From contig CANTFK010000270.1 in NCBI GenBank assembly GCA_947646735.1, forward strand, positions 310,001 to 374,000: a DNA stretch of 64,000 nt, written 5' to 3'. Below, one piece after another: positions 1 to 64,000 of the stretch. The position numbers were made by a program, and so were the translations under genes. This DNA comes from Peronospora farinosa. Taxonomy: Eukaryota > Oomycota > Peronosporomycetes > Peronosporales > Peronosporaceae. The first letter of the stretch is position 1. Each line of letters starts with the position of its first letter. The notes below the pieces were generated by a model. It worked only from the letters and a program-made list of their open reading frames with translations, was not told where the DNA came from and did not search any database.

Positions 1-655
1 GTACACCGTTGACATTTTTGGCGAGCTAATTTCATTGTCGGTAAAGGATCTCGGACCTGCTCGTAAGTTTTTGGGTATGCGTATCCAATATGAGGAAAAA
101 AGGTACAATTTTAGTTTAAGAGGTCGAAATTCTAGACATGCTGAAGGAGCACGGTTTCGAAATGGCCCATGGTGTACGTGTACCAATTATTCCGGAATGG
201 AACTATACTAAAAATGCTATGCTGAAATTACTACCGGTTTTGGAGGAGATGGCGTCACGGTGCAATATTTTTAGTCAATTGTGGGAAGAATACTGTGGAT
301 TTTACGTTGCACCAGACCCGATATTGCTTTTGCGGTGCATAAGACCTCTAAAAGGACTCATCAACCCACAATGGGAGATTGGAAGTTGGCCAAAATAATT
401 GCCATGTATCTGTTCGGCACGAAAAAGTTGCGCCTCTCTATGGTTGGAAAAGGAGATAATTCAAATGAAAGTAGCTGGATATAGTGATGCGGATTTTGCT
501 GCAGACAAGGGTGACAGAGAAATCAGACAGGGGTGGTCTAAATACTGTCGATAATATGCCGGTGAGCTGGATGTGTAAGAAATAATGTGGAGTTTCGCTT
601 TCGACTACGTACAACGCGAGCACAAGAAGCGTGAGAAAGCAGTTTGACCGTCTCA
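1..655 (+). pseudogene. Ty1/Copia reverse transcriptase-RNase H remnant
   Basis: This is a decayed Copia polyprotein, readable on the plus strand only by changing frame several times. The reverse transcriptase part shows SVKDLGPARKFLGM near 35-80, CTRPDIAFAV near 305-335 and PTMGDWKLAK near 365-395. The RNase H part shows SDADFAADK near 482-510 and PVSWMCKKQ near 560-590. Frame breaks and missing residues mean no functional product. The 5' part lies outside the window. The family assignment rests on these conserved Copia motifs; I saw no intact LTR pair for this element. Confidence 0.8.
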
Positions 656-667
656 ACTACGCGTGCG

Positions 668-1139
668 GTGGTGGTGGTGTTGAACGGTCGCTTAGAGCGG
701 TCCGTGCAACGAACAACTAAGTAGTTTCTTACTTACGTCACGCAAAAGCTTATCAAGCTTTGGCGGGGAGTAAATTCAAGACTGACTTATATTTTATAAA
801 TTTTAACTAAATATAAGTTTAACTAAATATAAGTTTAACTACTGATTGGCTAATTATGCAAAGTTGGATTCGCGTCTCTTTAGAAGCGTATCCTTACGTG
901 CGAGCATAAAATATATTTAAGCTCGCTGATGACGTCTGTCTGAAGCGTCACCATGATGCCCAGTCCCAACTGGCTTCATCCTCGTTGAATGTGAATCCAT
1001 CCATGGATATCACATTAACGAGGGTGGGTCGCATTGATGTGCCACACCCAAGTGGAAGGCCTAAGGCACCTCGTACCCTTTTAGGCTGCCCGTTAAGTAT
1101 TCGATACTTAACGAACCCTGTAACTTTCAGCCCATTACA
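668..1139 (-). repeat. Solo LTR remnant related to the B LTR
   Basis: The block aligns in order with the B LTR at 25719-26312: GTCACGC-AGCTT, AAATTCAAGACTGA, AACTAAATATA, TTGATTGGCTA-like, GACTCTTTAGAAGCGTATCC-like and GTGAATCCATC-ATGGATATCACA. It ends CCCATTACA, the complement of a TGTAATGGG LTR start. No internal element is attached on either side, so it is a solo LTR or remnant. A hairpin with 10 bp arms (CGTTAAGTAT...ATACTTAACG) sits at about 1090-1112. The left end is not well defined. Confidence 0.6.
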
Positions 1140-1149
1140 ATCACAGTAC

Positions 1150-3190
1150 TTTCTTTCATCCAGATCAACTTGAGCACTTGATCGTCGTTTTTATCATGTC
1201 GTACGGAGTCTTCTGGCGCATTTGCTTCTTTCAGTCCATCCCCACGACACACAGGGAAAGATCTTTGGAAGGCCTGCAATACTTTAATTGAGCAATTCTT
1301 GCGATTTACTGTTTGTCTGGGGCCAGTTTGACGAGGTGATCAGTGATGTTTATAAAATCAAAATAGCGTAGTGTCTTTGCCAAGCTGTTGCGGGATAGCC
1401 GGCGAAAATTTAAAAGTCAACTTGTCAAATGTGACATATCAAATAAACATCACCTGCCCCTCATCGATGCCATAGACATGATACGTCTTAAACATTTCCT
1501 AGTTTCACATATCAGTCCTTTACAGAATTCAGGGTCCTGTTTAGCATGTATGATCGATACCCTAAGACTCGCATATGCTTTACACTTGGCTAGATCCCGT
1601 TGATGATTTCGAATAAGCCATCGCCCAGAATCAAAATACTTGGTCGATGGCAGATGATTCTGATGTAAATTGCCGTCATGGCCCCTCAGCCCCCAAAAAT
1701 TGTCCACCCTTGGCATTGTGAAGCATGCTACGACCAATGATAACGATAATTCGAATAGCGCGTTCCGATGTGCCATTAGTATGGGACCGTGACTTGCTGC
1801 TCGATCCCTTTATCCGCGTAAAATATCTTGAGTGAAGATGTTGAAAATTTACGAGCTCCGTCTTGACGAATAAACTTAAATTTCTTGTCGAACTGCATTT
1901 GTATCGCCACGATGTTATTTTTTTAAGAAAGTCTTCGCTGTCTGACCCTGCGCGTAGAAAGAAGCCCTTCATACACCCGCTGCCTTCGTTCACGATTAGC
2001 AGCATATATTTACTGCCACCCAGCGTTTCGAATTCTAATTGTAGCTCGAATGGATCATAGTGGCGCTTGTTAAGGTTGCTTAGAAATGGCGTTACAACCA
2101 AAGTTTCCTTCTTGACAGCCACTTAACATACTTAATCCGTTTGACTTGTTTGGCATTTTGGCGTACGCCCGCTAGTAACCATTTTGTAGAGAACTTGAAC
2201 TAATGTGTGACCCATGCGCGCATGGAGATCATCCGTTTGCTGTCAAATACAGCATTTTCTGATCGTAAAAAACTTGAAGCATGTAAAGTCTATCCACCAG
2301 TTCCGCTACTGCCACCACTTGATCGATACCATTACGTGTAATGTGCATCCTAATCTTATCGATCATTACTTAAAACTGCCTGTTCTTGTTGATGTAAGAC
2401 ATCATTGGAGATTCTTGGTTATGCTTAAGCGAAAGGCGCCTTCTTGATTTCAATCTCGCGCTCGACACAATATTGGGCAGAGTTACGTTTTTAACAATAG
2501 TTCCGCTACCCTTGATTGCAGCCTTGTTTCCATCTCGTAGTCGTAGCTACTCTTGTAGTCCTTCCACTAAGCTTAAGTACCCACGAGCTGTCCCGCCGAG
2601 TTGAACTTCTCGGTATTATTTCTTCTGCTTGGTCCAGCATCAGTCTACCGTGTGCACTAGTTTGCCGCAGAAGGTACATTGGCGAAATTCGCGCTCGATA
2701 TTGTAGGCCTTGCTTGTTTCTTTAACTTTCGCCAATGCCATCGTTTCCTCAAGTCATTTGATATGCTTCTTCATGAGTACCATCACAACCTCTTGTGTCC
2801 GTTGCTCAGCGCTATTCATTTCAAATTTAGCACGACATTCTCGTAGCTCTTTGGAAGACTGCGCAACAAGCTGATAGCGACGTCCTCGTCCTCCATCTTG
2901 GCCCAGATGCTGCTAAGCTTAGTACTAGCGTTTAAAACTTCATTGCAGTAATGCAATACATTGGAGCCTTGCGCTTTCTTCATGAGAAAATGCACCCAGC
3001 CTTCTACAATCCGCTGTAAAGCGTCAATTGCCGTGCCCATGTAATCCAAGCTACATTGCAATTGTCGACCACGTGATGGTAGTTTGCATATATGTGCAAT
3101 AACATCAAGCCAAACACTATTTTCTTGTCTTGACGTATTTGTCAGCGGCGTGAACGTCATCAAAGTTGGGGTGATTTCCTGATTCATCAC
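1150..3190 (-). pseudogene. Ty1/Copia gag-integrase remnant
   Basis: This is a decayed Copia element on the minus strand. The gag (UBN2-like) part reads at 3190-2816, with motifs [18 protein letters not shown] and [14 protein letters not shown]. The integrase core reads at 2122-1676, with GGSKYMLLIVNEGSG and TNGTSERAIR. More degraded pol is readable to about 1450. Several frameshifts and stops break the frame, and protease and zinc-knuckle parts between 2120 and 2810 are barely readable. It lies opposite in strand to the Copia piece at 1-655, so the two are probably separate insertions. Confidence 0.7.
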
Positions 3191-3355
3191 ATGCCACGTT
3201 GACTTGATCTACCTCTTTAGTTACCTATTTTTTAGCATATTTTATTGATTGATAATAAATGATTATATTTAAAAAAAATTATTTAGTGTAGCTTATCGCA
3301 TTTTTACGTCTTAAAAAATAAAGATATACTTTTTGGCCAGTTTATTTTAAAATAA
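3191..3355. other. AT-rich spacer
   Basis: Very AT-rich sequence between the Copia remnant and the first Helitron. I see no gene or repeat motif in it. Confidence 0.6.
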
Positions 3356-3937
3356 TCTTCTATATAATAAAAGAATTGTGTCCGTCCGTCCGTCCGTCCG
3401 AAGTGCTCCTTTTCCGGCTATCGGATTGCCTAATTTTGCATTATTGTCTAATTTTGCATTGGCTGATATTGTATTTTGCATAGCTAATAACATGAGCAGA
3501 TTTCCATAACAGGATATATAATCCATTTAGTGTGTCCGAATTACCAGCACTAATAAAGCACACAGATCTCCGTTCAAGATCTTAGCATCAAAAAGCTGTT
3601 TGACTTACAATCATTTCCTAAATATACTTGATTCAACATTTATGGTTTTCTCGCAACTTTTCGTCGGAACGACGGGCTCACCGACCAGCACACATTTACC
3701 TTTGAAACGACAGGTACCCATGGACCTTCATACACACTGTTTCTACTTATCAGTTTACCTAAGGTAACTAGATTTTCTTAACAAAATGATAATCCAATAT
3801 ATTATCAGCGTTGACTTTGCGCACCATACCCGTCGGAAAGACGGGTGAACACCCTATTAACTCGCTGCGTTTTCTAAAGATTCCTACAGTATATATATTA
3901 CTGTTCGCACCGTCTGATCGACGGGTGAGCACCCTAG
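3356..3937 (+). mobile_element. Non-autonomous Helitron-like element 1
   Basis: The 582 bp element begins with TC (TCTTCTATATAATAAAAG), is preceded by A at 3355, and ends CCCTAG at 3937 followed by T. This fits Helitron insertion between A and T with TC...CTRR ends. A short hairpin (CCGTC...GACGG, 3910-3924) lies about 10 nt before the CTAG. A TCCG tandem repeat occupies about 3381-3400. There is no coding capacity, so any movement would need a RepHel protein in trans. The second element starts at the very next base with the same 5' end. Confidence 0.72.
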
Positions 3938-4893
3938 TCTTCTATATAATAAAAGAATTGTGTCCGTCCGTAGTGCTCCTTTTTCGGCATTCGGATTGGC
4001 TACTTTTGCATTATTTGCTAATTTTGGATTGGCTGATAACGCATTTGAGCACAATTACATATTTGTAAGCAAATTTCCATTACTTTTATTTTAATTAGTA
4101 ATATGTATCAGGTATAGCAATAAAATTTCGCTGGACATCCATTTATAGAAATAGGTATCATGACTAAAATTTGTATAATAAAATCCATTAGTCCATCATG
4201 CTATATCATGCTTTATAATTAAATGGAAAATGCACGGAACGACGGGTACACATTGAGTTTCATACCCATCACTATAACCTTAGCCGACTTGATAATCAAG
4301 TAAATGATGCATATGTATACTACTTCGCACTGTCGGAACGACCGGTGAATGCCCTAATGAAACGCTGCGTTAAAGTTGCCCATATACTATTAGCGTAATT
4401 TTTGCACACATGTCCAACGGGTGTACACTCAAGCAAATCAATGCGCTTAAGGTGCCTATATAATCTAATATGCACCGTCGGAACGACAGGTAAACAACCT
4501 AGCAGATTATTGCGCTTACAAAGCCTGTATATACAATTTCGTACTGTTGGAACGACGGGTGATCAAATGAAAGTTTTGCGAAACGTCGAGTACACATTGC
4601 CTTCATATTTATCTATACCCTAAGTCAATTTAATTATCTAACGCAAGTTGATAGATTAACAGGTAAAAAGGCAGACCATGTTCGTCGAAACGACGGGTGG
4701 ACACCCTAACTTTCGAAACGACAGGCACACATTGACCTTCATACACATTACCTTTAGTACTAATCAATTACCTAAGTCAATATACGATCAGCGTCAAATT
4801 TGTGCACCTATCGGTCGAAACGACGGGAACACCCCTATATATGTATTATTAGCATAAAACCATGTCCGTCGGAACGACGGGTACACACCCTAG
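3938..4893 (+). mobile_element. Non-autonomous Helitron-like element 2
   Basis: The 956 bp element starts TCTTCTATATAATAAAAG, like element 1, and ends ACACCCTAG at 4893 followed by T. The terminal hairpin is CCGTCG-GAA-CGACGG at 4866-4880, ten bases before the CTAG, which is the textbook Helitron 3' layout. About ten degenerate copies of the same hairpin plus ACACCCTA-like module are scattered inside, near 4217, 4329, 4476, 4546, 4683, 4714 and 4810, resembling several superseded 3' termini. It encodes no protein. Confidence 0.75.
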
Positions 4894-6321
4894 TATAATA
4901 TATTAGAACATTATTATTGTAATAGTAGGTATAAAAGCTACTTAATAAAGAAACAATAATATATTTTTTAAATAAATCTGTTTTAAATTCCTAATTGACC
5001 GCTCGACACTAACTCGTACACGAGCTACCGCCGGGTGCATGGGCGTCACCATACCAAGCGGGTAATACTGAGTAATCAGAAGACACCTACATGCTATATA
5101 AAAGAATATTCGCGTATTTTCATAAGTAGGATATGTTCCTATATAGATGCGACGATGCTAATTGCGTTCGTCCGAGCCTCTGACTAAAGCTTTCTGGTCA
5201 AAGGGAACTTGGAATCTCTTGAAGTTCTGGTGGCTGTTAAGTTTCAACGAATAATGTTGGCCTTCAATGAAAAACGTAGAGTTGTTGATGACGATCACGC
5301 CTATTCTTCGGTGGGGTCGGTTGCTTCAGATAACTTAAGCCATAGTTAACTTCATCCTTGTCGCTTTAACACCATTGACAAAGACCAGAAGGTATTGCGC
5401 GGGTGAGACTTGGTTAAAAAAGCGGGTGTTATGCTTTCCTGGTTCAACTTCTGCGTTTTTTAGCTGACAACTAGCTACCTAATCAATCGTCACCACCCAA
5501 GAACGTAAAGAAAGCTTACAGGATGCGTTACTGAAGTACTGGCAGCTCCTTTGTATCAGCAGTTCCGCGAAGTGCTGGAGCACTGTGTCATGTATCTTTA
5601 TGAAGGAACCTATGATGCCACTATGTTTATGAAAGAATATATAACAAGACAAAATGACTAAACGAGGGGAGGAAAGCTTGCACGTAGTTTACAAGCACGT
5701 AGTGGAGAGCTGATAGCGATAAATCGAGTATTGACAAACGAAGTGAGTCAACTGGAACGTTTATTTTACACAGTCAATGCAGGACAAAGATTCACCAAGA
5801 CTATCGACAAAAGAAGTGCACTCGCGCAGAGACCACTTTCACGCCTATTGCATGCAGGAGTAAATCTCTTTCTACATGGCTATTGCCGCTATTTAAGTTA
5901 AGTCGTACGCTCCACACTTGTGGAGATGTATGCCCAGATTAGCTAAACATGCTGGCATCGCTAGCTACTTATTGCATTTTTTAATCACTTTCATGCTGGA
6001 TCCTGACTATTGCAGTTGGAATCTGGACGAATAGTTTCACGTCAAATCTAACGAGCTTGGCTAAGAGCAGCAGCGGTAGGATTCTTAACTTTATGCTGTT
6101 CGAGTACTAATATTATGCTGCGAAGAAGATCAAAAAATGCAGCCATTTTAAGAGGGAAGGTGAAAAATATTTTTCAATATTTTTTCATCAGAATACAAAA
6201 TCAAAATGGCTTACGTAACGCAACAAATATTTCAGATTCAGTCTCGTGAGCTGACCACCGACGCAGATACTAGTGGATGCCTTAACCCGCTGGAAGAAAC
6301 TGGGGACTATGTGAGCGCACC
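4894..6321. other. No recognisable gene
   Basis: This stretch has stops in all frames. A short reading near 5530-5660 (QQFREVLEHCVMYLYEG) and a possible coiled-coil reading near 5680-5900 suggest an old decayed coding sequence. I recognise neither. Confidence 0.5.
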
Positions 6322-7722
6322 TCAACGAAGCCACACCACCACCACAGACACGTTGTCTGAAGTGCCGCGAAAGAGTGCCTCTTGCACCAAGTAGTTGGCG
6401 ATCTGCACCTTCCGCCGCCTGCGGGCAGCTTTAATCATGGAGCGATCGCTCGAATACTGCTGCGACCATTTGAAAATAGGAACGCGAGTGTCGCTGTGAC
6501 CGCCGCTGCTCCAGGACTCGCGTCCGCCGAGCTCGCCGCTCATGACATCTTGCACGAACTCGACCACCTCGCAACTGGTGAACACGTCCCAGAGTCCGTC
6601 CGACGCGATCACAATAAAGTCGTCCTTATCGTACTCGATGTCGTACTGTCGAATCTCCGCCTCACCGATGACAAAAGGCCGCGAGTCACGATCTCCGATG
6701 GCTCGCGCCACTGCCAAATTGCCATTCACCCGATATGCTCCGTAAGGTTCGATCGGCTCACCTTGAGCATCAACGTAGCCATGCCACTGCACAAGACCAC
6801 CTAGAGACTCGATTCTAGCACGTTCCTGCGGATCGTTAGGTTTATGATCCCGTGTAAGTTCCACTGCATCTCCCGACCGACACAGCACCGCGCGACTGTC
6901 ACCCACATTTAGCGAGTATAGCACGTCTTCAAACAAGAGCACCCCGACCGCAGTCGAGCCTTGAAATTTCCATTCGTTCTTGGCAATTACCTCTTGATCT
7001 AGTCTGTGCACGGAATCGCGCAACATTGTCGCGATTTTTTGACGTCGACTCAATTTTGTCATCACACTTGACTCGCCTTTCATTTCAGCAAGAATCTCCT
7101 GATCCAGTTGTGCCACCTCTGGTCCTATCATAGAAAAGAGCTGGTCGCGTAGATATTGCGACACCGCAGCGCCACCATGACCATCGTACACTGCCGCGAA
7201 CCGCTTGCAAGAAGAAACATATGACGTGTCTTCCATGTACGCGCGGTCACCTCGCACGGCCGCAGTGCTCACCACCATCTTGCCATTTCTCACACTCAAT
7301 TTTCTCTTCCTCAAGGTCCGTTTCTTACTCTCGTTCTGCTTCACTGCAGCTTCAACAGCCTCTTTATGCTCGTTAATGTGCTTCACGATCTCTACCAGGT
7401 CCTCCTGCGTCTCCTCCGCCGGTTCCTTCACGTCTGCAGCCGTCTCCATCTCTGTAAACACCATTCCCGTCGACACCAGCGCCAGCCCGGCGTACAGAAG
7501 GTTTTGACCCACGCTTTGGTCAATATCACAAGCAGGAAAATCTAGATTTTGACTCGTCGAAGATGATAATGGAGACGAGGAGAAGGCCGTCCGTTGCGAA
7601 CTGGCAGGCATCCACGATCGTGCGGGCACGAGCGCCACGGAGCTCCTGCGAGATGCTTGGGGCTGTCGCGTAGCGGCCAGAGCGCGGCCTCGCGCCCGGA
7701 ATACGGTCAGCATGTGGGTCAC
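6322..7722 (-). CDS. PP2C-type Ser/Thr protein phosphatase, probably mitochondrial
   Basis: This is a 466-residue metal-dependent phosphatase (PPM family) that removes phosphate from Ser/Thr using two metal ions. Visible motifs in order are RGDRAYMED (about 157-165), DGHGG (180-184, metal-binding Asp), NVGDSRAVL (about 273), ASDGLWDV (about 375) and GTSDNVSVVVV near the end, so the catalytic set looks complete. The first 60 residues are rich in Arg, Ser and Ala with almost no acidic residues, like a mitochondrial presequence. A hydrophobic stretch (LLYAGLALVSTGMVF) follows at about 75-90, so an anchored mitochondrial location is inferred. It is a single exon. The first Met is used because the presequence character begins there. 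Confidence 0.92.
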   Translation of the reverse strand: MTHMLTVFRARGRALAATRQPQASRRSSVALVPARSWMPASSQRTAFSSSPLSSSTSQNLDFPACDIDQSVGQNLLYAGLALVSTGMVFTEMETAADVKEPAEETQEDLVEIVKHINEHKEAVEAAVKQNESKKRTLRKRKLSVRNGKMVVSTAAVRGDRAYMEDTSYVSSCKRFAAVYDGHGGAAVSQYLRDQLFSMIGPEVAQLDQEILAEMKGESSVMTKLSRRQKIATMLRDSVHRLDQEVIAKNEWKFQGSTAVGVLLFEDVLYSLNVGDSRAVLCRSGDAVELTRDHKPNDPQERARIESLGGLVQWHGYVDAQGEPIEPYGAYRVNGNLAVARAIGDRDSRPFVIGEAEIRQYDIEYDKDDFIVIASDGLWDVFTSCEVVEFVQDVMSGELGGRESWSSGGHSDTRVPIFKWSQQYSSDRSMIKAARRRRKVQIANYLVQEALFRGTSDNVSVVVVWLR

Positions 7723-8377
7723 GGGTAACTAAACGGCAAATTCTTTACGGAATGGGATGGGGTGAAATGGAGCAAACTTCAACTTAGACAACAAATATAA
7801 ATATCCGACCGATCAAAAATTGAATTTTGACAATGACATCTACACTTTCATCGCATTTTAACTCTTAAAACAACATTATATAGCTAAAATTATCAACCTT
7901 TAGTGCTAATTTTTCAGCTCATTTTATAGTGCGAGGCGTTAGCACTGGTAGGATACGCTGATGTCTTGCAGTCTTGCAGTAACTTCATATTGCTTGTGGC
8001 ATTGGAGAAAGCAGGACGGATGCTACTTGCGAATATATGGGCCATGTTATGCGTGATTGAGGAAAGCGGAAGGCATTCCCCCAGTAATTTAAGCATTGCT
8101 GTTCGTCATCTAGTTTGTGTTAGTGGTTGAGTCCCCTCAAAGCTTAATAAGGAACAGCAGCAATAAATGTAATGGGGAAATTATTTGGACAAGCACACTC
8201 GTTAAATCAATTTTTAGCAGCAAGAAACCTATTAATAAGTAGCTTCAAGACGCGTCAACTGCTTGAAAATGTGCAGGAGTTTGTGTCTATGGATGTTGCA
8301 CTGTGCTAATATTGACACTAACAGAGAGCTCGTCTTTTTAGCTTGATTGGTATCTATGTCATTTCTCACTCATTTTA
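7723..8377. other. Intergenic, PP2C upstream region
   Basis: No gene is seen. On the minus strand, about 50 bp upstream of the PP2C start, GCTCCATTTCACC resembles the oomycete initiator plus flanking core promoter element (consensus near GCTCATTYYNCA). The rest is AT-rich and featureless. Confidence 0.4.
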
Positions 8378-10120
8378 CTAACTCTCCTTGGACTCCATGG
8401 GTTTCCAGCGACTTGGAAGTCGTTCCCGTGCAGGACGGCCTTTGAACCACACGAACATGATGATTGCGAGCACGTAGGCTAGCAGGAACAGTGCCACGAT
8501 ATACTGCACGCGCATAGACAGAAAGCGGAAATCGTTGGTCATTGCGTCATCGAGTAGCAGTTGCCGCGCCTCAACGGAGAATTGAATCGCAAGTTCCTCA
8601 ATGGACGCGTATATTGTCGAGTCAATGGGTGTAATCTGGGTAGCTGGCCGTCCATCCGGCAATGAGTCCGTGCCAACGTAGTAGCAGCACTCTTTGTACG
8701 CGTGCACGGCCTGGAAGATACGGTAATCGCGGGGGTTTCCTTCCAGCGAATACTCCTGGATATGGCTCATAATCCGCGGTTGGTCCGGCTTGCCGTCCAG
8801 CTTGATGGAGTTTCGGTGAAAGAACACGAGATTGCCCTGCACATCGTGCTGAATCATAGCGAGTCCACAAAATACGCCCTTCTCTTCCTGCAAATTCAAT
8901 CCGCCAACTGCAGGTGGATATCTAATGAAGTGGAATGGCTGGCTGGTGTTGAGCCAAGCCAGTCGGAAGAGATCCTTGTCTCCCCAAATAAGGTGCAATT
9001 GCTCCAGTAACCGAGGTTGATGTGTCGAGTAATACATCAGCTTGTCTAGCGCGCGCTTGCTACGCAGTCTGTCGATCAGTACCTGGCCACTTTCTTGTTC
9101 GAACATATCCACATAACTCACGCCTGTGAGCTGCCACAAAAGACTTGTGTTCGATAATTGAAAGAGAGAGTTGGATGGCTGCCAGTAGTCAGGCCAGAAG
9201 ATGGCACCCGTTTGTAGGAATTCCGGCTCCTCGAACAAATACGTTGGGTCTTTCGCTGGCAAGTTGTCGGCATCCAGCAGCAAAATATTGTCAAAGTTAC
9301 TGTAGTATACTGCATACGGCTTGACATGAAACCCCATCGCACGACGGTCAAAGATTGGCCGCACCCGTACATTGAAGTCCGACAACAGCTTGTAAATGAT
9401 GGGGTTGTCGATTGACATTTCATCGGGCCGATACCATAACTCAACAGGAAGCTCGCAGCCCTGAGCGCGCAACATCCGAATCGTAGCATACGCCGAAGGC
9501 AATATACGATCATAAATAATCATCACCACACCATTTGTTGGCTGACGCTTGCTAGTCGCGGCGAGCGGCAACGCCAACGTTGGCGCCACAGGTGTGTGTT
9601 TATATTCTGCCGAGTAATATCCAAACTCGGAAAAATCGCGAGCCATGTCGCACGTGAAAAAATACTCTGTAGGCAGCGAGTCGCAGGAGGTGACCATGAG
9701 CTTGTACAAGTCACCAGACGTGCGATTTCGTACGATACAGTAGCCTGCCATCTGTGTCCCGATCTCCTCTGAGCATCCCATAAAGTCCTTCTCAGGCTCT
9801 GGCGTAATGTCTACTATATCTTTCGGCTTCTCTTGTCTACACGACTGAATACGCTTCCAGCCTACACATTCAAAACTCGTGTTAGTCCATGGCGTTCGTA
9901 CGAGCGTCGGTGCCATGTGAATGCCATCGTCCTTTGTCTCTGTGATCATGTGATTGATAAGAACTTCACGCGGCTCTCCCACTACCGGTTCCTTCTGTGT
10001 AGATCGTAAGCCCATGTAAAAGCTGACGATTACAAGCAGAAGCCATTTCTTGTGCTTGATGCGGTGCAGCAGCGACCACAGGGAGTAGATAAGTATCACA
10101 AGACGCTGAAGCAGCATCAC
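8378..10120 (-). CDS. GT71-type (MNN1-like) mannosyltransferase
   Basis: The 580-residue protein fits fungal/oomycete alpha-mannosyltransferases that extend glycans in the Golgi. A hydrophobic anchor lies at about 5-40 (WLLLVIVSFYMGL) and a second membrane segment near 535-560 (YIVALFLLAYVLAIIMFVWF), so it may be anchored at both ends, whereas typical MNN1 proteins are type II. The donor-binding DXD motif is DAD at about 283-285 within LLLDADNLPAKDP. Family signatures ELWYRPDE, FHVKPYAVYYSNF and AIFWPDYW are present. Numerous Cys and NxS/T sites suit a lumenal domain. It is a single exon with two adjacent start Mets. Substrate and linkage cannot be told from sequence. Confidence 0.88.
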   Translation of the reverse strand: MMLLQRLVILIYSLWSLLHRIKHKKWLLLVIVSFYMGLRSTQKEPVVGEPREVLINHMITETKDDGIHMAPTLVRTPWTNTSFECVGWKRIQSCRQEKPKDIVDITPEPEKDFMGCSEEIGTQMAGYCIVRNRTSGDLYKLMVTSCDSLPTEYFFTCDMARDFSEFGYYSAEYKHTPVAPTLALPLAATSKRQPTNGVVMIIYDRILPSAYATIRMLRAQGCELPVELWYRPDEMSIDNPIIYKLLSDFNVRVRPIFDRRAMGFHVKPYAVYYSNFDNILLLDADNLPAKDPTYLFEEPEFLQTGAIFWPDYWQPSNSLFQLSNTSLLWQLTGVSYVDMFEQESGQVLIDRLRSKRALDKLMYYSTHQPRLLEQLHLIWGDKDLFRLAWLNTSQPFHFIRYPPAVGGLNLQEEKGVFCGLAMIQHDVQGNLVFFHRNSIKLDGKPDQPRIMSHIQEYSLEGNPRDYRIFQAVHAYKECCYYVGTDSLPDGRPATQITPIDSTIYASIEELAIQFSVEARQLLLDDAMTNDFRFLSMRVQYIVALFLLAYVLAIIMFVWFKGRPARERLPSRWKPMESKES

Positions 10121-10344
10121 AGTAGATCAATCGGCACACAGACAGTAAAACACCAGCAACACAAGACACGATGATTTGAAGAAAATAGAGCAGCGAAGTA
10201 GCCGTCAATATGCCAACGTTTGCAATAAATGATGGCGGTCAACGGTACCCATTCATATGGTGACGTAATCGGAATGTAGCCATCACTCTGAACCTATTCT
10301 AGGCCTACTATATCTCGCACAACAACCAGTTAAACAGCTCAACG

Positions 10345-12339
10345 TCATTTCCTCTTATAAGTGCTGCTGGGTTCTCCAGAGACAACGAATCTCTCTGAAA
10401 TGGCCGACGCTGCAGCACCAAAAGCTTCCTCTTTCTTCGATACACGAGCGCGTGCTCGAGTACTGGCGTTTGAGACAGTGCGACGCATGGTTCGTGACGG
10501 ATCAGGTTGGATAAGACCACCAGACAGTCTTGCGTTTAAATCGGCCTGTGCCATTGTGCTCCGAAGTTGGTGTTGATGCACTACGGAACGAATGGACTGG
10601 CGGATAGCGGAGATAAAGTGCTTGAGCCACATAAATGGCACTGTCCACTGGATGAAGAGATACACCATGAGTGCTAGCAGCAGGTACTTGTTGGGAATTA
10701 CGATGTGCAGCACACAGCTCACGATGAGGTAGAGCAGTATGCGAGCCGTATAAAACGTGTCTTCCCACGAGAACATGAGCTCAAGGTTGTTAATGATACT
10801 CGACCACCAAGCCATGTTGTTCTGCACGGACTGCAATGTTCGCTTCGTCTCTTGGTCGATAGTAACGTGAGTCATCTTGTTCATCAAGTGGTTGAAACCC
10901 GATGGAAGGTTATATTGGCGAAACGAGCCATTGCTCATGTCATTGTCTAGATTTGCGTTTGCACTACCGGGCTGATCCTTATTCTCGCCTGCAGCTGCGA
11001 ACGAGTGGAAGTTCACCTCGAAGTAGTTGCGGAGTACGAACGCAATGAGAGCGAGATGGAAGACTACCGGTAGCCATTGCAGCGAGAGGCACAACCATAC
11101 GCAAAGTGCAAAGCACATGAACGAGTGCGTCGGGTGCTCCCAGTTGAGGGTTGGCAATATTTGCCATATCACCTCTAGATACGGCCAGAGGTTATCCAAC
11201 AGCACCCAGAAATTGCTGTACAGTTGTGCTGCTTGAAACTCTGGCCATTCGTAGACATAGTCCTGCTCCGACGAAAAGTAGCTGCAGAATTCTGCCATTC
11301 GTGAAAACTTGTAGTGAAGCAGGATGTGAATGCGTCCTGCTCGCGCATCATTATTAAGTCCTGCGCGATGAAGCTTTTCCGGCAGCAATAGATCCAGCCA
11401 CTTGTTATGTCGTCGCTGGTCCATAATCTGCGAAAGTGGAATAGTAGCCTCGCCCAGCTTCGTAGGTTGACTCAGTTGACCGTAGTTGTACACCTCGAAC
11501 ACCAGCTCAGCTCCAGGTGCACACACATTGAACACGAACGTTTCATGCCAGCGTGGGTTAAGCGTGCGCGACTTCTTCTTCGTGCACTTGATGTTCCTCA
11601 AGTCGTTTCCCCATTCCTGTCCATGCGACCATTTGCCCGTCAGCCTCAGGCGTACAAATGGGTCACTTGTTATCGAGTCTGTCGACGGCAGTCCAATTGC
11701 CTCCACCACTTTCACATACAGTTGTCCAATATGCACCCGTCCTTCAATAACTGGGTCGGGTTTGCTCTCAATCTGACCATCACAACAAAAATGTTAGTCG
11801 AATTGTAATGTACACTGTCAACCGGTATCGTACCTCTGCTGACGAGTGGCCCGACCATTCCAGCGATGCAAAGTGTTCATCTACTGCAGCGTAACACGTA
11901 TTGCAAACCCGCATTGGCTGTAAAATGCAAGCAATAGATTACCAACACATGCCGTATCTTCTTTACTTTATCTAAAAGTAACGTACAAATGGGTCCGTGG
12001 ATGAAATACGGCGGTTGTGGGGTGAACAATTATGACACACAACGTTGCCACAGCGTCGACAATGATGCTAAACATATACAACCCGATGGATAAGTACAGT
12101 AGTCGCTCCATCGTCTCAATATACAGTGCACATGAATTCCTCACTTTGCGAGTGATCACTGTAAAGGGCGTATTGCAATGCATACAATTGCTCGTCTCGT
12201 CGTCATACACCCACTGTAATGAACGCTCTTTACTGTTCCCAGTCGAACTCACAAGTGCCGTACTCCGGCCTCGATTACGCATCGCAGCCGATGGGAGGCT
12301 GCCGAATAGTGTCGCCATTTTTAATGACGTCTTGGGCAC
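10345..12339 (-). CDS. FYVE-C2 membrane protein (four exons)
   Basis: I assemble exons 12339-12145, 12067-11987, 11917-11834 and 11772-10345 on the minus strand. All junctions are phase 0 with GT...AG introns of 61-77 nt, giving about 595 residues. Splicing restores a complete FYVE zinc finger spread over three exons: WVYD, RKHHCRRCG and RVCNTCY, the three signature motifs that bind PI3P. A C2 domain follows (VKVVEAIGLPSTDSITSDPF), then hydrophobic segments including CFALCVWLCLSLQWLPVVF and LLLALMVYLFIQWTVPF, as in MCTP/PRT_C-type membrane domains. I infer an endosomal or ER-contact membrane protein. The start ATG at 12339 is the first in the frame. The gene is divergent from the transporter at 12490. 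Confidence 0.88.
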
Positions 12340-12489
12340 TCAAATGCCGATAGAGTGACAGTCGATCACCTGATTCGTGCAAATAAATATTTACTTTCAA
12401 CCAATTAAAAAGAGCATACATATTGGTCGGTAAATTGAACACGTCACAAATCAATTTTTGACCTGTCGGATCCAAGCGTCTCTTGAAAT
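12340..12489. promoter_or_regulatory. Divergent promoter, FYVE-C2 gene and SLC33A1-like gene
   Basis: Only 150 bp separate the two start codons, so both promoters must lie here or inside the genes. On the plus strand TCACAAATCAATTTTTG at about 12448-12464 resembles an initiator followed by the CAATTT-type flanking element of oomycete core promoters. A CCAAT motif lies near 12400. Confidence 0.5.
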
Positions 12490-14100
12490 ATGTCGTCTCT
12501 GCGACAGCGTAAGGGCGTGACAAATGATGAACATTCCTCTACGATAGTAAGTGCATCATCTGTCGTCTCGAACAAGACTTCTACAGCGTCTGTTGATGGC
12601 GTGGATCCTAAGAACGAGGAGTCTGAAGCGATCGACTGGTCGTCCATCATGCTATTACTACTGCTATATACTTTGCAAGGCATTCCTATGGGTTTATCCA
12701 GTAGTATTCCATTCATTCTGCAAGAGAAAGTGGGCTATGGAGATCAAGCGACCTTTAGTCTTGTGTCCTGGCCCTTCAGTCTCAAGCTGCTTTGGGCACC
12801 ATTTGTAGACTCGATCTACAGTGAACGCTTTGGTCGTCGCAAGTCGTGGCTCATCCCTGTGCAATTTACCTGCGCGGCGCTCATGGTAGTGGGCAGCTGG
12901 TTCATGAGTGATCTACTGGGTGAAGGTGAGGGCCAGAAGCCGCATGTCGTCTACCTCACGGCCTTCTTCTTTGTACTCTACTTTATGATGGCCACACAGG
13001 ACATCGCCGTCGACGGTTGGGCCATCACCATGCTCTCTGAAAAGAATGTGGGCCATGCATCCACGTGCAACACGGTGGGTCAGACGATCGGCTACTTTGT
13101 AGCTTATGTGGGCTTCCTGGCACTCAACGACCCGGCGACGTGTAACAGCTACATGCGCAGCGAACCTGCAGACGAGGGCATCGTGTCGCTGCCGGGCTTT
13201 ATGAGCTTCTGGGGATGGATCATGTTTTTCACCACTCTAGGTGTGTGGATCTTTAAGCATGAGAAGTCGGAGGACGAGGGTAGCGAACGATTGACTATTG
13301 CTCAAACCTACTCGCAGATGTACTCGGTGTTGCGTCTACCGAGTATCGTGTCGCTGTCAGTGCTACTGCTTACGAGCAAGATTGGATTTGCTGCTGCTGA
13401 AAGTGTAGCATCACTCAAGCTGGTGGAATATGGCATGAAGAAGGAGAAGCTGGCACTGCTAACGCCGATACTCATCCCGCTCGGTATTGTAATCCCAGTG
13501 ATGATCGGTCGATGGATCAAACCGTCACAACCGCTCAATCTTTTTCTTTGGGGTTACCCCGTACGACTAGCTGTGGGACTTTTATATGCTGGGATTGTGT
13601 ACGTCACACCCATGGCGATGGCGCAAGAGGAGAGTTCTCACTATGTCTTCTACGGTGTGATCTTGCTAATTGGTGCACTGCATGAAGTCGCAGCCAATAT
13701 GATGTTCGTCCCGCAGATGGCCTTCTACGCTCGTATCAGCGACCCGTCCATTGGTGGGACATACATGACTTTCCTTAACACGATCACAAACTTGGGCTCA
13801 AAGTGGCCTAACTCACTTAGCCTTGCCTTTGTGGATCATCTTACCACGCGCGAGTGTCTGGGCGGCTACTTCCACGACGATGTGCTGGACATTGGATCCC
13901 AAACATGCTCGAATGCCGAGCAGCGTAAGGCCTGTGCTGACGCTGGAGGTGAGTGTCTCATCATACGCGATGGCTTCTACGTGGAGTCGGTCATCTGCTT
14001 GGTGATCGGTATCGCCTGGCTGCTCTTCTTCTACCGTCGCATCCAGTTCCTGCAAAATCTCAAGATCGATAAGTGGCGTGTGAATGTCTCTGCCGATTAG
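12490..14100 (+). CDS. Acetyl-CoA transporter, SLC33A1/AT-1 type
   Basis: The 536-residue polytopic protein belongs to the family that moves acetyl-CoA into the ER/Golgi lumen for acetylation. The N-terminal 55 residues are soluble and Ser/Thr-rich. Membrane segments follow, with the family signatures LYTLQGIPMGLSSSIPF, LLWAPFVDSIYS, FGRRKSW, MATQDIAVDGWAITML and TCNTVGQTIGYF. The late loop carries clustered Cys (TRECLGGYF, SQTCSNAEQRKACADAGGEC) as in SLC33A1. It is a single exon. The ATG at 12490 directly follows the candidate initiator, and length agrees with the family (about 550). Major-facilitator fold is inferred from the family. Confidence 0.93.
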   Translation: MSSLRQRKGVTNDEHSSTIVSASSVVSNKTSTASVDGVDPKNEESEAIDWSSIMLLLLLYTLQGIPMGLSSSIPFILQEKVGYGDQATFSLVSWPFSLKLLWAPFVDSIYSERFGRRKSWLIPVQFTCAALMVVGSWFMSDLLGEGEGQKPHVVYLTAFFFVLYFMMATQDIAVDGWAITMLSEKNVGHASTCNTVGQTIGYFVAYVGFLALNDPATCNSYMRSEPADEGIVSLPGFMSFWGWIMFFTTLGVWIFKHEKSEDEGSERLTIAQTYSQMYSVLRLPSIVSLSVLLLTSKIGFAAAESVASLKLVEYGMKKEKLALLTPILIPLGIVIPVMIGRWIKPSQPLNLFLWGYPVRLAVGLLYAGIVYVTPMAMAQEESSHYVFYGVILLIGALHEVAANMMFVPQMAFYARISDPSIGGTYMTFLNTITNLGSKWPNSLSLAFVDHLTTRECLGGYFHDDVLDIGSQTCSNAEQRKACADAGGECLIIRDGFYVESVICLVIGIAWLLFFYRRIQFLQNLKIDKWRVNVSAD

Positions 14101-14322
14101 CATTTTGCAATAGACTCTTCATCCTATGAAGTCACATACTTATCAAGTTTTTCGTGAGGGATTTCTGGTCATGTTACGGTAAGCAACCAACATAGTTAGG
14201 AGGGAAGATGGTCACGCATAAACGATGTCTGCTGTCCTTTTACCGGCGCATCGCTTGCAGAACAGCCAGGAAACGACTCGTCTTCAGTAGGACTTGTGTT
14301 ATTTGTGGCAGCGCTTGCTACG

Positions 14323-15751
14323 TCAGGTAGCCGACAAACGGCTCTGTACATAATTAAATTGCGACGAGCGCACAGTTGAGGACCGGAACACTTCGCGTGG
14401 TGCAAAGTTTAGACGGGGCTTTTCCTTCTTGCCGCAATCCCGGTACGCAGACTCTAGGTTTAACTCGAACATCTTGATAACCTTCGCCATATCCTCGTCG
14501 TCGTCATCTTCGAATTGTGATTCCTTAAACACTGCACTCGGGTTTTGTCGTGCTAACCGGACTTTTTCTTCCAGTGTCTGTTGTCTCGTGCTCTTTCCGT
14601 TTCGAGAACTTGACAATTCTGTCAAAGTAGAATCTGGTTCTTCTTTTTCTTCGTCGCTACTGCTCAACTCCTGAATCGTTTTATTGGACCCCATTGAATT
14701 GGACTTCATCGCACACTCTGGTTGTGTGTCGGATTGCAGCAACGTATAAGGCGATTTCTTCTTTTTGCGTTTTTTGCGCTTCTTCTTGCTGGCCATAACA
14801 CTACTATTGATAGAGTCGCCAGGATCTGACAAATTCTCACCGGAACGATGGCAGGTCTTCTTAGCACCTATTGCAACTTGGTGCTGTTTAATCTGATTCG
14901 ACGTCGTGTTCACGTTGCTACTGCTGCCGTTGATGAAACTTACCAACTCATCGACGCTGGGCTGGTCAAACTCCACTAGATCATATTCTTCTGTCGAGAG
15001 GTCATGGTCCAGTGAATTAAACATATCGAAGTCGAATCCTGCCATGTCACTCCGTAGCTCACAGCTGCATTCAATATCATCTGGCGGGTCTTCCAACCCA
15101 AACTTTTTCCTCAGCTCGTCTGCCTCGGAGGTCGCCGACATGATCTGTGCAATAGACCGACAAGTAAGGTCCACCAATGGTTGAATGTCCAAGTTTGATG
15201 CAACTTTTGCCAAGTCGCACAATTCCTTTGACTCCAGACCAACAATTTTTTTCTCCCATTCCAGCATCGCCAAATCGACACGGTCCACTTGCTGTTTATA
15301 CAAACAACTACACAACACGATACCTAAGTAATCCTCTCTATAAATTCTACTGCACCTACGACCACTAACCTGCAATAGTCCAGTGCACGTTGTACACTTT
15401 CGGTTGGCACATCAAAAATGGGAATGACGTGGTGTTTGGCGCCGTTTTTATGCTTCGTCTCCGACGCATCTGCGTTTACAAACATCACATCACAAACGTC
15501 ATGTACGTCACCAATAGACCGGTACTTTTTATCGCCTCCTATGTACCTTGCATCAATCCCCAGAGTGTTGATGACATCATTGCCTGCTCGTACGTCACAT
15601 TAAACGTCGTGTCGTCCGTACATTTGAGCTGCAGCCTCGACTGACGCTTCGTGAGCGTCTCAATTTCATTTGGCTGCAATTCCCTGTCGTACTGATCAGT
15701 TATTGTGACTGGAAGCTTCCGTTTGCTGCGTTTTTCGTCATCACCGTTCAT
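14323..15751 (-). CDS. Skp1-domain protein with long basic C-terminal extension (three exons)
   Basis: I assemble exons 15751-15547, 15469-15370 and 15307-14323 (GT...AG introns of 77 and 62 nt), giving about 429 residues. The spliced N-terminal half follows the Skp1 layout: LQLKCTDDTTFNVTYEQA, then IPIFDVPTESVQRALDYC, then LCDLAKVASNLDIQPLVDLTC and ADELRKKFGLED. Skp1 links F-box proteins to the Cul1 ubiquitin ligase. Canonical Skp1 ends soon after this point (about 160 residues). Here about 240 further residues follow, with acidic patches, a Lys/Arg cluster (KKKRKKRKKKK, a likely nuclear signal) and no family I know. It is therefore a divergent paralogue rather than the core Skp1. The third-exon acceptor is chosen because it alone keeps the frame. 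Confidence 0.75.
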
Positions 15752-16735
15752 AGGAACGACCTTGAGTTAGTGCAGAAAACGCCGTATATCGACAACAAAT
15801 GCGAATTTGCCGGTAATTCTTGCACCACAAGATAGCGCCGTGTCTTTTGTGTATAGTGATAAATTGTCAGCTACAAAGTCGACCTAGATGCACGGAGAAC
15901 CTCTACGTTCTTAGGCTTAGTTGTCTGGGTGTTTGGGTGTGACTGTATCTCTTCTTTGTTTTTATTTTGAAATTTCTATACGAGCTATAAATTATATCAC
16001 TTGACTTGATTTCACAATGGAAAAGCTGAGAGAAGCTATCATTGGCTAAAAAAACGTTGATGAGGTGGGTGAGACCGTACACTTCAAATTATTATGCGCT
16101 TGTTATTTACGAATTAACTAGGGTAACGAAGAGCTAATTTAGGACATAAAATAAAGTCGCATTTAAGTGCACCACAAAAAATTGACAGCGATGTTGAAGC
16201 TGTCTCCAAGATCAAGTTTCAGTTAGTAGTATAGGTGGCTATGCTTCTACGACGACATTGTCGCCCGTCCAGTAGTGCTAGTACGAGGTGTCGATACTAT
16301 GTCCAAAGATGTGTCGCGCATCTTGTAGTCTATGCTCTTGCGGGTTCATATAGACCGTCACGGACGTCGTAAGAAACGGCCTTCTGGTCACGCTTTTACA
16401 TGGCGCATTCGCTTGATCCATTGTGAGTTACTTGGTCATTTGGTGTCATGTTTCTGTTGCCGACACCAGCAATATGCAAGCGATGCCGGCCTTTTCCCGA
16501 GCGCTCTTGGCTCAAAAGCTTTGACAATGTCCTTAGTATGCGTCTGTCTACGGGTGGCACGAAATCAATAGGGATAATGCGATAGAGTCCGGTAAGTTTA
16601 TTACACACACAATACACAATACACATACGTGCTGCGACGGTAGCAGCATTATAGGCTTTCTGCAGTTCGCATAACACAGGGTCAGAGAGAGAGAACTATA
16701 GTCTCACCTCCTTGAACATCGAAAAATGACATCGC
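15752..16735. other. Intergenic
   Basis: About 1 kb with no gene, RNA or mobile-element motif that I can support. Confidence 0.6.
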
Positions 16736-17494
16736 TTACATCTTAACCTTGCAACGAGGGGTCTCGGTGGATTCAATGGCTAGAGGCTCGAAGACTAAAG
16801 ACTCGACGACTGGAGACTCGACGACTGGAGACTCGACAGCTGGAGGCTTGACGGCTGAAGACTTGGCCGTCGTTGTGTGCGTGGTCTCTTGCGACGTTGA
16901 AGCTTTACCTACCACGTCCTGCTGTTGGGTCTCATAGGCCGGCTGGGAGCTGTTAGAACTACCGCTGTCGCACGTATCAGTTGCGCTAGCGCCAAAGGTC
17001 TGTGTCCAGTAGTGCGTGTACGTAGTCTCGGCGCTGTAGGCATATGCCGCACCGAGCATAGTGTAATCGGCATTCATGATGTTGGTGCGGTGGCCTTCGG
17101 ATTCCATCCACCCTTTCACGACAGAAGCAACATCCGTCTGGCCGGCAGCGATGTTCTCAGCAAGGGCTTCCCAATTGTATCCGGCATCCGTAACACGTGT
17201 CGATAGAGTAGATCCATCCGAGCCATCATGGTCCATATAACCTTTTGTAGCCATATCGTCCGAGTGGCGCTTAGCGGCAGCAGCCAGTTTGCTATTAAGG
17301 CACAATGCTGACAGACCTGAATTTGCTCGCTCGGTGTTCACCGCGTCCAGCATCTCTTGGGAGTAGTCACTGTACTGCTTGTACGTCTGCAATTTGCGCT
17401 GGGTCGTGTGCAAATTTCTGGAGGCCGTCGCAATGTCCAAAGACACTGCGGACACTGCAAGTAGAAGAACAGAGGATCGTATGATGAGTATCAT
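16736..17494 (-). CDS. Secreted CAP/SCP (PR-1-like) protein
   Basis: The 252-residue protein opens with a clear signal peptide (MILIIRSSVLLLAVSAVSL, cleavage likely near residue 24). The CAP domain covers about 45-185, with LDAVNTERANSGLSAL, the helix KRHSDDMA, YMDHDGS carrying a CAP-pocket His, LAENIAAGQ, EGHRTNIMN and YTHYWTQTFG. The tail is low complexity, with repeated PAVESPVVES units encoded by a short tandem repeat near 16790-16850. Start 17494 is chosen over an upstream in-frame Met at 17647 because only 17494 places the hydrophobic signal at the N-terminus. CAP proteins are secreted sterol/lipid-binding proteins. A role at the host interface is possible but not shown. Confidence 0.9.
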   Translation of the reverse strand: MILIIRSSVLLLAVSAVSLDIATASRNLHTTQRKLQTYKQYSDYSQEMLDAVNTERANSGLSALCLNSKLAAAAKRHSDDMATKGYMDHDGSDGSTLSTRVTDAGYNWEALAENIAAGQTDVASVVKGWMESEGHRTNIMNADYTMLGAAYAYSAETTYTHYWTQTFGASATDTCDSGSSNSSQPAYETQQQDVVGKASTSQETTHTTTAKSSAVKPPAVESPVVESPVVESLVFEPLAIESTETPRCKVKM

Positions 17495-18270
17495 GGTCGA
17501 TGTCGAATTAAACTTGAAAAGGTGGCAATGCTTTTTGGTATAGCGTTGCTTTGAGTCCGTACGATTGAAAGTGACGGTTCCACGCAAAGCTGCTAGAAAG
17601 GTATGAGTCAATGTAGTAGCAAAATGTAGCGTCGAGACAACCAGCACCCGCTAGCGAATGCTGCCTGCAAAACAGGTGGTGGACTTGTGTTGCCATACGC
17701 ATGTCGGACGACTACGACAGGCATTGCAATCGTAGTGAGCACGCTGGGGATCTTAGGCTGCGTGTCTGCAACGTTAACAACTTTGTACGACCGATTGAAA
17801 TTATTGATAGACTCGAATATCGAAAATGCTACATTAAGCTCATACTTGGCTTGTGACGACGGCATGCTGGTACGATAAGCACGACGCCAATGCCATATAT
17901 TCTCGATATGATTGTAGGTACTGGATGTCAAGAGAGCCTCGTTTGATTGAAGCAAGCGAGAATTTTAGTCGAAATTGTGCTGGTGAGTACTTCGACATTC
18001 TGTAACTTGCAAGAAAGGATAAGTCGATGCTTTGTAAATAGCGAAAGCTCGGCTGTTTTCGAGCCGTTTCCAACAAGCTTATGGTGGATAAGTCGACTAA
18101 CGATAACTCAAGATTCTTGGTTATGATTGACGAAACAAGGATCTTGTTCCTGCCGTCGTATAGTTTCAACCACACGATTCAACACAACACCCTATCAATG
18201 ATTGAACTTCATTGCTGACCATACATGAAAACAAATGTACAGGGTTTGTTCTTGCCTGACGGCTGCAAAC
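17495..18270. other. Intergenic
   Basis: No supported gene between the CAP gene promoter and the ISWI 3' end. Confidence 0.55.
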
Positions 18271-21200
18271 TTACGCTGCCGTTTCGTTCATCTCGCTCTC
18301 ATAACGCAGCTGATCCTGCTTAGCCGCCTCAATCCATGGCGCTTTTTGTTCAGGGCTCATGTCCTTCCAGGTCTGCGCGATCTGGCGCATAGCGTCCACC
18401 AAACTAGCATTGTTGCCCAGTGACTGCTTCACCTCCACTCGACTGGCGACGCTAAACAACACGTATGCACTACGAGGTTTCCTCACACTTTTCAGCACTG
18501 AGCCCTCCCTCTTCACCTTTTTCTCCTTCTTGACCTTTTGCTTCATCGCTGTAGGAGACCACGGAGACCTAGGCAGCCGGCCCGTGCCGTCCTGCCCGGA
18601 TTGCATAACTGTGGCATCGCTAACGTCACTCATGTGCTCTTGCTTCATAATCTTCTTCTCCTTCTTCCGGCTAAGTTTCTCCACATTTGAATATTCCGCC
18701 TTGATTATCCACGCCAAAGCACCCTTACTGGCATTTTCATCTGGTTCGGCGACCTGGCGTATCTTTTTGAGCACGTACGACGGCTGCAATTCCTCATCGC
18801 TTTCCTGTCGAATCTTCGCACAAAAGTCTAGCGCAACCTTGGCCGCATCCATACTCGTCGCTTGTAGCAAGAAAGACACCAGTGCTTCCGTGTACTGGTC
18901 AACTATATCCTCGTTCTGGTCACGTTGCTTGCGCTTCTTTGCACGCTTATTCTCACGCTGTTTCTGCATGCGCTTAGCCTCCTTCATAATCAGCTCATCC
19001 ACGCGGGCCTGATGTTGCTTCACATCGGCACGTGCTGCGGCTAATTGTTGGTCTAGCTTCGCTCGCTGCTCCTGCAAAACGTGCCTCACGTCATTCTCTT
19101 TTTTCTCGCGAAGTTCCAAGTCTGCATTGTCCTTCTCACAAATACGCATGAGCGAGTCACAGCGACGCCCAATTTCAGCCGCCGTGCGCGAACGAAGGTA
19201 GTAGTCGAACGCAAACATCTCCATACTGCAGATTTCCTGCTTGATGCGATCCCACGCTCCGTAACCAAACTGATTTACCAGGCACAACAGTACACGGTCT
19301 TCCTCTTCAGTAAAAACCTTACCACCCTTGCCTTGATAGTTTATCGGCATGTCCTCCCACGGATTCGCGTAACGCTTTACCTTACGCGTAGTCTCCTCAG
19401 TCAAACGCTCAATCTCGAGCAGTTTTGACTCACCCTTCTCGATAGACTTCATGATCTTATGCCAATCACTCAGCTCATCCTGCCCACGAGCAAGAAATAT
19501 CTTCGAGTACTCCTCGATCTCCTCCAGGGGTTTCATCATTTCACGAGCCACAGCTTCGATGTTCCCACGGCCGTAACGTGCAAGCAACTTGATGAACAGA
19601 TAGAACTGAGGCTTGTTCCAATCGCTAAAGCCCTCCGTTAGTAATTGCTCCTTCTCCTTAAGCTCTTCATCAGTGAGGTACTGTGCGTGAGGCGGAAGCG
19701 GCGGCTTTTCCATCTCAGCCTTGGCTTGCTCATAGTTTGCGCACTCGATCTCATGAAGCTCAATGAGTCGCTTCCGGTTATAAAACTGCCATTCTTCTAA
19801 ACGTGGCAAGCGTAATGCCTTTGGCAATTGCTTTTGCTTTGTCCTGTGCTTACTCTCGGAAGGAACGAGGCTATGACGAAGTACAGTACGCCGCTCGCGC
19901 TTGCCCATGCCCTCTGCCATCTGTCGAGCAAGCTCTGCGTCTGCAAGACGTTTCAATTCTTCTTGTCGTTCCTTTTCGTTCGAGTAGTCGATACCATCGT
20001 GGTTTTGGCAACCTCCGCCGTCAAGTTTAAAGTCAAGCATGTCACCCTTATCGTGCACCTGCATTTTTTGCTTCATCTCTTCTGTACGTTGCTCACCCTT
20101 CGCAAGGATGGCATCAATATCTTCATCAGTTATGGTCGAGTCAGTGGTGCGGAACACTTGATCAGCACCAAATCGAATCATTTCAAGCATGTCGTTTTTC
20201 GTAAGTTTGGCCTGCTTTTCCTGCAAGCGACCTTGCTGGACAATCATAGCGTCCAATTTAAGCTTCTGTTGTGCGCGTTCAATAATCTTCTCCTCTACAG
20301 AATCTGTTGTCACCAAGCGGTATACATTTACCTCCTTCTTCTGGCCAATGCGATGTGCACGATCTTGAGCCTGCAAATCAGCTTGCGGATTCCAATCCGA
20401 GTCATACAGAATTACGACGTCTGCCGTGTACAAGTTTATACCAAGACCGCCAGCACGAGTGGATAGTAGAAAAAGGAACTTGGACGAGTTTGGTGCGTTG
20501 TACTCATCAATAGAGTTCTCGCGATCCTCGTACGACGTCTGACCATCAATGCGGCAGTAGTTATACTGGCGCATGCGGCAAAAGTCTTCCATAATGTCCA
20601 AAACACGCGTCATTTGGGTGAAGATAAGAACGCGGGATCCTCGCTGCTTGAGCTTCTTGAGCAGCCTATCCACCAACACCATCTTGCCACAATTTTCCAC
20701 CACGTGCTCTCCCAGCGGATCTAGAGACCGGTCCTCCTGCCCTTCAAACAAGTACGGATGACCACAGCACTTTCGTAATTGCATTACAATGTTTTGCAGT
20801 GCACTTTTGGAGACGCCACCTGATCCGCCCATGATCGTGTTAATATCACGGAGCAATAGCGACTTGTACAGTACCTTCTGCATTTCAGACATGCCAACGA
20901 ACAGCAGCGTTTCTTTCTTTGGTGGTAGACTCTTCTCGACATCCGCCTTCAGACGACGCAACATGAACGGACGAAGAATTTTGTGTAACTGGCTGATCAT
21001 CTGTTTCTTGGCTTCGTCATCATCCACGTCCAGGTTGAACCAATCATCGAACTCTTGCGATGACGCGAACACATCTGGCAGTAGAAAATTTAGCAAGGCC
21101 CACAGCTCGTGTAAATTGTTCTGCAGGGGTGTGCCCGTCAGCAGTAATCGATGCTCTGTGTCAAGCATTCGGACAACAGTGGAAAACTGAGAGCTTTCGT

Positions 21201-22559
21201 TCTTAATACGATGCGCCTCGTCAATAACGAGATACCTCCATGCAAACTTGCACAGCGCACTTTTTTCCTTAAGACACATTTCAAACGTTGTCACGCACAC
21301 GTCAAACTTGCGCTTGGCGTCAGACAGACCGGGGCAAAGCACCTCCTGCACACATCGTAAGCGTTCCTCCTTGTTGCCATGAAACTTAACCGCACGCAGA
21401 GACGGACACCAGCGCTCAAATTCCGCCAGCCAGTTACTCAGTGTAGACTTGGGTACCAGCACAATGTGCGGGCCTGTAATGTTCTCGAACTCGAGGAAGT
21501 AGCCCAGCACAGAAATCGTCTGAAGCGTTTTGCCAAGACCCATCTCATCGGCAAGGATACCATTGATACCTTGGCGTGCGAGGTTGACCATCCAGCTAAG
21601 GCCTTCCAATTGATATGCTCGCATCGTGCCGAACTTGATCACTGATGGTTGCTTCGTAATACGCACGCCCACATGATGCGACGAGTCCAACTCGTCTTCT
21701 TCGTGAGTCAAAGAGCTCTTTTTGCCTTTCTTGTTTCCTTTTGTCTTCTTGCCGTCCGTATCCTGTGCGTTCTCGTCCGCATCCAACGCGACTCCTTTCT
21801 TGCCCTTCTTTTGGACTTGTCCACTGAAATGAGCAAACATATCACTCTGCGAAAGCAAGTACTTGAGTCGAGCCGATGCAATCTCAGACCTCTTCTTTGC
21901 AAGTGCCTCTTTTTGACGCTTCTCTTCAGCCTTAAGCTCATCTCGTTCATCCATCCCTTGCTGTCGAATTTCCTTTCTCAGTCTCTTGGCTTCCTTTTGC
22001 TTCTCCGTGAGTTCACGTGGTTGATGCTTTAACGACGTCTCCTTAATCACCACCTGAGTCTACTCAGAAGTACAAAACAAAGGTACAACACATAAAACAA
22101 CAAATAAAGTCAAAAAAACGTCATAAAAAACCAAAAAAACACTTGCATCTCCACTTCGCACACCTTCTTGCGCTCGCGTTTGCCCTGTACAATACTATAC
22201 ATCTCTTCTCTCTTCCTCGCACGTTCCTTTTCCACCTCTTCATCGCGTACGCGACATTCGTCGTCGTAGCGTTTCTTATCAGCTGCCGCGAGCTTCACAA
22301 ACTCCTCACGGTCTCCAGTCGAGAGCTGCGCCCAGCGAACGCTAATCTCCTTCGAAATACTGCCGAGCTCCAGTGGCTCGTTCAATTGAGCTGCTTTGAC
22401 GCTCAAGTCACGCTTTACATCATCAATAACACGTTTCTGGAAGAATTGATAGGCGCTTTTGGGCCTAATAGGCTGATTGGCACCCACCTCGCCATTCTGA
22501 AACTGCGCCTCTACAGCCACCCAGTCCGCACGGCTTTCCTTTTCCTCATTCTTGCTCAT
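18271..22559 (-). CDS. ISWI-type chromatin remodelling ATPase with N- and C-terminal HMG boxes (two exons)
   Basis: I assemble exons 22559-22143 and 22059-18271 (83 nt intron; acceptor at 22060 or 22054), about 1,400 residues. In order: an HMG box in exon 1 (RPKSAYQFFQKRV at about 32), a basic linker, the SNF2 ATPase with Walker A DEMGLGKT (about 309), DEAH, and motif VI QDRAHRIGQ, then HAND, SANT (FYLFIKLLARYGRGN) and SLIDE (FTEEEDRVLLCLVNQFGYGAWDRI). A second HMG box closes the protein (KPRSAYVLFSVASRVEV). SANT-SLIDE after the ATPase is diagnostic of ISWI, which slides nucleosomes. Flanking HMG boxes are not part of animal, yeast or plant ISWI. The start Met at 22559 is chosen because the charged N-terminus begins there; the upstream in-frame part looks untranslated. 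Confidence 0.93.
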
Positions 22560-22836
22560 AATATACGTATGTGATAGCTGCAAAGTCTGTGCGATGTCTG
22601 CAGACAGAGCGACTCCCCCGCCCCTCTCGTCGTCACCTATTGCAAGTATCTGGAGGTTGTCTGAAGGGAACAAGTCGCTCGAATAGAGGGTTGGAAGAAA
22701 CTTGTGTACTGGAAAGATTGTCGCTTTGATAAAACAAGGATAAAATATTTGATTTTATTGTGAGGTGGTGCACACCATGAGGACGGTTGAAGCGAAAGAA
22801 GCTACTTGATCCGTTACAAAACAAATAGCAGGAATA
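22560..22836. promoter_or_regulatory. Divergent promoter region, ISWI gene and PSI-domain gene
   Basis: The 277 bp between two divergent starts must hold both promoters. I see no convincing TATA box. A ten-codon upstream ORF (ATG at 22778, stop before 22810) precedes the plus-strand gene and could dampen its translation. Confidence 0.4.
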
Positions 22837-24192
22837 ATGACGACTTTACTCGAGAATGACGTGGATTGGACACTCTCTGACGCTGCAATAGCCGCCAATC
22901 CTGTCCAGTGGGATCGCTGTTCCTCCCATAAAGACTGTGATTCATGTTTAAATGCCAGTCTCACTTGTCATTTCTGTCAGAGTGACTTCCAATGCCACAC
23001 TATTGGATCACCATTTGGCTGCCCCGTTGGCGTCTCTGTCTGTCATCATCTCGAAGGTTATTGCGAATCAATTCACTGCAATAAAATACCGCAAAGTTTT
23101 GGCCTCTGACTTTGTACGGCGCTTGCTCTTTTGTGTACAGATTGCAAGCGATCCGATCCACAATTTGTCGGCTATGGACCTCCACCATCTGTGGTAGTTG
23201 CAGTGCTTTGTCTTATGGTGATGCTTACGTGCTGCTTCTGTGGCATTTCGGCCATTTGCTCGGTTTTCTGTCGAGCCAGGAAGACGCCAACACGACGAGC
23301 TGCGCTCACAGCTGCATTGGATGACGACAAGCGGAAACAGAAACAAAAAATGGCCCTGAGGTGCGTGTAGTTTTGTTCCATTTGGTGACTTTCGTGCTGA
23401 TTGTTGTCATTGCTATTTGATAGCGACGATGCAGAAGAAACACAGTCGCAGCGGCAGCCTCTGCTTCTAGGAGAGATTCGGGAGGGAGAAGTCCGATTGT
23501 TTGAGAACGAGGTGGATCAGGAGTCACTAGAGCGTCTACGCATCCGCTACGAAGAAGATGAGGGGCGTCAGGTCAACTGGAAGGCATTTGCTGCGCGCGC
23601 CACGTGGCTCACGTTGCTGATCTCGATGACTGTCTTGGCACTCATGTTCTACCCGCGTATGCCGGACTACAATGTTTGCAACCGAGAGTTTGAATGGGAG
23701 TCCATTTTACACAGTATCATGGGCTTAGAGCCTAAGGTCGAGTACCAGGTGCTTGTGAGTGTAATCAACGAGAACCGCTTCGGGTTTGTACTGGAATCAG
23801 GGCAAGCTGATATTTACCACAATACCACACTTGTGGGCAAGTGGGAGCTCGACGAGCCATTTACAGCCAAGGCCGGCTCAATTAGCGATGTGATTGCGGG
23901 GATCAATATAAAACCTGGATTTGCTGAAGGGATTGCGTTGTGGAAAGATTTCAGCAAGAACGAGCTCATTTTTCGGATCAATGCGACGATCGCGGGGTCG
24001 ATCACGTGGGGGCGCTACAAGGTACGATACGTTGTTTTGTCATGCGAAAAGCATTGTGTATGTTGACTTGTTCTCGCTGGTTGACACCAGATCTATCGCA
24101 TTTCATCTTCAACGCCGGATGTCGAGTTCCTTGTTGGAGCTGAGTACGATCGCGGTCTTTGCAAGTGCACAGAGTATTTGACACCGACGTAG
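22837..24192 (+). CDS. PSI-domain, two-membrane-segment, LEA2-like protein (four exons)
   Basis: I assemble exons 22837-23056, 23141-23360, 23424-24021 and 24091-24192, with GT...AG introns of 63-84 nt, all keeping frame, for about 379 residues. The N-terminal domain is Cys-rich like a PSI domain (CSSHKDCDSCLN, TCHFCQSDFQCH, GCPVGVSVCHHLEDC). A membrane segment follows (VVVAVLCLMVMLTCCFCGI), then a charged cytoplasmic loop, a second membrane segment (WLTLLISMTVLALMFY), and a lumenal domain with NENRFGFVLESGQADIYHN and FRINATIAGSITWGRYK, resembling LEA2/WHy domains. The protein ends TEYLTPT. The combination is not one I can name. Topology suggests both ends are extracytoplasmic. Confidence 0.82.
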
Positions 24193-24429
24193 GCTGGTTT
24201 GTGATTCCAGTAGCATCCTGCTAGAACTTGCGGACAGCAGAGGCTGCGGTCCATCCGCTCAGGAGATTGCTAAAGAAGACGGTTGATGGGAAGTGAACAT
24301 GCGGTGAGCAGAAGTAGGTTTCGATATATATGACTTTCTTGTACTCAAACATGGACCTTGTTTACTAAACTCCCGCTGGGCTGGTATGAAACCATGTCAC
24401 CTCCACGTGCCGTAAAAACCTTTGTTAGC

Positions 24430-25244
24430 ATTTTGTCTGCGCAAGCCATTCGAGCTCGTTTAGGGGTCGCGGAACTCCGCAGCTCAAAGTATTGATGATG
24501 ACCAGAGTCTGCTCTAGCCGCGTATATCGCTTCTTGACTGCAAAAAAAGGGTTAGACGGCACGAACAACGTCGGCTCTCCAACCGCCTTAGCGCACTGCA
24601 AACTTGTTTTTTTGATTGGATTCGATGCCACACATGGAAGCTTAGCGGCACGTCGTTGGCACTAGGAATTTTGTACGTGCCGGGACCTCGAGTAATAGGT
24701 TGCCTCGATTCTTAATGGGTGTCCATCATCGCCCCACACTAACTCTTCCAACGCAAAGAGACCAAACCTATGTATGAACGCGCCTTCAATATGACGAATA
24801 TCAATAGCGGGGTACCGAGGTCCATCAGGATATCGATGCTCAACATGTGGAAGTTTCCTGTTATCACATCTAGTGCAAGCTATGCCCGTTGTGAAGTAAT
24901 TGAGCGCCGTGCCACTGAGAGTTTTCCAGCTACCGATTTGGAGAAATTGTATCCGCGACGCTCATTTGAAACAACGTAGAACCCTTGCGCCGACATTAAG
25001 ATGCGCACAATGTAGGCAGCATTTGTGATATCGCTAAGGGATGCGTCCGGTCCGAAGCGATCCGAATAGGTGCAAGGCATGCAATTATCTGCTCACACGC
25101 GTTCAGCGTCGCCATTTTATATAAGCCTGTGCTCATGGAAGCTGCTGACAGCTGTAAACTCGGAACCTTGTTTGTTGACGTCTCCTCGACGTGTATTTGT
25201 TCGTGCGAAATGCCAAAAGCAAGTGCAGCCACCTGAATCGCTTT
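24430..25244 (-). pseudogene. XDH: Truncated xanthine dehydrogenase (molybdopterin domain) pseudogene
   Basis: Reading the minus strand with frame changes gives the end of xanthine dehydrogenase: LAFGISHEQIHVEETSTNKVP (25240-25170), then AASMSTGLYKMATLNACEQ, ILMSAQGFYVV, IDIRHIEGAFIHRFGLFALEEL, GPGTYKIPSANDVPLSF (about 24680-24630) and AKAVGEPTLF. These match successive conserved blocks of the molybdenum-cofactor domain. Homology stops abruptly near 25244, just where the GQGL active-site loop should be, and no FeS or FAD domains are present. Frameshifts occur near 25000, 24860 and 24620. It is a dead 3' fragment of a Moco enzyme of purine catabolism. Confidence 0.82.
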
Positions 25245-25718
25245 CGTTTAGCAACTTCAAAAGGAATACCAATGGTGTGAAGCACAAGTATGCAAGGCCC
25301 AGCATGGCAAGCAAAGGCTCCCTTGTGAGTTGCAGTAGGCTTAAAGCTCTGTCATCAGTAAGCAGGTATAAAGGGGCAAAGACTTGTATTGTGCCGTTGC
25401 AGCGATATCGTAATGCATTATCGTAATGATTGATAAATATCATGGCGTATCCAGCGCTGTTATTGATATCCACATTCAGCGCCAATTAGTTCCATCGCGC
25501 TTTACATCAACCTTGTATTTTGCGCAGGACGGATGGCGACCGCCTAAAGTTAACCTGTCCACCTGGCGTTCTAGCACACAACTTACGTGTCACTTTCATG
25601 ACGTGGACAGCGACAGCAGCGGCGCACGCAACAAATACTATTTGAGTCTCTTCTTCACCAAATACCCCACCAATGCGCTTGATACGATCTCTTAATGCGG
25701 TTATAATTAATGTTTAGG
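25245..25718. other. Unrecognised sequence between XDH remnant and element B
   Basis: No gene is recognised. An open minus-strand frame continues to 25485 but matches nothing I know. The plus strand reads KYYLSLFFTKYPTNALDTIS near 25640-25695, also unrecognised. TTAGG directly before the B LTR would be one half of its target duplication; the other half lies outside the window. Confidence 0.4.
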
Positions 25719-26312
25719 TGTAGACGGGCACTTTTACGAAGTTGCCTCGTGCTACTTAGCACACATCTTCAGCAAAAGCGAGGAAGCGGTTTAACCGTAT
25801 TACCTTCGCGTGAGAGGGTGGTTGTGTGGTTGGTCGACTGCTTAAGCAGTCGTACCACCAGTTGCCTCTCGCTTAAGCAAGAGTGCAACGAGCTTGTAAA
25901 CAACAAGTCACCGACGTCACGCAGAAGCTTTTTCAGCTTCTCGTGCGCGGTGCTTTCGATTTAGCAAATTCAAGACTGAGCTATATTTAATTCATTATAA
26001 CTAAATATACTTAACTATTGATTGGCTATATATATAGATCGGATACGCGACTCTTTAGAAGCGTATCCTGACGCATGATCTTGAATCTAGATTTAAGTTT
26101 GCGAATGACGTCCTTCTGGAAGGTCGCGATGTCTAGCTTCAACTAGCGTCATCCCTTCCCATGTGAATCCATCAATGGATATCACATTCACGAGGGTGGA
26201 TCACATTTGTGTATCGCACCCAAGTGATAGGTCAAAAGTAATCATTAATACTTTTAGACCTTACATTAAGTATATTACTTAATGTTTACGTGTAACTAGA
26301 TGCCCTGTTACA
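25719..26312 (-). repeat. B 3' LTR (copy 1)
   Basis: 594 bp; on the plus strand it runs from TGTAGACGGG to GCCCTGTTACA. It matches 48688-49284 along its length. It is packed with hairpins: the perfect 18 bp palindrome CGACTGCTTAAGCAGTCG (25835-25852), GTTGC...GCAAC enclosing CTCTCGCTTAAGCAAGAG (25861-25889), and GGATACGC...GCGTATCC. Confidence 0.85.
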
Positions 26313-26322
26313 CCATCCCCCG
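26313..26322 (-). other. Polypurine tract of element B
   Basis: The minus strand reads CGGGGGATGG directly before the LTR start TGTAACAG, the expected place for plus-strand DNA priming. The same tract is at 49285-49294. Confidence 0.75.
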
Positions 26323-26385
26323 TTTTAGAACGATTTTTTACATTTTGTTAAACATCGCCTAGGAGACAGAGAGACTGCGAGCCGT

Positions 26386-26417
26386 TATAAACGCGCCGCT
26401 TAGTCTACTCAATTCTC
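26386..26417 (+). promoter_or_regulatory. Candidate promoter of the antisense gene in element B
   Basis: TATAAA at 26386-26391 lies 25 bp before the A of CTCAATTC (26408-26415), which fits the oomycete initiator YTCANTYY exactly. The ATG follows at 26418. This is canonical TATA-Inr spacing on the strand opposite to element B's own genes. The leader would be only about 7 nt, so a downstream start is possible. The same arrangement is conserved at 49358-49389. Confidence 0.5.
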
Positions 26418-27807
26418 ATGCCACCGAAACGTGTTAAGAATAATGATTTAGCTGCAAAGGCGCCCATGCAGTCCAACACTAAGCGAACGCGCCGCAATTT
26501 ATCGCAGCCGTCGCAAAGCGCTTCAGGCACTGAGGTGAATCTTCCATCTCACGATAATGTGGATGAAGATCCATCTCTCATTGTAGACTACAATCGAGTA
26601 CGCCATTGCCATCACCCCAAAGTGGCGATGAGCATAGTGCATTGATGGGACATATGTCCCCATCATATGAGGCACCCGTCCTTGAGGGAGCGTCTATTCT
26701 TCCTGCAAGCGATGGTAAAGCCTCTTCGCATGCGTCTACGAGCGCAGCGATTAAGACTGAGCACTCTACTTCGAAAGGAGTAGTCGCGACTCAGTCAAAC
26801 AAAGGAGAAAGGGGAGCTCCACCGAGTACACGTTCGGCCTCACTAGCCCGCCGTAGCAAGGGCGGCTACGTGAGTGGTGGCTTGCCACCAATGTCACCTC
26901 CATCTGAGTGGATGAACTCGGATGGGTCTAGTGCAGCGCTTTTGCAGCGTGCAACTATTGACGCTCATAAATTCTATAGCGTCTTTCCTTTGTGGAAAAA
27001 GCAGGGCAAAGCACTTGGTCGTGCTTTCCCAATTCCAGTCGTGCTGCGTTCTAACGAAACAGCCGATGACTATGAAGCTGAACTTCGGCGCCGTGTTACT
27101 TTGCATGTAGATGCAACTAAACAGCGGTCGCAGCGAATCAGCTTCGCCATGAAGCGTGCGCATGAAATCTTGGGTGGTAAGCGACCCCCAATTAATTCTC
27201 GCCACGCTTCTTCTGCTAATCCATCCGGACCTAGCAGAAAGACGTCAGCTGGTGCTGATTCACATAAGCAGCCACCAGCCCAGGCACGTCGACGCGCAAA
27301 GCGTCAACAGGCTCCCATGAGTCAAAGCTCGTTGGGTAACCCTTCCACTGGACAAGGATTTGGAGCTTTCGCTTCACAAACCGGTGGGCCAACAGCCTCC
27401 AACAATGAAGCGCGTATTCCCTTCCGTGTCCACCAACACAGGTGGCGCCCGATAGAAGTGGCGATTACGCTCACCTACTCGCGGCTGCCTATCCTGCTGC
27501 TGTTCAGTCGAAGGCTGAGTCCGCTGCGCTGAAGAGGCAGGTGACAGATCCCGAGAGTCAAGTCTCGCGACTGACCTCGGATCTGCGTGATGTGAGGGCG
27601 AGAGACCGTCAGGGGTATGACCGCCTGAAAACCCGTTTGGACATCTTAGAGCGACTGGTGATGAGAGATCCGCTTCAAGCGCTGAGTCCTCCTCGATCGC
27701 CGAGTCCTCTATCGCCTCGCTCGTATACGGGGAGCCTCTCGGCTTCCTCGTCGCCTGATCGGCCGCGACGCTCGACTCCCAGTCGACGTCACCATCGGTC
27801 TCGTTAG
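26418..27807 (+). pseudogene. Antisense gene of element B (copy 1)
   Basis: An open reading region runs against pol in three frame steps: 26418-26645, 26606-27532 and 27442-27807. Part one is basic and low complexity (MPPKRVKNNDLAAK). Part two has a compact segment (FYSVFPLWKKQGKALGRAFP, ADDYEAELRRR, ISFAMKRAHEILGGKRPP) followed by a basic Ser/Pro-rich stretch (QARRRAKRQQ). Part three is a predicted coiled coil (VSRLTSDLRDVRARDRQGYD) with an SP/SR-rich end. The last 580 bp overlap pol (integrase C-terminus and chromodomain, 27231-27937). The same frame steps occur in copy 2, so they predate the duplication. Function is unknown. The layout parallels the A and C antisense genes, although the N-terminal parts do not visibly align. 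Confidence 0.55.
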
Positions 27808-28137
27808 ATCGATGTGGATATGTGATCTCTTCTGGATCAACATACCGTTTCAGACAACCCACGTAAAATACGGGGTGAGTCTTCATATACGGTAGGAGAG
27901 TGAGCCTATAGTTTAGGTCTCCAACTTCTTCAACCACTGTAAATGGCCCAATGAATCAGGGAAATAGCTTAGTAGCACCAGGTAGTACAGAAATTGCATG
28001 TTTAGGTAGGGTAACAGTACTTAATAGCACTTTGTCCCCAACACTAAAGTGTTCATTGATTTTGCGACCATGCTGGTCTGCATATTGTTTTTGCTTGTAC
28101 CGTGCGCTTGCCATCGCGTCACGGACTTTACGTGTGA
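27231..28137 (-). pseudogene. pol: Element B pol 3' end: integrase C-terminus and chromodomain (copy 1)
   Basis: From 28132 downwards the minus strand reads DAMASARYKQKQYADQHGR, then VGDKVLLSTV, FIGPFTVVEEVGDLNYRL and HPVFYVGCLKRYV, the usual Gypsy integrase C-terminal domain. A chromodomain follows: LVDTEGNTRFIV, then after a frame change ILVQWKGYPTSFDSWEP (about 27370-27310). Pol stops at TAG 27233-27231. A TGA interrupts the frame near 27955 in both copies. The piece continues the integrase at 35936-37260, from which it was cut off by element C. Confidence 0.8.
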
Positions 28138-28456
28138 TGTAAGGGTCTACCTATTACATAAGTAGTCATAGGATTAATACATAATTACATAAGTAGGCAT
28201 AGGGCAGTATCCGATTAGCGAATACTGCGCGTCATTTTATTATTGGTTTATTATTGGGGTGCCAGACCCAATAATTAGCCAATAATAAATTGACTTCCAT
28301 ATTTGAGTGGTTCCCATGAGCTAGGGAACATATTCGCACTTACTGCGAATTAAAACTAAAACAAAAATAAAACAGAGTTATATTTACGAGTTAATTAAGA
28401 GCGCTTCCTCAACGCCCTTTTAGTGTAAGACGGTAACGGGTCCTTAGACCGTTATA
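28138..28456 (+). repeat. C 5' LTR (copy 1)
   Basis: 319 bp, beginning TGTAAGGGTCTACC and ending CCGTTATA, a mutated form of the TTACA end. It contains the same serial hairpins as the other C LTRs. It abuts TGTGA of element B. Confidence 0.88.
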
Positions 28457-28458
28457 CC

Positions 28459-28481
28459 TGGTAGCACTTCGTATTCCTTCC
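28459..28481 (+). other. Primer binding site of element C
   Basis: TGGTAGCACTTCGTATTCC starts two bases after the LTR. TGGTAGCA complements a tRNA ending UGCUACCA, as initiator Met tRNAs do; this tRNA assignment is inferred. Elements A and B have nearly the same site. Confidence 0.7.
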
Positions 28482-28482
28482 A

Positions 28483-29460
28483 ATGACCAGATTCGAGATG
28501 AAGATGGGCGAGTCTTCGGTGGCTCCAGCGGTCTCGCTGGAGCATTCTGATTTCCCACATCTCACCTCGGTGAAGTGGCAGGCACTACATCGCCTCGCGG
28601 CGGTGTCTGGTGAAACTATTGTGACGTCGCTGCTGAGCACAGCGACGCCTGACGATCAACGTGCCGACATCCAAGACATTATGGTGCGCGAGCTCGCCGA
28701 AGCGAATCGGCGAGTATTGACTCCCTCGCGCACTTCGCACCATGACGCTATCAAGATGGAGACGTCAATGTACTCCGGTGATGGTCCGGATCGTCTCCCC
28801 CTCAATCGCTGGTTTCGCGAGGTGGATATTGCAATCGCGTCAAGATTAATTGACGCTCCGACGGCCAAGGTCAATTTCCTGCTGTCTCGTCTTGCCGGCA
28901 AAGCCAAGGAATGGGCCCTCGGAAAGCTCGTCGTAGATGAGTCGGCGTTTCCTACGCTGGACGATATCCAGCGTGACTTACGACTGGCTTTCGAGCCTCC
29001 TCAAGATGAATCTCGCTTGCGTGCAGATTTCTTCTCACTCCGACAGGGCAAGCTGTCGATGCGTGACTACGTGCAGAAGACACGTCATCTTGCTTCGTGC
29101 ATTACCACGCAGCCAATTGACATGGCTTCACAAGTCCATGTCTTTATCTTTGGTATGCAAGAGGGTATGACGCGTTACTGCCTCACACGTGCTGAGCCAA
29201 AGTCCCTCGAGAATGAATTTGCCCTCGTGCTTCGTGAAGATCACACTGTCGCGTCGTCATACCTGCACGTAGCTTCACAACATCTGCGGACGTCTGGCCC
29301 ATATTCAATGGAACGTGACGCAATCGAGTCCTCTCGTGGTCACTGCAAATTATTAGGCCGCGACATTCGCAATCCTAACACGATGAAGTGTTTTTTTGTG
29401 GCAAGACAGGCCATCGTGCGGCTGTCTGTCGAACACCGGCGCAGGTGACTATGAACACAG
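28483..29460 (+). pseudogene. gag: Element C gag (copy 1)
   Basis: The frame from ATG 28483 encodes about 321 residues of a retrotransposon capsid-type gag: [12 protein letters not shown] at the start, [16 protein letters not shown] and [13 protein letters not shown] in the middle, and [19 protein letters not shown], typical of the Retrotrans_gag fold. The zinc knuckle is destroyed by a frameshift near 29390 (copy 2 keeps [14 protein letters not shown]). The gag start is 26 nt after the LTR, overlapping the end of the PBS region. Inactive as it stands. Confidence 0.8.
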
Positions 29461-29589
29461 CTGTCTCACGAGGAGACGCTGTGTCGTCGGTGGTCCCGAC
29501 AAAAATCGAGCGGTTCCAGTAGGCGTGGGGCGCCCTACTGGCAGAAATGGAGCCCCGAGTACTCAGGTGGCAGCTCGGGCTCCTAGCCC

Positions 29590-30130
29590 CAAAGTGATTC
29601 ATACCCACTTCAATGCCACCACCATGCGCGATGATTCGAGACTGATTATTATCAGTCTCATCGTCGCTGACCACTTCGAGCGTTGTAGGATTCTGGCGCT
29701 TCCAACAACTTCTTTCGTGCATCCTGTTTGTCCCTTCTCCCGTCGACTGTCACGGTTCGAGAAGGTCCAGGTGACATCGTTGTCAAACTTGCCGATGGAC
29801 AACCAAAACGTGTCCCGCGTAAAACAGTGGTTTTACCGTACACTTTCGACGGTTTCCAGAGCAACGACGAATTTTTGGTGTACGAGATGAACTATGCATT
29901 TGATTGCATATTTGGGATACCGTGGCTGTCACGGTATCAGCCGAAGATAGATTGGCTATCTCGGTCCGTCAAACGACGAAGCGGTTATAACGTCAGTGAA
30001 GTGTTTACTCATTTGTTAGTCGCTTCATCCGATTGGCCTCACGTCAGGGTCGTGAACGAACTCGCCACGACTAGTATTCAACACAGAGAGAGCGATGGCC
30101 CTCTGTGCGCAGTATGTTCCGTTACACTGA
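29590..30130 (+). pseudogene. pol: Element C aspartic protease region (copy 1)
   Basis: This is a retropepsin-like region. The active-site block is damaged here by a ten-base deletion near 29670 (copy 2 shows LLDSGASNNFF). The rest reads VTVREGPGDIVVKLADGQP, LPYTFDGFQSNDEF and YAFDCIFGIPWLSRYQP, the C-terminal half of the fold. It leads in frame into the repeat linker. Confidence 0.75.
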
Positions 30131-30147
30131 CGGAGCCACAGAACAAA

Positions 30148-30609
30148 GCGGTCGAACAGCGGTTCCCGCATACACAGACATCGGTCAAACAGGGGTTCCC
30201 GATTCACAGCGAGGCGGTTGAACAGCGGTTCCCGCACACACACACATCGGTCGAACAGGGGTTCCCGATCAATTTCGAGGCGGTCGAGCAGGGGCTCCCG
30301 CATACAAGCACATCGGACGAGCAGAGGCTCCCGATCAATTTCGAGGCGGTCGAGCAGGGGCTCCCGCATACAAGCACATCGGACGAGCAGAGGCTCCCGA
30401 TCAATTTCGAGGCGGTCGAGCAGGGGCTCCCGCATACAAGCACATCGGACGAGCAGAGGCTCCCGATCAATTTCGAGGCGGTTGAGCAGGGGCTCCCGCA
30501 TACAAGCACATCGGACGAGCAGAGGCTCCCGATAAATATCGAGGCGGTCGAGCAGGGGCTCCCGCAAACAAGTGAAGCGGTCGAAGACGAGCTCCCACTT
30601 TTGATTGAC
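30148..30609 (+). repeat. Array of 33 bp (11-residue) repeats in the C polyprotein, 14 units
   Basis: Fourteen 33 bp units encode AVEQ-x-(F/L)-P-HT-type and S(V/D)EQ-x-(F/L)-P-IN-type 11-residue repeats. The central units form a 66 bp higher-order repeat. The array links protease and RT. Because the period is a multiple of three without stops, several other frames on both strands are also open across it. Copy 2 has 16 units. Confidence 0.9.
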
Positions 30610-32745
30610 GAGAATGGGCGGACTACGGATCCGCATGAGACCGACGTGGTGGAGACAGAGCTCCCACGTCTAGAGGGGGGTACATCATCCTCTTGTGATA
30701 GCGACGTGCCAGTCTCGAGCAGGGGCTCGAGACGCAAGAGAAAACGCAAGAAAGGAGCACGCCGATCACCGAGACGACGAAATTCACGTCAAGATGCTGA
30801 TGCATTTGATTCCGTAGTGACGGAATCCGTATGCGCGCTTGAATATGTGGAGGGATCCCCACATCGTGGCCGATACATTGAGGTAGCGAGTCCACCGTGC
30901 ACTGCTGCAGATATCACATCTCTGCCAGACCTTACATGGAAAGACTTCCTTCATGACCTCAAGGCCGGCGACATCGAGCAGTGTGCATCGTTTCAGCCAC
31001 CGAAGCAGCCAGTGAAGAGGTTCTGGAAGCTCGCCCGAAGAGCGCCGAGCCTAAATCAGCGCGCGAAGAACGCTTCGCGGCACAGTCTTGGGATGCTCTT
31101 CGTGCTTCGGGTAACCCTGTATACGATATCGCCCGTGATTACGCCGACATTTTTCCGGAGAAGATTCCAGCTGAGCTCCCGGCGGATCGTAGTGTGCGGC
31201 ACGAGATAGATCTCGTGCCAGGATCGAAATACTGCGTGACACGGCAGTGGCCGTTACCGCGCGACCAAGTCATCGCTATTGATGAATTTTTCGAGGGTCG
31301 CCGCAAGGCTGGCCATGTCCGCGAGAGTATCTCGCCACATTCGAGTCCGACTTTCTGTGTAAAGAAAGCCACCGGCGGTTGGCGCATTGTGCACGCCTTC
31401 AACAAGCTGAATGACGCCACTATCCCGGTTCAAACGCCTATCCCTCGAAAAGACATGGTATTAAATACCATGTCCGGGAGCGAGATCTACAGCGCCATAG
31501 ATCTGACAGACGGTTTCTATCAGATCCTCATGTGAGACAGTGAATTCCGTTCACTGCGGTCAGCACCCCAAGCGGGATGCTTTAGGAGTTGCTAGTCATG
31601 CCACAAGGCCTTAAGAATGCTCCAGCTACGTTCAATCGGATGGTGACACAAGTACTCCGCCCACTTCGCGACTTTGCACCGAGCTACTTTGACGACATTT
31701 TCGTTCACAGCCGCGCTGAGCAAAAGCTCAGCGCTACGGAGGTACACCTTCGACACTGAAGCAGGTGTTTCAAGTTATGCGAGAGAATAAATTGTATGCG
31801 AATTTGAAGAAATGTGTCTTCTGCGCTCCCGAGATTCCAGTACTCGGTTGCTACGTCAGCAAGGAAGGTGTCCGCGCTGATCCTGAGAAGATCTCATCGA
31901 TCTTTTCCTGGACAACGCCCAGGAACCAAACTGAATTACGTCAATGGCTCGGTCTGGCAAATTACTTGCATAAGTATACGAAGAACTATGCTGAGCTAAT
32001 TCAGCCATTATCGACTTTGCTCAAGAAAGATGCAGTATGGTTATGGACGGCAGAACATCAATCTTCCTTCGACTCCGTAAAGAAGAGTTTGTCCGAGGCA
32101 CCGGTGCTGATCTTACCTGATGACTCTAAGCCATTCCACGTCGTGTGTGACGCGAGCAATTTAGCTATAGGATGTGCCCTCATGCAATTTGATGACGAGG
32201 GTCGAGAGCGCGTCGTGAGTTTTTAATCTCGACAGATGTAACCTGCCGAGAAAAATCATCCGGTACACGACAAGGAACTTTTGGCTATGCGTTACGCGCT
32301 AATCAAGTTTAGAGTATATTTGCTCGGTGAAAAGATGTTTTCTATCTACACAGATCACGCATCATTGCGTACCGCCGTCAAGTGTCCTTACTTGTCCCAG
32401 CGTATGGCACGGTGGTTGTCATTTTTTGCCGAGTATAATTTTGTGGTGCATTACAAGCCTGGCAAGAATAACATTCTCGCCGATGCGCTTTCTCGTCGTC
32501 CTGATTACGATCCTCGGCGTGATATGGGTCATCAAACGGAGTATGTTGATGACGACGAAGATATCTGTGTGTGTTGTAATGAACTGGGACTTAATGCGGT
32601 GATTTCGACCCCCGTGCTTTCGATCCGAACTCAGATCGCTAAATCCTACGCGAATGATTCCTTCTATGCAGGAATCATCAACTATCTCAGGGACCCGAGC
32701 GAAAAATTACTCGCGAAGTTGACGCGACAACATCAAGCGTTACGC
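30610..32745 (+). pseudogene. pol: Element C reverse transcriptase and RNase H (copy 1)
   Basis: After a basic stretch (KRKRKKGARRSPRRR) the Gypsy RT begins: PADRSVRHEIDLVPGSKYC, VTRQWPLPRDQV, SPTFCVKKATGGWR and AIDLTDGFYQILM. The catalytic box is YFDDIFVHS at about 31685-31711. RNase H shows FHVVCDASNLAIGCALMQF, YTDHASLRTAV and the tether HYKPGKNNILADALSRRPD. Frameshifts occur near 31000, 31535 and 31755, and a stop at 32225. The YxDD box itself is intact. Confidence 0.82.
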
Positions 32746-35022
32746 GCTTGACGGTCCGTTGCTGACGTACACGATGGACGTCATTGATTCCCCGCGTGTC
32801 GTCATCCCTGCTGATGACGACCTTCGAGCCCGATTGGTTCATGAATTTCACGACAGCCCAGCTGGCGGACACCTGGGTCGCGAAAAGACGTTTGCAGCTA
32901 TTTCTCGCGTATTTTTCTGGCCGCGAATGTATAAATACATCCAGAAATGGGTGCGCTCCTGTGAAACCTGTCAGCGTGTGAAGCCTGCGCCGTCTTCACA
33001 AGCCCCATTGCGTCCGCTTCCGATTGCTACGGAAGCCTGGCGCTCGGTCAGCATGGATTTTATCTTTGGCCTTCCACCGGATGAACAGAAACGCACGGGC
33101 GTATTGGTTCTAGTGGATCGATTCATCAATATGGTGCATTTTGCTCCGGTCTCCGCCAACATTACGGCGGCGACGACAGCGAAGATCTTCATTGATCTTA
33201 TCTTTAGGCATCACGGCTTGCCAGAATCTATTGTTTCGGACCGTGACCCGCGTTTCACTTCGGCTTTCTGGGCCGAATTATTCCAGCTATTAGGCACGCG
33301 GTTGCTTATGTCTACGGCGGCCCATCCAGAGACGGATGGGCAAATGGAGCGTGTGAACAGAGTGCTCGAAGATATCTTGCGCAGTTGTGCATAATTGTTC
33401 TCGTCATGGAGTTTGTTTCTTCCCCTTGCAGTGTTTGCAGTAAACAATGTTGTACACCCTTCAGCCGGGTTGACGCCCTTTTTCGTGAACAAAGCGAGGC
33501 ATCCTCGCGTTCGGGCGCTTCTTGCTCTCTCAGCTTCAGAACACCCTGTCTCAAAACTTGGTGGAAGAGTATCTACGGATGGAATTGCGCCGAAACTATT
33601 GATGATTGATTACGATGCGCATAAGGTTGCTGCCGATGCACCTAATACTGGTAATTTCGTGAACAACGGCATATAGACTCCTGACGCGATGCTTTCCATC
33701 GCGTCTTCCGTTGCCAATTTTGCTCCAAAGGAGAATACGTCGCCTGTAAGTTCGGCTGCAGTAACCGAATTTTTGCTATCACGACAAGGAATCACGCGAT
33801 TTGTGCGTGATGCATTACAAGAGGCAGTCGACAAGCAAAAGGAGAATGCAGACAGAAGAGGACGAAAGAATATGTTGATATTTCGAGAAGGTGACAGAGT
33901 ATTGTTATCAACAAGTGGATTACCGAACACCTCAGTGACGAATTTGGGCGCTAATAAGTTAGCGCCAAGATATATTGGCCCATTTTGGGTTGTTAAGGTG
34001 CATGGTGACGCTTACACGCTAGAAATACCTACATCTATGCGTTTGCACCCGACGTTCTACGTCGGGCGCCTTAAGGCTTACATACCGACGGTTTTTCCTT
34101 CAAATCTTCCCCGCTCTTCTGTGCCGGCTCGAAATCCGACATCCCTTGACGACGACGTTGACGACGACGTTGACGACGACGTTGTCGACGACTGGGACCA
34201 AGTCCTGCCGAACGCGTGCAGACTCGATCTGCTGGGGTCCTCCGAACGCAGTCGTCTCAAGCCGACGTAGGCGCTCAACCAGTACCAGCTGCTCACGTCG
34301 AGTCCTCTCAGCAGCCTCAGTCGCAGCATCCGCACGATCTTGAGCTCTCTCAGCCATCTCGCGAGCATCAAGTAGGGCATTCTTCGACTCCTCGGCTTCA
34401 GCGCGAAGTAGGCGCAGCTCATCATTCGACGGTACAGGCGCCCGATTACGAGAATCGGCGCTCATCGCCAGAGGTCTTCCGTCGTGATGCTCCTCCTCCC
34501 TTAGTTGATGCATAGAGTGCGCGACGCTGGATTGTCGACCGAATTGTCGATCACGAGGATCACAAGTCCCAGGCGCCGAGTAATAACTCGGCGCCCATGA
34601 AAAAGCATGTCGAGAAACATTACAGGGTTTGCTGGTTGGGATATTCCCCGGCGGACGATACATGGGAGCCATCGAGTACGCTGTCCCAAGATGTCCCGGA
34701 CGTGGTCGAGGACTACGAGTCCCGTAGAAAGACGGTGATCGCGACCGACGCTGACGGTTCCATCCCCGATCTCGCGAGCCATAATGCTCGCGAGCAACGA
34801 AACCGCGACGACCTCCCGAGCGACTCCGAGACCGAGACCTATTACGAGGCTCGGGAGCATATGAATGATACGGTTGACGACCTCGGCTACGTGAATGCCG
34901 TCGGCGATCGTAAGGACGCGCTCTCACTCGCCGTAGCTCGGACACCTGGAGCTCCGAAAGGCTTCTCTCATAGGGGCAATCCATGGACGAATATGGTCGG
35001 GCATGCCTCGCGCACACACTAA
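32746..35022 (+). pseudogene. pol: Element C integrase and chromodomain (copy 1)
   Basis: The integrase has the H-H-C-C zinc finger (HEFHDSPAGGHLGREKT...CETCQRVKP). The DDE residues lie in SMDFIFGLP, VSDRDPRFTS and ETDGQMERVN. The C-terminal domain reads EGDRVLLSTSGLPN, YIGPFWVVKVHGDAYTLE and HPTFYVGRLKAY. The chromodomain begins PLVDA-ARRWIVDRIVDHE and contains YRVCWLGYSPADDTWEP (about 34620-34675). A long acidic tail runs to the stop near 35022. Frameshifts lie near 33390 and 33670. The tail and chromodomain region is the part overlapped by the antisense gene. Confidence 0.8.
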
Positions 35023-35499
35023 GTCGTCCCATTCCTGCCGGAACGGTCGTGATCTGCCCACGTTGCATGTTGGACATCCCTCACGAACGTGGACGTAACA
35101 AAGGTGATACTCGTCACACGTCATACGACAGATGCGCTGGCGCAGGTCGCCAATAGCGTGTCTATCACGCTTTCCCTCGCGACCGTCTAACCAGGACGTG
35201 AAGGACGTTCCTTCACGTCGGCTCGCGTTCCAGTGCCTGATGAAGGCACACCAAGCCCTTTGCAACGCATCGTCGGTATATGCGTTGTTCGTTGCCTTGC
35301 CTCTCACTGTACGGTATCGCGTGAAAAGGTCCTTCATCACCTCCAGTGGCTCGGGTTCGACAGCACCTTCAAGACCATACAAGCGCCACGGTATCAAGTC
35401 ACCATCCATGACCTGCGGCGCCTGCTCTCTACGGATTGTCTCTTGGTGTTCCCAGTTTTGGCTGTCAGAGACATTGTTTCGTGGACGCCTAGTGTCCAT
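34100..35499 (-). pseudogene. Antisense gene of element C (copy 1)
   Basis: An ORF runs opposite to pol from ATG 35499. Its first part (to about 35020) lies between the pol stop and the PPT. It encodes PWRLYGLEGA, DALQRAWCAFI, FTSWLDGRE and a Cys/His cluster (CYVHVREGCPTCNVG), homologous to the element A antisense protein. One frameshift near 35020 moves the reading to 35077-34100. There follow WRRRYRS-like basic sequence, RS repeats (RNRSRSRSRSGGRRG), an Arg/Ser/Pro-rich middle, and a coiled coil (REMAERAQDRADAATEAAER, LVERLRRLETTAFGG). Full length would be about 460 residues. Copy 2 lacks this frameshift. Function is unknown; RS plus zinc-like motif suggests RNA binding. Confidence 0.62.
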
Positions 35500-35500
35500 G

Positions 35501-35526
35501 CTGCTCAGTTAAGTCTAACTGAGCAG
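35501..35526. repeat. Perfect hairpin at the antisense ATG of element C
   Basis: CTGCTCAGTTA and TAACTGAGCAG form 11 bp arms with a four-base loop. On the antisense strand the structure ends one base before the ATG. Confidence 0.8.
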
Positions 35527-35597
35527 GTTCGGAGTTACGCCGTTGGTCGAGAAGATACTTTCTGCGATTCGCGCTTACGTTGAGGTAAGCGCAACTT

Positions 35598-35611
35598 AAA
35601 GAGGGGGGTGA
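35598..35611 (+). other. Polypurine tract of element C
   Basis: AAAGAGGGGGGTGA lies immediately before the 3' LTR start TGTAATGGG. Confidence 0.85.
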
Positions 35612-35930
35612 TGTAATGGGTATACCTATTACATAAGTAGTTATAGGATTAATACATAATTACATAAGTAAGCATAGGGCAGTATCCGATTAGCGAATAC
35701 TGCGCGTCAATTTATTATTGGTTTATTATTGGGGTGCCAGACCCAATAATTAGCCAATAATAAATTGACTTCCATATTTGAGTGGTTCCCATGAGCTAGG
35801 GAACATATTCGCACTTACTGCGAATTAAAACTAAAACAAAATAAAACAGAGTTACATTTACGAGTTAATTAAGAGCGCTTCCTCAACGCCCTTTTAGTGT
35901 AAGACGGTAACGGGTCCTTAGACCTTTACA
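35612..35930 (+). repeat. C 3' LTR (copy 1)
   Basis: 319 bp from TGTAATGGGT to CCTTTACA, followed by GGTGA and resumed element B sequence. It carries the four-hairpin series described for 58705-59024. Confidence 0.9.
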
Positions 35931-35935
35931 GGTGA

Positions 35936-37260
35936 TGGCTAATCGCTCATCCACAAAGCGCTGAGCTTCGCTCACGCTTATAGCATTCGGCTCGCCTACG
36001 ACGCCTCCAAGAGGTCGTTCATGGGTCGACGCTGTTGACAACACTATAGTGTCATCATCAAGGAGCACTGGCATTTCTTGCCGTGCCTCCTTTGTGACAC
36101 CTATTAGTGCCGGGACCACTGCTAAACTAGCAGTGTCACTAGGGCAACCTTGGCCCTTTTTGGCATTCGCACCGAGCGAAGTGAGGGGACCTCCCCCACT
36201 AAGACTCGGGCTGCGTACAAACGAGACTGGCGTTCGAGGATGACGCAGTCCGTTAATGTAAAACGGTGTTTCACCCGTACTGGCGTGAACACTGTTATTA
36301 ATAGCGAACTCCACGAATGGCAATTGCTTGCTCCATTCTTTGGGAGTCGCTATTGTACGCAACACATCCGCCACGACTCGATTGGCCCGTTCTGTTTGAC
36401 CATCGGTCTGGGGATGATCAGCGGTTGACATGTGGAGCTTGCTACCCAGCAGCTCAAACACATGTCGCCAAAAACCCGACGTAAAACGCGGATCCCGGTC
36501 CGATACTATGGTCTCGGGCATCCCGTGTAGTCGATACACGTGATCCAGAAACAAGAGGGCAGCCTCTTTTCCTGAGATCTTGGTGCTACATGGTGCCAAA
36601 TGCATCATCTTGCTCAGTCTGTCTACACAGACAACGAGCCCCGTCATCCCTTTAGGGTCAGACGGTAATCCAAACATGAAGTACAAACTGACCGACTTCC
36701 AACATTCAGTTGGAATCAGCAGTGGCTTCAGTGGCGCACTGTTCGAAGGTGCAGGCTTTATGCGCTGACATTCTTCGCAACAGCGAATATAGTTGTCCAC
36801 CCACCGATATAGGTGGGGCCACCAAAATTCCTCTGAAACTCGTAAGAATGTCTTTTCACGGCCCAGCTGACCACTAGATGGCGCATCATGGCACTCGTAA
36901 AGCATCATCAGCCTGAGATCTTTGTCATGAGGGACATCGATTCTCAAGGGATCACAGGGTGACAGTTGATGCCATAATAGGCCCTCACTGTAACTAAAGC
37001 GTTTTAGTTTCGCTTTGAGGTGCGACGGAAGGGTCACCTTTCGTCCACCAAAATGATCCAGCAGCAGGCGAAAATGTTCTTCCTGACTGTAACACTCCTT
37101 GATATCGGAGGCCATTGAGATCGTCACATGGTAGGCTTTCATGGCTGCCAGTGTTGGCGAATCACCTTGTGCTTTCGCACGAGACACACTTTCCTGGTGT
37201 CTTGCCTCGAGGTCTGGTCTGCGCGATAACGCTTCAGCCAAGACATTCGACTTACCTGGC
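35936..37260 (-). pseudogene. pol: Element B integrase core (copy 1)
   Basis: The minus strand encodes an almost open integrase: ECHDAPSSGQLGREKT (zinc-finger His), CCEECQRIKPAPS (zinc-finger Cys), SVSLYFMFGLP, SDRDPRFTSGFW and TDGQTERANRVV. The first catalytic Asp, normally in SLDFMFGLP, is Tyr here; copy 2 keeps Asp. The second Asp and the Glu are present. The frame ends FVDERLAITC at the insertion point and resumes at 28132 beyond element C. Confidence 0.85.
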
Positions 37261-38640
37261 TTATATTCAACTTCAAAATTAAATTAAAAGAAGAATGTTA
37301 GCCATCTCGCCATTCTCCGCGAGAGGTGCGGTGAATTTATAGCGGTCCGCAGTGATGCGTGATCCGTATAAACCACAAAAGGTTCGGTGCCCAAGAGGTG
37401 CACCCGAAACTTCACAAGGGCATACTTATTGAAAGTAGCTCCTTGTCATGCACAGGGTTATTCAGCTCGACAGCTTTTACAAGCCGAGACTGATAAGAAA
37501 TGACACGGTCAACGCCGTCGTCATCCTTCTGCATGAGCGCGCTGCCGATTGCAAAATTGCTTGCATCGCAGACGACGTTAAAGGGCTTATCCGCGTCTGG
37601 CAATGCCAAGACCGGTGCCTATACAAGAGATTGCTTCACTGATGTGAACGCATCTTCTTGCTCCTTTGACCAAGTCCATTCTGTATCCTTTTTTAAAAGG
37701 TCAGACAATGGCTAGTCCGCTTCGCACAATTCTTGCGGATACTTATGCAAGTAACTAGCGAGCCCAAGGAATTGACGCAGATCCTTCACATGACGTGAGA
37801 CTGGCCATTCCTTTATAGCCTTTACCTTTTCTGGGTTGCTCGTACCCCATGTGCACCTACGATGCAGCCCAGTACAGGTATCTCGGGGAACTCTATTACA
37901 CAATTTTGCAAGTTAACGTATAATTGGGCATCACCCAGTGTCTGCAACACAGCGTATAAATGACGCTTGTGCGACTATATTGCGCTCAGATCTTCTTCCG
38001 CCCTACTATGTACGAATACATCGTCAAAGTAATGGGGCGCGTAGGCACGGTGCTGACGCATCACGTGAGCCACTACTCGGTTGAATGTTGCTGGAGCATT
38101 TTTCAACCCTTGTGGCATCACAAGCCACTCCCACAGCATACCTCTTGGGGTGCTTACTGCCGTTTTGGCTACATCAGTATCTCTCATGAGAACTTGATAG
38201 TAGCCACCCTCCAGATCCAACGCGAAAAGATAGTTGACTTTCCCATGGAGTTTTACAGAACATCTTTCCGCGGGATCGGCGTTTGAGCCGGAATCGTGGC
38301 CGTGTTCAGCTTATTATAAGCTTGAACCACGCGCCATCCACCTGTTGCTTTACGCACACAGAAGGTCGGGCTGCAGTGAGGCGACATTTTCTCACGTACA
38401 TGTCCCGCCTTAGCTCGCTTGTCGAAGAACTCAACTATGTAATCGACTTGTTCCTTCGGCAACGGCCATTGCCTGGTCACACAATACTTGGTGCCAGGCT
38501 CCAGGTCAATCTCGTGCCTGATGCCCCTATCGGCCGGTAGGCGGCTCAGCACTTCTGCTGGAAACACATCACGGTGTTTCCACAGAACATCATAGAACGG
38601 GCTGTTCTTCAAGGCATCCCAGCCTTAAGCAGCAAACCGT
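37261..38640 (-). pseudogene. pol: Element B reverse transcriptase and RNase H (copy 1)
   Basis: The RT N-terminal part reads at 38612-38253 (LPADRGIRHEIDLEPGTK, SPTFCVRKATGGWRVV). The catalytic region reads at 38220-37975 (LWEWLVMPQGLKNAPATF, HYFDDVFVHSRAEE). RNase H reads at 37609-37412 (FNVVCDASNFAIGSALMQ). Frameshifts separate each block. The YFDD box is intact. Confidence 0.8.
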
Positions 38641-39145
38641 TTCTTCTTGTCGGTTTCCAAGACGCTCTCGTCCATTGTGGACGACGAGCAACAGTCCATA
38701 ACGTTCTCTTCTGGAACTGGTGCGACTATCTCGTGGATCTTTCCTTCCTTTAGTTCAGACAGGAACAGATCCTACGTCATCTCCGAGAGATTTACTATCT
38801 CCTCGGAAGATGCCAAGACAAGTTGGAGCACCTCAACTGAGGATGCCTCCGGCATTTTGTCTTCGACGGCCTCGAACAACTCGTTCGTAGGTCCGTCCTC
38901 TTGGACCGAGACTGATCCAAGGGTCACTCGTTTCGACGTGCCCTTGATCATCTTAATACGTCTGGTGCTCGTTCTTCGAGTCACCACGAACTTTGACCTG
39001 GAAGAAGGTGTCGTGGCTACTTCAGCTAACGCACTCCTTCCAACCACACCAGGCTCATGGCTCTGTGCCGGTTCTTGTGGCGCTTGAATTCCTGTCAACT
39101 CACCATCAACTGCCACAGGCTCTCGGCTCTGTGCAGGACTATTGG
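38641..39145 (-). pseudogene. pol: Element B linker between protease and RT (copy 1)
   Basis: An open minus-strand stretch (39116-38772) encodes a Ser/Thr/Glu-rich segment (RTSTRRIKMIKGTSKRV, EVLQLVLASSEEIVNLSEM) with no fold that I recognise. Its upstream half lies beyond element A. Confidence 0.6.
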
Positions 39146-39150
39146 ACGCA

Positions 39151-39494
39151 TGTAAAGGGGCTAGAACGTACCGTCACTAGCTTACACGCGCGCTCGAGGA
39201 AGATTCAAGCCCAAGTATTAGGTATTAGGTAAATTTAACTCTGATTTTTATTTTGGTTTTAATTCGTACTAATTACGAAGATTTTAGTCGTAATAAATAC
39301 GACAGTGTTCCCGCCTTTCGGGAACCACACAATTTCAGGTTGATTTATCATTGGTCCATATTGGGGACTTTAGGCCCCCAATAATAAACCAATAATAAAT
39401 TACCACGCTGTTCCAGCTATTCGGGCCCAGCACCTGCCTACATATGCGATTGTTTATTCATGTTAATACTATGTGTGTAATGTAGCCCATTACA
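39151..39494 (-). repeat. A 3' LTR
   Basis: 344 bp, TGTAAAGGGG to CCCATTACA on the plus strand. Hairpins: TTCGTA/TACGAA (39263-39279), GTCGTA/TACGAC (39287-39303), GTTCCCG/CGGGAAC (39307-39325), and a long AT-rich inverted repeat built on ATTGG/CCAAT. The solo LTR at 62232 differs from it by a single base. Confidence 0.93.
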
Positions 39495-39507
39495 GCGCTC
39501 CCTTCTC
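39495..39507 (-). other. Polypurine tract of element A
   Basis: The minus strand reads GAGAAGGGAGCGC directly before the 3' LTR start TGTAATGGGC. Confidence 0.7.
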
Positions 39508-40910
39508 ATGACAGCACTCACCAACCGTGAGTGCTCAACTGTCGAAAAGCCGTCGCTCACAAACGAACAAGCAATGTCCGGAGACCCAAAACCCAATCCA
39601 GCAGGACGCCCAAGATACATCAGCGGGAATGCATCAACCAGCATCATGGCGCGGCAGCTCTACCTTGGTCACTGTACGACTTGTCCGGAGCTCACTCTCC
39701 GGACTCGCTGGACACGATGCGGGACTACTTCCGCCGATTTCGAAAACTGCGCGGGAAAGGTCTTGATGAAATCGAGCATGAAGCTCTACAACGTTCTTGG
39801 TGTGCCTTCATCCAACGTTGGAATCGGATGCTCGACGATGGTAGCAGCTTCCAATTATGGCTCGCCAATCGAGAGGAGCTTCGCGCCGATCACTCCATCG
39901 GCGCGCTACGCGAAAGAGTGTGTGAGGATGCTTGGAATGTGGACCGCCACTGCTTCGTCCATGTCAATAAAGGATGCCGATCTTGTGACTCGACTCCACG
40001 CCCAACTCATGACGAATGGCGACGACACATCGCTGAATGTCCACTCAGCGAACGCGAACGAAGTTGGATTGCAAAGTATGAGCGAAGTCTGAGCGAACGG
40101 AGGAGCGCAGTTATTCGTGGTGCGCCTCGCTGGCAGCACCACTCGCGACAGCGGAGTCAATCTCCGCGGAATCATCAGCGCAGGGCAGCGACACGTTCGC
40201 CTGCCCGTCCTGCTGCGCGATTCTCGCCTCGCAATCGTGATAATGTGTATTTACCACGACGTTCTCGTTCACGGCATCGTTCTCGTTCGCGTCATCGTTC
40301 TCGTTCTCGACGACGTGGATCTCCTTACCACTCTCGTTTGTCACGAGAGCGTTCGCGTGCTCGCCCGCATTGGGATAGCCCGACTTCGTGGCTTCATACG
40401 ACAGAACTACATCTGGAACGTCACGAAGGAGCGAGGAACGTGGTTCCCATGTATCCTGCTCGGGAGGGAATCCAAGCCAACGTACTCGATACCTGTGCGC
40501 CGACGGAACCGCGCGCTTCTCATAAGCCGACTGCAGTGCTGGTTGTGGAGGGTCCTCGTGACCCACAATGCGTTCTACAATCCAGCTCACCTGTCCCTCC
40601 GCGTCAACAAGCGGAGGAGGGCCCTCTCGATGGTAGTGCTGGCGTCCTGGTTGCTCAGGACAATGTTTATCAGGCCGTGAACATAGCTGCCAGTGAACGT
40701 GCTGCCCGGGCGGAGAAGACTTCGAGTGAGAACAGACAGTCGAATCGTGAACTGCTCGAACGGATAAGGGTTCTGGAGCACCAGGTGCTTGGTCAGGTCC
40801 AGACGGGATCGAGGCCCCGCCCCATGTCATCGGCGCGTCGAGCACGACGGGATGGCCGTTCGACTTACGAACCCCTGAAGCCGGCGTCGGAGCCAAACCG
40901 TGAAGCGTAG
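39508..40910 (+). CDS. Antisense gene of element A
   Basis: A 459-codon open frame (39531-40910) runs against pol. Its first 190 codons lie between the pol stop (40111) and the PPT. Residues align with the element C antisense protein: PWSLYDLSGA, EALQRSWCAFI, FQLWLANRE, and a Cys/His cluster (HCFVHVNKGCRSCDS, then EW and WIAKYERSLSE). An RS domain follows (RSRSRHRSRSRHRSRSRRRG) and a coiled-coil end (NRELLERIRVLEHQVLG). The frame has no ATG before the conserved part. ATG 39508 lies in another frame with a strong GTGAGT donor at 39527, and an acceptor at 39656-39657 would join it in phase. A frameshift is the alternative. RNA-binding is inferred only from RS and Cys/His content. Confidence 0.68.
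39513..39535. repeat. Perfect hairpin at the antisense start of element A
   Basis: AGCACTCAC and GTGAGTGCT form 9 bp arms with a five-base loop, starting two bases after ATG 39508. Element C has a different-sequence hairpin at the equivalent position. Confidence 0.75.
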
Positions 40911-41520
40911 CCGGACGATATTCCTTCAGCCGCCCGACATAGAATGTCGGGTGGAGTCGCAGTGAAGAGGGAACGTCGAGTGTATAAGCGTCGCCAATTG
41001 TCTTCAGAACCTTGAATGGACCGATGAAGCGTGGCGCGAGTTTACTCGCGCCCAGATTAGTGACCGCTGAATCCTTTAAACCTTCCGTAGATAATAATAC
41101 AAGGTCACCTTTCCCAAACTTGCTCATATTCTTTCTTCCATGTTTGTCAGCGTTCTCCTTCTGTTGATCTACCGCAGATTGTAGTGCGTCGCGTACAAAC
41201 CGGGTGATGGCTTGACGTTTAAGTATAAATTCCGACACAGCCATGTCATCAATTGGTCGCGCCGACTCAATCGGCGCGTAGTTGGCAGTAGGTGAACGCT
41301 TACCCGAAGACGGTGCAATCAATGTCTGCGCAGTCCATCGAGCTAATGGGGACGCCACGTCTGGTGGCGTCAAAGTGGCCGTCTTTGCCTTGGATCGGGT
41401 TACTGCATTCACGCTCAAAATACCGTGAGCTGCACTCGATCCTTGTTTATCACCTTTATCCCCCCTGAGTGGAGCCACTAGGTGTTGTGGGTCGCCCCAC
41501 GGCCAGGACAGTAGGAACAC
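40111..41520 (-). pseudogene. pol: Element A pol 3' end: integrase C-terminus and chromodomain
   Basis: This is a 469-codon open minus-strand frame. The integrase C-terminal domain reads KGDLVLLSTEGLKD, FIGPFKVLKTIGDAYTLD and HPTFYVGRLKEY. The chromodomain reads PPPLVDAEGQVSWIVERIVG and YRVRWLGFPPEQDTWEP (about 40520-40470). A long acidic, Asn-rich tail (NENDDANENDAVNENV) is the exact antisense of the RS domain. Two hundred residues at the N-terminal side (41200-41500) are linker. This is the best preserved part of element A. Confidence 0.85.
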
Positions 41521-42560
41521 GAGGGTGACGAGCCGAATTCACAAAAAATGGCGTCAACCCTGTTGACGCGTGTACAGCGTTGTTGAGTGCGAACTCAGCG
41601 AGTGGTAAAAATGCACTCCAACTTGTAAATGACGTATCATAACTTTGAAGAACGTCTTCGAGGACCCGGTTCACGCGCTCGGTCTGCCATTCGTTTCCGG
41701 ATGGGCCGCAGTCGACATCAGCAGTTTTGTCTCGTGGAGCTCGAAAAGTGACGTCCAAAATGCGGACGTAATATCGCGGGTCACGGTCCGAAACAATGTT
41801 TTCTGGAAGGCCGTGATGACGGAACACCGCGTCGATGAAGTACGCCGCGGTCTCTGCCGCGGTGACCTTAGCGTGAACAGGCACGAGATGTGTCATCTTG
41901 CTGAATCTGTCAACAAAGACCAAGATGCCCGTTCGAGCTTGACTATCGGGCGCAAGCCCGAAGATGAAGTCCATCGAAACTGTTCTACAGGTCTCTGCTG
42001 CCATTGGCAACGATCGCAAGGGAGCCTGCGACGATGGAGATGGCTTCACACGCTGGCATATTTCGCACGTTCGGATCCAGTTGCGTACCCACTTGTACAT
42101 GTGGGACCAGAAGAAGTCTCGAGAAACAGCCGCGAAACAGCCGCGAAAGTCTTTTTGCGGCCTAAATGGCCGCCAGTAGGAGCATCGTGATACTCGTGAA
42201 TGATTCTTGCACGCAAATCCATGTCATTGGCAATCACCGTGCGAGGAGAATCGAATCGGTCGATGCTATACAGAAGCAAATCGCCATCTAAACTGTATCG
42301 ATGAATGTGATCGCGCTTGGTTCGGGATAATGCTCCCAGTGCAGCATCGCTGGGAGCACGCAGATACTCGATAATGTCTGCGTAATCTGAATCCCTCTTG
42401 TACGCTGCGACGATCTCATCAAATAAACACGACTCGGGTGTAACCCGAGTTAAGTTCAGCGATACACACAGTGCACATCGGTCATCATCGTCCTCGTCAT
42501 CAGTAGCCTGACGACTCAGAGCAGTCCGAGGATCGTAGTCGGGACGTCGTGACAAGGCGT
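41521..42560 (-). pseudogene. pol: Element A integrase zinc finger and catalytic core
   Basis: The zinc finger reads HEYHDAPTGGHLGRKKT and CEICQRVKPSPS. The catalytic core keeps SMDFIFGLAPD, VSDRDPR and, after a frameshifted stretch near 41700-41770, QTERVNRVLEDV. A 15-base-scale duplication/insertion near 42120-42140 (repeat of GAAACAGCCGCGAA) also shifts the frame. Inactive. Confidence 0.78.
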
Positions 42561-44137
42561 CAGCGAGAATATTGGTCTTGCCTGGCTTGTAATGCACGAC
42601 GAAGTTGTACTCAGAGAAGAATGAGAGCCATCGTGCCATCCGTTGGGACAGGTGTGGGCTCTTCATCGCTGTGCGCAGCGATGCATGATCGGTGTACAAA
42701 GCAAATGTACGTTCACCAAGGAGATGCACGCGAAACTTGATGAGTGCATAGCGCATCGCTAATAACCTGATTTTCGTGAACCGGATAGTTCTTCTCAGCT
42801 GGCTTCATCTGTCGCGACTGATAACTCACGACTCGTTCACGGCCCTCATCATCGAATTGCATGAGGGCACAACCGATTGCAAAATCACTGGCGTCGCAAA
42901 CCACGTGGAACGGCTTGGAGTCGTCTGGTAGAACCAGAACTGGCGCTGACGCCAGGCTCTTCTTTACTGCTTCGAAGGCTGCTTGGTGCTCCGGACGCCA
43001 CAACCACGTGGCGTCTTTCTTCAAGAGTGACGACAAAGGCTTGATAGAACCAGCGTAATCCCTCGTATATTTGTGCAAATAATTAGCCAAGCCGAGCCAC
43101 TCGCGCAGCTCCGTAGGGTTCTTGGGCGTGGGCCAAGAACAGATGGACGACACCTTCTCTGGATCAGCTCGAACTCCCGATTTACTCACATAGCAACCTA
43201 ACACCGGAATCTCCGGTGCACAAAAGACACACGTCTTGAGATTCGCGTACACCTTGTTGTCCCGCATAACTTGAAACACTTGCTTCAGGTGTTGAAGGTG
43301 AGCTTGGACATCGCTGAGGTTGACCTCGGCGCGACTGTGGACGAAAATGTCGTTAAAATAATTTGAAGCAAAGTTCCGAAGAGGTCTTAACACTTGAGAC
43401 ACCATACGATTGAAAGTGGCCGGAGCGTTCTTCAATTCTTGTGGCATAACCAGCCACTCCCATAACATGCCACTCGGGGCTCTCACCGCGGTGAGTGGGA
43501 TATCACTCGGTCGCATCAGAATCTGGTAAAAGCCATCGGTCAAGTCGATGGCACTGAAAATGACACTTCCTGACATGGAATTTAGCACCATGTCCTTCCT
43601 GGGAATAGGCGTTTGCGCAGCAATAGTGGCATCATTCAACTTACTAAACTCATGCAATATCCGCCAGCCTCCCGTAGCCTTCTTCACGCAAAAGGTTGGA
43701 CTCGAATGTGGTGAGATACATTCACGCACATGACCCGCTTTGCGGCGGCCTTCGAAGAATGCGTCAATAGCTTCGACTTGATCTTGAGGCAACGGCCACT
43801 GCCGTGTCACACAATACTTCGACCCTGGCACGAGATCAATCTCGTGCCGAACACCACGGTCCGCAGGAAGTTCAGCCGGGATCTTGTCCGGGAACGCGTC
43901 TGCATACTCACGAGCAATGTCGTAGACGGGGTTACCAGACTCTCGCAGAGCCTCCCATGATTGTGATGCAAACCTTTCTTCACGCGCTGACTTCGGCTCA
44001 GCGCTTCGAGGACGCGCCATATGCTCCTCGTTTGCCACGGTAACCACCTCGTTGGTGATTAGACACAGTGCCTCCCTTAAGGTCACGTAGGAAATGCTTC
44101 CAGGAAAGCCCTGGAATGCTTGTAATGGAAGACGCAT
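42561..44137 (-). pseudogene. pol: Element A reverse transcriptase and RNase H
   Basis: A 474-codon frame (44137-42713) covers the RT: PADRGVRHEIDLVPGSKYC, SPTFCVKKATGGWRIL, AIDLTDGFYQILM and LWEWLVMPQELKNAPATF. The catalytic box is YFNDIFVHS near 43360-43330, with Asn in place of the first of the two catalytic Asp residues. RNase H follows (FHVVCDASDFAIGCALMQF), with a frameshift at about 42745 into YTDHASLRTAM and KPGKTNILADALSRRPD. RT activity should be lost. Confidence 0.85.
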
Positions 44138-44192
44138 GACGAGGAGGACTCTCGACCTCGATATATTGGCGCCTTTGTGGACTCCCTTTCAC

Positions 44193-44995
44193 TTACACGA
44201 TAGCGTGGACACATTCGAACGCTAAATTCTCGGTGCTGTTGTCCCCATCGTGCTTCGAGTCACTACTCGAAGCTGGCGAACCGCAGTCAGGTGATAAACC
44301 ATCACCCCCCTCTAGGCACTGGATTTCTTCATCCAAGATGCCGGAAACACTGGACGGGAGTACCCCAAACTCGACCGTCGACACTTGATGCGGGAGCTCC
44401 TGCTCGACCGCCGTAAACCCGTGTAGGAGCCCCTGCTCAACCACAGTATGCCCATGTGAGAACCTCGGTTCGACCACAGTGGGTGATGATGGGAACCCCG
44501 GTTCGACCATCATGCTCTCGCGTGGGGACTCCTATCCGTCCACGTTGTACTCGTGTGGGAGCCCCTGCTCGACCACAGTGGGTAATGATGGGAACCCCGG
44601 TTCGACCATCATGCTCTCGCGTGGGGACTCCTGTCCGTCCACGTCACACTCGTTAGCGAGCTCTTGCTCGTCGTCACAATGCCCTTGTGGGAGCCCCAGC
44701 TCGACCACAATAGGTGCAGATGGGAACCCCAGTTCAACCACTGCATTCTCGTGCGGGAACCAGTGTTCAACCGCGTCGTCCTCGTCGTCCTCTTCGCTCT
44801 GTGGCGAGGAGTCACTGTCACTTGTGTCTCGAAGAACAGCACAAGCAGTGCAGAGAGGGACATCGCTCGCTCTGTGCACCGCCAACGTCGTGGAATCACG
44901 ATCCACGACTGTGACATTCGGCCAGTCACTTGGAGATACCAAGAGATGGGTAAACACTTCACTGACATCAAACTTGCGTCGACGTCTCACTGATC
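44193..44995 (-). repeat. Element A repeat linker (11-residue repeats)
   Basis: The linker reads as [16 protein letters not shown] and [12 protein letters not shown] units of 11 residues, the same motif as the element C array. A 99 bp higher-order repeat is visible at about 44479-44577 and 44578-44676. Two in-frame stops occur, one near 44527 (Gln to stop) and one at 45000. Confidence 0.8.
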
Positions 44996-44999
44996 TGGC

Positions 45000-45401
45000 T
45001 TACCAGTCGATCTGGGGCTTATAATGTGCCAACCATGGTATGCCCAGTATGCAATCGAATGCATAATTCATTGCGATCACCAAGAAATCATCAATACTGC
45101 GGAAGCCATCAAACGTGTACGGCAACGACACTTCGCGCCGCGATAAGCGGTGTGGTTTCCCGTCAGCCAACTTGACGACGACTTGGCCAGGTCCCTCACG
45201 GACCTGGATGCTGGGAGGCAGCATCGATAAAAAAAATTCACGAAAAAAATTATTTGTTGCTCTTGAGTCCAGGAGTGCTCGCAGAGGTCGCCGGAGGCCG
45301 GCGACATGTAAACTGACAATAATCAGCCGTGAATCACCACTCGTAGTGGTGGCATTTAACCGTGCGCGTAGCGCAGGAGGACTGGAAGGTTGGGCTGCCA
45401 C
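45000..45401 (-). pseudogene. pol: Element A aspartic protease
   Basis: The retropepsin-like domain has the active-site block LRALLDSRATNNFF, with Arg where Gly is expected after DS, then VREGPGQVVVKLADGKP, LPYTFDGFRSIDDF and YAFDCILGIPWLAHYKPQ. It ends at a stop (TAA, 45002-45000) in frame with the linker beyond. Confidence 0.82.
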
Positions 45402-45445
45402 CGGGGGACCCGGACCTCCGTTCCAACCAGTAGGGCGCCCTGCAC

Positions 45446-46500
45446 CTACTGGTCCCGACCGTTTCTTGGGCGTGCGGCCAGTACAGCATACTCATGATGG
45501 ACATCCACTACTTGCACCGATATTGGCGCTGACGCACGGCACTCTGCCGCGCGATGTCCTGGCTTGCGACAACGAAAGCAAACCATTTGACGCCCGGTGC
45601 GAGCGTCACCCATATGATGAAAGACACGTCGTCGGTCACCCGACGACTCAATCACGTCGATCTCCATAGGTTCTGGACCAGAAGGCCGGGGAACGCTGAC
45701 GACCGAGGGTTTGGCATATGCCTTTGTGACCCTAAAGTCTTCATGGAGTGCGATGGCAAATGCTTCCTCCAATGTGGCAGGCTCGGCACGCTCCAGCGAT
45801 AAGCGGGTCTGTTCCTCACGCATACCATCCACAAAGACATTCACCTGCGTGTATGCGTGTATGTCCATGGGGTGCGTGATAATACACGACGCCAGATGCC
45901 TAGCCATCTGTACTTAGTCGCGCATCGCCATTTTACTCTGTCGCATCGACAGGAATCTTGATCGCACCAGTTTCTCCTCTTGCGGTGGCTCGAAAGCAAG
46001 ACGAAGATCGTCCTGGATGGTATCCAAGGTGGGGAATGCGTGCTCGTCCACAACGAGCTTACCAAGGGCACACTCCTTGGCCTTCCCGGTGAGGCGGGAA
46101 AGAAGAAAGTTGACCTTCGCCTGGGGAGCCTCATGAAGTCTCGAGGCGATGGCGATATCAACTTCTCGGAGCCACCGATTCAGCGACAACTGGTCCTTAC
46201 CTTCTCCAGAGTAGGAGGAGGTTTCCATCTTCACGGCCTCATTACGTGAAGGGCGCGAGGGAGTTAAGCCTCGCCGGTTGGATTCGGCGAGCTCGCGTGC
46301 CATAAACTCATGTATGGTGAGACGTTGCGCGTCAGGGGTCGCTGATCTCATCAGCGACGCGACGAATGCCTATCCCGATATCGCCGCGAGGCGATTATGG
46401 GCATCCCACTCAACACCAGTAAGATGGGGGAGGTCGCGTGCTCCAGAAATAAATCTGGAGCGTCAAAGTACGACGATTCGCTCATCCCAAACTCGGGCAT
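45446..46500 (-). pseudogene. gag: Element A gag
   Basis: Gag starts at ATG 46500 (MPEFGMSESS), shortly after the PBS. A frameshift near 46430 and a stop near 46365 are followed by a long frame from 46351: [32 protein letters not shown] and [13 protein letters not shown]. An in-frame stop near 45911 replaces Tyr of MRDYVQ. The zinc knuckle CFRCRKPGHRAAEC at about 45575-45535 is intact. Clearly homologous to element C gag. Confidence 0.83.
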
Positions 46501-46501
46501 A

Positions 46502-46524
46502 GGAAGGACTACAAAGTGCTACCA
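46502..46524 (-). other. Primer binding site of element A
   Basis: The minus strand reads TGGTAGCACTTTGTAGTCC, two bases after the 5' LTR. It is nearly the same as in elements B and C. Confidence 0.75.
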
Positions 46525-46526
46525 GG

Positions 46527-46871
46527 TGTAACGGGGCTAGAACGTACCGTCACTAGCTTACACGCGCGCTCGAGGAAGACTCAAGCCCAAGTATTAGGTA
46601 TTAGGTAAATTTAACTCTGATTTTTATTTTGGTTTTAATTCGTACTAATTACGAAGATTTTAGTCGTAATAAATACGACAGTGTTCCCGCCTTTCGGGAA
46701 CCACACAATTTCAGGTTGATTTATCATTGGTCCATATTGGGGACTTTCAGGCCCCCAATAATAAACCAATAATAAATTACCACGCTGTTCCAGCTATTCG
46801 GGCCCAGCACCTGCCTACATATGCGATTGTTTATTCATGTTAATACTATGTGTGTAATGTAGCCCATTACA
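46527..46871 (-). repeat. A 5' LTR
   Basis: 345 bp from TGTAACGGGG to CCCATTACA on the plus strand. It differs from the 3' LTR at one base near each of positions 6 and 52 and by one extra C in GGGGACTTTCAGG. Confidence 0.93.
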
Positions 46872-46876
46872 ACGCA

Positions 46877-47576
46877 TGACTACTTGTCATCGTCCCATTC
46901 ACTACACCAGTCTTTTCGACCTGGGTATCACCTGGCTTTCTGTCAGGGAACTTCCAACTACACCACTGTTTTCGATCTGGGTAGTTCCTGGTGCCGATTG
47001 ACATACCGTCATCGCACCCTCGACTATAATGGACACAGCATCAGCCACATAAGCCTTTCGCAAAAGCACATCCTTTCCGGTGTCCTGCGTAGAGCTAGCG
47101 ACTGTGCGTATACGCCAGTCAATCCATGGGTGGTGTTAAGCCAACCAAGGCATGCCTAGAATGAGGTCATACGGACTCTACATACCTAGCACTGTGAACT
47201 TCTCTTTACAAGAGAAGTCACTGAAATTGAAGGCGAGTTCAACTTGAACTCCCTCCGATTTAACTAGCGCGCCGTTCGCTAAACGAACGATCGCCTCTTC
47301 TCGCTTGCCATCCTGGCAAAGCGAATCAAAACTCGCCGGTCTCTTTTTCAGAGCCGCGAGTTTCACAAAGTTTTGTGATGCACCCGAATGCACGAGAAGG
47401 GTCATCACTTGGTCATAGCCTCGTACTCGAGCGCTATAGACCAAAAGGGTTAAGGTCCGACCTTTCGGAACCTCAGGGACTATGCTGCCCATTTGTTCGA
47501 TCACTCTGAACTTAGGGGTAGCTTCAAAGTCCGCGACAGTAGGGCATCTCGCCCCTACTACGCTCCCGCATTTCAC
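46877..47576 (-). pseudogene. pol: Element B aspartic protease (copy 1)
   Basis: The active-site block reads LVHSGASQNFVKLAAL, so the catalytic Asp (DSGAS) is His. EAIVRLANGALVKSEG follows. After a stop at about 47178 the fold continues YDLILGMPWLA and HHPWIDWRIRTVAS. The remaining 300 bp towards element A read as Ser/Thr-rich linker in broken frames. Copy 2 has Tyr at the same catalytic position. Confidence 0.78.
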
Positions 47577-48625
47577 GACTTATCGGGGGTCGAGATGCTG
47601 AACCCGTGCGACGTGCACGCTGGTTCTTCGATTCACCCTTCGGGTTGGGAGACCTTTTGCTGTCTGCCTTAGCACCAGCAGCTACTTTGGCATAGCAGCG
47701 AGCCATCATATGGCCTCGCTTGCCGTACTTGTAGCAGATAACATCTGCATTGCCTATCCATAGGAGTGGCTCTGACTTCCCAGACGACGGCCTGTGATAG
47801 GCTGTCGCCGAGGCGCTGTTGTAGGATTGCTCCTTAACTAAGGAAATGTCAATTGCCTCTTCCATCGTCGCTAGCACCTTTCCAAAAAGGGCCTGACGCG
47901 ATAGGCCGTGTCTAAGTCCATTCATGAACTTGGCCACCTTGATACGTTCTGGTATCGGTTCCCCATTAATGGACGCCGACAGTGAACGCATCACCTGCAC
48001 AAATTCTTGCAGAGAGCGTTTCGCCTGTCGTTCTCCAAAGAAGCGCGCCATAAGCAACACTTCGTTGTTTGTCGGCTGATACATGGCGCGAATCTTTGCC
48101 TTAAAGATCGCCCATGCATCAGCATTAGCCATCAGCGCAGATTATGCCCACTATGACGATTTGCCACGCAATTTGGACATGGCATACGACACCATTCTGG
48201 TGTCGTCTTCGATGAGCTGCGCCACTCCACATTGCTTAACTGCTTATAGCCATTGAACAATCGTGTGAGGGGTACTTCCATCGAACTTTGGAGTGTCTAT
48301 CCGAATGTGCCTCGGTTGAGTAGGCCGGGCAGAGAGCGTCTCAACAGTTATGTTGAGCGCCTCATTACGTGCCTGCTCAAGCCTAAGCTCATCCTGAGTC
48401 TTATTGATGGACTCAGCGGTGGCATGGCTGTTTACCTCGGACGCGTTTTTACGCTGTCCGAGCACAAACGCCTCAAATTGCTTCAACTGAGCAATATGTT
48501 GCTCAGGAGGACAATGCAAGAGGTTGACCAGGGCTTGTTCACCAAGTCCCTGCGCCATATGCTCTGCCAACTCCCTATGATGTTAAAAGAGGTGAGGAAA
48601 AACACCCAAGCCACGTTGAGGGACA
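47524..48625 (-). pseudogene. gag: Element B gag (copy 1)
   Basis: The gag has a coiled N-terminal part (48570-48244; LGEQALVNLLHCPPEQH, RHIRIDTPKFDGSTPHT), a break near 48140-48240, then the capsid part (AIFKAKIRAMYQPTNNEV, KRSLQEFVQVMRSLSA, KFMNGLRHGLSRQALF). The zinc knuckle reads CYKYGKRGHMMARC, with Tyr for the second Cys, in both copies. A basic tail overlaps the protease frame. This gag is only distantly like that of A and C. Confidence 0.75.
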
Positions 48626-48662
48626 TCCGTATCCACACGCACGCTCAAAGAGACGGGTCGAG

Positions 48663-48684
48663 GGAAGGACTACTAGTGCTACCA
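48663..48684 (-). other. Primer binding site of element B
   Basis: The minus strand reads TGGTAGCACTAGTAGTCC, three bases after the 5' LTR edge. Confidence 0.7.
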
Positions 48685-48687
48685 AAA

Positions 48688-49284
48688 GTATACGGGACTT
48701 CTACGACGTTGCCTCGTGCTACTTAGCACACATCTTCAGCACAAGCGAGGAAGCGGTTTGACCGTATTACCTTCGCGTGAGAGGGTGGTTGTGTGGTTGG
48801 TCGACTGCTTAAGCAGTCGTACCACCAGTTGCCTCTCGCTTAAGCAAGAGTGCAACGAGCTTGTAAACAACAAGTCACCGACGTCACGCAGAAGCTTTTT
48901 CAGCTTCTCGTGCGCGGTGCTTTCGATTTAGCAAAGCAAATTCAAGACTGAGCTATATTTAATGAATCATAATTAAATATACTTAACTATTGATTGGCTA
49001 TATATATAGATCGGATACGCGACTCTTTAGAAGCGTATCCTGATCGCATGAACTTAAATCTAGATTTAAGCTTGCGACTGACGTCCTTCTGAGACGTCGC
49101 GATGCCTAGCTTCAACTAGCGTCATCCCTTCTCATGTGAATCCATCAATGGATATCACATTCACGAGGGTGGATCACATTTGTGTATCGCACCCAATTGA
49201 CAGGTCAAAATTAATCATTAATACTTTTAGACCTTACATTAAGTATATTACTTGAAGTTTACGTGTAACTAGCTGCCCTTTACA
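48688..49284 (-). repeat. B LTR shared by copies 1 and 2
   Basis: 597 bp. It serves as 5' LTR of copy 1 (PBS at 48663-48684) and 3' LTR of copy 2 (PPT at 49285-49294). It holds the perfect palindrome CTTAAATCTAGATTTAAG (49053-49070), GGATACGC/GCGTATCC arms (49013-49040) and the CTTAAG palindromes found in the other copy. No host sequence lies between the two units. Confidence 0.88.
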
Positions 49285-49389
49285 CCATCCCCCGTTTTAG
49301 AACGATTTTTACATTTTGTATAACATCTCCTAGGAGACAGAGAGACTTGCGAGCCGTTATAAACGCGCCGCTTAGTCTACTCAATTCTC

Positions 49390-50833
49390 ATGCCACCGAA
49401 ACGTGGTAAGGCTGATGGGTCGCCTGCAAAGTCTCCCATGCAGTCCAACACTAAGCGCACGCGCCGCGATTTATCGCAGCAGTCACAAAGTGCTTCAGGC
49501 ACTAAGACGAATCTTTCATCTCACTATAATGTGGATGAAGATCCATCTCCCATTGTAGACTACAATCGAGTACGCCATTGCCATCACCCCAAAGTGGCGA
49601 TGAGCATAGTGCATTGATGGGACATATGTCCCCATCATTTGAGGCACCCATCCTTGAGGGAGCGTCTATGCTTCCTGCAAGTAAAGGTAAAACCTCGTCG
49701 TCTGCGCCTACGACCGCAGCGACTAAGACTGAGCGCGCTACTTCGAAAGGAGTAGTCGCGACTCAGTCAGATGTGACTCCTCATGCTGACGTCTTGACAA
49801 TCCATAATGGAGAGTCAGACTCAGGTGAGTGTGAGCTTAAAGCTCTACCAAGTACACCGTCAGCCTCACTAGCCCGCCGTTGCGAGGGCGGCTACGTGAG
49901 TGGTGGCTTGCCACCAATTCCACCTCCATCTGAGTGGATGAACTCGGATGGGTCTAGCGCAGCGCTTTTGCAGCGTGCCACTATAGACGCTCAATAATTA
50001 TATAGCGTCTTTCCTTTGTGGAAAAAGCAGGGCAAAGCACTTGGTCGTGCTTTCCCAATTCCAGTCGTGCTGCGTTCTAACAAAACGGCCGACGAATATG
50101 AAGCTGAACTTCGGCGCCGTGCTACCTTGCATGAAGATGCAACGAAACAGCGGTCGCAGCGAATCAGCTACGCCATGAAGCGTGCGCATGAAATCTTGGG
50201 TGGTAAGCGACCCCCAATTAATTCTCACCACGCTTCTTCTGCTAATCCATCCGGACCTAGCAGAAAGACGTCAGCTGGTGCTGATTCACATAAGCAGCTA
50301 CCAGCCCAGGCACGTCGACGCGCAAAGCGTCCACAGGCTACCATGAGTCAAAGCTCGTTGGGTAACCCTTCCACTGGACAAGGATTTGGAGCTTTCGCTT
50401 CACAAACCGGTGGGCCAACAGCCTCCGACAAGGAAGCGCGTATTCCCTTCCGTGTCCACCAACACAGGTGGCGCCCGATAGGAGTGGCGATTACGCCCAC
50501 CTAATCGCGGCTGACTACCCTGCTGCTGTTCAGTCGCAGGCTGAGTCTGCTGCTCTGAAGAGGCAGGTGACAGATCCCGAGAGTCAAGTCTCGCGACTGA
50601 CCTTGGATCTGAGTGATGTGAGGGCGAGAGACCGTCAGGAGTATGACCGCCTGAAGACCCGTTTGAACATCTTAGAGCGACTGGTGATGAGAGATCCGCG
50701 TCAAGCGCTGAGTCCTCCTCGATCGCCGAGTCCTCTATCGCCTCGCTCGTATACGGGGAGCCTCTCGGCTTCCTCGTCGCCTGATCGGCCGCGACGCTCG
50801 ACTCCCAGTCGGCGTCACCATCGGTCTCGTTAG
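49390..50833 (+). pseudogene. Antisense gene of element B (copy 2)
   Basis: The same three-step reading as copy 1: 49390-49617, 49578 to a stop at 49995, on from 50016-50504, and 50468-50833. Copy 2 contains an extra in-frame stretch (VTPHADVLTIHNGESDSGE) near 49780-49840 that copy 1 lacks, which looks like a deletion in copy 1. A stop after ATIDAQ (49995) is new. The TATA-Inr arrangement upstream is conserved. The coiled-coil part overlaps pol at 50257-50880. Confidence 0.55.
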
Positions 50834-51145
50834 ATCGATGTGGATATGTGATCTCTTCTGGATCAACATACCGTTTCAGACGACCCACGTAAAATACGGG
50901 TGAGTCTTCATATACGGTAGGAGAGTGAGCCTATAGTTTAGGTCTCCACCTTTTTCAACCACTGTAAATGGCCCAATGAATCAGGGAAATAGCTTAGTAC
51001 CACCAAGTAGTACATAAATTGCATGTTTAGGTAGGGTAACAGTATTTAATAGCACTTTGTCCCCCACACTAAAGTGTTCATTGTTTTTGGTACCATGCTG
51101 ATCTCCATATTGTTTTTGCTTGTACCGTGCGCTTGCCATCGCGTC
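50257..51145 (-). pseudogene. pol: Element B pol 3' end (copy 2)
   Basis: This repeats copy 1: integrase C-terminus (VGDKVLLNTVTLPKHAI, HPVF-region damaged near 50890 by a one-base loss) and chromodomain (ILVQWKGYP-type, WEP) with stop TAG at 50257-50259. It ends at the left breakpoint of the inversion. Confidence 0.75.
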
Positions 51146-51451
51146 CGGACCATCACCGGAGTACGTTGACGTCTCCATCTTGATAGCGTCATGGTGCGAA
51201 GTGCGCGAGGGAGTCAATACTCGCCGATTCGCTTCGGCGAGCTCGCGCACCATAAAGTCTTGGATGGCGGCACGTTGATCATCAGGCGTCGCTGTGCTCA
51301 GCAGCGACGTCACAATAGTTTCACCAGACACCGCCGCGAGGCGATGTAGTGCCTGCCACTCCACCGAGGTGAGATGTGGGAAATCAGAATGCTCCAGCGA
51401 GACCGCTGGAGCCACCGAAGACTCGCCCATGTTCATCTCGAATCTGGTCAT
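51146..51451 (-). pseudogene. gag: Element C gag 5' fragment, inverted
   Basis: The minus strand reads [17 protein letters not shown] from ATG 51451 through RREF-type sequence to YSGDGP at the breakpoint, where it is fused to B integrase sequence (DAMASARYKQ). The remaining gag lies on the other strand from 51815. Confidence 0.88.
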
Positions 51452-51477
51452 TGGAAGGACTACGAAGTGCTACCAGG

Positions 51478-51797
51478 TGTAACGGGCTAAGGACCCGTTA
51501 CCGTCTTGCACTAAAAGGGCGTTGAGGAAGCGCTACTAATTAACTCGTAAATATAACTCTGTTTTATTTTTGTTTTAGTTTTAATTCGCAGTAAGTGCGA
51601 ATATGTTCCCTAGCTCATGGGAACCACTCAAATATGGAAGTCAATTTATTATTGGCTAATTATTGGATCTGGCACCCCAATAATAAACCAATAATAAATT
51701 GACGCGCAGTATCCGCTAATCGGATACTGCCCTATGCATACTTATGTAATTATGTATTAATCCTATAACTACTTATGTAATAGGTAGACCCATTACA
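51478..51797 (-). repeat. C 5' LTR (copy 2), inverted
   Basis: 320 bp; the plus strand runs TGTAACGGGC to CCCATTACA, the reverse of the other C LTRs. It is followed by TCACA, the complement of the TGTGA target duplication, so the LTR was flipped together with its target site. Confidence 0.92.
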
Positions 51798-51814
51798 TCA
51801 CACGAAAAGTCCGT

Positions 51815-52550
51815 GATCGTCTCCCCCTCAATCGCTGGTTTCGCGAGGTGGATATTGCAATAGCGTCAAGATTAATTGACGCTCCGACGGCCAAGGTCAA
51901 TTTCCTGTTGTCTCGTCTTGCCGGCAAAGCCAAGGAATGGGCCCTCGGAAAGCTCGTCGTAGATGAGTCGGCGTTTCCTACGCTGGACGATATCCAGCGT
52001 GACTTACGACTGGCTTTCGAGCCTCCTCAAGATGAATCTCGCTTGCGTGCAGATTTATTCTCACTCCGACAGGGCAAGCTGTCGATGCGATATTACGTGC
52101 AGAAGACACGTCATCTTGCTTCGTGCATTACCACGCAGCCAATTGACATGGCTTCACAAGTCCATGTCTTTATCTTTGGTATGCAAGAGGGCATGACGCG
52201 TTACTGCCTCACACGTGATGAGCCAAAGTCCCTCGAGGAGGCATTTGCCCTCGCGCTTCGTGAGGATTATCACTGTCGCGTCGTCGTACCTGCACGCAGC
52301 GTCACAACATTCCCGGATGTCTGGCCCAGAGCCAATGGAAATTGATGCAATTGAGTCCTCTCGTGGTCGCGGCAAATCATTAGGCCGCGACATTCGCAAT
52401 CCTAACACGATGAAGTGTTTTCGCTGTGGTAAAACAGGCCATCGTGCGGCTGTCTGTCGTGCACCTGCGCCGGTGACTATGAACACAGCTGTCTCACGAG
52501 GAGACGCTGTGTCGTCGGTGGTCCCGCCAAAAAACGAGCGGTTCCAGTAG
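51815..52550 (+). pseudogene. gag: Element C gag, remaining part (copy 2)
   Basis: It continues gag from [18 protein letters not shown] one-base insertion near 52268 shifts the frame. The zinc knuckle [14 protein letters not shown] (about 52415-52460) is intact here, unlike copy 1. Confidence 0.82.
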
Positions 52551-52559
52551 GCGCGGGGC

Positions 52560-53160
52560 GCCCTACTGGCATAAATGGAGCCCCGAGTACTCAGGTGGCA
52601 GCTCGGGCTCCTAGCCTCAAAGTGATTCATACCCACTTCAATGCCACCACCATCCGCGATGATTCGAGGCTGATTATTATCAGTCTCATCGTCGCTGGAG
52701 TGAAGCGACCACTTCGAGCGTTGTTGGATTCTGGCGCTTCCAACAACTTCTTTCTTGCATCCTGTTTGTCCCTTCTCCCGTAGACTGTCACGTTTCGAGA
52801 AGGTCCAGGTGACATCGTTGTCAAACTTGCTGATGGACAACCAAAACGTGTCCCGCGTAAAACAGTGGTTTTACCGTACACTTTCGACGGTTTCCAGAGC
52901 AACGACGAATTTTTGGTGTACGAGATGAACTATGCATTTGATTGCATACTTGGGATACCGTGGCTGTCACGGTATCAGCCGAAGATAGATTGGCTATCTC
53001 GGTCCGTCAAACGACGAAGCGGTTATAACGTCAGTGAAGTGTTTACTCATTTGTTGGTCGCTTCATCCGATTGGCCTCACGTCAGGGTCGTGAACGAACT
53101 CGCCACGACTAGTAGTCAACACAGAGATAGCGATGGCCCTCTGTGCGCAGTATGTTCCGT
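52560..53160 (+). pseudogene. pol: Element C aspartic protease (copy 2)
   Basis: The active-site block LRALLDSGASNNFF (about 52710-52755) is intact, with catalytic Asp. A single TAG near 52784 interrupts before VTFREGPGDIVVKLADG. The rest matches copy 1. Confidence 0.82.
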
Positions 53161-53185
53161 TCCACTGACGGAACCACAGAACGAA

Positions 53186-53713
53186 GCGGTCGAACAGCGG
53201 TTCCCGCATACACAGACATCGGTCGAACAGGGGTTCCCGATGCACAACGAGGCGGTCGAACAGCGGTTCCTGCATACACAGACATCGGTCGAACAGGGGT
53301 TCCCGATGCACAACGAGGCGGTTGAACCGCGGTTCCCGCATACACAGACATCGGTCGAACAGGGGTTCCCGATTCACAGCGAGGCGGTTGAACCGCGGTT
53401 CCCGCACACACACACATCGGTCGAACAGGGGTTCCTGATCAATTTTGAGGCGGTCGAGCAGGGGCTCCCGCATACAAGCACATCGGACGAGCAGGGGTTC
53501 CCGATCAATTTCGAGGCGGTCGAGCAGGGGCTCCCGCATACAAGCACATCGGACGAGCAGAGGCTCCCGATCAATTTCGAGGCGGTTGAGCAGGGGCTCC
53601 CGCATACAAGCACATCGGACGAGCAGAGGCTCCTGATAAATATCGAGGCGGTCGAGCAGGGGCTCCCGCAAACAAGTGAAGCGGTCGAAGACGAGCTCCC
53701 GCTTTTGATTGAC
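53186..53713 (+). repeat. Array of 33 bp (11-residue) repeats, 16 units
   Basis: Same repeat family as 30148-30609 but two units longer, with extra AVEQRFLHTQT/SVEQGFPMHNE pairs at the 5' end. The change in unit number since the duplication shows that the array still expands or contracts. Confidence 0.9.
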
Positions 53714-55870
53714 GAGAATGGGCGGACTACGGATCCGCATGAGACCGACGTGGTGGAGACAGAGCTACCACGTCTAGAGGGGGGTACATGATAGCGACGT
53801 GCCAGTCTCTAGCAGGGGCTCGAGACGCAAGAGAAAACGCAAGAGAAAACGCAAGAAAGGAGCACGCCGATCACCGAGACGACGAAATTCACGTCAAGAT
53901 GCTGATGCATTTGATTCCGTAGTGACGGAATCCGTATGCGCGCTTGAATATGTGGAGGGATCTCCACATCGTGGCCGCTACATTGAGGTAGCGAGTCCAC
54001 CGTGCACTGCTGCAGATATCACACCTCTGCCAGACCTTACATGGAAATACTTCCTTCATGATCTCAAGGCCGGCGACATCGAGCAAGTGTGCATCGTTTC
54101 AGCCACCGAAGCAGCCAGTGAAGAAGTTCTGGAGGCTCGCCCGAAGAGCGCCGAGCCTAAATCAGCGCGCGAAGAACGCTTCGCGGCACAGTCTTGGGAT
54201 GCTCTTCGTGCTTCGGGCAACCCTGTATACGATATCGCCCGTGAGTACGCCGACATTTTTCCGGAGAAAATTCCAGCTGAGCTTCCGGCGGATCGTGGTG
54301 TGCGGCACGAGATAGATCTCGTGCCAGGATCGAAATATTTCGTGACACGGCAGTGGCCGTTACCGCGCGACCAAGTCATCGCTATTGATGAATTTTTCGA
54401 GGGTCGCCGCAAGGCTGGCCATGTCCGCGAGAGTATCTCGCCACATTCGAGTCCGACTTTCTGTGTGAAGAAATCCACCGGCGGTTGGCGCATTGTGCAC
54501 GCCTTCAACAAGCTGAATGACGCCACGATCCCGGGTCAAACGCCTATCCCTCGTAAAGGCACGGTATCAAATACCATGTCCGGGAGCGAGATCTACAGCG
54601 CCATATATCTGACAGATGGTTTCTATCAGATCCTCATGAGGGAAAGTGACATTCCGTTCACTGCGGCCGTCACCCCAATCGGGATGCTTTGGGAGTGGCT
54701 AGTCATGCCACAAGGTCTTAAGAACGCTCCAGCTACGTTCAATCAGATGGTGACACAAGTACTCCACCCACTTCGCGACTTTGCACCGAGCTACTTTGAC
54801 GACATTTTCGTTCACAGCCGCGCTGAGCAAAAGCTCAGCGCTACGGAGGTACACCTTCGACACTTGAAGCAGGTGTTTCAAGTTATGCGAGAGAATAAAT
54901 TGTATGCGAATTTGAAGAAATGTGTCGTCTGCGCTCCCGAGATTCCAGTACTCGGTTGTTACGTCAGCAAGGAAGGTGTCCGCGCTGATCCTGAGAAGAT
55001 CTCATCGATCTTTTCCTGGCCAACGCCCAGGAACCAAACTGAATTACGTCAATGGCTCGGTCTGGCGAATTACTTGCATAAGTATACGAAGAACTATGCT
55101 GAGCTAATTCAGCCATTATCGACTTTGCTCAAGAAAGATGCAGTATGGTTATGGACGGCAGAACATCAATCTGCCTTCGACTCCGTGAAGCAGAGCTTGT
55201 CCGAGGCACCTGTTCCGATGTTACCTGATGACTCTAAGCCATTCCACGTCGTGTGTGACGCGAGCAATTTCGCTATAGGATGTGCCCTCATGCAATTTGA
55301 TGACGAGGGTCGAGAGCGCGTCGTGAGTTTTCAATCACGACAGATGAAACCTGCTGAGAAAAATTATACGGTACACGACAAGGAACGTTTGGCTATGCGT
55401 TACGCGCTAATCAAGTTTAGAGTATATTTGCTCGGTGAAAAGATGTTTTCTATCTACACAGATCACGCATCATTGCGTACCGCCGTCAAGAGTCCTCACT
55501 TGTCCCAGCGTATGGCACGGTGATTGTCATTTTTTGCCGAGTATAATTTTGTGGTGCATTACAAGCCTGGCAAGAATAACATTCTCGCCGATGCGCTTTC
55601 TCGTCGTCCTGATTACGATCCTCGGCGTGATATGGGTCATAAAACGGAGTATGTTGATGACGACGAAGATATCTGTGTAAGTTGTATTGAACTGGGGCTT
55701 AATGCGATGATTTCGACACCCGTGCTTTCGATCCGAACTCAGATCGCTGCATCCTACGCGAATGATTCCTTCTATGCAGGAATCATCAACTATCTCAGGG
55801 ACCCGAGCGAAAAATTACTCGCGAAGTTGACGAAACCAACACGCTACAACATCAAGCGTTACGCGCTTGA
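53714..55870 (+). pseudogene. pol: Element C reverse transcriptase and RNase H (copy 2)
   Basis: A 574-codon open frame (53799-55523) spans the RT and most of RNase H. It includes PADRGVRHEIDLVPGSKY, LWEWLVMPQGLKNAPATF, SYFDDIFVHSRAEQ (about 54790-54830) and FHVVCDASNFAIGCALMQF. A deletion near 53787 sets it off from the protease frame. Trp to TGA at 55522 is the only stop before KPGKNNILADALSRRPD. AIDLTDG has become AIYLTDG, changing a conserved RT Asp. Best preserved RT of the window. Confidence 0.85.
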
Positions 55871-58083
55871 CGGTCCGCTGCTGACGTACACGATGGACGT
55901 CTTGATTCCCCGCGTGTCGTCATCCCTGCTGATGACGACCTTCGAGCCCGATTGGTTCATGAATTTCACGACAGCCCAGCTGGCGGACACCTGGGTCGCG
56001 AAAAGACGTTTGCAGCTATTTCTCGCGTATTTTTCTGGTCGCGAATGTATAAATACATCCAGAAATGGGTGCGCTCCTGTGAAACCTGTCAGCGTGTGAA
56101 GCCTGCGCCGTCTTCACAAGCCCCATTGCGTCCGCTTACGATTGCTACGGAAGCCTGGCGCTCAATCAGCATGGATTTTATATTTGGCCTTCCACCGGAT
56201 GAACAGAAACGCACGGGCGTATTGGTTCTAGTGGATTCAGCAAAATGGTGCATTTTGCTCCGGTCTCCGCCAACATTACGGCGGAGACGACAGCGAAGAT
56301 CTTCATTGATCTTATCTTTAGGCATCACGGCTTGCCAGAATCTATTGTTTCGGACCGTGACCCGCGTTTCACTTCGGCTTTCTGGGCCGAATTATTCCAG
56401 CTATTAGGCACGCGGTTGCTTATGTCTACGGCGGCCCATCCAGAGACGGATGGGCAAACGGAGCGTGTGAACAGAGTGCTCGAAGATGTTTTGCGCAGTT
56501 ATGCAACATCGTTCTCATCATGGAGTTCGTTTCTTCCACTTGCAGAGTTTGCAATCAACAATGCTGTCCACGCGTCGAACGGGTTGACGCCCTTTTTCAA
56601 TAACAACGCGAGGCATCCTCGCGTTCCGGCGCTGCTTTGCTCTCTCAGCTTCTGTATACCCTGTCTCCAAGCTTAGTGGGGGAGTATCTACGGATGGAAT
56701 TGCGCCGAAACTATTGCTGAGTGATTACGATGCGCATAAGGTTGCTGCCGATGCACCTACTACTGGTAATTTTGTGGCCATCGGCATATCGACTCCTGAC
56801 GCGATGCTTTCCATCGCGTCTTCCATTGCCAATTTTGGTCCAAAAGAACATACGTCGCCTGTAAGTTCGGCTGCAGTAACCGAATTTCTACTATTACGAC
56901 AAGGAATCACGCGTTTTGTGCGTGATGCATTACAAGAGACAGTCGACAAGCAAAAGTAAAATGCAGACAGAAGAGGTCGAAAGAATATGTTGACAGTTCA
57001 AGAAGGTGACAGAGTATTGTTATCAACAAGTGGATTACCAAACACCTCAGTGACGAATTTGGGCGCTAATAACTTAGCGCCAAGATATATTGGCCCATTT
57101 CGGGTTGTTAAGGTGCATGGTGACGCTTACACGCTAGACATACCTACATCTATGTGTTTGCACCCGACGTTCTACGTCGGGCGCCTCAAGGCTTACCTGC
57201 CGGCGGATCTCCCTTCGAATCTTCCCCGCTCTTCTGTGCCGGCTCGAAATCCGACATCCCTTGACGACGACGTTGACGACGACTGGGACCAAGTCCTGCC
57301 CGAACGTGTGCAGACTCGATCTGCTGGGGCCCTCCGAACGCAGTCGTCTCAAGTTGACGTAGGCGCTCAACCAGTACCAGCTGCTCACGTCGGGTCCGCT
57401 CAGCAGCCTCAGTCGCAGCATCCGCACGATCTTGAGCTCTCTCAGCCATCTCGCGAGCATCAAGTAGGGCATTCTTCGATTCCTCATCTTCAGCGTGGAG
57501 TAGGCGCAGCTCATCATTCGACTGTACAGGCGCCCGATTACGAGAATCGGCGCTCATCGCCAGAGGCCTTCCGTCGTGATGCTCCTCATCCATTAGTCGA
57601 TGCATCGGGTGCGCGACGCTGGATTGTCGACCGGATTGTCGATCACGAGGATCACAAGTCCCAGGCGCCGAGTACTAACTCGGCGCCCATGAAGAAGCTT
57701 GTCGAGAAACATTACAGGGTTCGCTGGTTGGGATATTCCCCGGCGGACGATACAGGGGAGCCATCGAGTACGCTGTCCCAAGATGTCCCGGACGTGGTCG
57801 AGGGTTACGAGTCCTGTAGAAAGACGGTGATCGCGACCGACGCTGAAAATTCCATCCCCGATCTCGCGAGCATTACGGCTCGCGAGCAACGAAACCGCGA
57901 CGACCTCCCGAGCGACTCCGAGACCGAGACCTATTACGAGGCACGGGAGCATATGGATGATACGGCTGACGAAGTCGGCTACTTGAATGCCGTCGGCGAT
58001 CGTAAGGACGCGCTCTCACTCGCCGTAGCTCGGACACCTGGAGCTCCGAAAGGCTTCTCTCATAACGGGCAATCCATGGACTA
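55871..58083 (+). pseudogene. pol: Element C integrase and chromodomain (copy 2)
   Basis: Zinc finger (HEFHDSPAGGHLGREKT, CETCQRVKP), SMDFIFGLP, VSDRDPRFTSAFW and ETDGQTERVNRVLEDV are present, so all three DDE residues remain. Frameshifts lie near 55905, 56237 (short deletion) and 56640. From 56987 a 365-codon frame covers the C-terminal domain (YIGPFRVVKVHGDAYTLD) and chromodomain (ARRWIVDRIVDHE, YRVRWLGYSPADDTGEP, where the usual Trp of TWEP is Gly), ending at TAA 58081-58083. Confidence 0.82.
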
Positions 58084-58592
58084 ATATGGTCGGGCATGCC
58101 TCGCGCACACACTAAGTCGTCCCATTCCTGCCGGACCGGTCGCGACCTGCCCACGTTGCACGTTGGACATCCCTCACGAATGTGGACGTAACAAAGGTGA
58201 TACTCGTCACAAGTCATACGACAGATGCGCCGGCGCAGATCGCCAATAGAGTGTCTATCGCGCGTTCCCTCGCGACCGTCTAACCAGGACGTGAAGGACG
58301 TTCCTTCACGTCGGCTCGCGTTCCAGCGCCTGATGAAGGCGCACCAAGACCTCTGCAACGCATCGTCGGTATATGCGTTGTTCGTCGCCTTGCCTCTCAC
58401 TGTACGGTATCGCGTGAAGAGGTCCTTCATCACCTCCAGTGGCTCGGGTTCGACAGCACCTTCAAGACCATACAAGCGCCACGGTTTCAAGTCCCTATCC
58501 TTGACCTGCGGCGCCTGCTCTCTACGGATTGTCGCTTGGTGTTCCCAGTTCTGGCTGTCAGAGACATTGTTTCGTGGGCGCCTAGTGTCCAT
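57186..58592 (-). pseudogene. Antisense gene of element C (copy 2)
   Basis: From ATG 58592 the frame runs unbroken for 239 codons to 57873. It covers the Cys/His domain (ALQRSWCAFI, CYVHIREGCPTCNVG) through WIARYERSLSE into the RS domain (RNRSRSRSRSGGRRG). Copy 1 has a frameshift inside this part. The remainder reads at 57605-57186, with the coiled coil (REMAERAQDRADAATEAAER, LVERLRQLETTAFGG). Overlap with pol is 57186-58083. Confidence 0.65.
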
Positions 58593-58704
58593 GCTGCTCA
58601 GTTAAGTCTAATTGAGCAGGTTCGGAGTTACGCCGTTGGTCGAGAAGAAACTTTCTGCGATTCGCGCTTACGTTGAGGTAAGCGCAACTTAAAGAGGAAG
58701 ATGA

Positions 58705-59024
58705 TGTAATGGGTCTACCTATTACATAAGTAGTTATAGGATTAATACATAATTACATAAGTATGCATAGGGCAGTATCCGATTAGCGGATACTGCGCGT
58801 CAATTTATTATTGGTTTATTATTGGGGTGCCAGATCCAATAATTAGCCAATAATAAATTGACTTCCATATTTGAGTGGTTCCCATGAGCTAGGGAACATA
58901 TTCGCACTTACTGCGAATTAAAACTAAAACAAAACTAAAACAGAGTTATATTTACGAGTTAATTAAGAGCGCTTCCTCAAAGCCCTTTTAGTGCAAGACG
59001 GTAGCGGGTCCTTAGCCCGTTACA
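58705..59024 (+). repeat. C 3' LTR (copy 2)
   Basis: 320 bp from TGTAATGGGT to CCCGTTACA, followed by TSD TGTGA (59025-59029). Hairpin arms: GCAGTATCCG/CGGATACTGC (58772-58796), 16 bp GTCAATTTATTATTGG with its complement (58799-58862), GTTCCC/GGGAAC (58878-58897) and ATTCGCA/TGCGAAT (58900-58918). Confidence 0.93.
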
Positions 59025-59029
59025 TGTGA

Positions 59030-60375
59030 TGGCTAATCGCTCATCCACAAAGCGCTGATCTTCGCTCCCGCTTTTAGCATCCAGCTCGCCTATGACGCCT
59101 CCAAGAGGTCGTTCATGGGTCGACACTGCTGATAACACTAAAGTGTCATCGTCAAGGAGCACTGACATTTCTTGCCGTGCCTCCTTTGTGACACCTATAG
59201 GTGTCGTGACCACTGCTAAATTAGCAGTGTCACTAGGGCAACCTTGGTCCTCTTTGGCATTCGCACCGAGCGAAGTGAGGGGACCTCCCCCACTAAGACT
59301 CGGGCTGCGTACAAACGAGACTGGCGTTCGAGGATGACGCAGTCCGTTAATGTAAAACGGTGTTTCACCCGTACTGGCGTGAACACTGTTATTAATAGCG
59401 AACTCCACGAATGGCAATTGCTTGCTCCATTCTTTGGGAGTCGCTATTGTACGCAACACATCCGCCACGACTCGATTGGCCCGTTCTATTTGGCCATCGG
59501 TCTGGGGATGATCAGCGGTTGACATGTGGAGCTTGCTACCCAGCAGCTCAAACACATGTCGCCAAAAACCCGACGTAGAACGCGGATCCCGGTCCGATAC
59601 TATGGTCTCGGGCATCCCGTGTAGTCGATACACGTGATCCAGAAACAAGAGGGCAGCCTCTTTTCCTGAGATCTTGGTGCTACATGGTGCCAAATGCATC
59701 ATCTTGCTCAGTCTGTCTACACAGACAACGAGCCCCGTCCTCCCTTTAGGGTCAGACGGTAATCCAAACATGAAGTCCAAACTGACCGACTTCCAACATT
59801 CAGTTGGAATCAGCAGTGGCTTCAGTGGCGCACTGCTCGAAGGTGCAGGCTTTATGCGCTGACACTCTTCGCAAGAGCTAATATAGTTGGCCACCCACCG
59901 ATATAGGTGGGGCCACCAAAATTCCTCTGACACTCGTAAGAATGTCTTTTCACGGCCCAGCTGACCACTAGATGGCGCATCATGGCACTCGTAAAGCATC
60001 ATCAGCCTGAGATCTTTGTCACGAGGGACATAGATTCTCAAGGGATCACAGGGTGACAGTTGATGCCATAATAGGCCCTCACTGTAACTAAAGCGTTTTA
60101 GTTTAGCTTTGAGGTGCGACGGAAAGGTCACCTTTCGTCCACCAAAATGATCCAGCAGCAGGCGAAAATGTTCTTCCTGACTGTAACACTCCTTGATATC
60201 GGAGGCCATTGAGCTCGTCACATGGTAGGCTTTCATGGCTGCCAGTGTTGGCGAATCACCTTGTGCTTTCGCACGAGACACACTTTCCTGGTGGTCTTGC
60301 CTCGAAGTCTGGTCTACGCGATAACGCGTCAGCCAAGACATTCGACTTACCTGGCTTATATTCAACTTCAAAATT
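59030..60375 (-). pseudogene. pol: Element B integrase core (copy 2)
   Basis: A nearly open 464-codon frame. The catalytic region reads SVSLDFMFGLPSD, VSDRDPRSTSGFW and TDGQIERANRVV, so all three DDE residues are present, including the Asp lost in copy 1. Zinc finger His and Cys residues are visible, although the first Cys of CCEEC is Ser. It ends FVDERLAITC at the C insertion site. Confidence 0.85.
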
Positions 60376-61783
60376 AAATTCAGAGAAGAATGTTAGCCAT
60401 CTCGCCATTCTCGGCGAGAGCTGTGGTGAATTTATAGCGGTCCGCAGTGATGCGTGATCCGTATATACCACAAAAGGTTCGGTACCCAAGAGGTGCACTC
60501 GAAACTTGACAAGGGCATACTTAATTGAAAGTAGTTCCTTGTCATGCATAAGGTTATTCAGCTCTGCTGCTTTCAAAAGCCGAGAATGATACGAAATGAC
60601 ACGGTCAATGCCGATGTCATCCTTCTGCAGATCGCGCTGCCAGTTGCAAAATTGCTTGCATCGAAGACGACGCTAGAGGGCTTATCCGCGTCTGGAAATG
60701 CCAATACCGGTGCCTCGACAAGAGATTTTTTCACTGATGTGAACGCATCGTCTTGCTCCTTTGACCAAGTCCATTCTGTGTCCTTTTTCAAAAGGTCAGA
60801 CAATGGCTTAGTCTGCTCCGCCTAATTCTTGTTGTGCTTATGCAAGTAACTAGCGAGCCCAAGGAATTGACGCAGATCCTTCACATGACGTGAGACTGGC
60901 CATTCCTTTATAGCCTTTACCTTTTCTGGGTCTGCTCGTACACCGTGTGCACCAGCAATGCAGCCCATTACAGGTATCTCGAGGACCCCTATGACGCACT
61001 TTTGCAAGTTAACGTATAATTGGGCGTCACTTAGAGTCTGCAACACAGCGTCTAAATGACGCTTGTGCGACTATATTGCGCTCAGACCTTCTTCCGCCCT
61101 ACTATGTACGAATACATCGTCAAAGTAATGGGGCGCGTAGGCACGGTGCTGACGCATCACGTGAGCCACTACTCGGTTGAATGTTGCTGGAGCATTTTTC
61201 AACCCTTGTGGCATCACACAGCATACCTCTTGGGGTGCTTACTGCCGTTTTGGCTACATCAGTATCTCTCATGAGAACTTGATAGTAGCCATCCTCCAGA
61301 TCCAACGCGAAAAGACAGTTGACTTTCCCATGGAGTTTTACAGAACATCTTTCCGCGGGATCGGCGTTTGAGCCGGAATGGTGGCCGTGTTCAGCTTATT
61401 ATAAGAATGAACCACTCGCGATCCACCCGTTGCTTTACGCACACAGAAGGTGGGGCTGCAGTGAAGCGACTTGCTCACACGTACATGTCCCGCCTTAGCT
61501 CGCTTGTCGAAGAACTCATCGATGTAATCGACTTGTCCTTTGGCAACGGCCAGTGCCTGGTCACACAATACTTGGTGCCAGGCTCCAGGTCAATCTCGTG
61601 CCTGATGCCCCTATCGGCCGGTAGGCGGCTCGTCACTTCTGCTGGAAACACATCACTGTGTTTACACAGAACATCATAGAACGGGCTGTACTTCAAGGCA
61701 TCCCAGCCTTGAGCAGCAAACCGTTTCTTCTTGTCGGTTTCCAAGACGCTCTCGTCCATCGTGGACGACGAGCAACAGTCCAT
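60256..61783 (-). pseudogene. pol: Element B reverse transcriptase and RNase H (copy 2)
   Basis: RT blocks read at 61783-61475 (LPADRGIRHEIDLEPGTK), 61568-61338 (SPTFCVRKATGG) and 61305-61120 (VAKTAVSTPRGML). An 18-base-scale deletion near 61216 removes part of LWEWLVMPQGLK. The YFDD region at about 61100-61120 is frameshifted. RNase H reads LGTEPFVVYTDHASLRTAI and KPGKSNVLADALSRRPD at 60576-60256. More broken than copy 1. Confidence 0.78.
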
Positions 61784-62226
61784 AACGTTCTCTTCTAGAA
61801 CTGGTGCGACTATCTCGTGGATCTTTCCTTCCTTTAGTTCGGACAGGAACAGATCCTACGTCATCTCCGAGAGATTTACTATCTCCTAAGATGCCAAGAC
61901 AAGTTGGAGCACCTCAACTGAGGATGCCTCCGGCATTTTGTCTTCGACGGCCTCGAACAACTCGTTCGTAGGTCCGTCCTCTTGGACCGAGACTGATCCA
62001 AGGGTCACTCGTTTCGACGTGCCCTTGATCGTCTTAATACGTCTGGTGCTCGTTCTTCGAGTCACCACGAACTTTGACCTGGAAGAAGGTGTCGTTGCTA
62101 TCTCAGCTAACGCACTCCTTCCAACCACACCAGGCTCATGGCTCTGTGCCGGTTCTTGTGGCGCTTGAATTCCTGTCACCTCACCATCAACTGCCACAGG
62201 CTCTCGGCTCTGTGCAGGACTATTGG
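61784..62226 (-). pseudogene. pol: Element B linker (copy 2)
   Basis: Matches 38641-39145, including the segment RTSTRRIKTIKGTSKRV. A four-codon-scale deletion near 61889 distinguishes it. Ends at TSD ACGCA (62227-62231). Confidence 0.65.
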
Positions 62227-62231
62227 ACGCA

Positions 62232-62575
62232 TGTAAAGGGGCTAGAACGTACCGCCACTAGCTTACACGCGCGCTCGAGGAAGATTCAAGCCCAAGTATT
62301 AGGTATTAGGTAAATTTAACTCTGATTTTTATTTTGGTTTTAATTCGTACTAATTACGAAGATTTTAGTCGTAATAAATACGACAGTGTTCCCGCCTTTC
62401 GGGAACCACACAATTTCAGGTTGATTTATCATTGGTCCATATTGGGGACTTTAGGCCCCCAATAATAAACCAATAATAAATTACCACGCTGTTCCAGCTA
62501 TTCGGGCCCAGCACCTGCCTACATATGCGATTGTTTATTCATGTTAATACTATGTGTGTAATGTAGCCCATTACA
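62232..62575 (-). repeat. Solo LTR of element A in copy 2
   Basis: 344 bp, flanked by ACGCA on both sides (62227-62231, 62576-62580) at the same place in element B as the full element A of copy 1. It differs from the copy 1 3' LTR by one base. It is the product of recombination between the two LTRs of the duplicated element A. Confidence 0.95.
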
Positions 62576-62580
62576 ACGCA

Positions 62581-63279
62581 TGACTACTTGTCATCGTCCC
62601 ATTCACTACACAAGTATTTTGACCTGGGTATCACCTGGCTTTCTGTCAGGGAACTTCCAACTACACCACTGTTTTCGAGCTGGGTAGTTCCTGGTGCCGA
62701 TTGACATACCGTCATCGCACCCTCGACTATAATGGACACAGCATCAGCCACATAAGCCTTTCGCAAAAGCACATCCTTTCCGGTGTCCTGCGTAGAGCTA
62801 GCGACTGTGCGTATACGCCAGTCAATCCATGGGTGGTGTTAAGCCAACTAAGGCATGCCTAGAATGAGGTCATACGGACTCTACATACCTAGCATTGTGA
62901 ACTTCTCTTTACAAGAGAAGTCACTGAAACTAAAGACGAGTTCAACTTGAACTCCCTCCGATTTTACGAGCGCGCCGTTAGCTAAACGAAATATCGCCTC
63001 TTTTCGCTTGCCATCCTGGCAAAGCGAATCAAAACTCGCCGGACTCTTTTTCAGAGCCGCGAGTTTCACAAAGTTTTGTGATGCACCCGAATACACGAGA
63101 AGGACCATCACTTGGCCATAGCCTCGTACTCGAGCGCTATAGACCAAAAGGGTTAAGGTCCGACCTTTCGGAACCTCAGGGACTATGCTGCCCATTTGTT
63201 CGATCACCCTGAACTTAGGGGTAGCTTTAAAGTCCTCGACAGTAGGGCATCTCGCCCCTACTACGCTCCCGCATTTCAC
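62581..63279 (-). pseudogene. pol: Element B aspartic protease (copy 2)
   Basis: Active-site block LVYSGASQNFVKLAAL, with Tyr for the catalytic Asp. Then AIFRLANGALVKSEG, and after a stop YDLILGMPWL. The downstream linker 62772-62584 (KAYVADAVSIIVEGAM) is open here. Confidence 0.78.
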
Positions 63280-64000
63280 GACTTATCGGGGGTCGAATCT
63301 GAACCCGTGCGACGTGCACGGTTCTTCGATTCACCCTTCGGGTTGGGAGACCTTTTGCTGGCTGCCTTAGCACCAGCAGCTACTTTGGCATAGCAGCGAG
63401 CCATCATATGGCCTCGCTTGCCGTACTTGTAGCAGATAACATCTGCATTGCCTATCCATAGGAGTGGCATCTGGCTTCTCAGACGACGGCCTGTAATAGG
63501 CTGTCGCCGAGGCGCTGTTGTAGGATTGCTCCTTAACTAAGGAAATGTCAATTGCCTCTTCCATCGTCGCTAGCACCTTTCTAAAAAGGGCCTGACGCGA
63601 TAGGCCGTCTCTAAGTCCATTCATGAACGTGGCCACCTTGATACGTTCTGGTATCGGTTCCCCATTTATGGACGCCGACAGTGAACGCATCTCCTGCACA
63701 AATTCTTGCAGAGAGCGTTTCGCCTGTCGTTCTCCAAAGAAGCGCGCCATAAGCAACACTTCGTTGTTTGTCGGCTGATACATGGAGCGAATCTTTGTTT
63801 TAAAGATCCGCCCATGATGAAAATGCATCAGCATTAGCCATCAGCGCAGATTATGCCCACTATGACGATTTGCCACGCAAGTTGGACATGGCATACGACA
63901 CCAGAATGGTGTCGTCTTCGATGAGCTGCGCCACTCCACATTGCTCCACTGCTTATAGCCATTGAACAATCGTGTGAGGGGTACTTCCATCGAACTTTGG
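63276..64000 (-). pseudogene. gag: Element B gag (copy 2, runs off the window)
   Basis: Capsid part KTKIRSMYQPTNNEV, KRSLQEFVQEMRSLSA and TFMNGLRDGLSRQALF. The knuckle again reads CYKYGKRGHMMARC. An insertion near 63815 breaks the frame. The sequence from 63960 matches 48250-48290. Confidence 0.78.

Follow-up and report, generated by a model that had tools for sequence, protein, structure and literature searches.

A probable accessory protein gene antisense to the end of pol in Ty3/Gypsy elements of Peronospora and Phytophthora

Two families of Ty3/Gypsy elements in Peronospora farinosa, A and C, contain on the strand opposite pol a frame that is almost certainly a real protein gene. Its N-terminal domain of about 150 amino acids is under purifying selection beyond what pol can account for, and the protein sequence is kept by selection, so the gene is probably useful to the element. 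To judge from the sequences compared, the protein and its overlap with pol recur in Phytophthora and Peronospora. In the reading that we consider likely, Ty3/Gypsy elements of this group (A, C and their relatives) have a pol that ends in a chromodomain and, on the antisense strand, an accessory protein gene. The initial annotation had proposed a real accessory gene, and this is now supported by the homology between A and C, unbroken copies, values of ω below 1 and homologues in three genera. The DNA studied (the window) is the 64,000-nt stretch at positions 310,001–374,000, forward strand, of contig CANTFK010000270.1 in assembly GCA_947646735.1. The host elements and their relevant parts are as follows:

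39151..46875, minus strand: Ty3/Gypsy element A (self-BLAST; pol domains in separate ORFs)
28134..35928, plus strand: Ty3/Gypsy element C (self-BLAST for the LTRs, Pfam scan)
28483-29448: gag ORF of element C
40111..41520, minus strand: end of A pol (Pfam; the antisense frame overlaps its Chromo part)
39499..40110, no strand: pol-free stretch of A, 612 bp from the 3′ LTR edge to the pol stop

By self-BLAST, the LTRs of element A (3′ LTR 39151–39498, 5′ LTR 46527–46875) are 98.9% identical and those of element C (28134–28454 and 35608–35928) are 97.5% identical. The Ty3/Gypsy assignment draws on the LTRs of A and C, a Gypsy-type gag in C and RT, RNase H and integrase in A. The gag of element C is separate and matches Retrotrans_gag and Ty3_capsid in Pfam. 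The Pfam scan of pol, which took in pieces of pol only, matched RT and RNase H in element A, with the integrase core (rve) below its cut-off at E 7.6e-6. At the end of A pol, SH3_Tf2-1 was located at 40915–41109 and Chromo at 40393–40584, the latter corresponding to residues 313–376 of the ORF and scoring 34.7 bits against a cut-off of 25.1. The window copies of A and C are split into several ORFs. The antisense gene is represented in the window by these features:

39508..40092, plus strand: A antisense gene, start-region frame; ATG at 39508, 9 nt from the LTR edge
39531..40910, plus strand: A antisense gene, main open frame of 459 codons, with the domain, RS region and probable coiled coil
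39660..40118, plus strand: A antisense protein, four-cysteine domain (alignments, AlphaFold2 models of an unbroken copy)
34924..35499, minus strand: C antisense gene, first frame, with the conserved domain; ATG at 35499, open frame 35508-34927
34100..35077, minus strand: C antisense gene, second frame, past the frameshift, with the RS region and C-terminal part; open frame 35080-34103
57876..58601, minus strand: third antisense-gene copy, of the C family; C-type LTR at 58702-59022

The start of the gene is 9–113 nt inside the 3′ LTR, and the gene extends back across the pol tail and the chromodomain, a layout that had been described beforehand and that ORFs, LTRs and the Pfam Chromo match in A bear out. 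The initial annotation had also described a single long ORF in each of A and C; this holds for unbroken copies elsewhere in the genome but not for the window copies, both of which are frameshifted, the start-region frame of A being lost ahead of the conserved domain. The conserved helical four-cysteine domain comprises approximately residues 44–196 of the A main frame, and the third copy has 242 open codons, which extend from the domain into the RS region. About 280 of about 480 antisense codons overlap pol (control L024). The claim that much of the shared part is free of pol applies fully to A and only partly to the C copy L012, in which the open pol frame extends into the cysteine part, with about 118 antisense codons remaining free of it.

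Homology between the A and C antisense proteins, likewise suggested earlier, was confirmed by BLASTP, with 65 of 174 aligned residues identical in the window copies (37%; E 6e-35). The earlier estimate of 40–45% identity is thus too high for these copies, although two unbroken copies reach 44% over the domain. Among the 36 frame pairs between the A and C regions, the antisense pair scores 313, and the runner-up, at 137, is its sense-strand mirror. As for a frame open by chance, 147 codons were open in 13 of 5000 first-order Markov sequences and 428 codons in none.

Searching the same genome yielded many further copies, among them 19 rows of the A family without a stop in the aligned stretch (frames of 460–501 codons) and 8 such rows of the C family (468–471 codons). 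Across the pol-free 441 bp of 36 A copies, the antisense frame contains 2 stops and the other frames 63–372; the same count in 17 C copies gave 8 in the antisense frame and 7 in the mirror sense frame. The A loci were chosen from the upper part of the match list and lean towards whole copies. Selection was estimated from 34 of the 36 A loci (L027 and L045, without 147 open codons, were dropped) and 12 of the 17 C loci (L014 and L051–L054 were omitted); L004 and L006 duplicate the places of L017 and L027. Eight further loci (L056–L063) were taken as possible divergent families, among which only L057 was divergent enough, and only this one was used.

Values of ω were obtained with a small likelihood script of our own, in which the topology given by FastTree and its relative branch lengths were fixed, and are approximate. 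Within A, the 147 pol-free codons gave an ω of 0.58, with 1 rejected (2ΔlnL 10.3), and the internal branches an ω of 0.34. Between A copies and the divergent subfamily, represented by L057, the pol-free part gave 0.23–0.26 (2ΔlnL 28 and 36), and between A and C, over the roughly 80 codons that are pol-free in both, ω was 0.04–0.06 (2ΔlnL 26–30), a comparison that is near saturation. Position-wise differences over these 80 codons are 31/31/49, which is borderline (p 0.054). The whole gene gave 0.54–0.63 for A against L057 and 0.29–0.35 for A against C, and the part of A overlapping pol gave 0.93, not different from 1. The dN/dS check proposed for the pol-free part therefore came out in favour of the gene within A and between families, but not in C alone, where ω was 0.76 and not distinguishable from 1.

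A total of 37 homologues were found, and all 25 that carry species names belong to Phytophthora, Peronospora or Hyaloperonospora. No homologue outside these genera was present among the candidates scored, and no relatives were confirmed in scans of viral contigs and genome contigs. The overlap has one fixed phase, in which positions 2 and 3 of an antisense codon, together with position 1 of the next, form the complement of one pol codon. For Phytophthora, this was tested from proteins alone, ignoring codon-position linkage within Arg, Leu and Ser codons: 29 of the 37 homologues, each paired with a pol protein, score at least 20 in phase 1; shuffles score at most 15. The best co-encoding pair, P0010/P0040, both from Phytophthora rubi, reaches 218 of 222 codons. 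The overlap phase is common to A, C and Phytophthora, and the tree of the antisense protein is deep. The homologues in three genera and the shared phase exceed what had been claimed from the window. In the open-licence literature searched, no earlier description of such a gene was found for oomycete elements.

The domain has four conserved cysteines, C-x9-C-x7-C-x2-C, and this head is perhaps zinc-binding. In AlphaFold2 models of an unbroken copy, the domain is fold-like and helical. RS repeats had been noticed behind it, and RS/SR dipeptides are indeed abundant, with 17–39 in each of eight proteins. A coiled coil is probable, to judge from a conserved helical-looking block in the alignment and a weak Pfam Alanine_zipper match in 4 of 27 members. 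Among these members, no Pfam family matched the domain at E 0.1, and neither family nor fold matches lend support to a particular biochemical role. A PDB sequence search with A2 gave three weak matches (E 0.21–0.29), each of them falling in the profile's C-terminal part, and fold searches with the 230-residue and domain-only models returned nothing convincing, with no fold thereby ruled out. A Sigma70_r2 match of the C domain in the window, weak at E 0.0086 and 16.3 bits (cut-off 24), was rejected, as this family is absent from the 27 members at E 0.1. One source record names P0031 after Sigma70_r2. From the composition of the protein, we infer a nuclear location and RNA binding.

We propose that a putative antisense mRNA, whose origin in the 3′ LTR we regard as very likely, would be translated in the antisense frame. 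Oomycete promoter words (Inr-like and FPR-like) gave no convincing pair in the antisense LTR. The product would be nuclear, with a helical four-cysteine head, a dimerising coiled coil and an arginine/serine-rich middle of nucleic-acid-binding or splicing type. It would regulate the element's own RNA or chromatin, acting on export, splicing, silencing or LTR transcription, like HBZ in HTLV-1. We give such a nuclear RNA or chromatin regulator about an even chance, counting in its favour the nuclear location that PMC11963269 and PMC10186651 give for related antisense proteins elsewhere. More tentatively, and at somewhat less than even chances, the gene would be an overprint on the antisense strand of the pol chromodomain, retained from a time before Phytophthora and Peronospora split, and its product a nuclear protein of a new kind that controls element RNA or counters silencing, making it an oomycete equivalent, independently arisen, of HTLV-1 HBZ and of the Retand antisense proteins of plants.

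In position, the gene resembles the Retand antisense ORFs and HBZ; the protein does not resemble theirs. In plants, the antisense ORFs of Retand (Tat) Gypsy elements, and also of Grande and RIRE2, encode TRP28 (PF04195) proteins, lie between pol and the 3′ LTR, and are described as conserved over many species and of no known function, the Grande protein being reported as nuclear (PMC11963269). The oomycete ORF likewise lies between pol and the 3′ LTR, but TRP28 was matched neither by the window proteins at E 1 nor by the 27 members at E 0.1. The hosts differ as well, since Retand-type elements are non-chromovirus Gypsy with 2,933–6,566 bp between pol and the 3′ LTR (PMC11963269), while A pol has a chromodomain that the gene overlaps and the corresponding stretch of A is 612 bp. 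The antisense genes for HTLV-1 HBZ and the APH proteins of HTLV-2 to -4 are located at the 3′ end and read from the 3′ LTR, and HBZ has a C-terminal region of coiled-coil type (PMC10186651). The oomycete gene shares this 3′-terminal location in an LTR element and the direction of reading, which leads away from the 3′ LTR and towards the genes, its expression being putative; it differs in lacking a bZIP or any other Pfam match beyond the weak Alanine_zipper, in its RS-rich middle and in overlapping pol rather than retroviral 3′ genes. Chronos is an oomycete Ty3/Gypsy group whose pol ends in a chromodomain and which has a captured RNase H of archaeal/plant type, and the word 'antisense' is absent from the main text of the paper describing it (PMC5348765). 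Element A also has a chromodomain, and A and C are candidates for identity with Chronos. The RS/SR-rich region is reminiscent of SR proteins, which are splicing factors with RS domains, except that the oomycete proteins have no RRM match in Pfam.

Some retroviruses and one group of plant Gypsy elements are known to have antisense accessory genes, and oomycetes are added to them here with an unrelated protein, codon-level selection in a pol-free stretch and an overlap phase common to genera. If this is true, it suggests that such genes have a repeated origin among LTR elements and that their overlap with pol, on the opposite strand, makes them easy to overlook. A set of 'hypothetical' or 'unnamed' proteins from Phytophthora and downy mildews would have a likely identity as retrotransposon accessory proteins. 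The high copy number makes the gene easily testable with strand-specific RNA data.

The same gene might do another job, its protein countering host RNA silencing of the element and for that reason diverging fast, which we regard as unlikely. Between A and C, the antisense domain is 37–46% identical against 81–83% for RT, small RNAs in both orientations are reported to map to the Gypsy elements of P. infestans (PMC3522703), and the arginine-rich stretches could bind RNA. However, fast divergence has other causes, the pol C-terminus also being only 50% identical between A and C, and there was no match to a silencing suppressor in searches none of which was aimed specifically at one. Rather less likely is a structural or integration partner, either nucleocapsid-like or a chromatin-targeting helper acting with the pol chromodomain. 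Binding to particles or chromatin would be in keeping with the basic RS-rich middle and the probable coiled coil, and the element's own chromodomain may target integration; against this, C has its separate gag, and the product of an antisense mRNA would fall outside the gag-pol product.

A host gene captured and recently inserted into the elements is improbable. RS-rich proteins are frequent in hosts, and an origin by transduction has been proposed for the plant antisense ORFs (PMC11963269); against it stand the restriction of homologues to three genera among the candidates scored, the shared overlap phase and the deep tree, although a capture may have taken place in the distant past. Antisense retroviral RNAs can work as RNA (PMC10186651), but a regulatory antisense RNA without a protein is very improbable here, given codon-level selection in one frame and residues conserved across genera. 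The least probable reading makes the antisense frame a by-product, open and similar only through pol or an unseen sense gene conserved opposite: the extent of the pol overlap, its lack of clear antisense selection in A when taken alone and an ω of 0.31–0.40 in the mirror sense frame of the pol-free part (a weaker echo, the other four frames giving 1.4–2.2) would fit it, but the domain under selection is located past the pol stop in A, where the sense frames of L022, L044 and L057 have 3–7 stops each and no conserved sense protein was seen, and the antisense test statistic exceeds that of the mirror frame by at least twofold (28.3 against 13.6, 29.5 against 12.4 and 55.5 against 15.8).

The two Ty3/Gypsy families A and C carry, antisense to pol, a protein-coding frame that is under selection, occupies a set position just inside the 3' LTR, overlaps pol in a fixed manner and is spread over several genera. 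The elements and frames concerned are:

39151-46875, minus strand, element A, Ty3/Gypsy, LTR pair 98.9% identical
28134-35928, plus strand, element C, Ty3/Gypsy, LTR pair 97.5% identical
39531-40907, plus strand, antisense open frame of A, 459 codons
35508-34927 and 35080-34103, minus strand, antisense frames of C
58601-57876, minus strand, antisense gene, third copy in the window (C family), open for 242 codons, LTR at 58702-59022

The pol of A, split over separate ORFs, has RT, RNase H, SH3_Tf2-1 and Chromo matches above the Pfam cut-offs and an integrase core match below; C has a gag with a Retrotrans_gag match. The best match of the pol query was a Peronospora effusa protein, P0038 (90% over 95% of the query), which makes Peronospora or a closely related genus the probable source of the DNA. 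The initial annotation had described homologous antisense proteins, each in one long ORF. The homology is borne out (37% identity over 174 matched aa, E 6e-35), and among 36 A/C frame pairs the antisense pair scored 313 and the sense frames that mirror it 137; the window copies of A and C are both frameshifted, so neither of the intervals originally proposed is one ORF. In the rest of the genome (46.85 Mb, 274 contigs), 19 A copies besides that of the window have frames of 460-501 codons with at least 400 of 459 residues in one stop-free stretch, and eight C copies have frames of 468-471 codons, stop-free in the aligned part; these counts are lower bounds, as the best 92 of 929 candidates were scored for A and the best 150 of 648 for C. 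The domain of the third window copy is 93% identical to that of the first C copy, and the nearest other C LTR (51480-51801) lies in opposite orientation.

Selection was assessed in the part of the frame beyond the pol stop (pol-free). Within A (147 codons, 34 copies), omega (dN/dS) was 0.58 (2ΔlnL 10.3 against 1), with 0.34 on internal branches, where omega = 1 was rejected (2ΔlnL 8.5), and 0.67 on terminal ones. Within C (118 codons, 12 copies), omega was 0.76, indistinguishable from 1 (2ΔlnL 1.0). Codons overlapping pol gave 0.93 in A (2ΔlnL 0.3) and 0.70 in C (2ΔlnL 4.1). The A copies L022 and L017 compared with L057, a copy of a divergent subfamily, gave 0.26 and 0.23 (2ΔlnL 28 and 36), and A or L057 against C, over the 77-80 codons pol-free in both, gave 0.04-0.06 (2ΔlnL 26-30), near saturation. 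Among the six frames of the A-L057 comparison, the antisense frame had 0.26, its mirror 0.40 (2ΔlnL 13.6) and the remaining four 1.36-2.18, and the A-C comparisons showed the same pattern. Differences at the three codon positions were 22/23/50 for A-L057 (p 0.0003) and 60/55/94 for A-C over the whole domain (p 0.0016); over 80 codons of A-C they were 31/31/49, with p only 0.054. In 36 A copies (441 bp pol-free), the antisense frame contained 2 stops and the others 63, 372, 149, 134 and 119; in 17 C copies (354 bp), it contained 8 and the others 92, 116, 23, 7 and 115, the mirror frame in C (7) thus being as stop-free as the antisense one. The accessory gene initially proposed is supported by dN/dS within A and in the A-L057 and A-C comparisons, with C alone not distinguishable from neutrality, and by frame openness in A; in C the mirror frame is just as open.

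The ATG lies 9 nt from the LTR edge in the A frame of the window and 108 nt in that of C; in other copies, the edge being recognisable in three of four for each family, the distances are 13 nt and 111-113 nt. The pol stop of A lies 612 bp from the LTR, and the antisense frame spans Chromo (40393-40584) and stops just short of SH3_Tf2-1 (40915-41109). In L012, a copy of C, pol stays open further than in A, leaving about 118 antisense codons pol-free; this pol frame lies opposite antisense 1492-2904, and its C-terminal tail reaches into the cysteine domain, unlike in A. By their coordinates, the two families have an identical antisense/pol offset, which places antisense position 3 opposite pol position 2.

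A single-protein search found 17 homologues and a profile search 37, including those 17, all with E below 1e-20 (7992 best candidates scored in each). All 25 that bear a species name fall in Phytophthora, Peronospora or Hyaloperonospora; the other 12 are without one, and most of the proteins are called hypothetical, uncharacterized or unnamed. We asked whether one DNA can encode these 37 antisense proteins on one strand and pol, represented by the 120 listed of 164 pol proteins, on the other, in three antisense phases. In phase 1, that of A and C, 29 of 37 scored at least 20 among the pol proteins listed; the control L024 scored 278, and 60 shuffles of the pol protein for each of four pairs reached at most 15. 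Compatible codons numbered 218/222 for P0010/P0040, both from Phytophthora rubi, and 187/192 (P0009/P0041), 149/154 (P0002/P0039) and 161/184 (P0006/P0042) for pairs whose members differ in species or lack a species name. The eight that fell short (P0020, P0022, P0023, P0026, P0030, P0031, P0035 and P0036) are 137-236 aa long, several being mainly the pol-free domain. Phase 0 was best for P0004, P0014, P0016, P0019 and P0033, against P0116 or P0043, which suggests a frame change in these two pol models; it is in phase 0, not in phase 1, that their C-terminal ends and the antisense protein can be co-encoded. A midpoint-rooted domain tree of 21 sequences, several supports being low, placed A with P0001, P0002 and P0018 (Peronospora destructor); the other part held the Phytophthora sequences, and a long branch led to C and P0020. 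A and C were 37-46% identical in the antisense domain, compared with 50% at the pol C-terminus and 81-83% in two pieces of RT/RNase H; judging by these identities, divergence is faster in the antisense domain than in pol.

The N-terminal domain (about 150 aa) contains four invariant or nearly invariant cysteines, C-x9-C-x7-C-x2-C, which may bind metal. In an A copy with an unbroken frame, AlphaFold2 predicted seven helices for residues 51-200 (block means 77-95 pLDDT, pTM 0.46) with disordered flanks, and for the domain alone also seven (pLDDT 83, pTM 0.52). No Pfam family covers it, and its model had no convincing match among PDB and viral models. The region after the domain is rich in RS (eight proteins have 17-39 RS/SR dipeptides), and towards the C-terminus the alignment shows a conserved block that looks helical. 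The role that best suits this head, the RS-rich middle and the probable coiled coil is that of a nuclear regulator of RNA or chromatin, a reading to which we give about even weight; an anti-silencing role appears unlikely, and a structural one slightly more so.

Transcription would start within the 3' LTR, on its antisense strand. The LTRs of A (39151-39498) and C (35608-35928) agree at 207 of 312 aligned positions; although otherwise diverged, they have in common an unbroken AT-rich stretch with two CCAAT words in antisense direction. CCAAT boxes are active in oomycete promoters, and this block could act as a promoter element in one direction or the other.

Literature searches of open-licence papers brought up no account of an oomycete gene of this kind. 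Plant Retand antisense ORFs (PMC11963269) and HTLV-1 HBZ (PMC10186651) occupy a similar place in their elements. Retand encodes a TRP28 protein and HBZ is a bZIP, whereas the oomycete protein has no Pfam match to either, overlaps pol and resides in a chromodomain-bearing element; the oomycete gene is for these reasons a member of neither group.

An A-type LTR at 62232-62579 (99.4% identity with the 3' LTR of A) has no partner seen in the window. The C frame contains tandem 33/66-nt repeats (30082-30609) between gag and RT, and A has similar in-frame repeats at 44455-44758.
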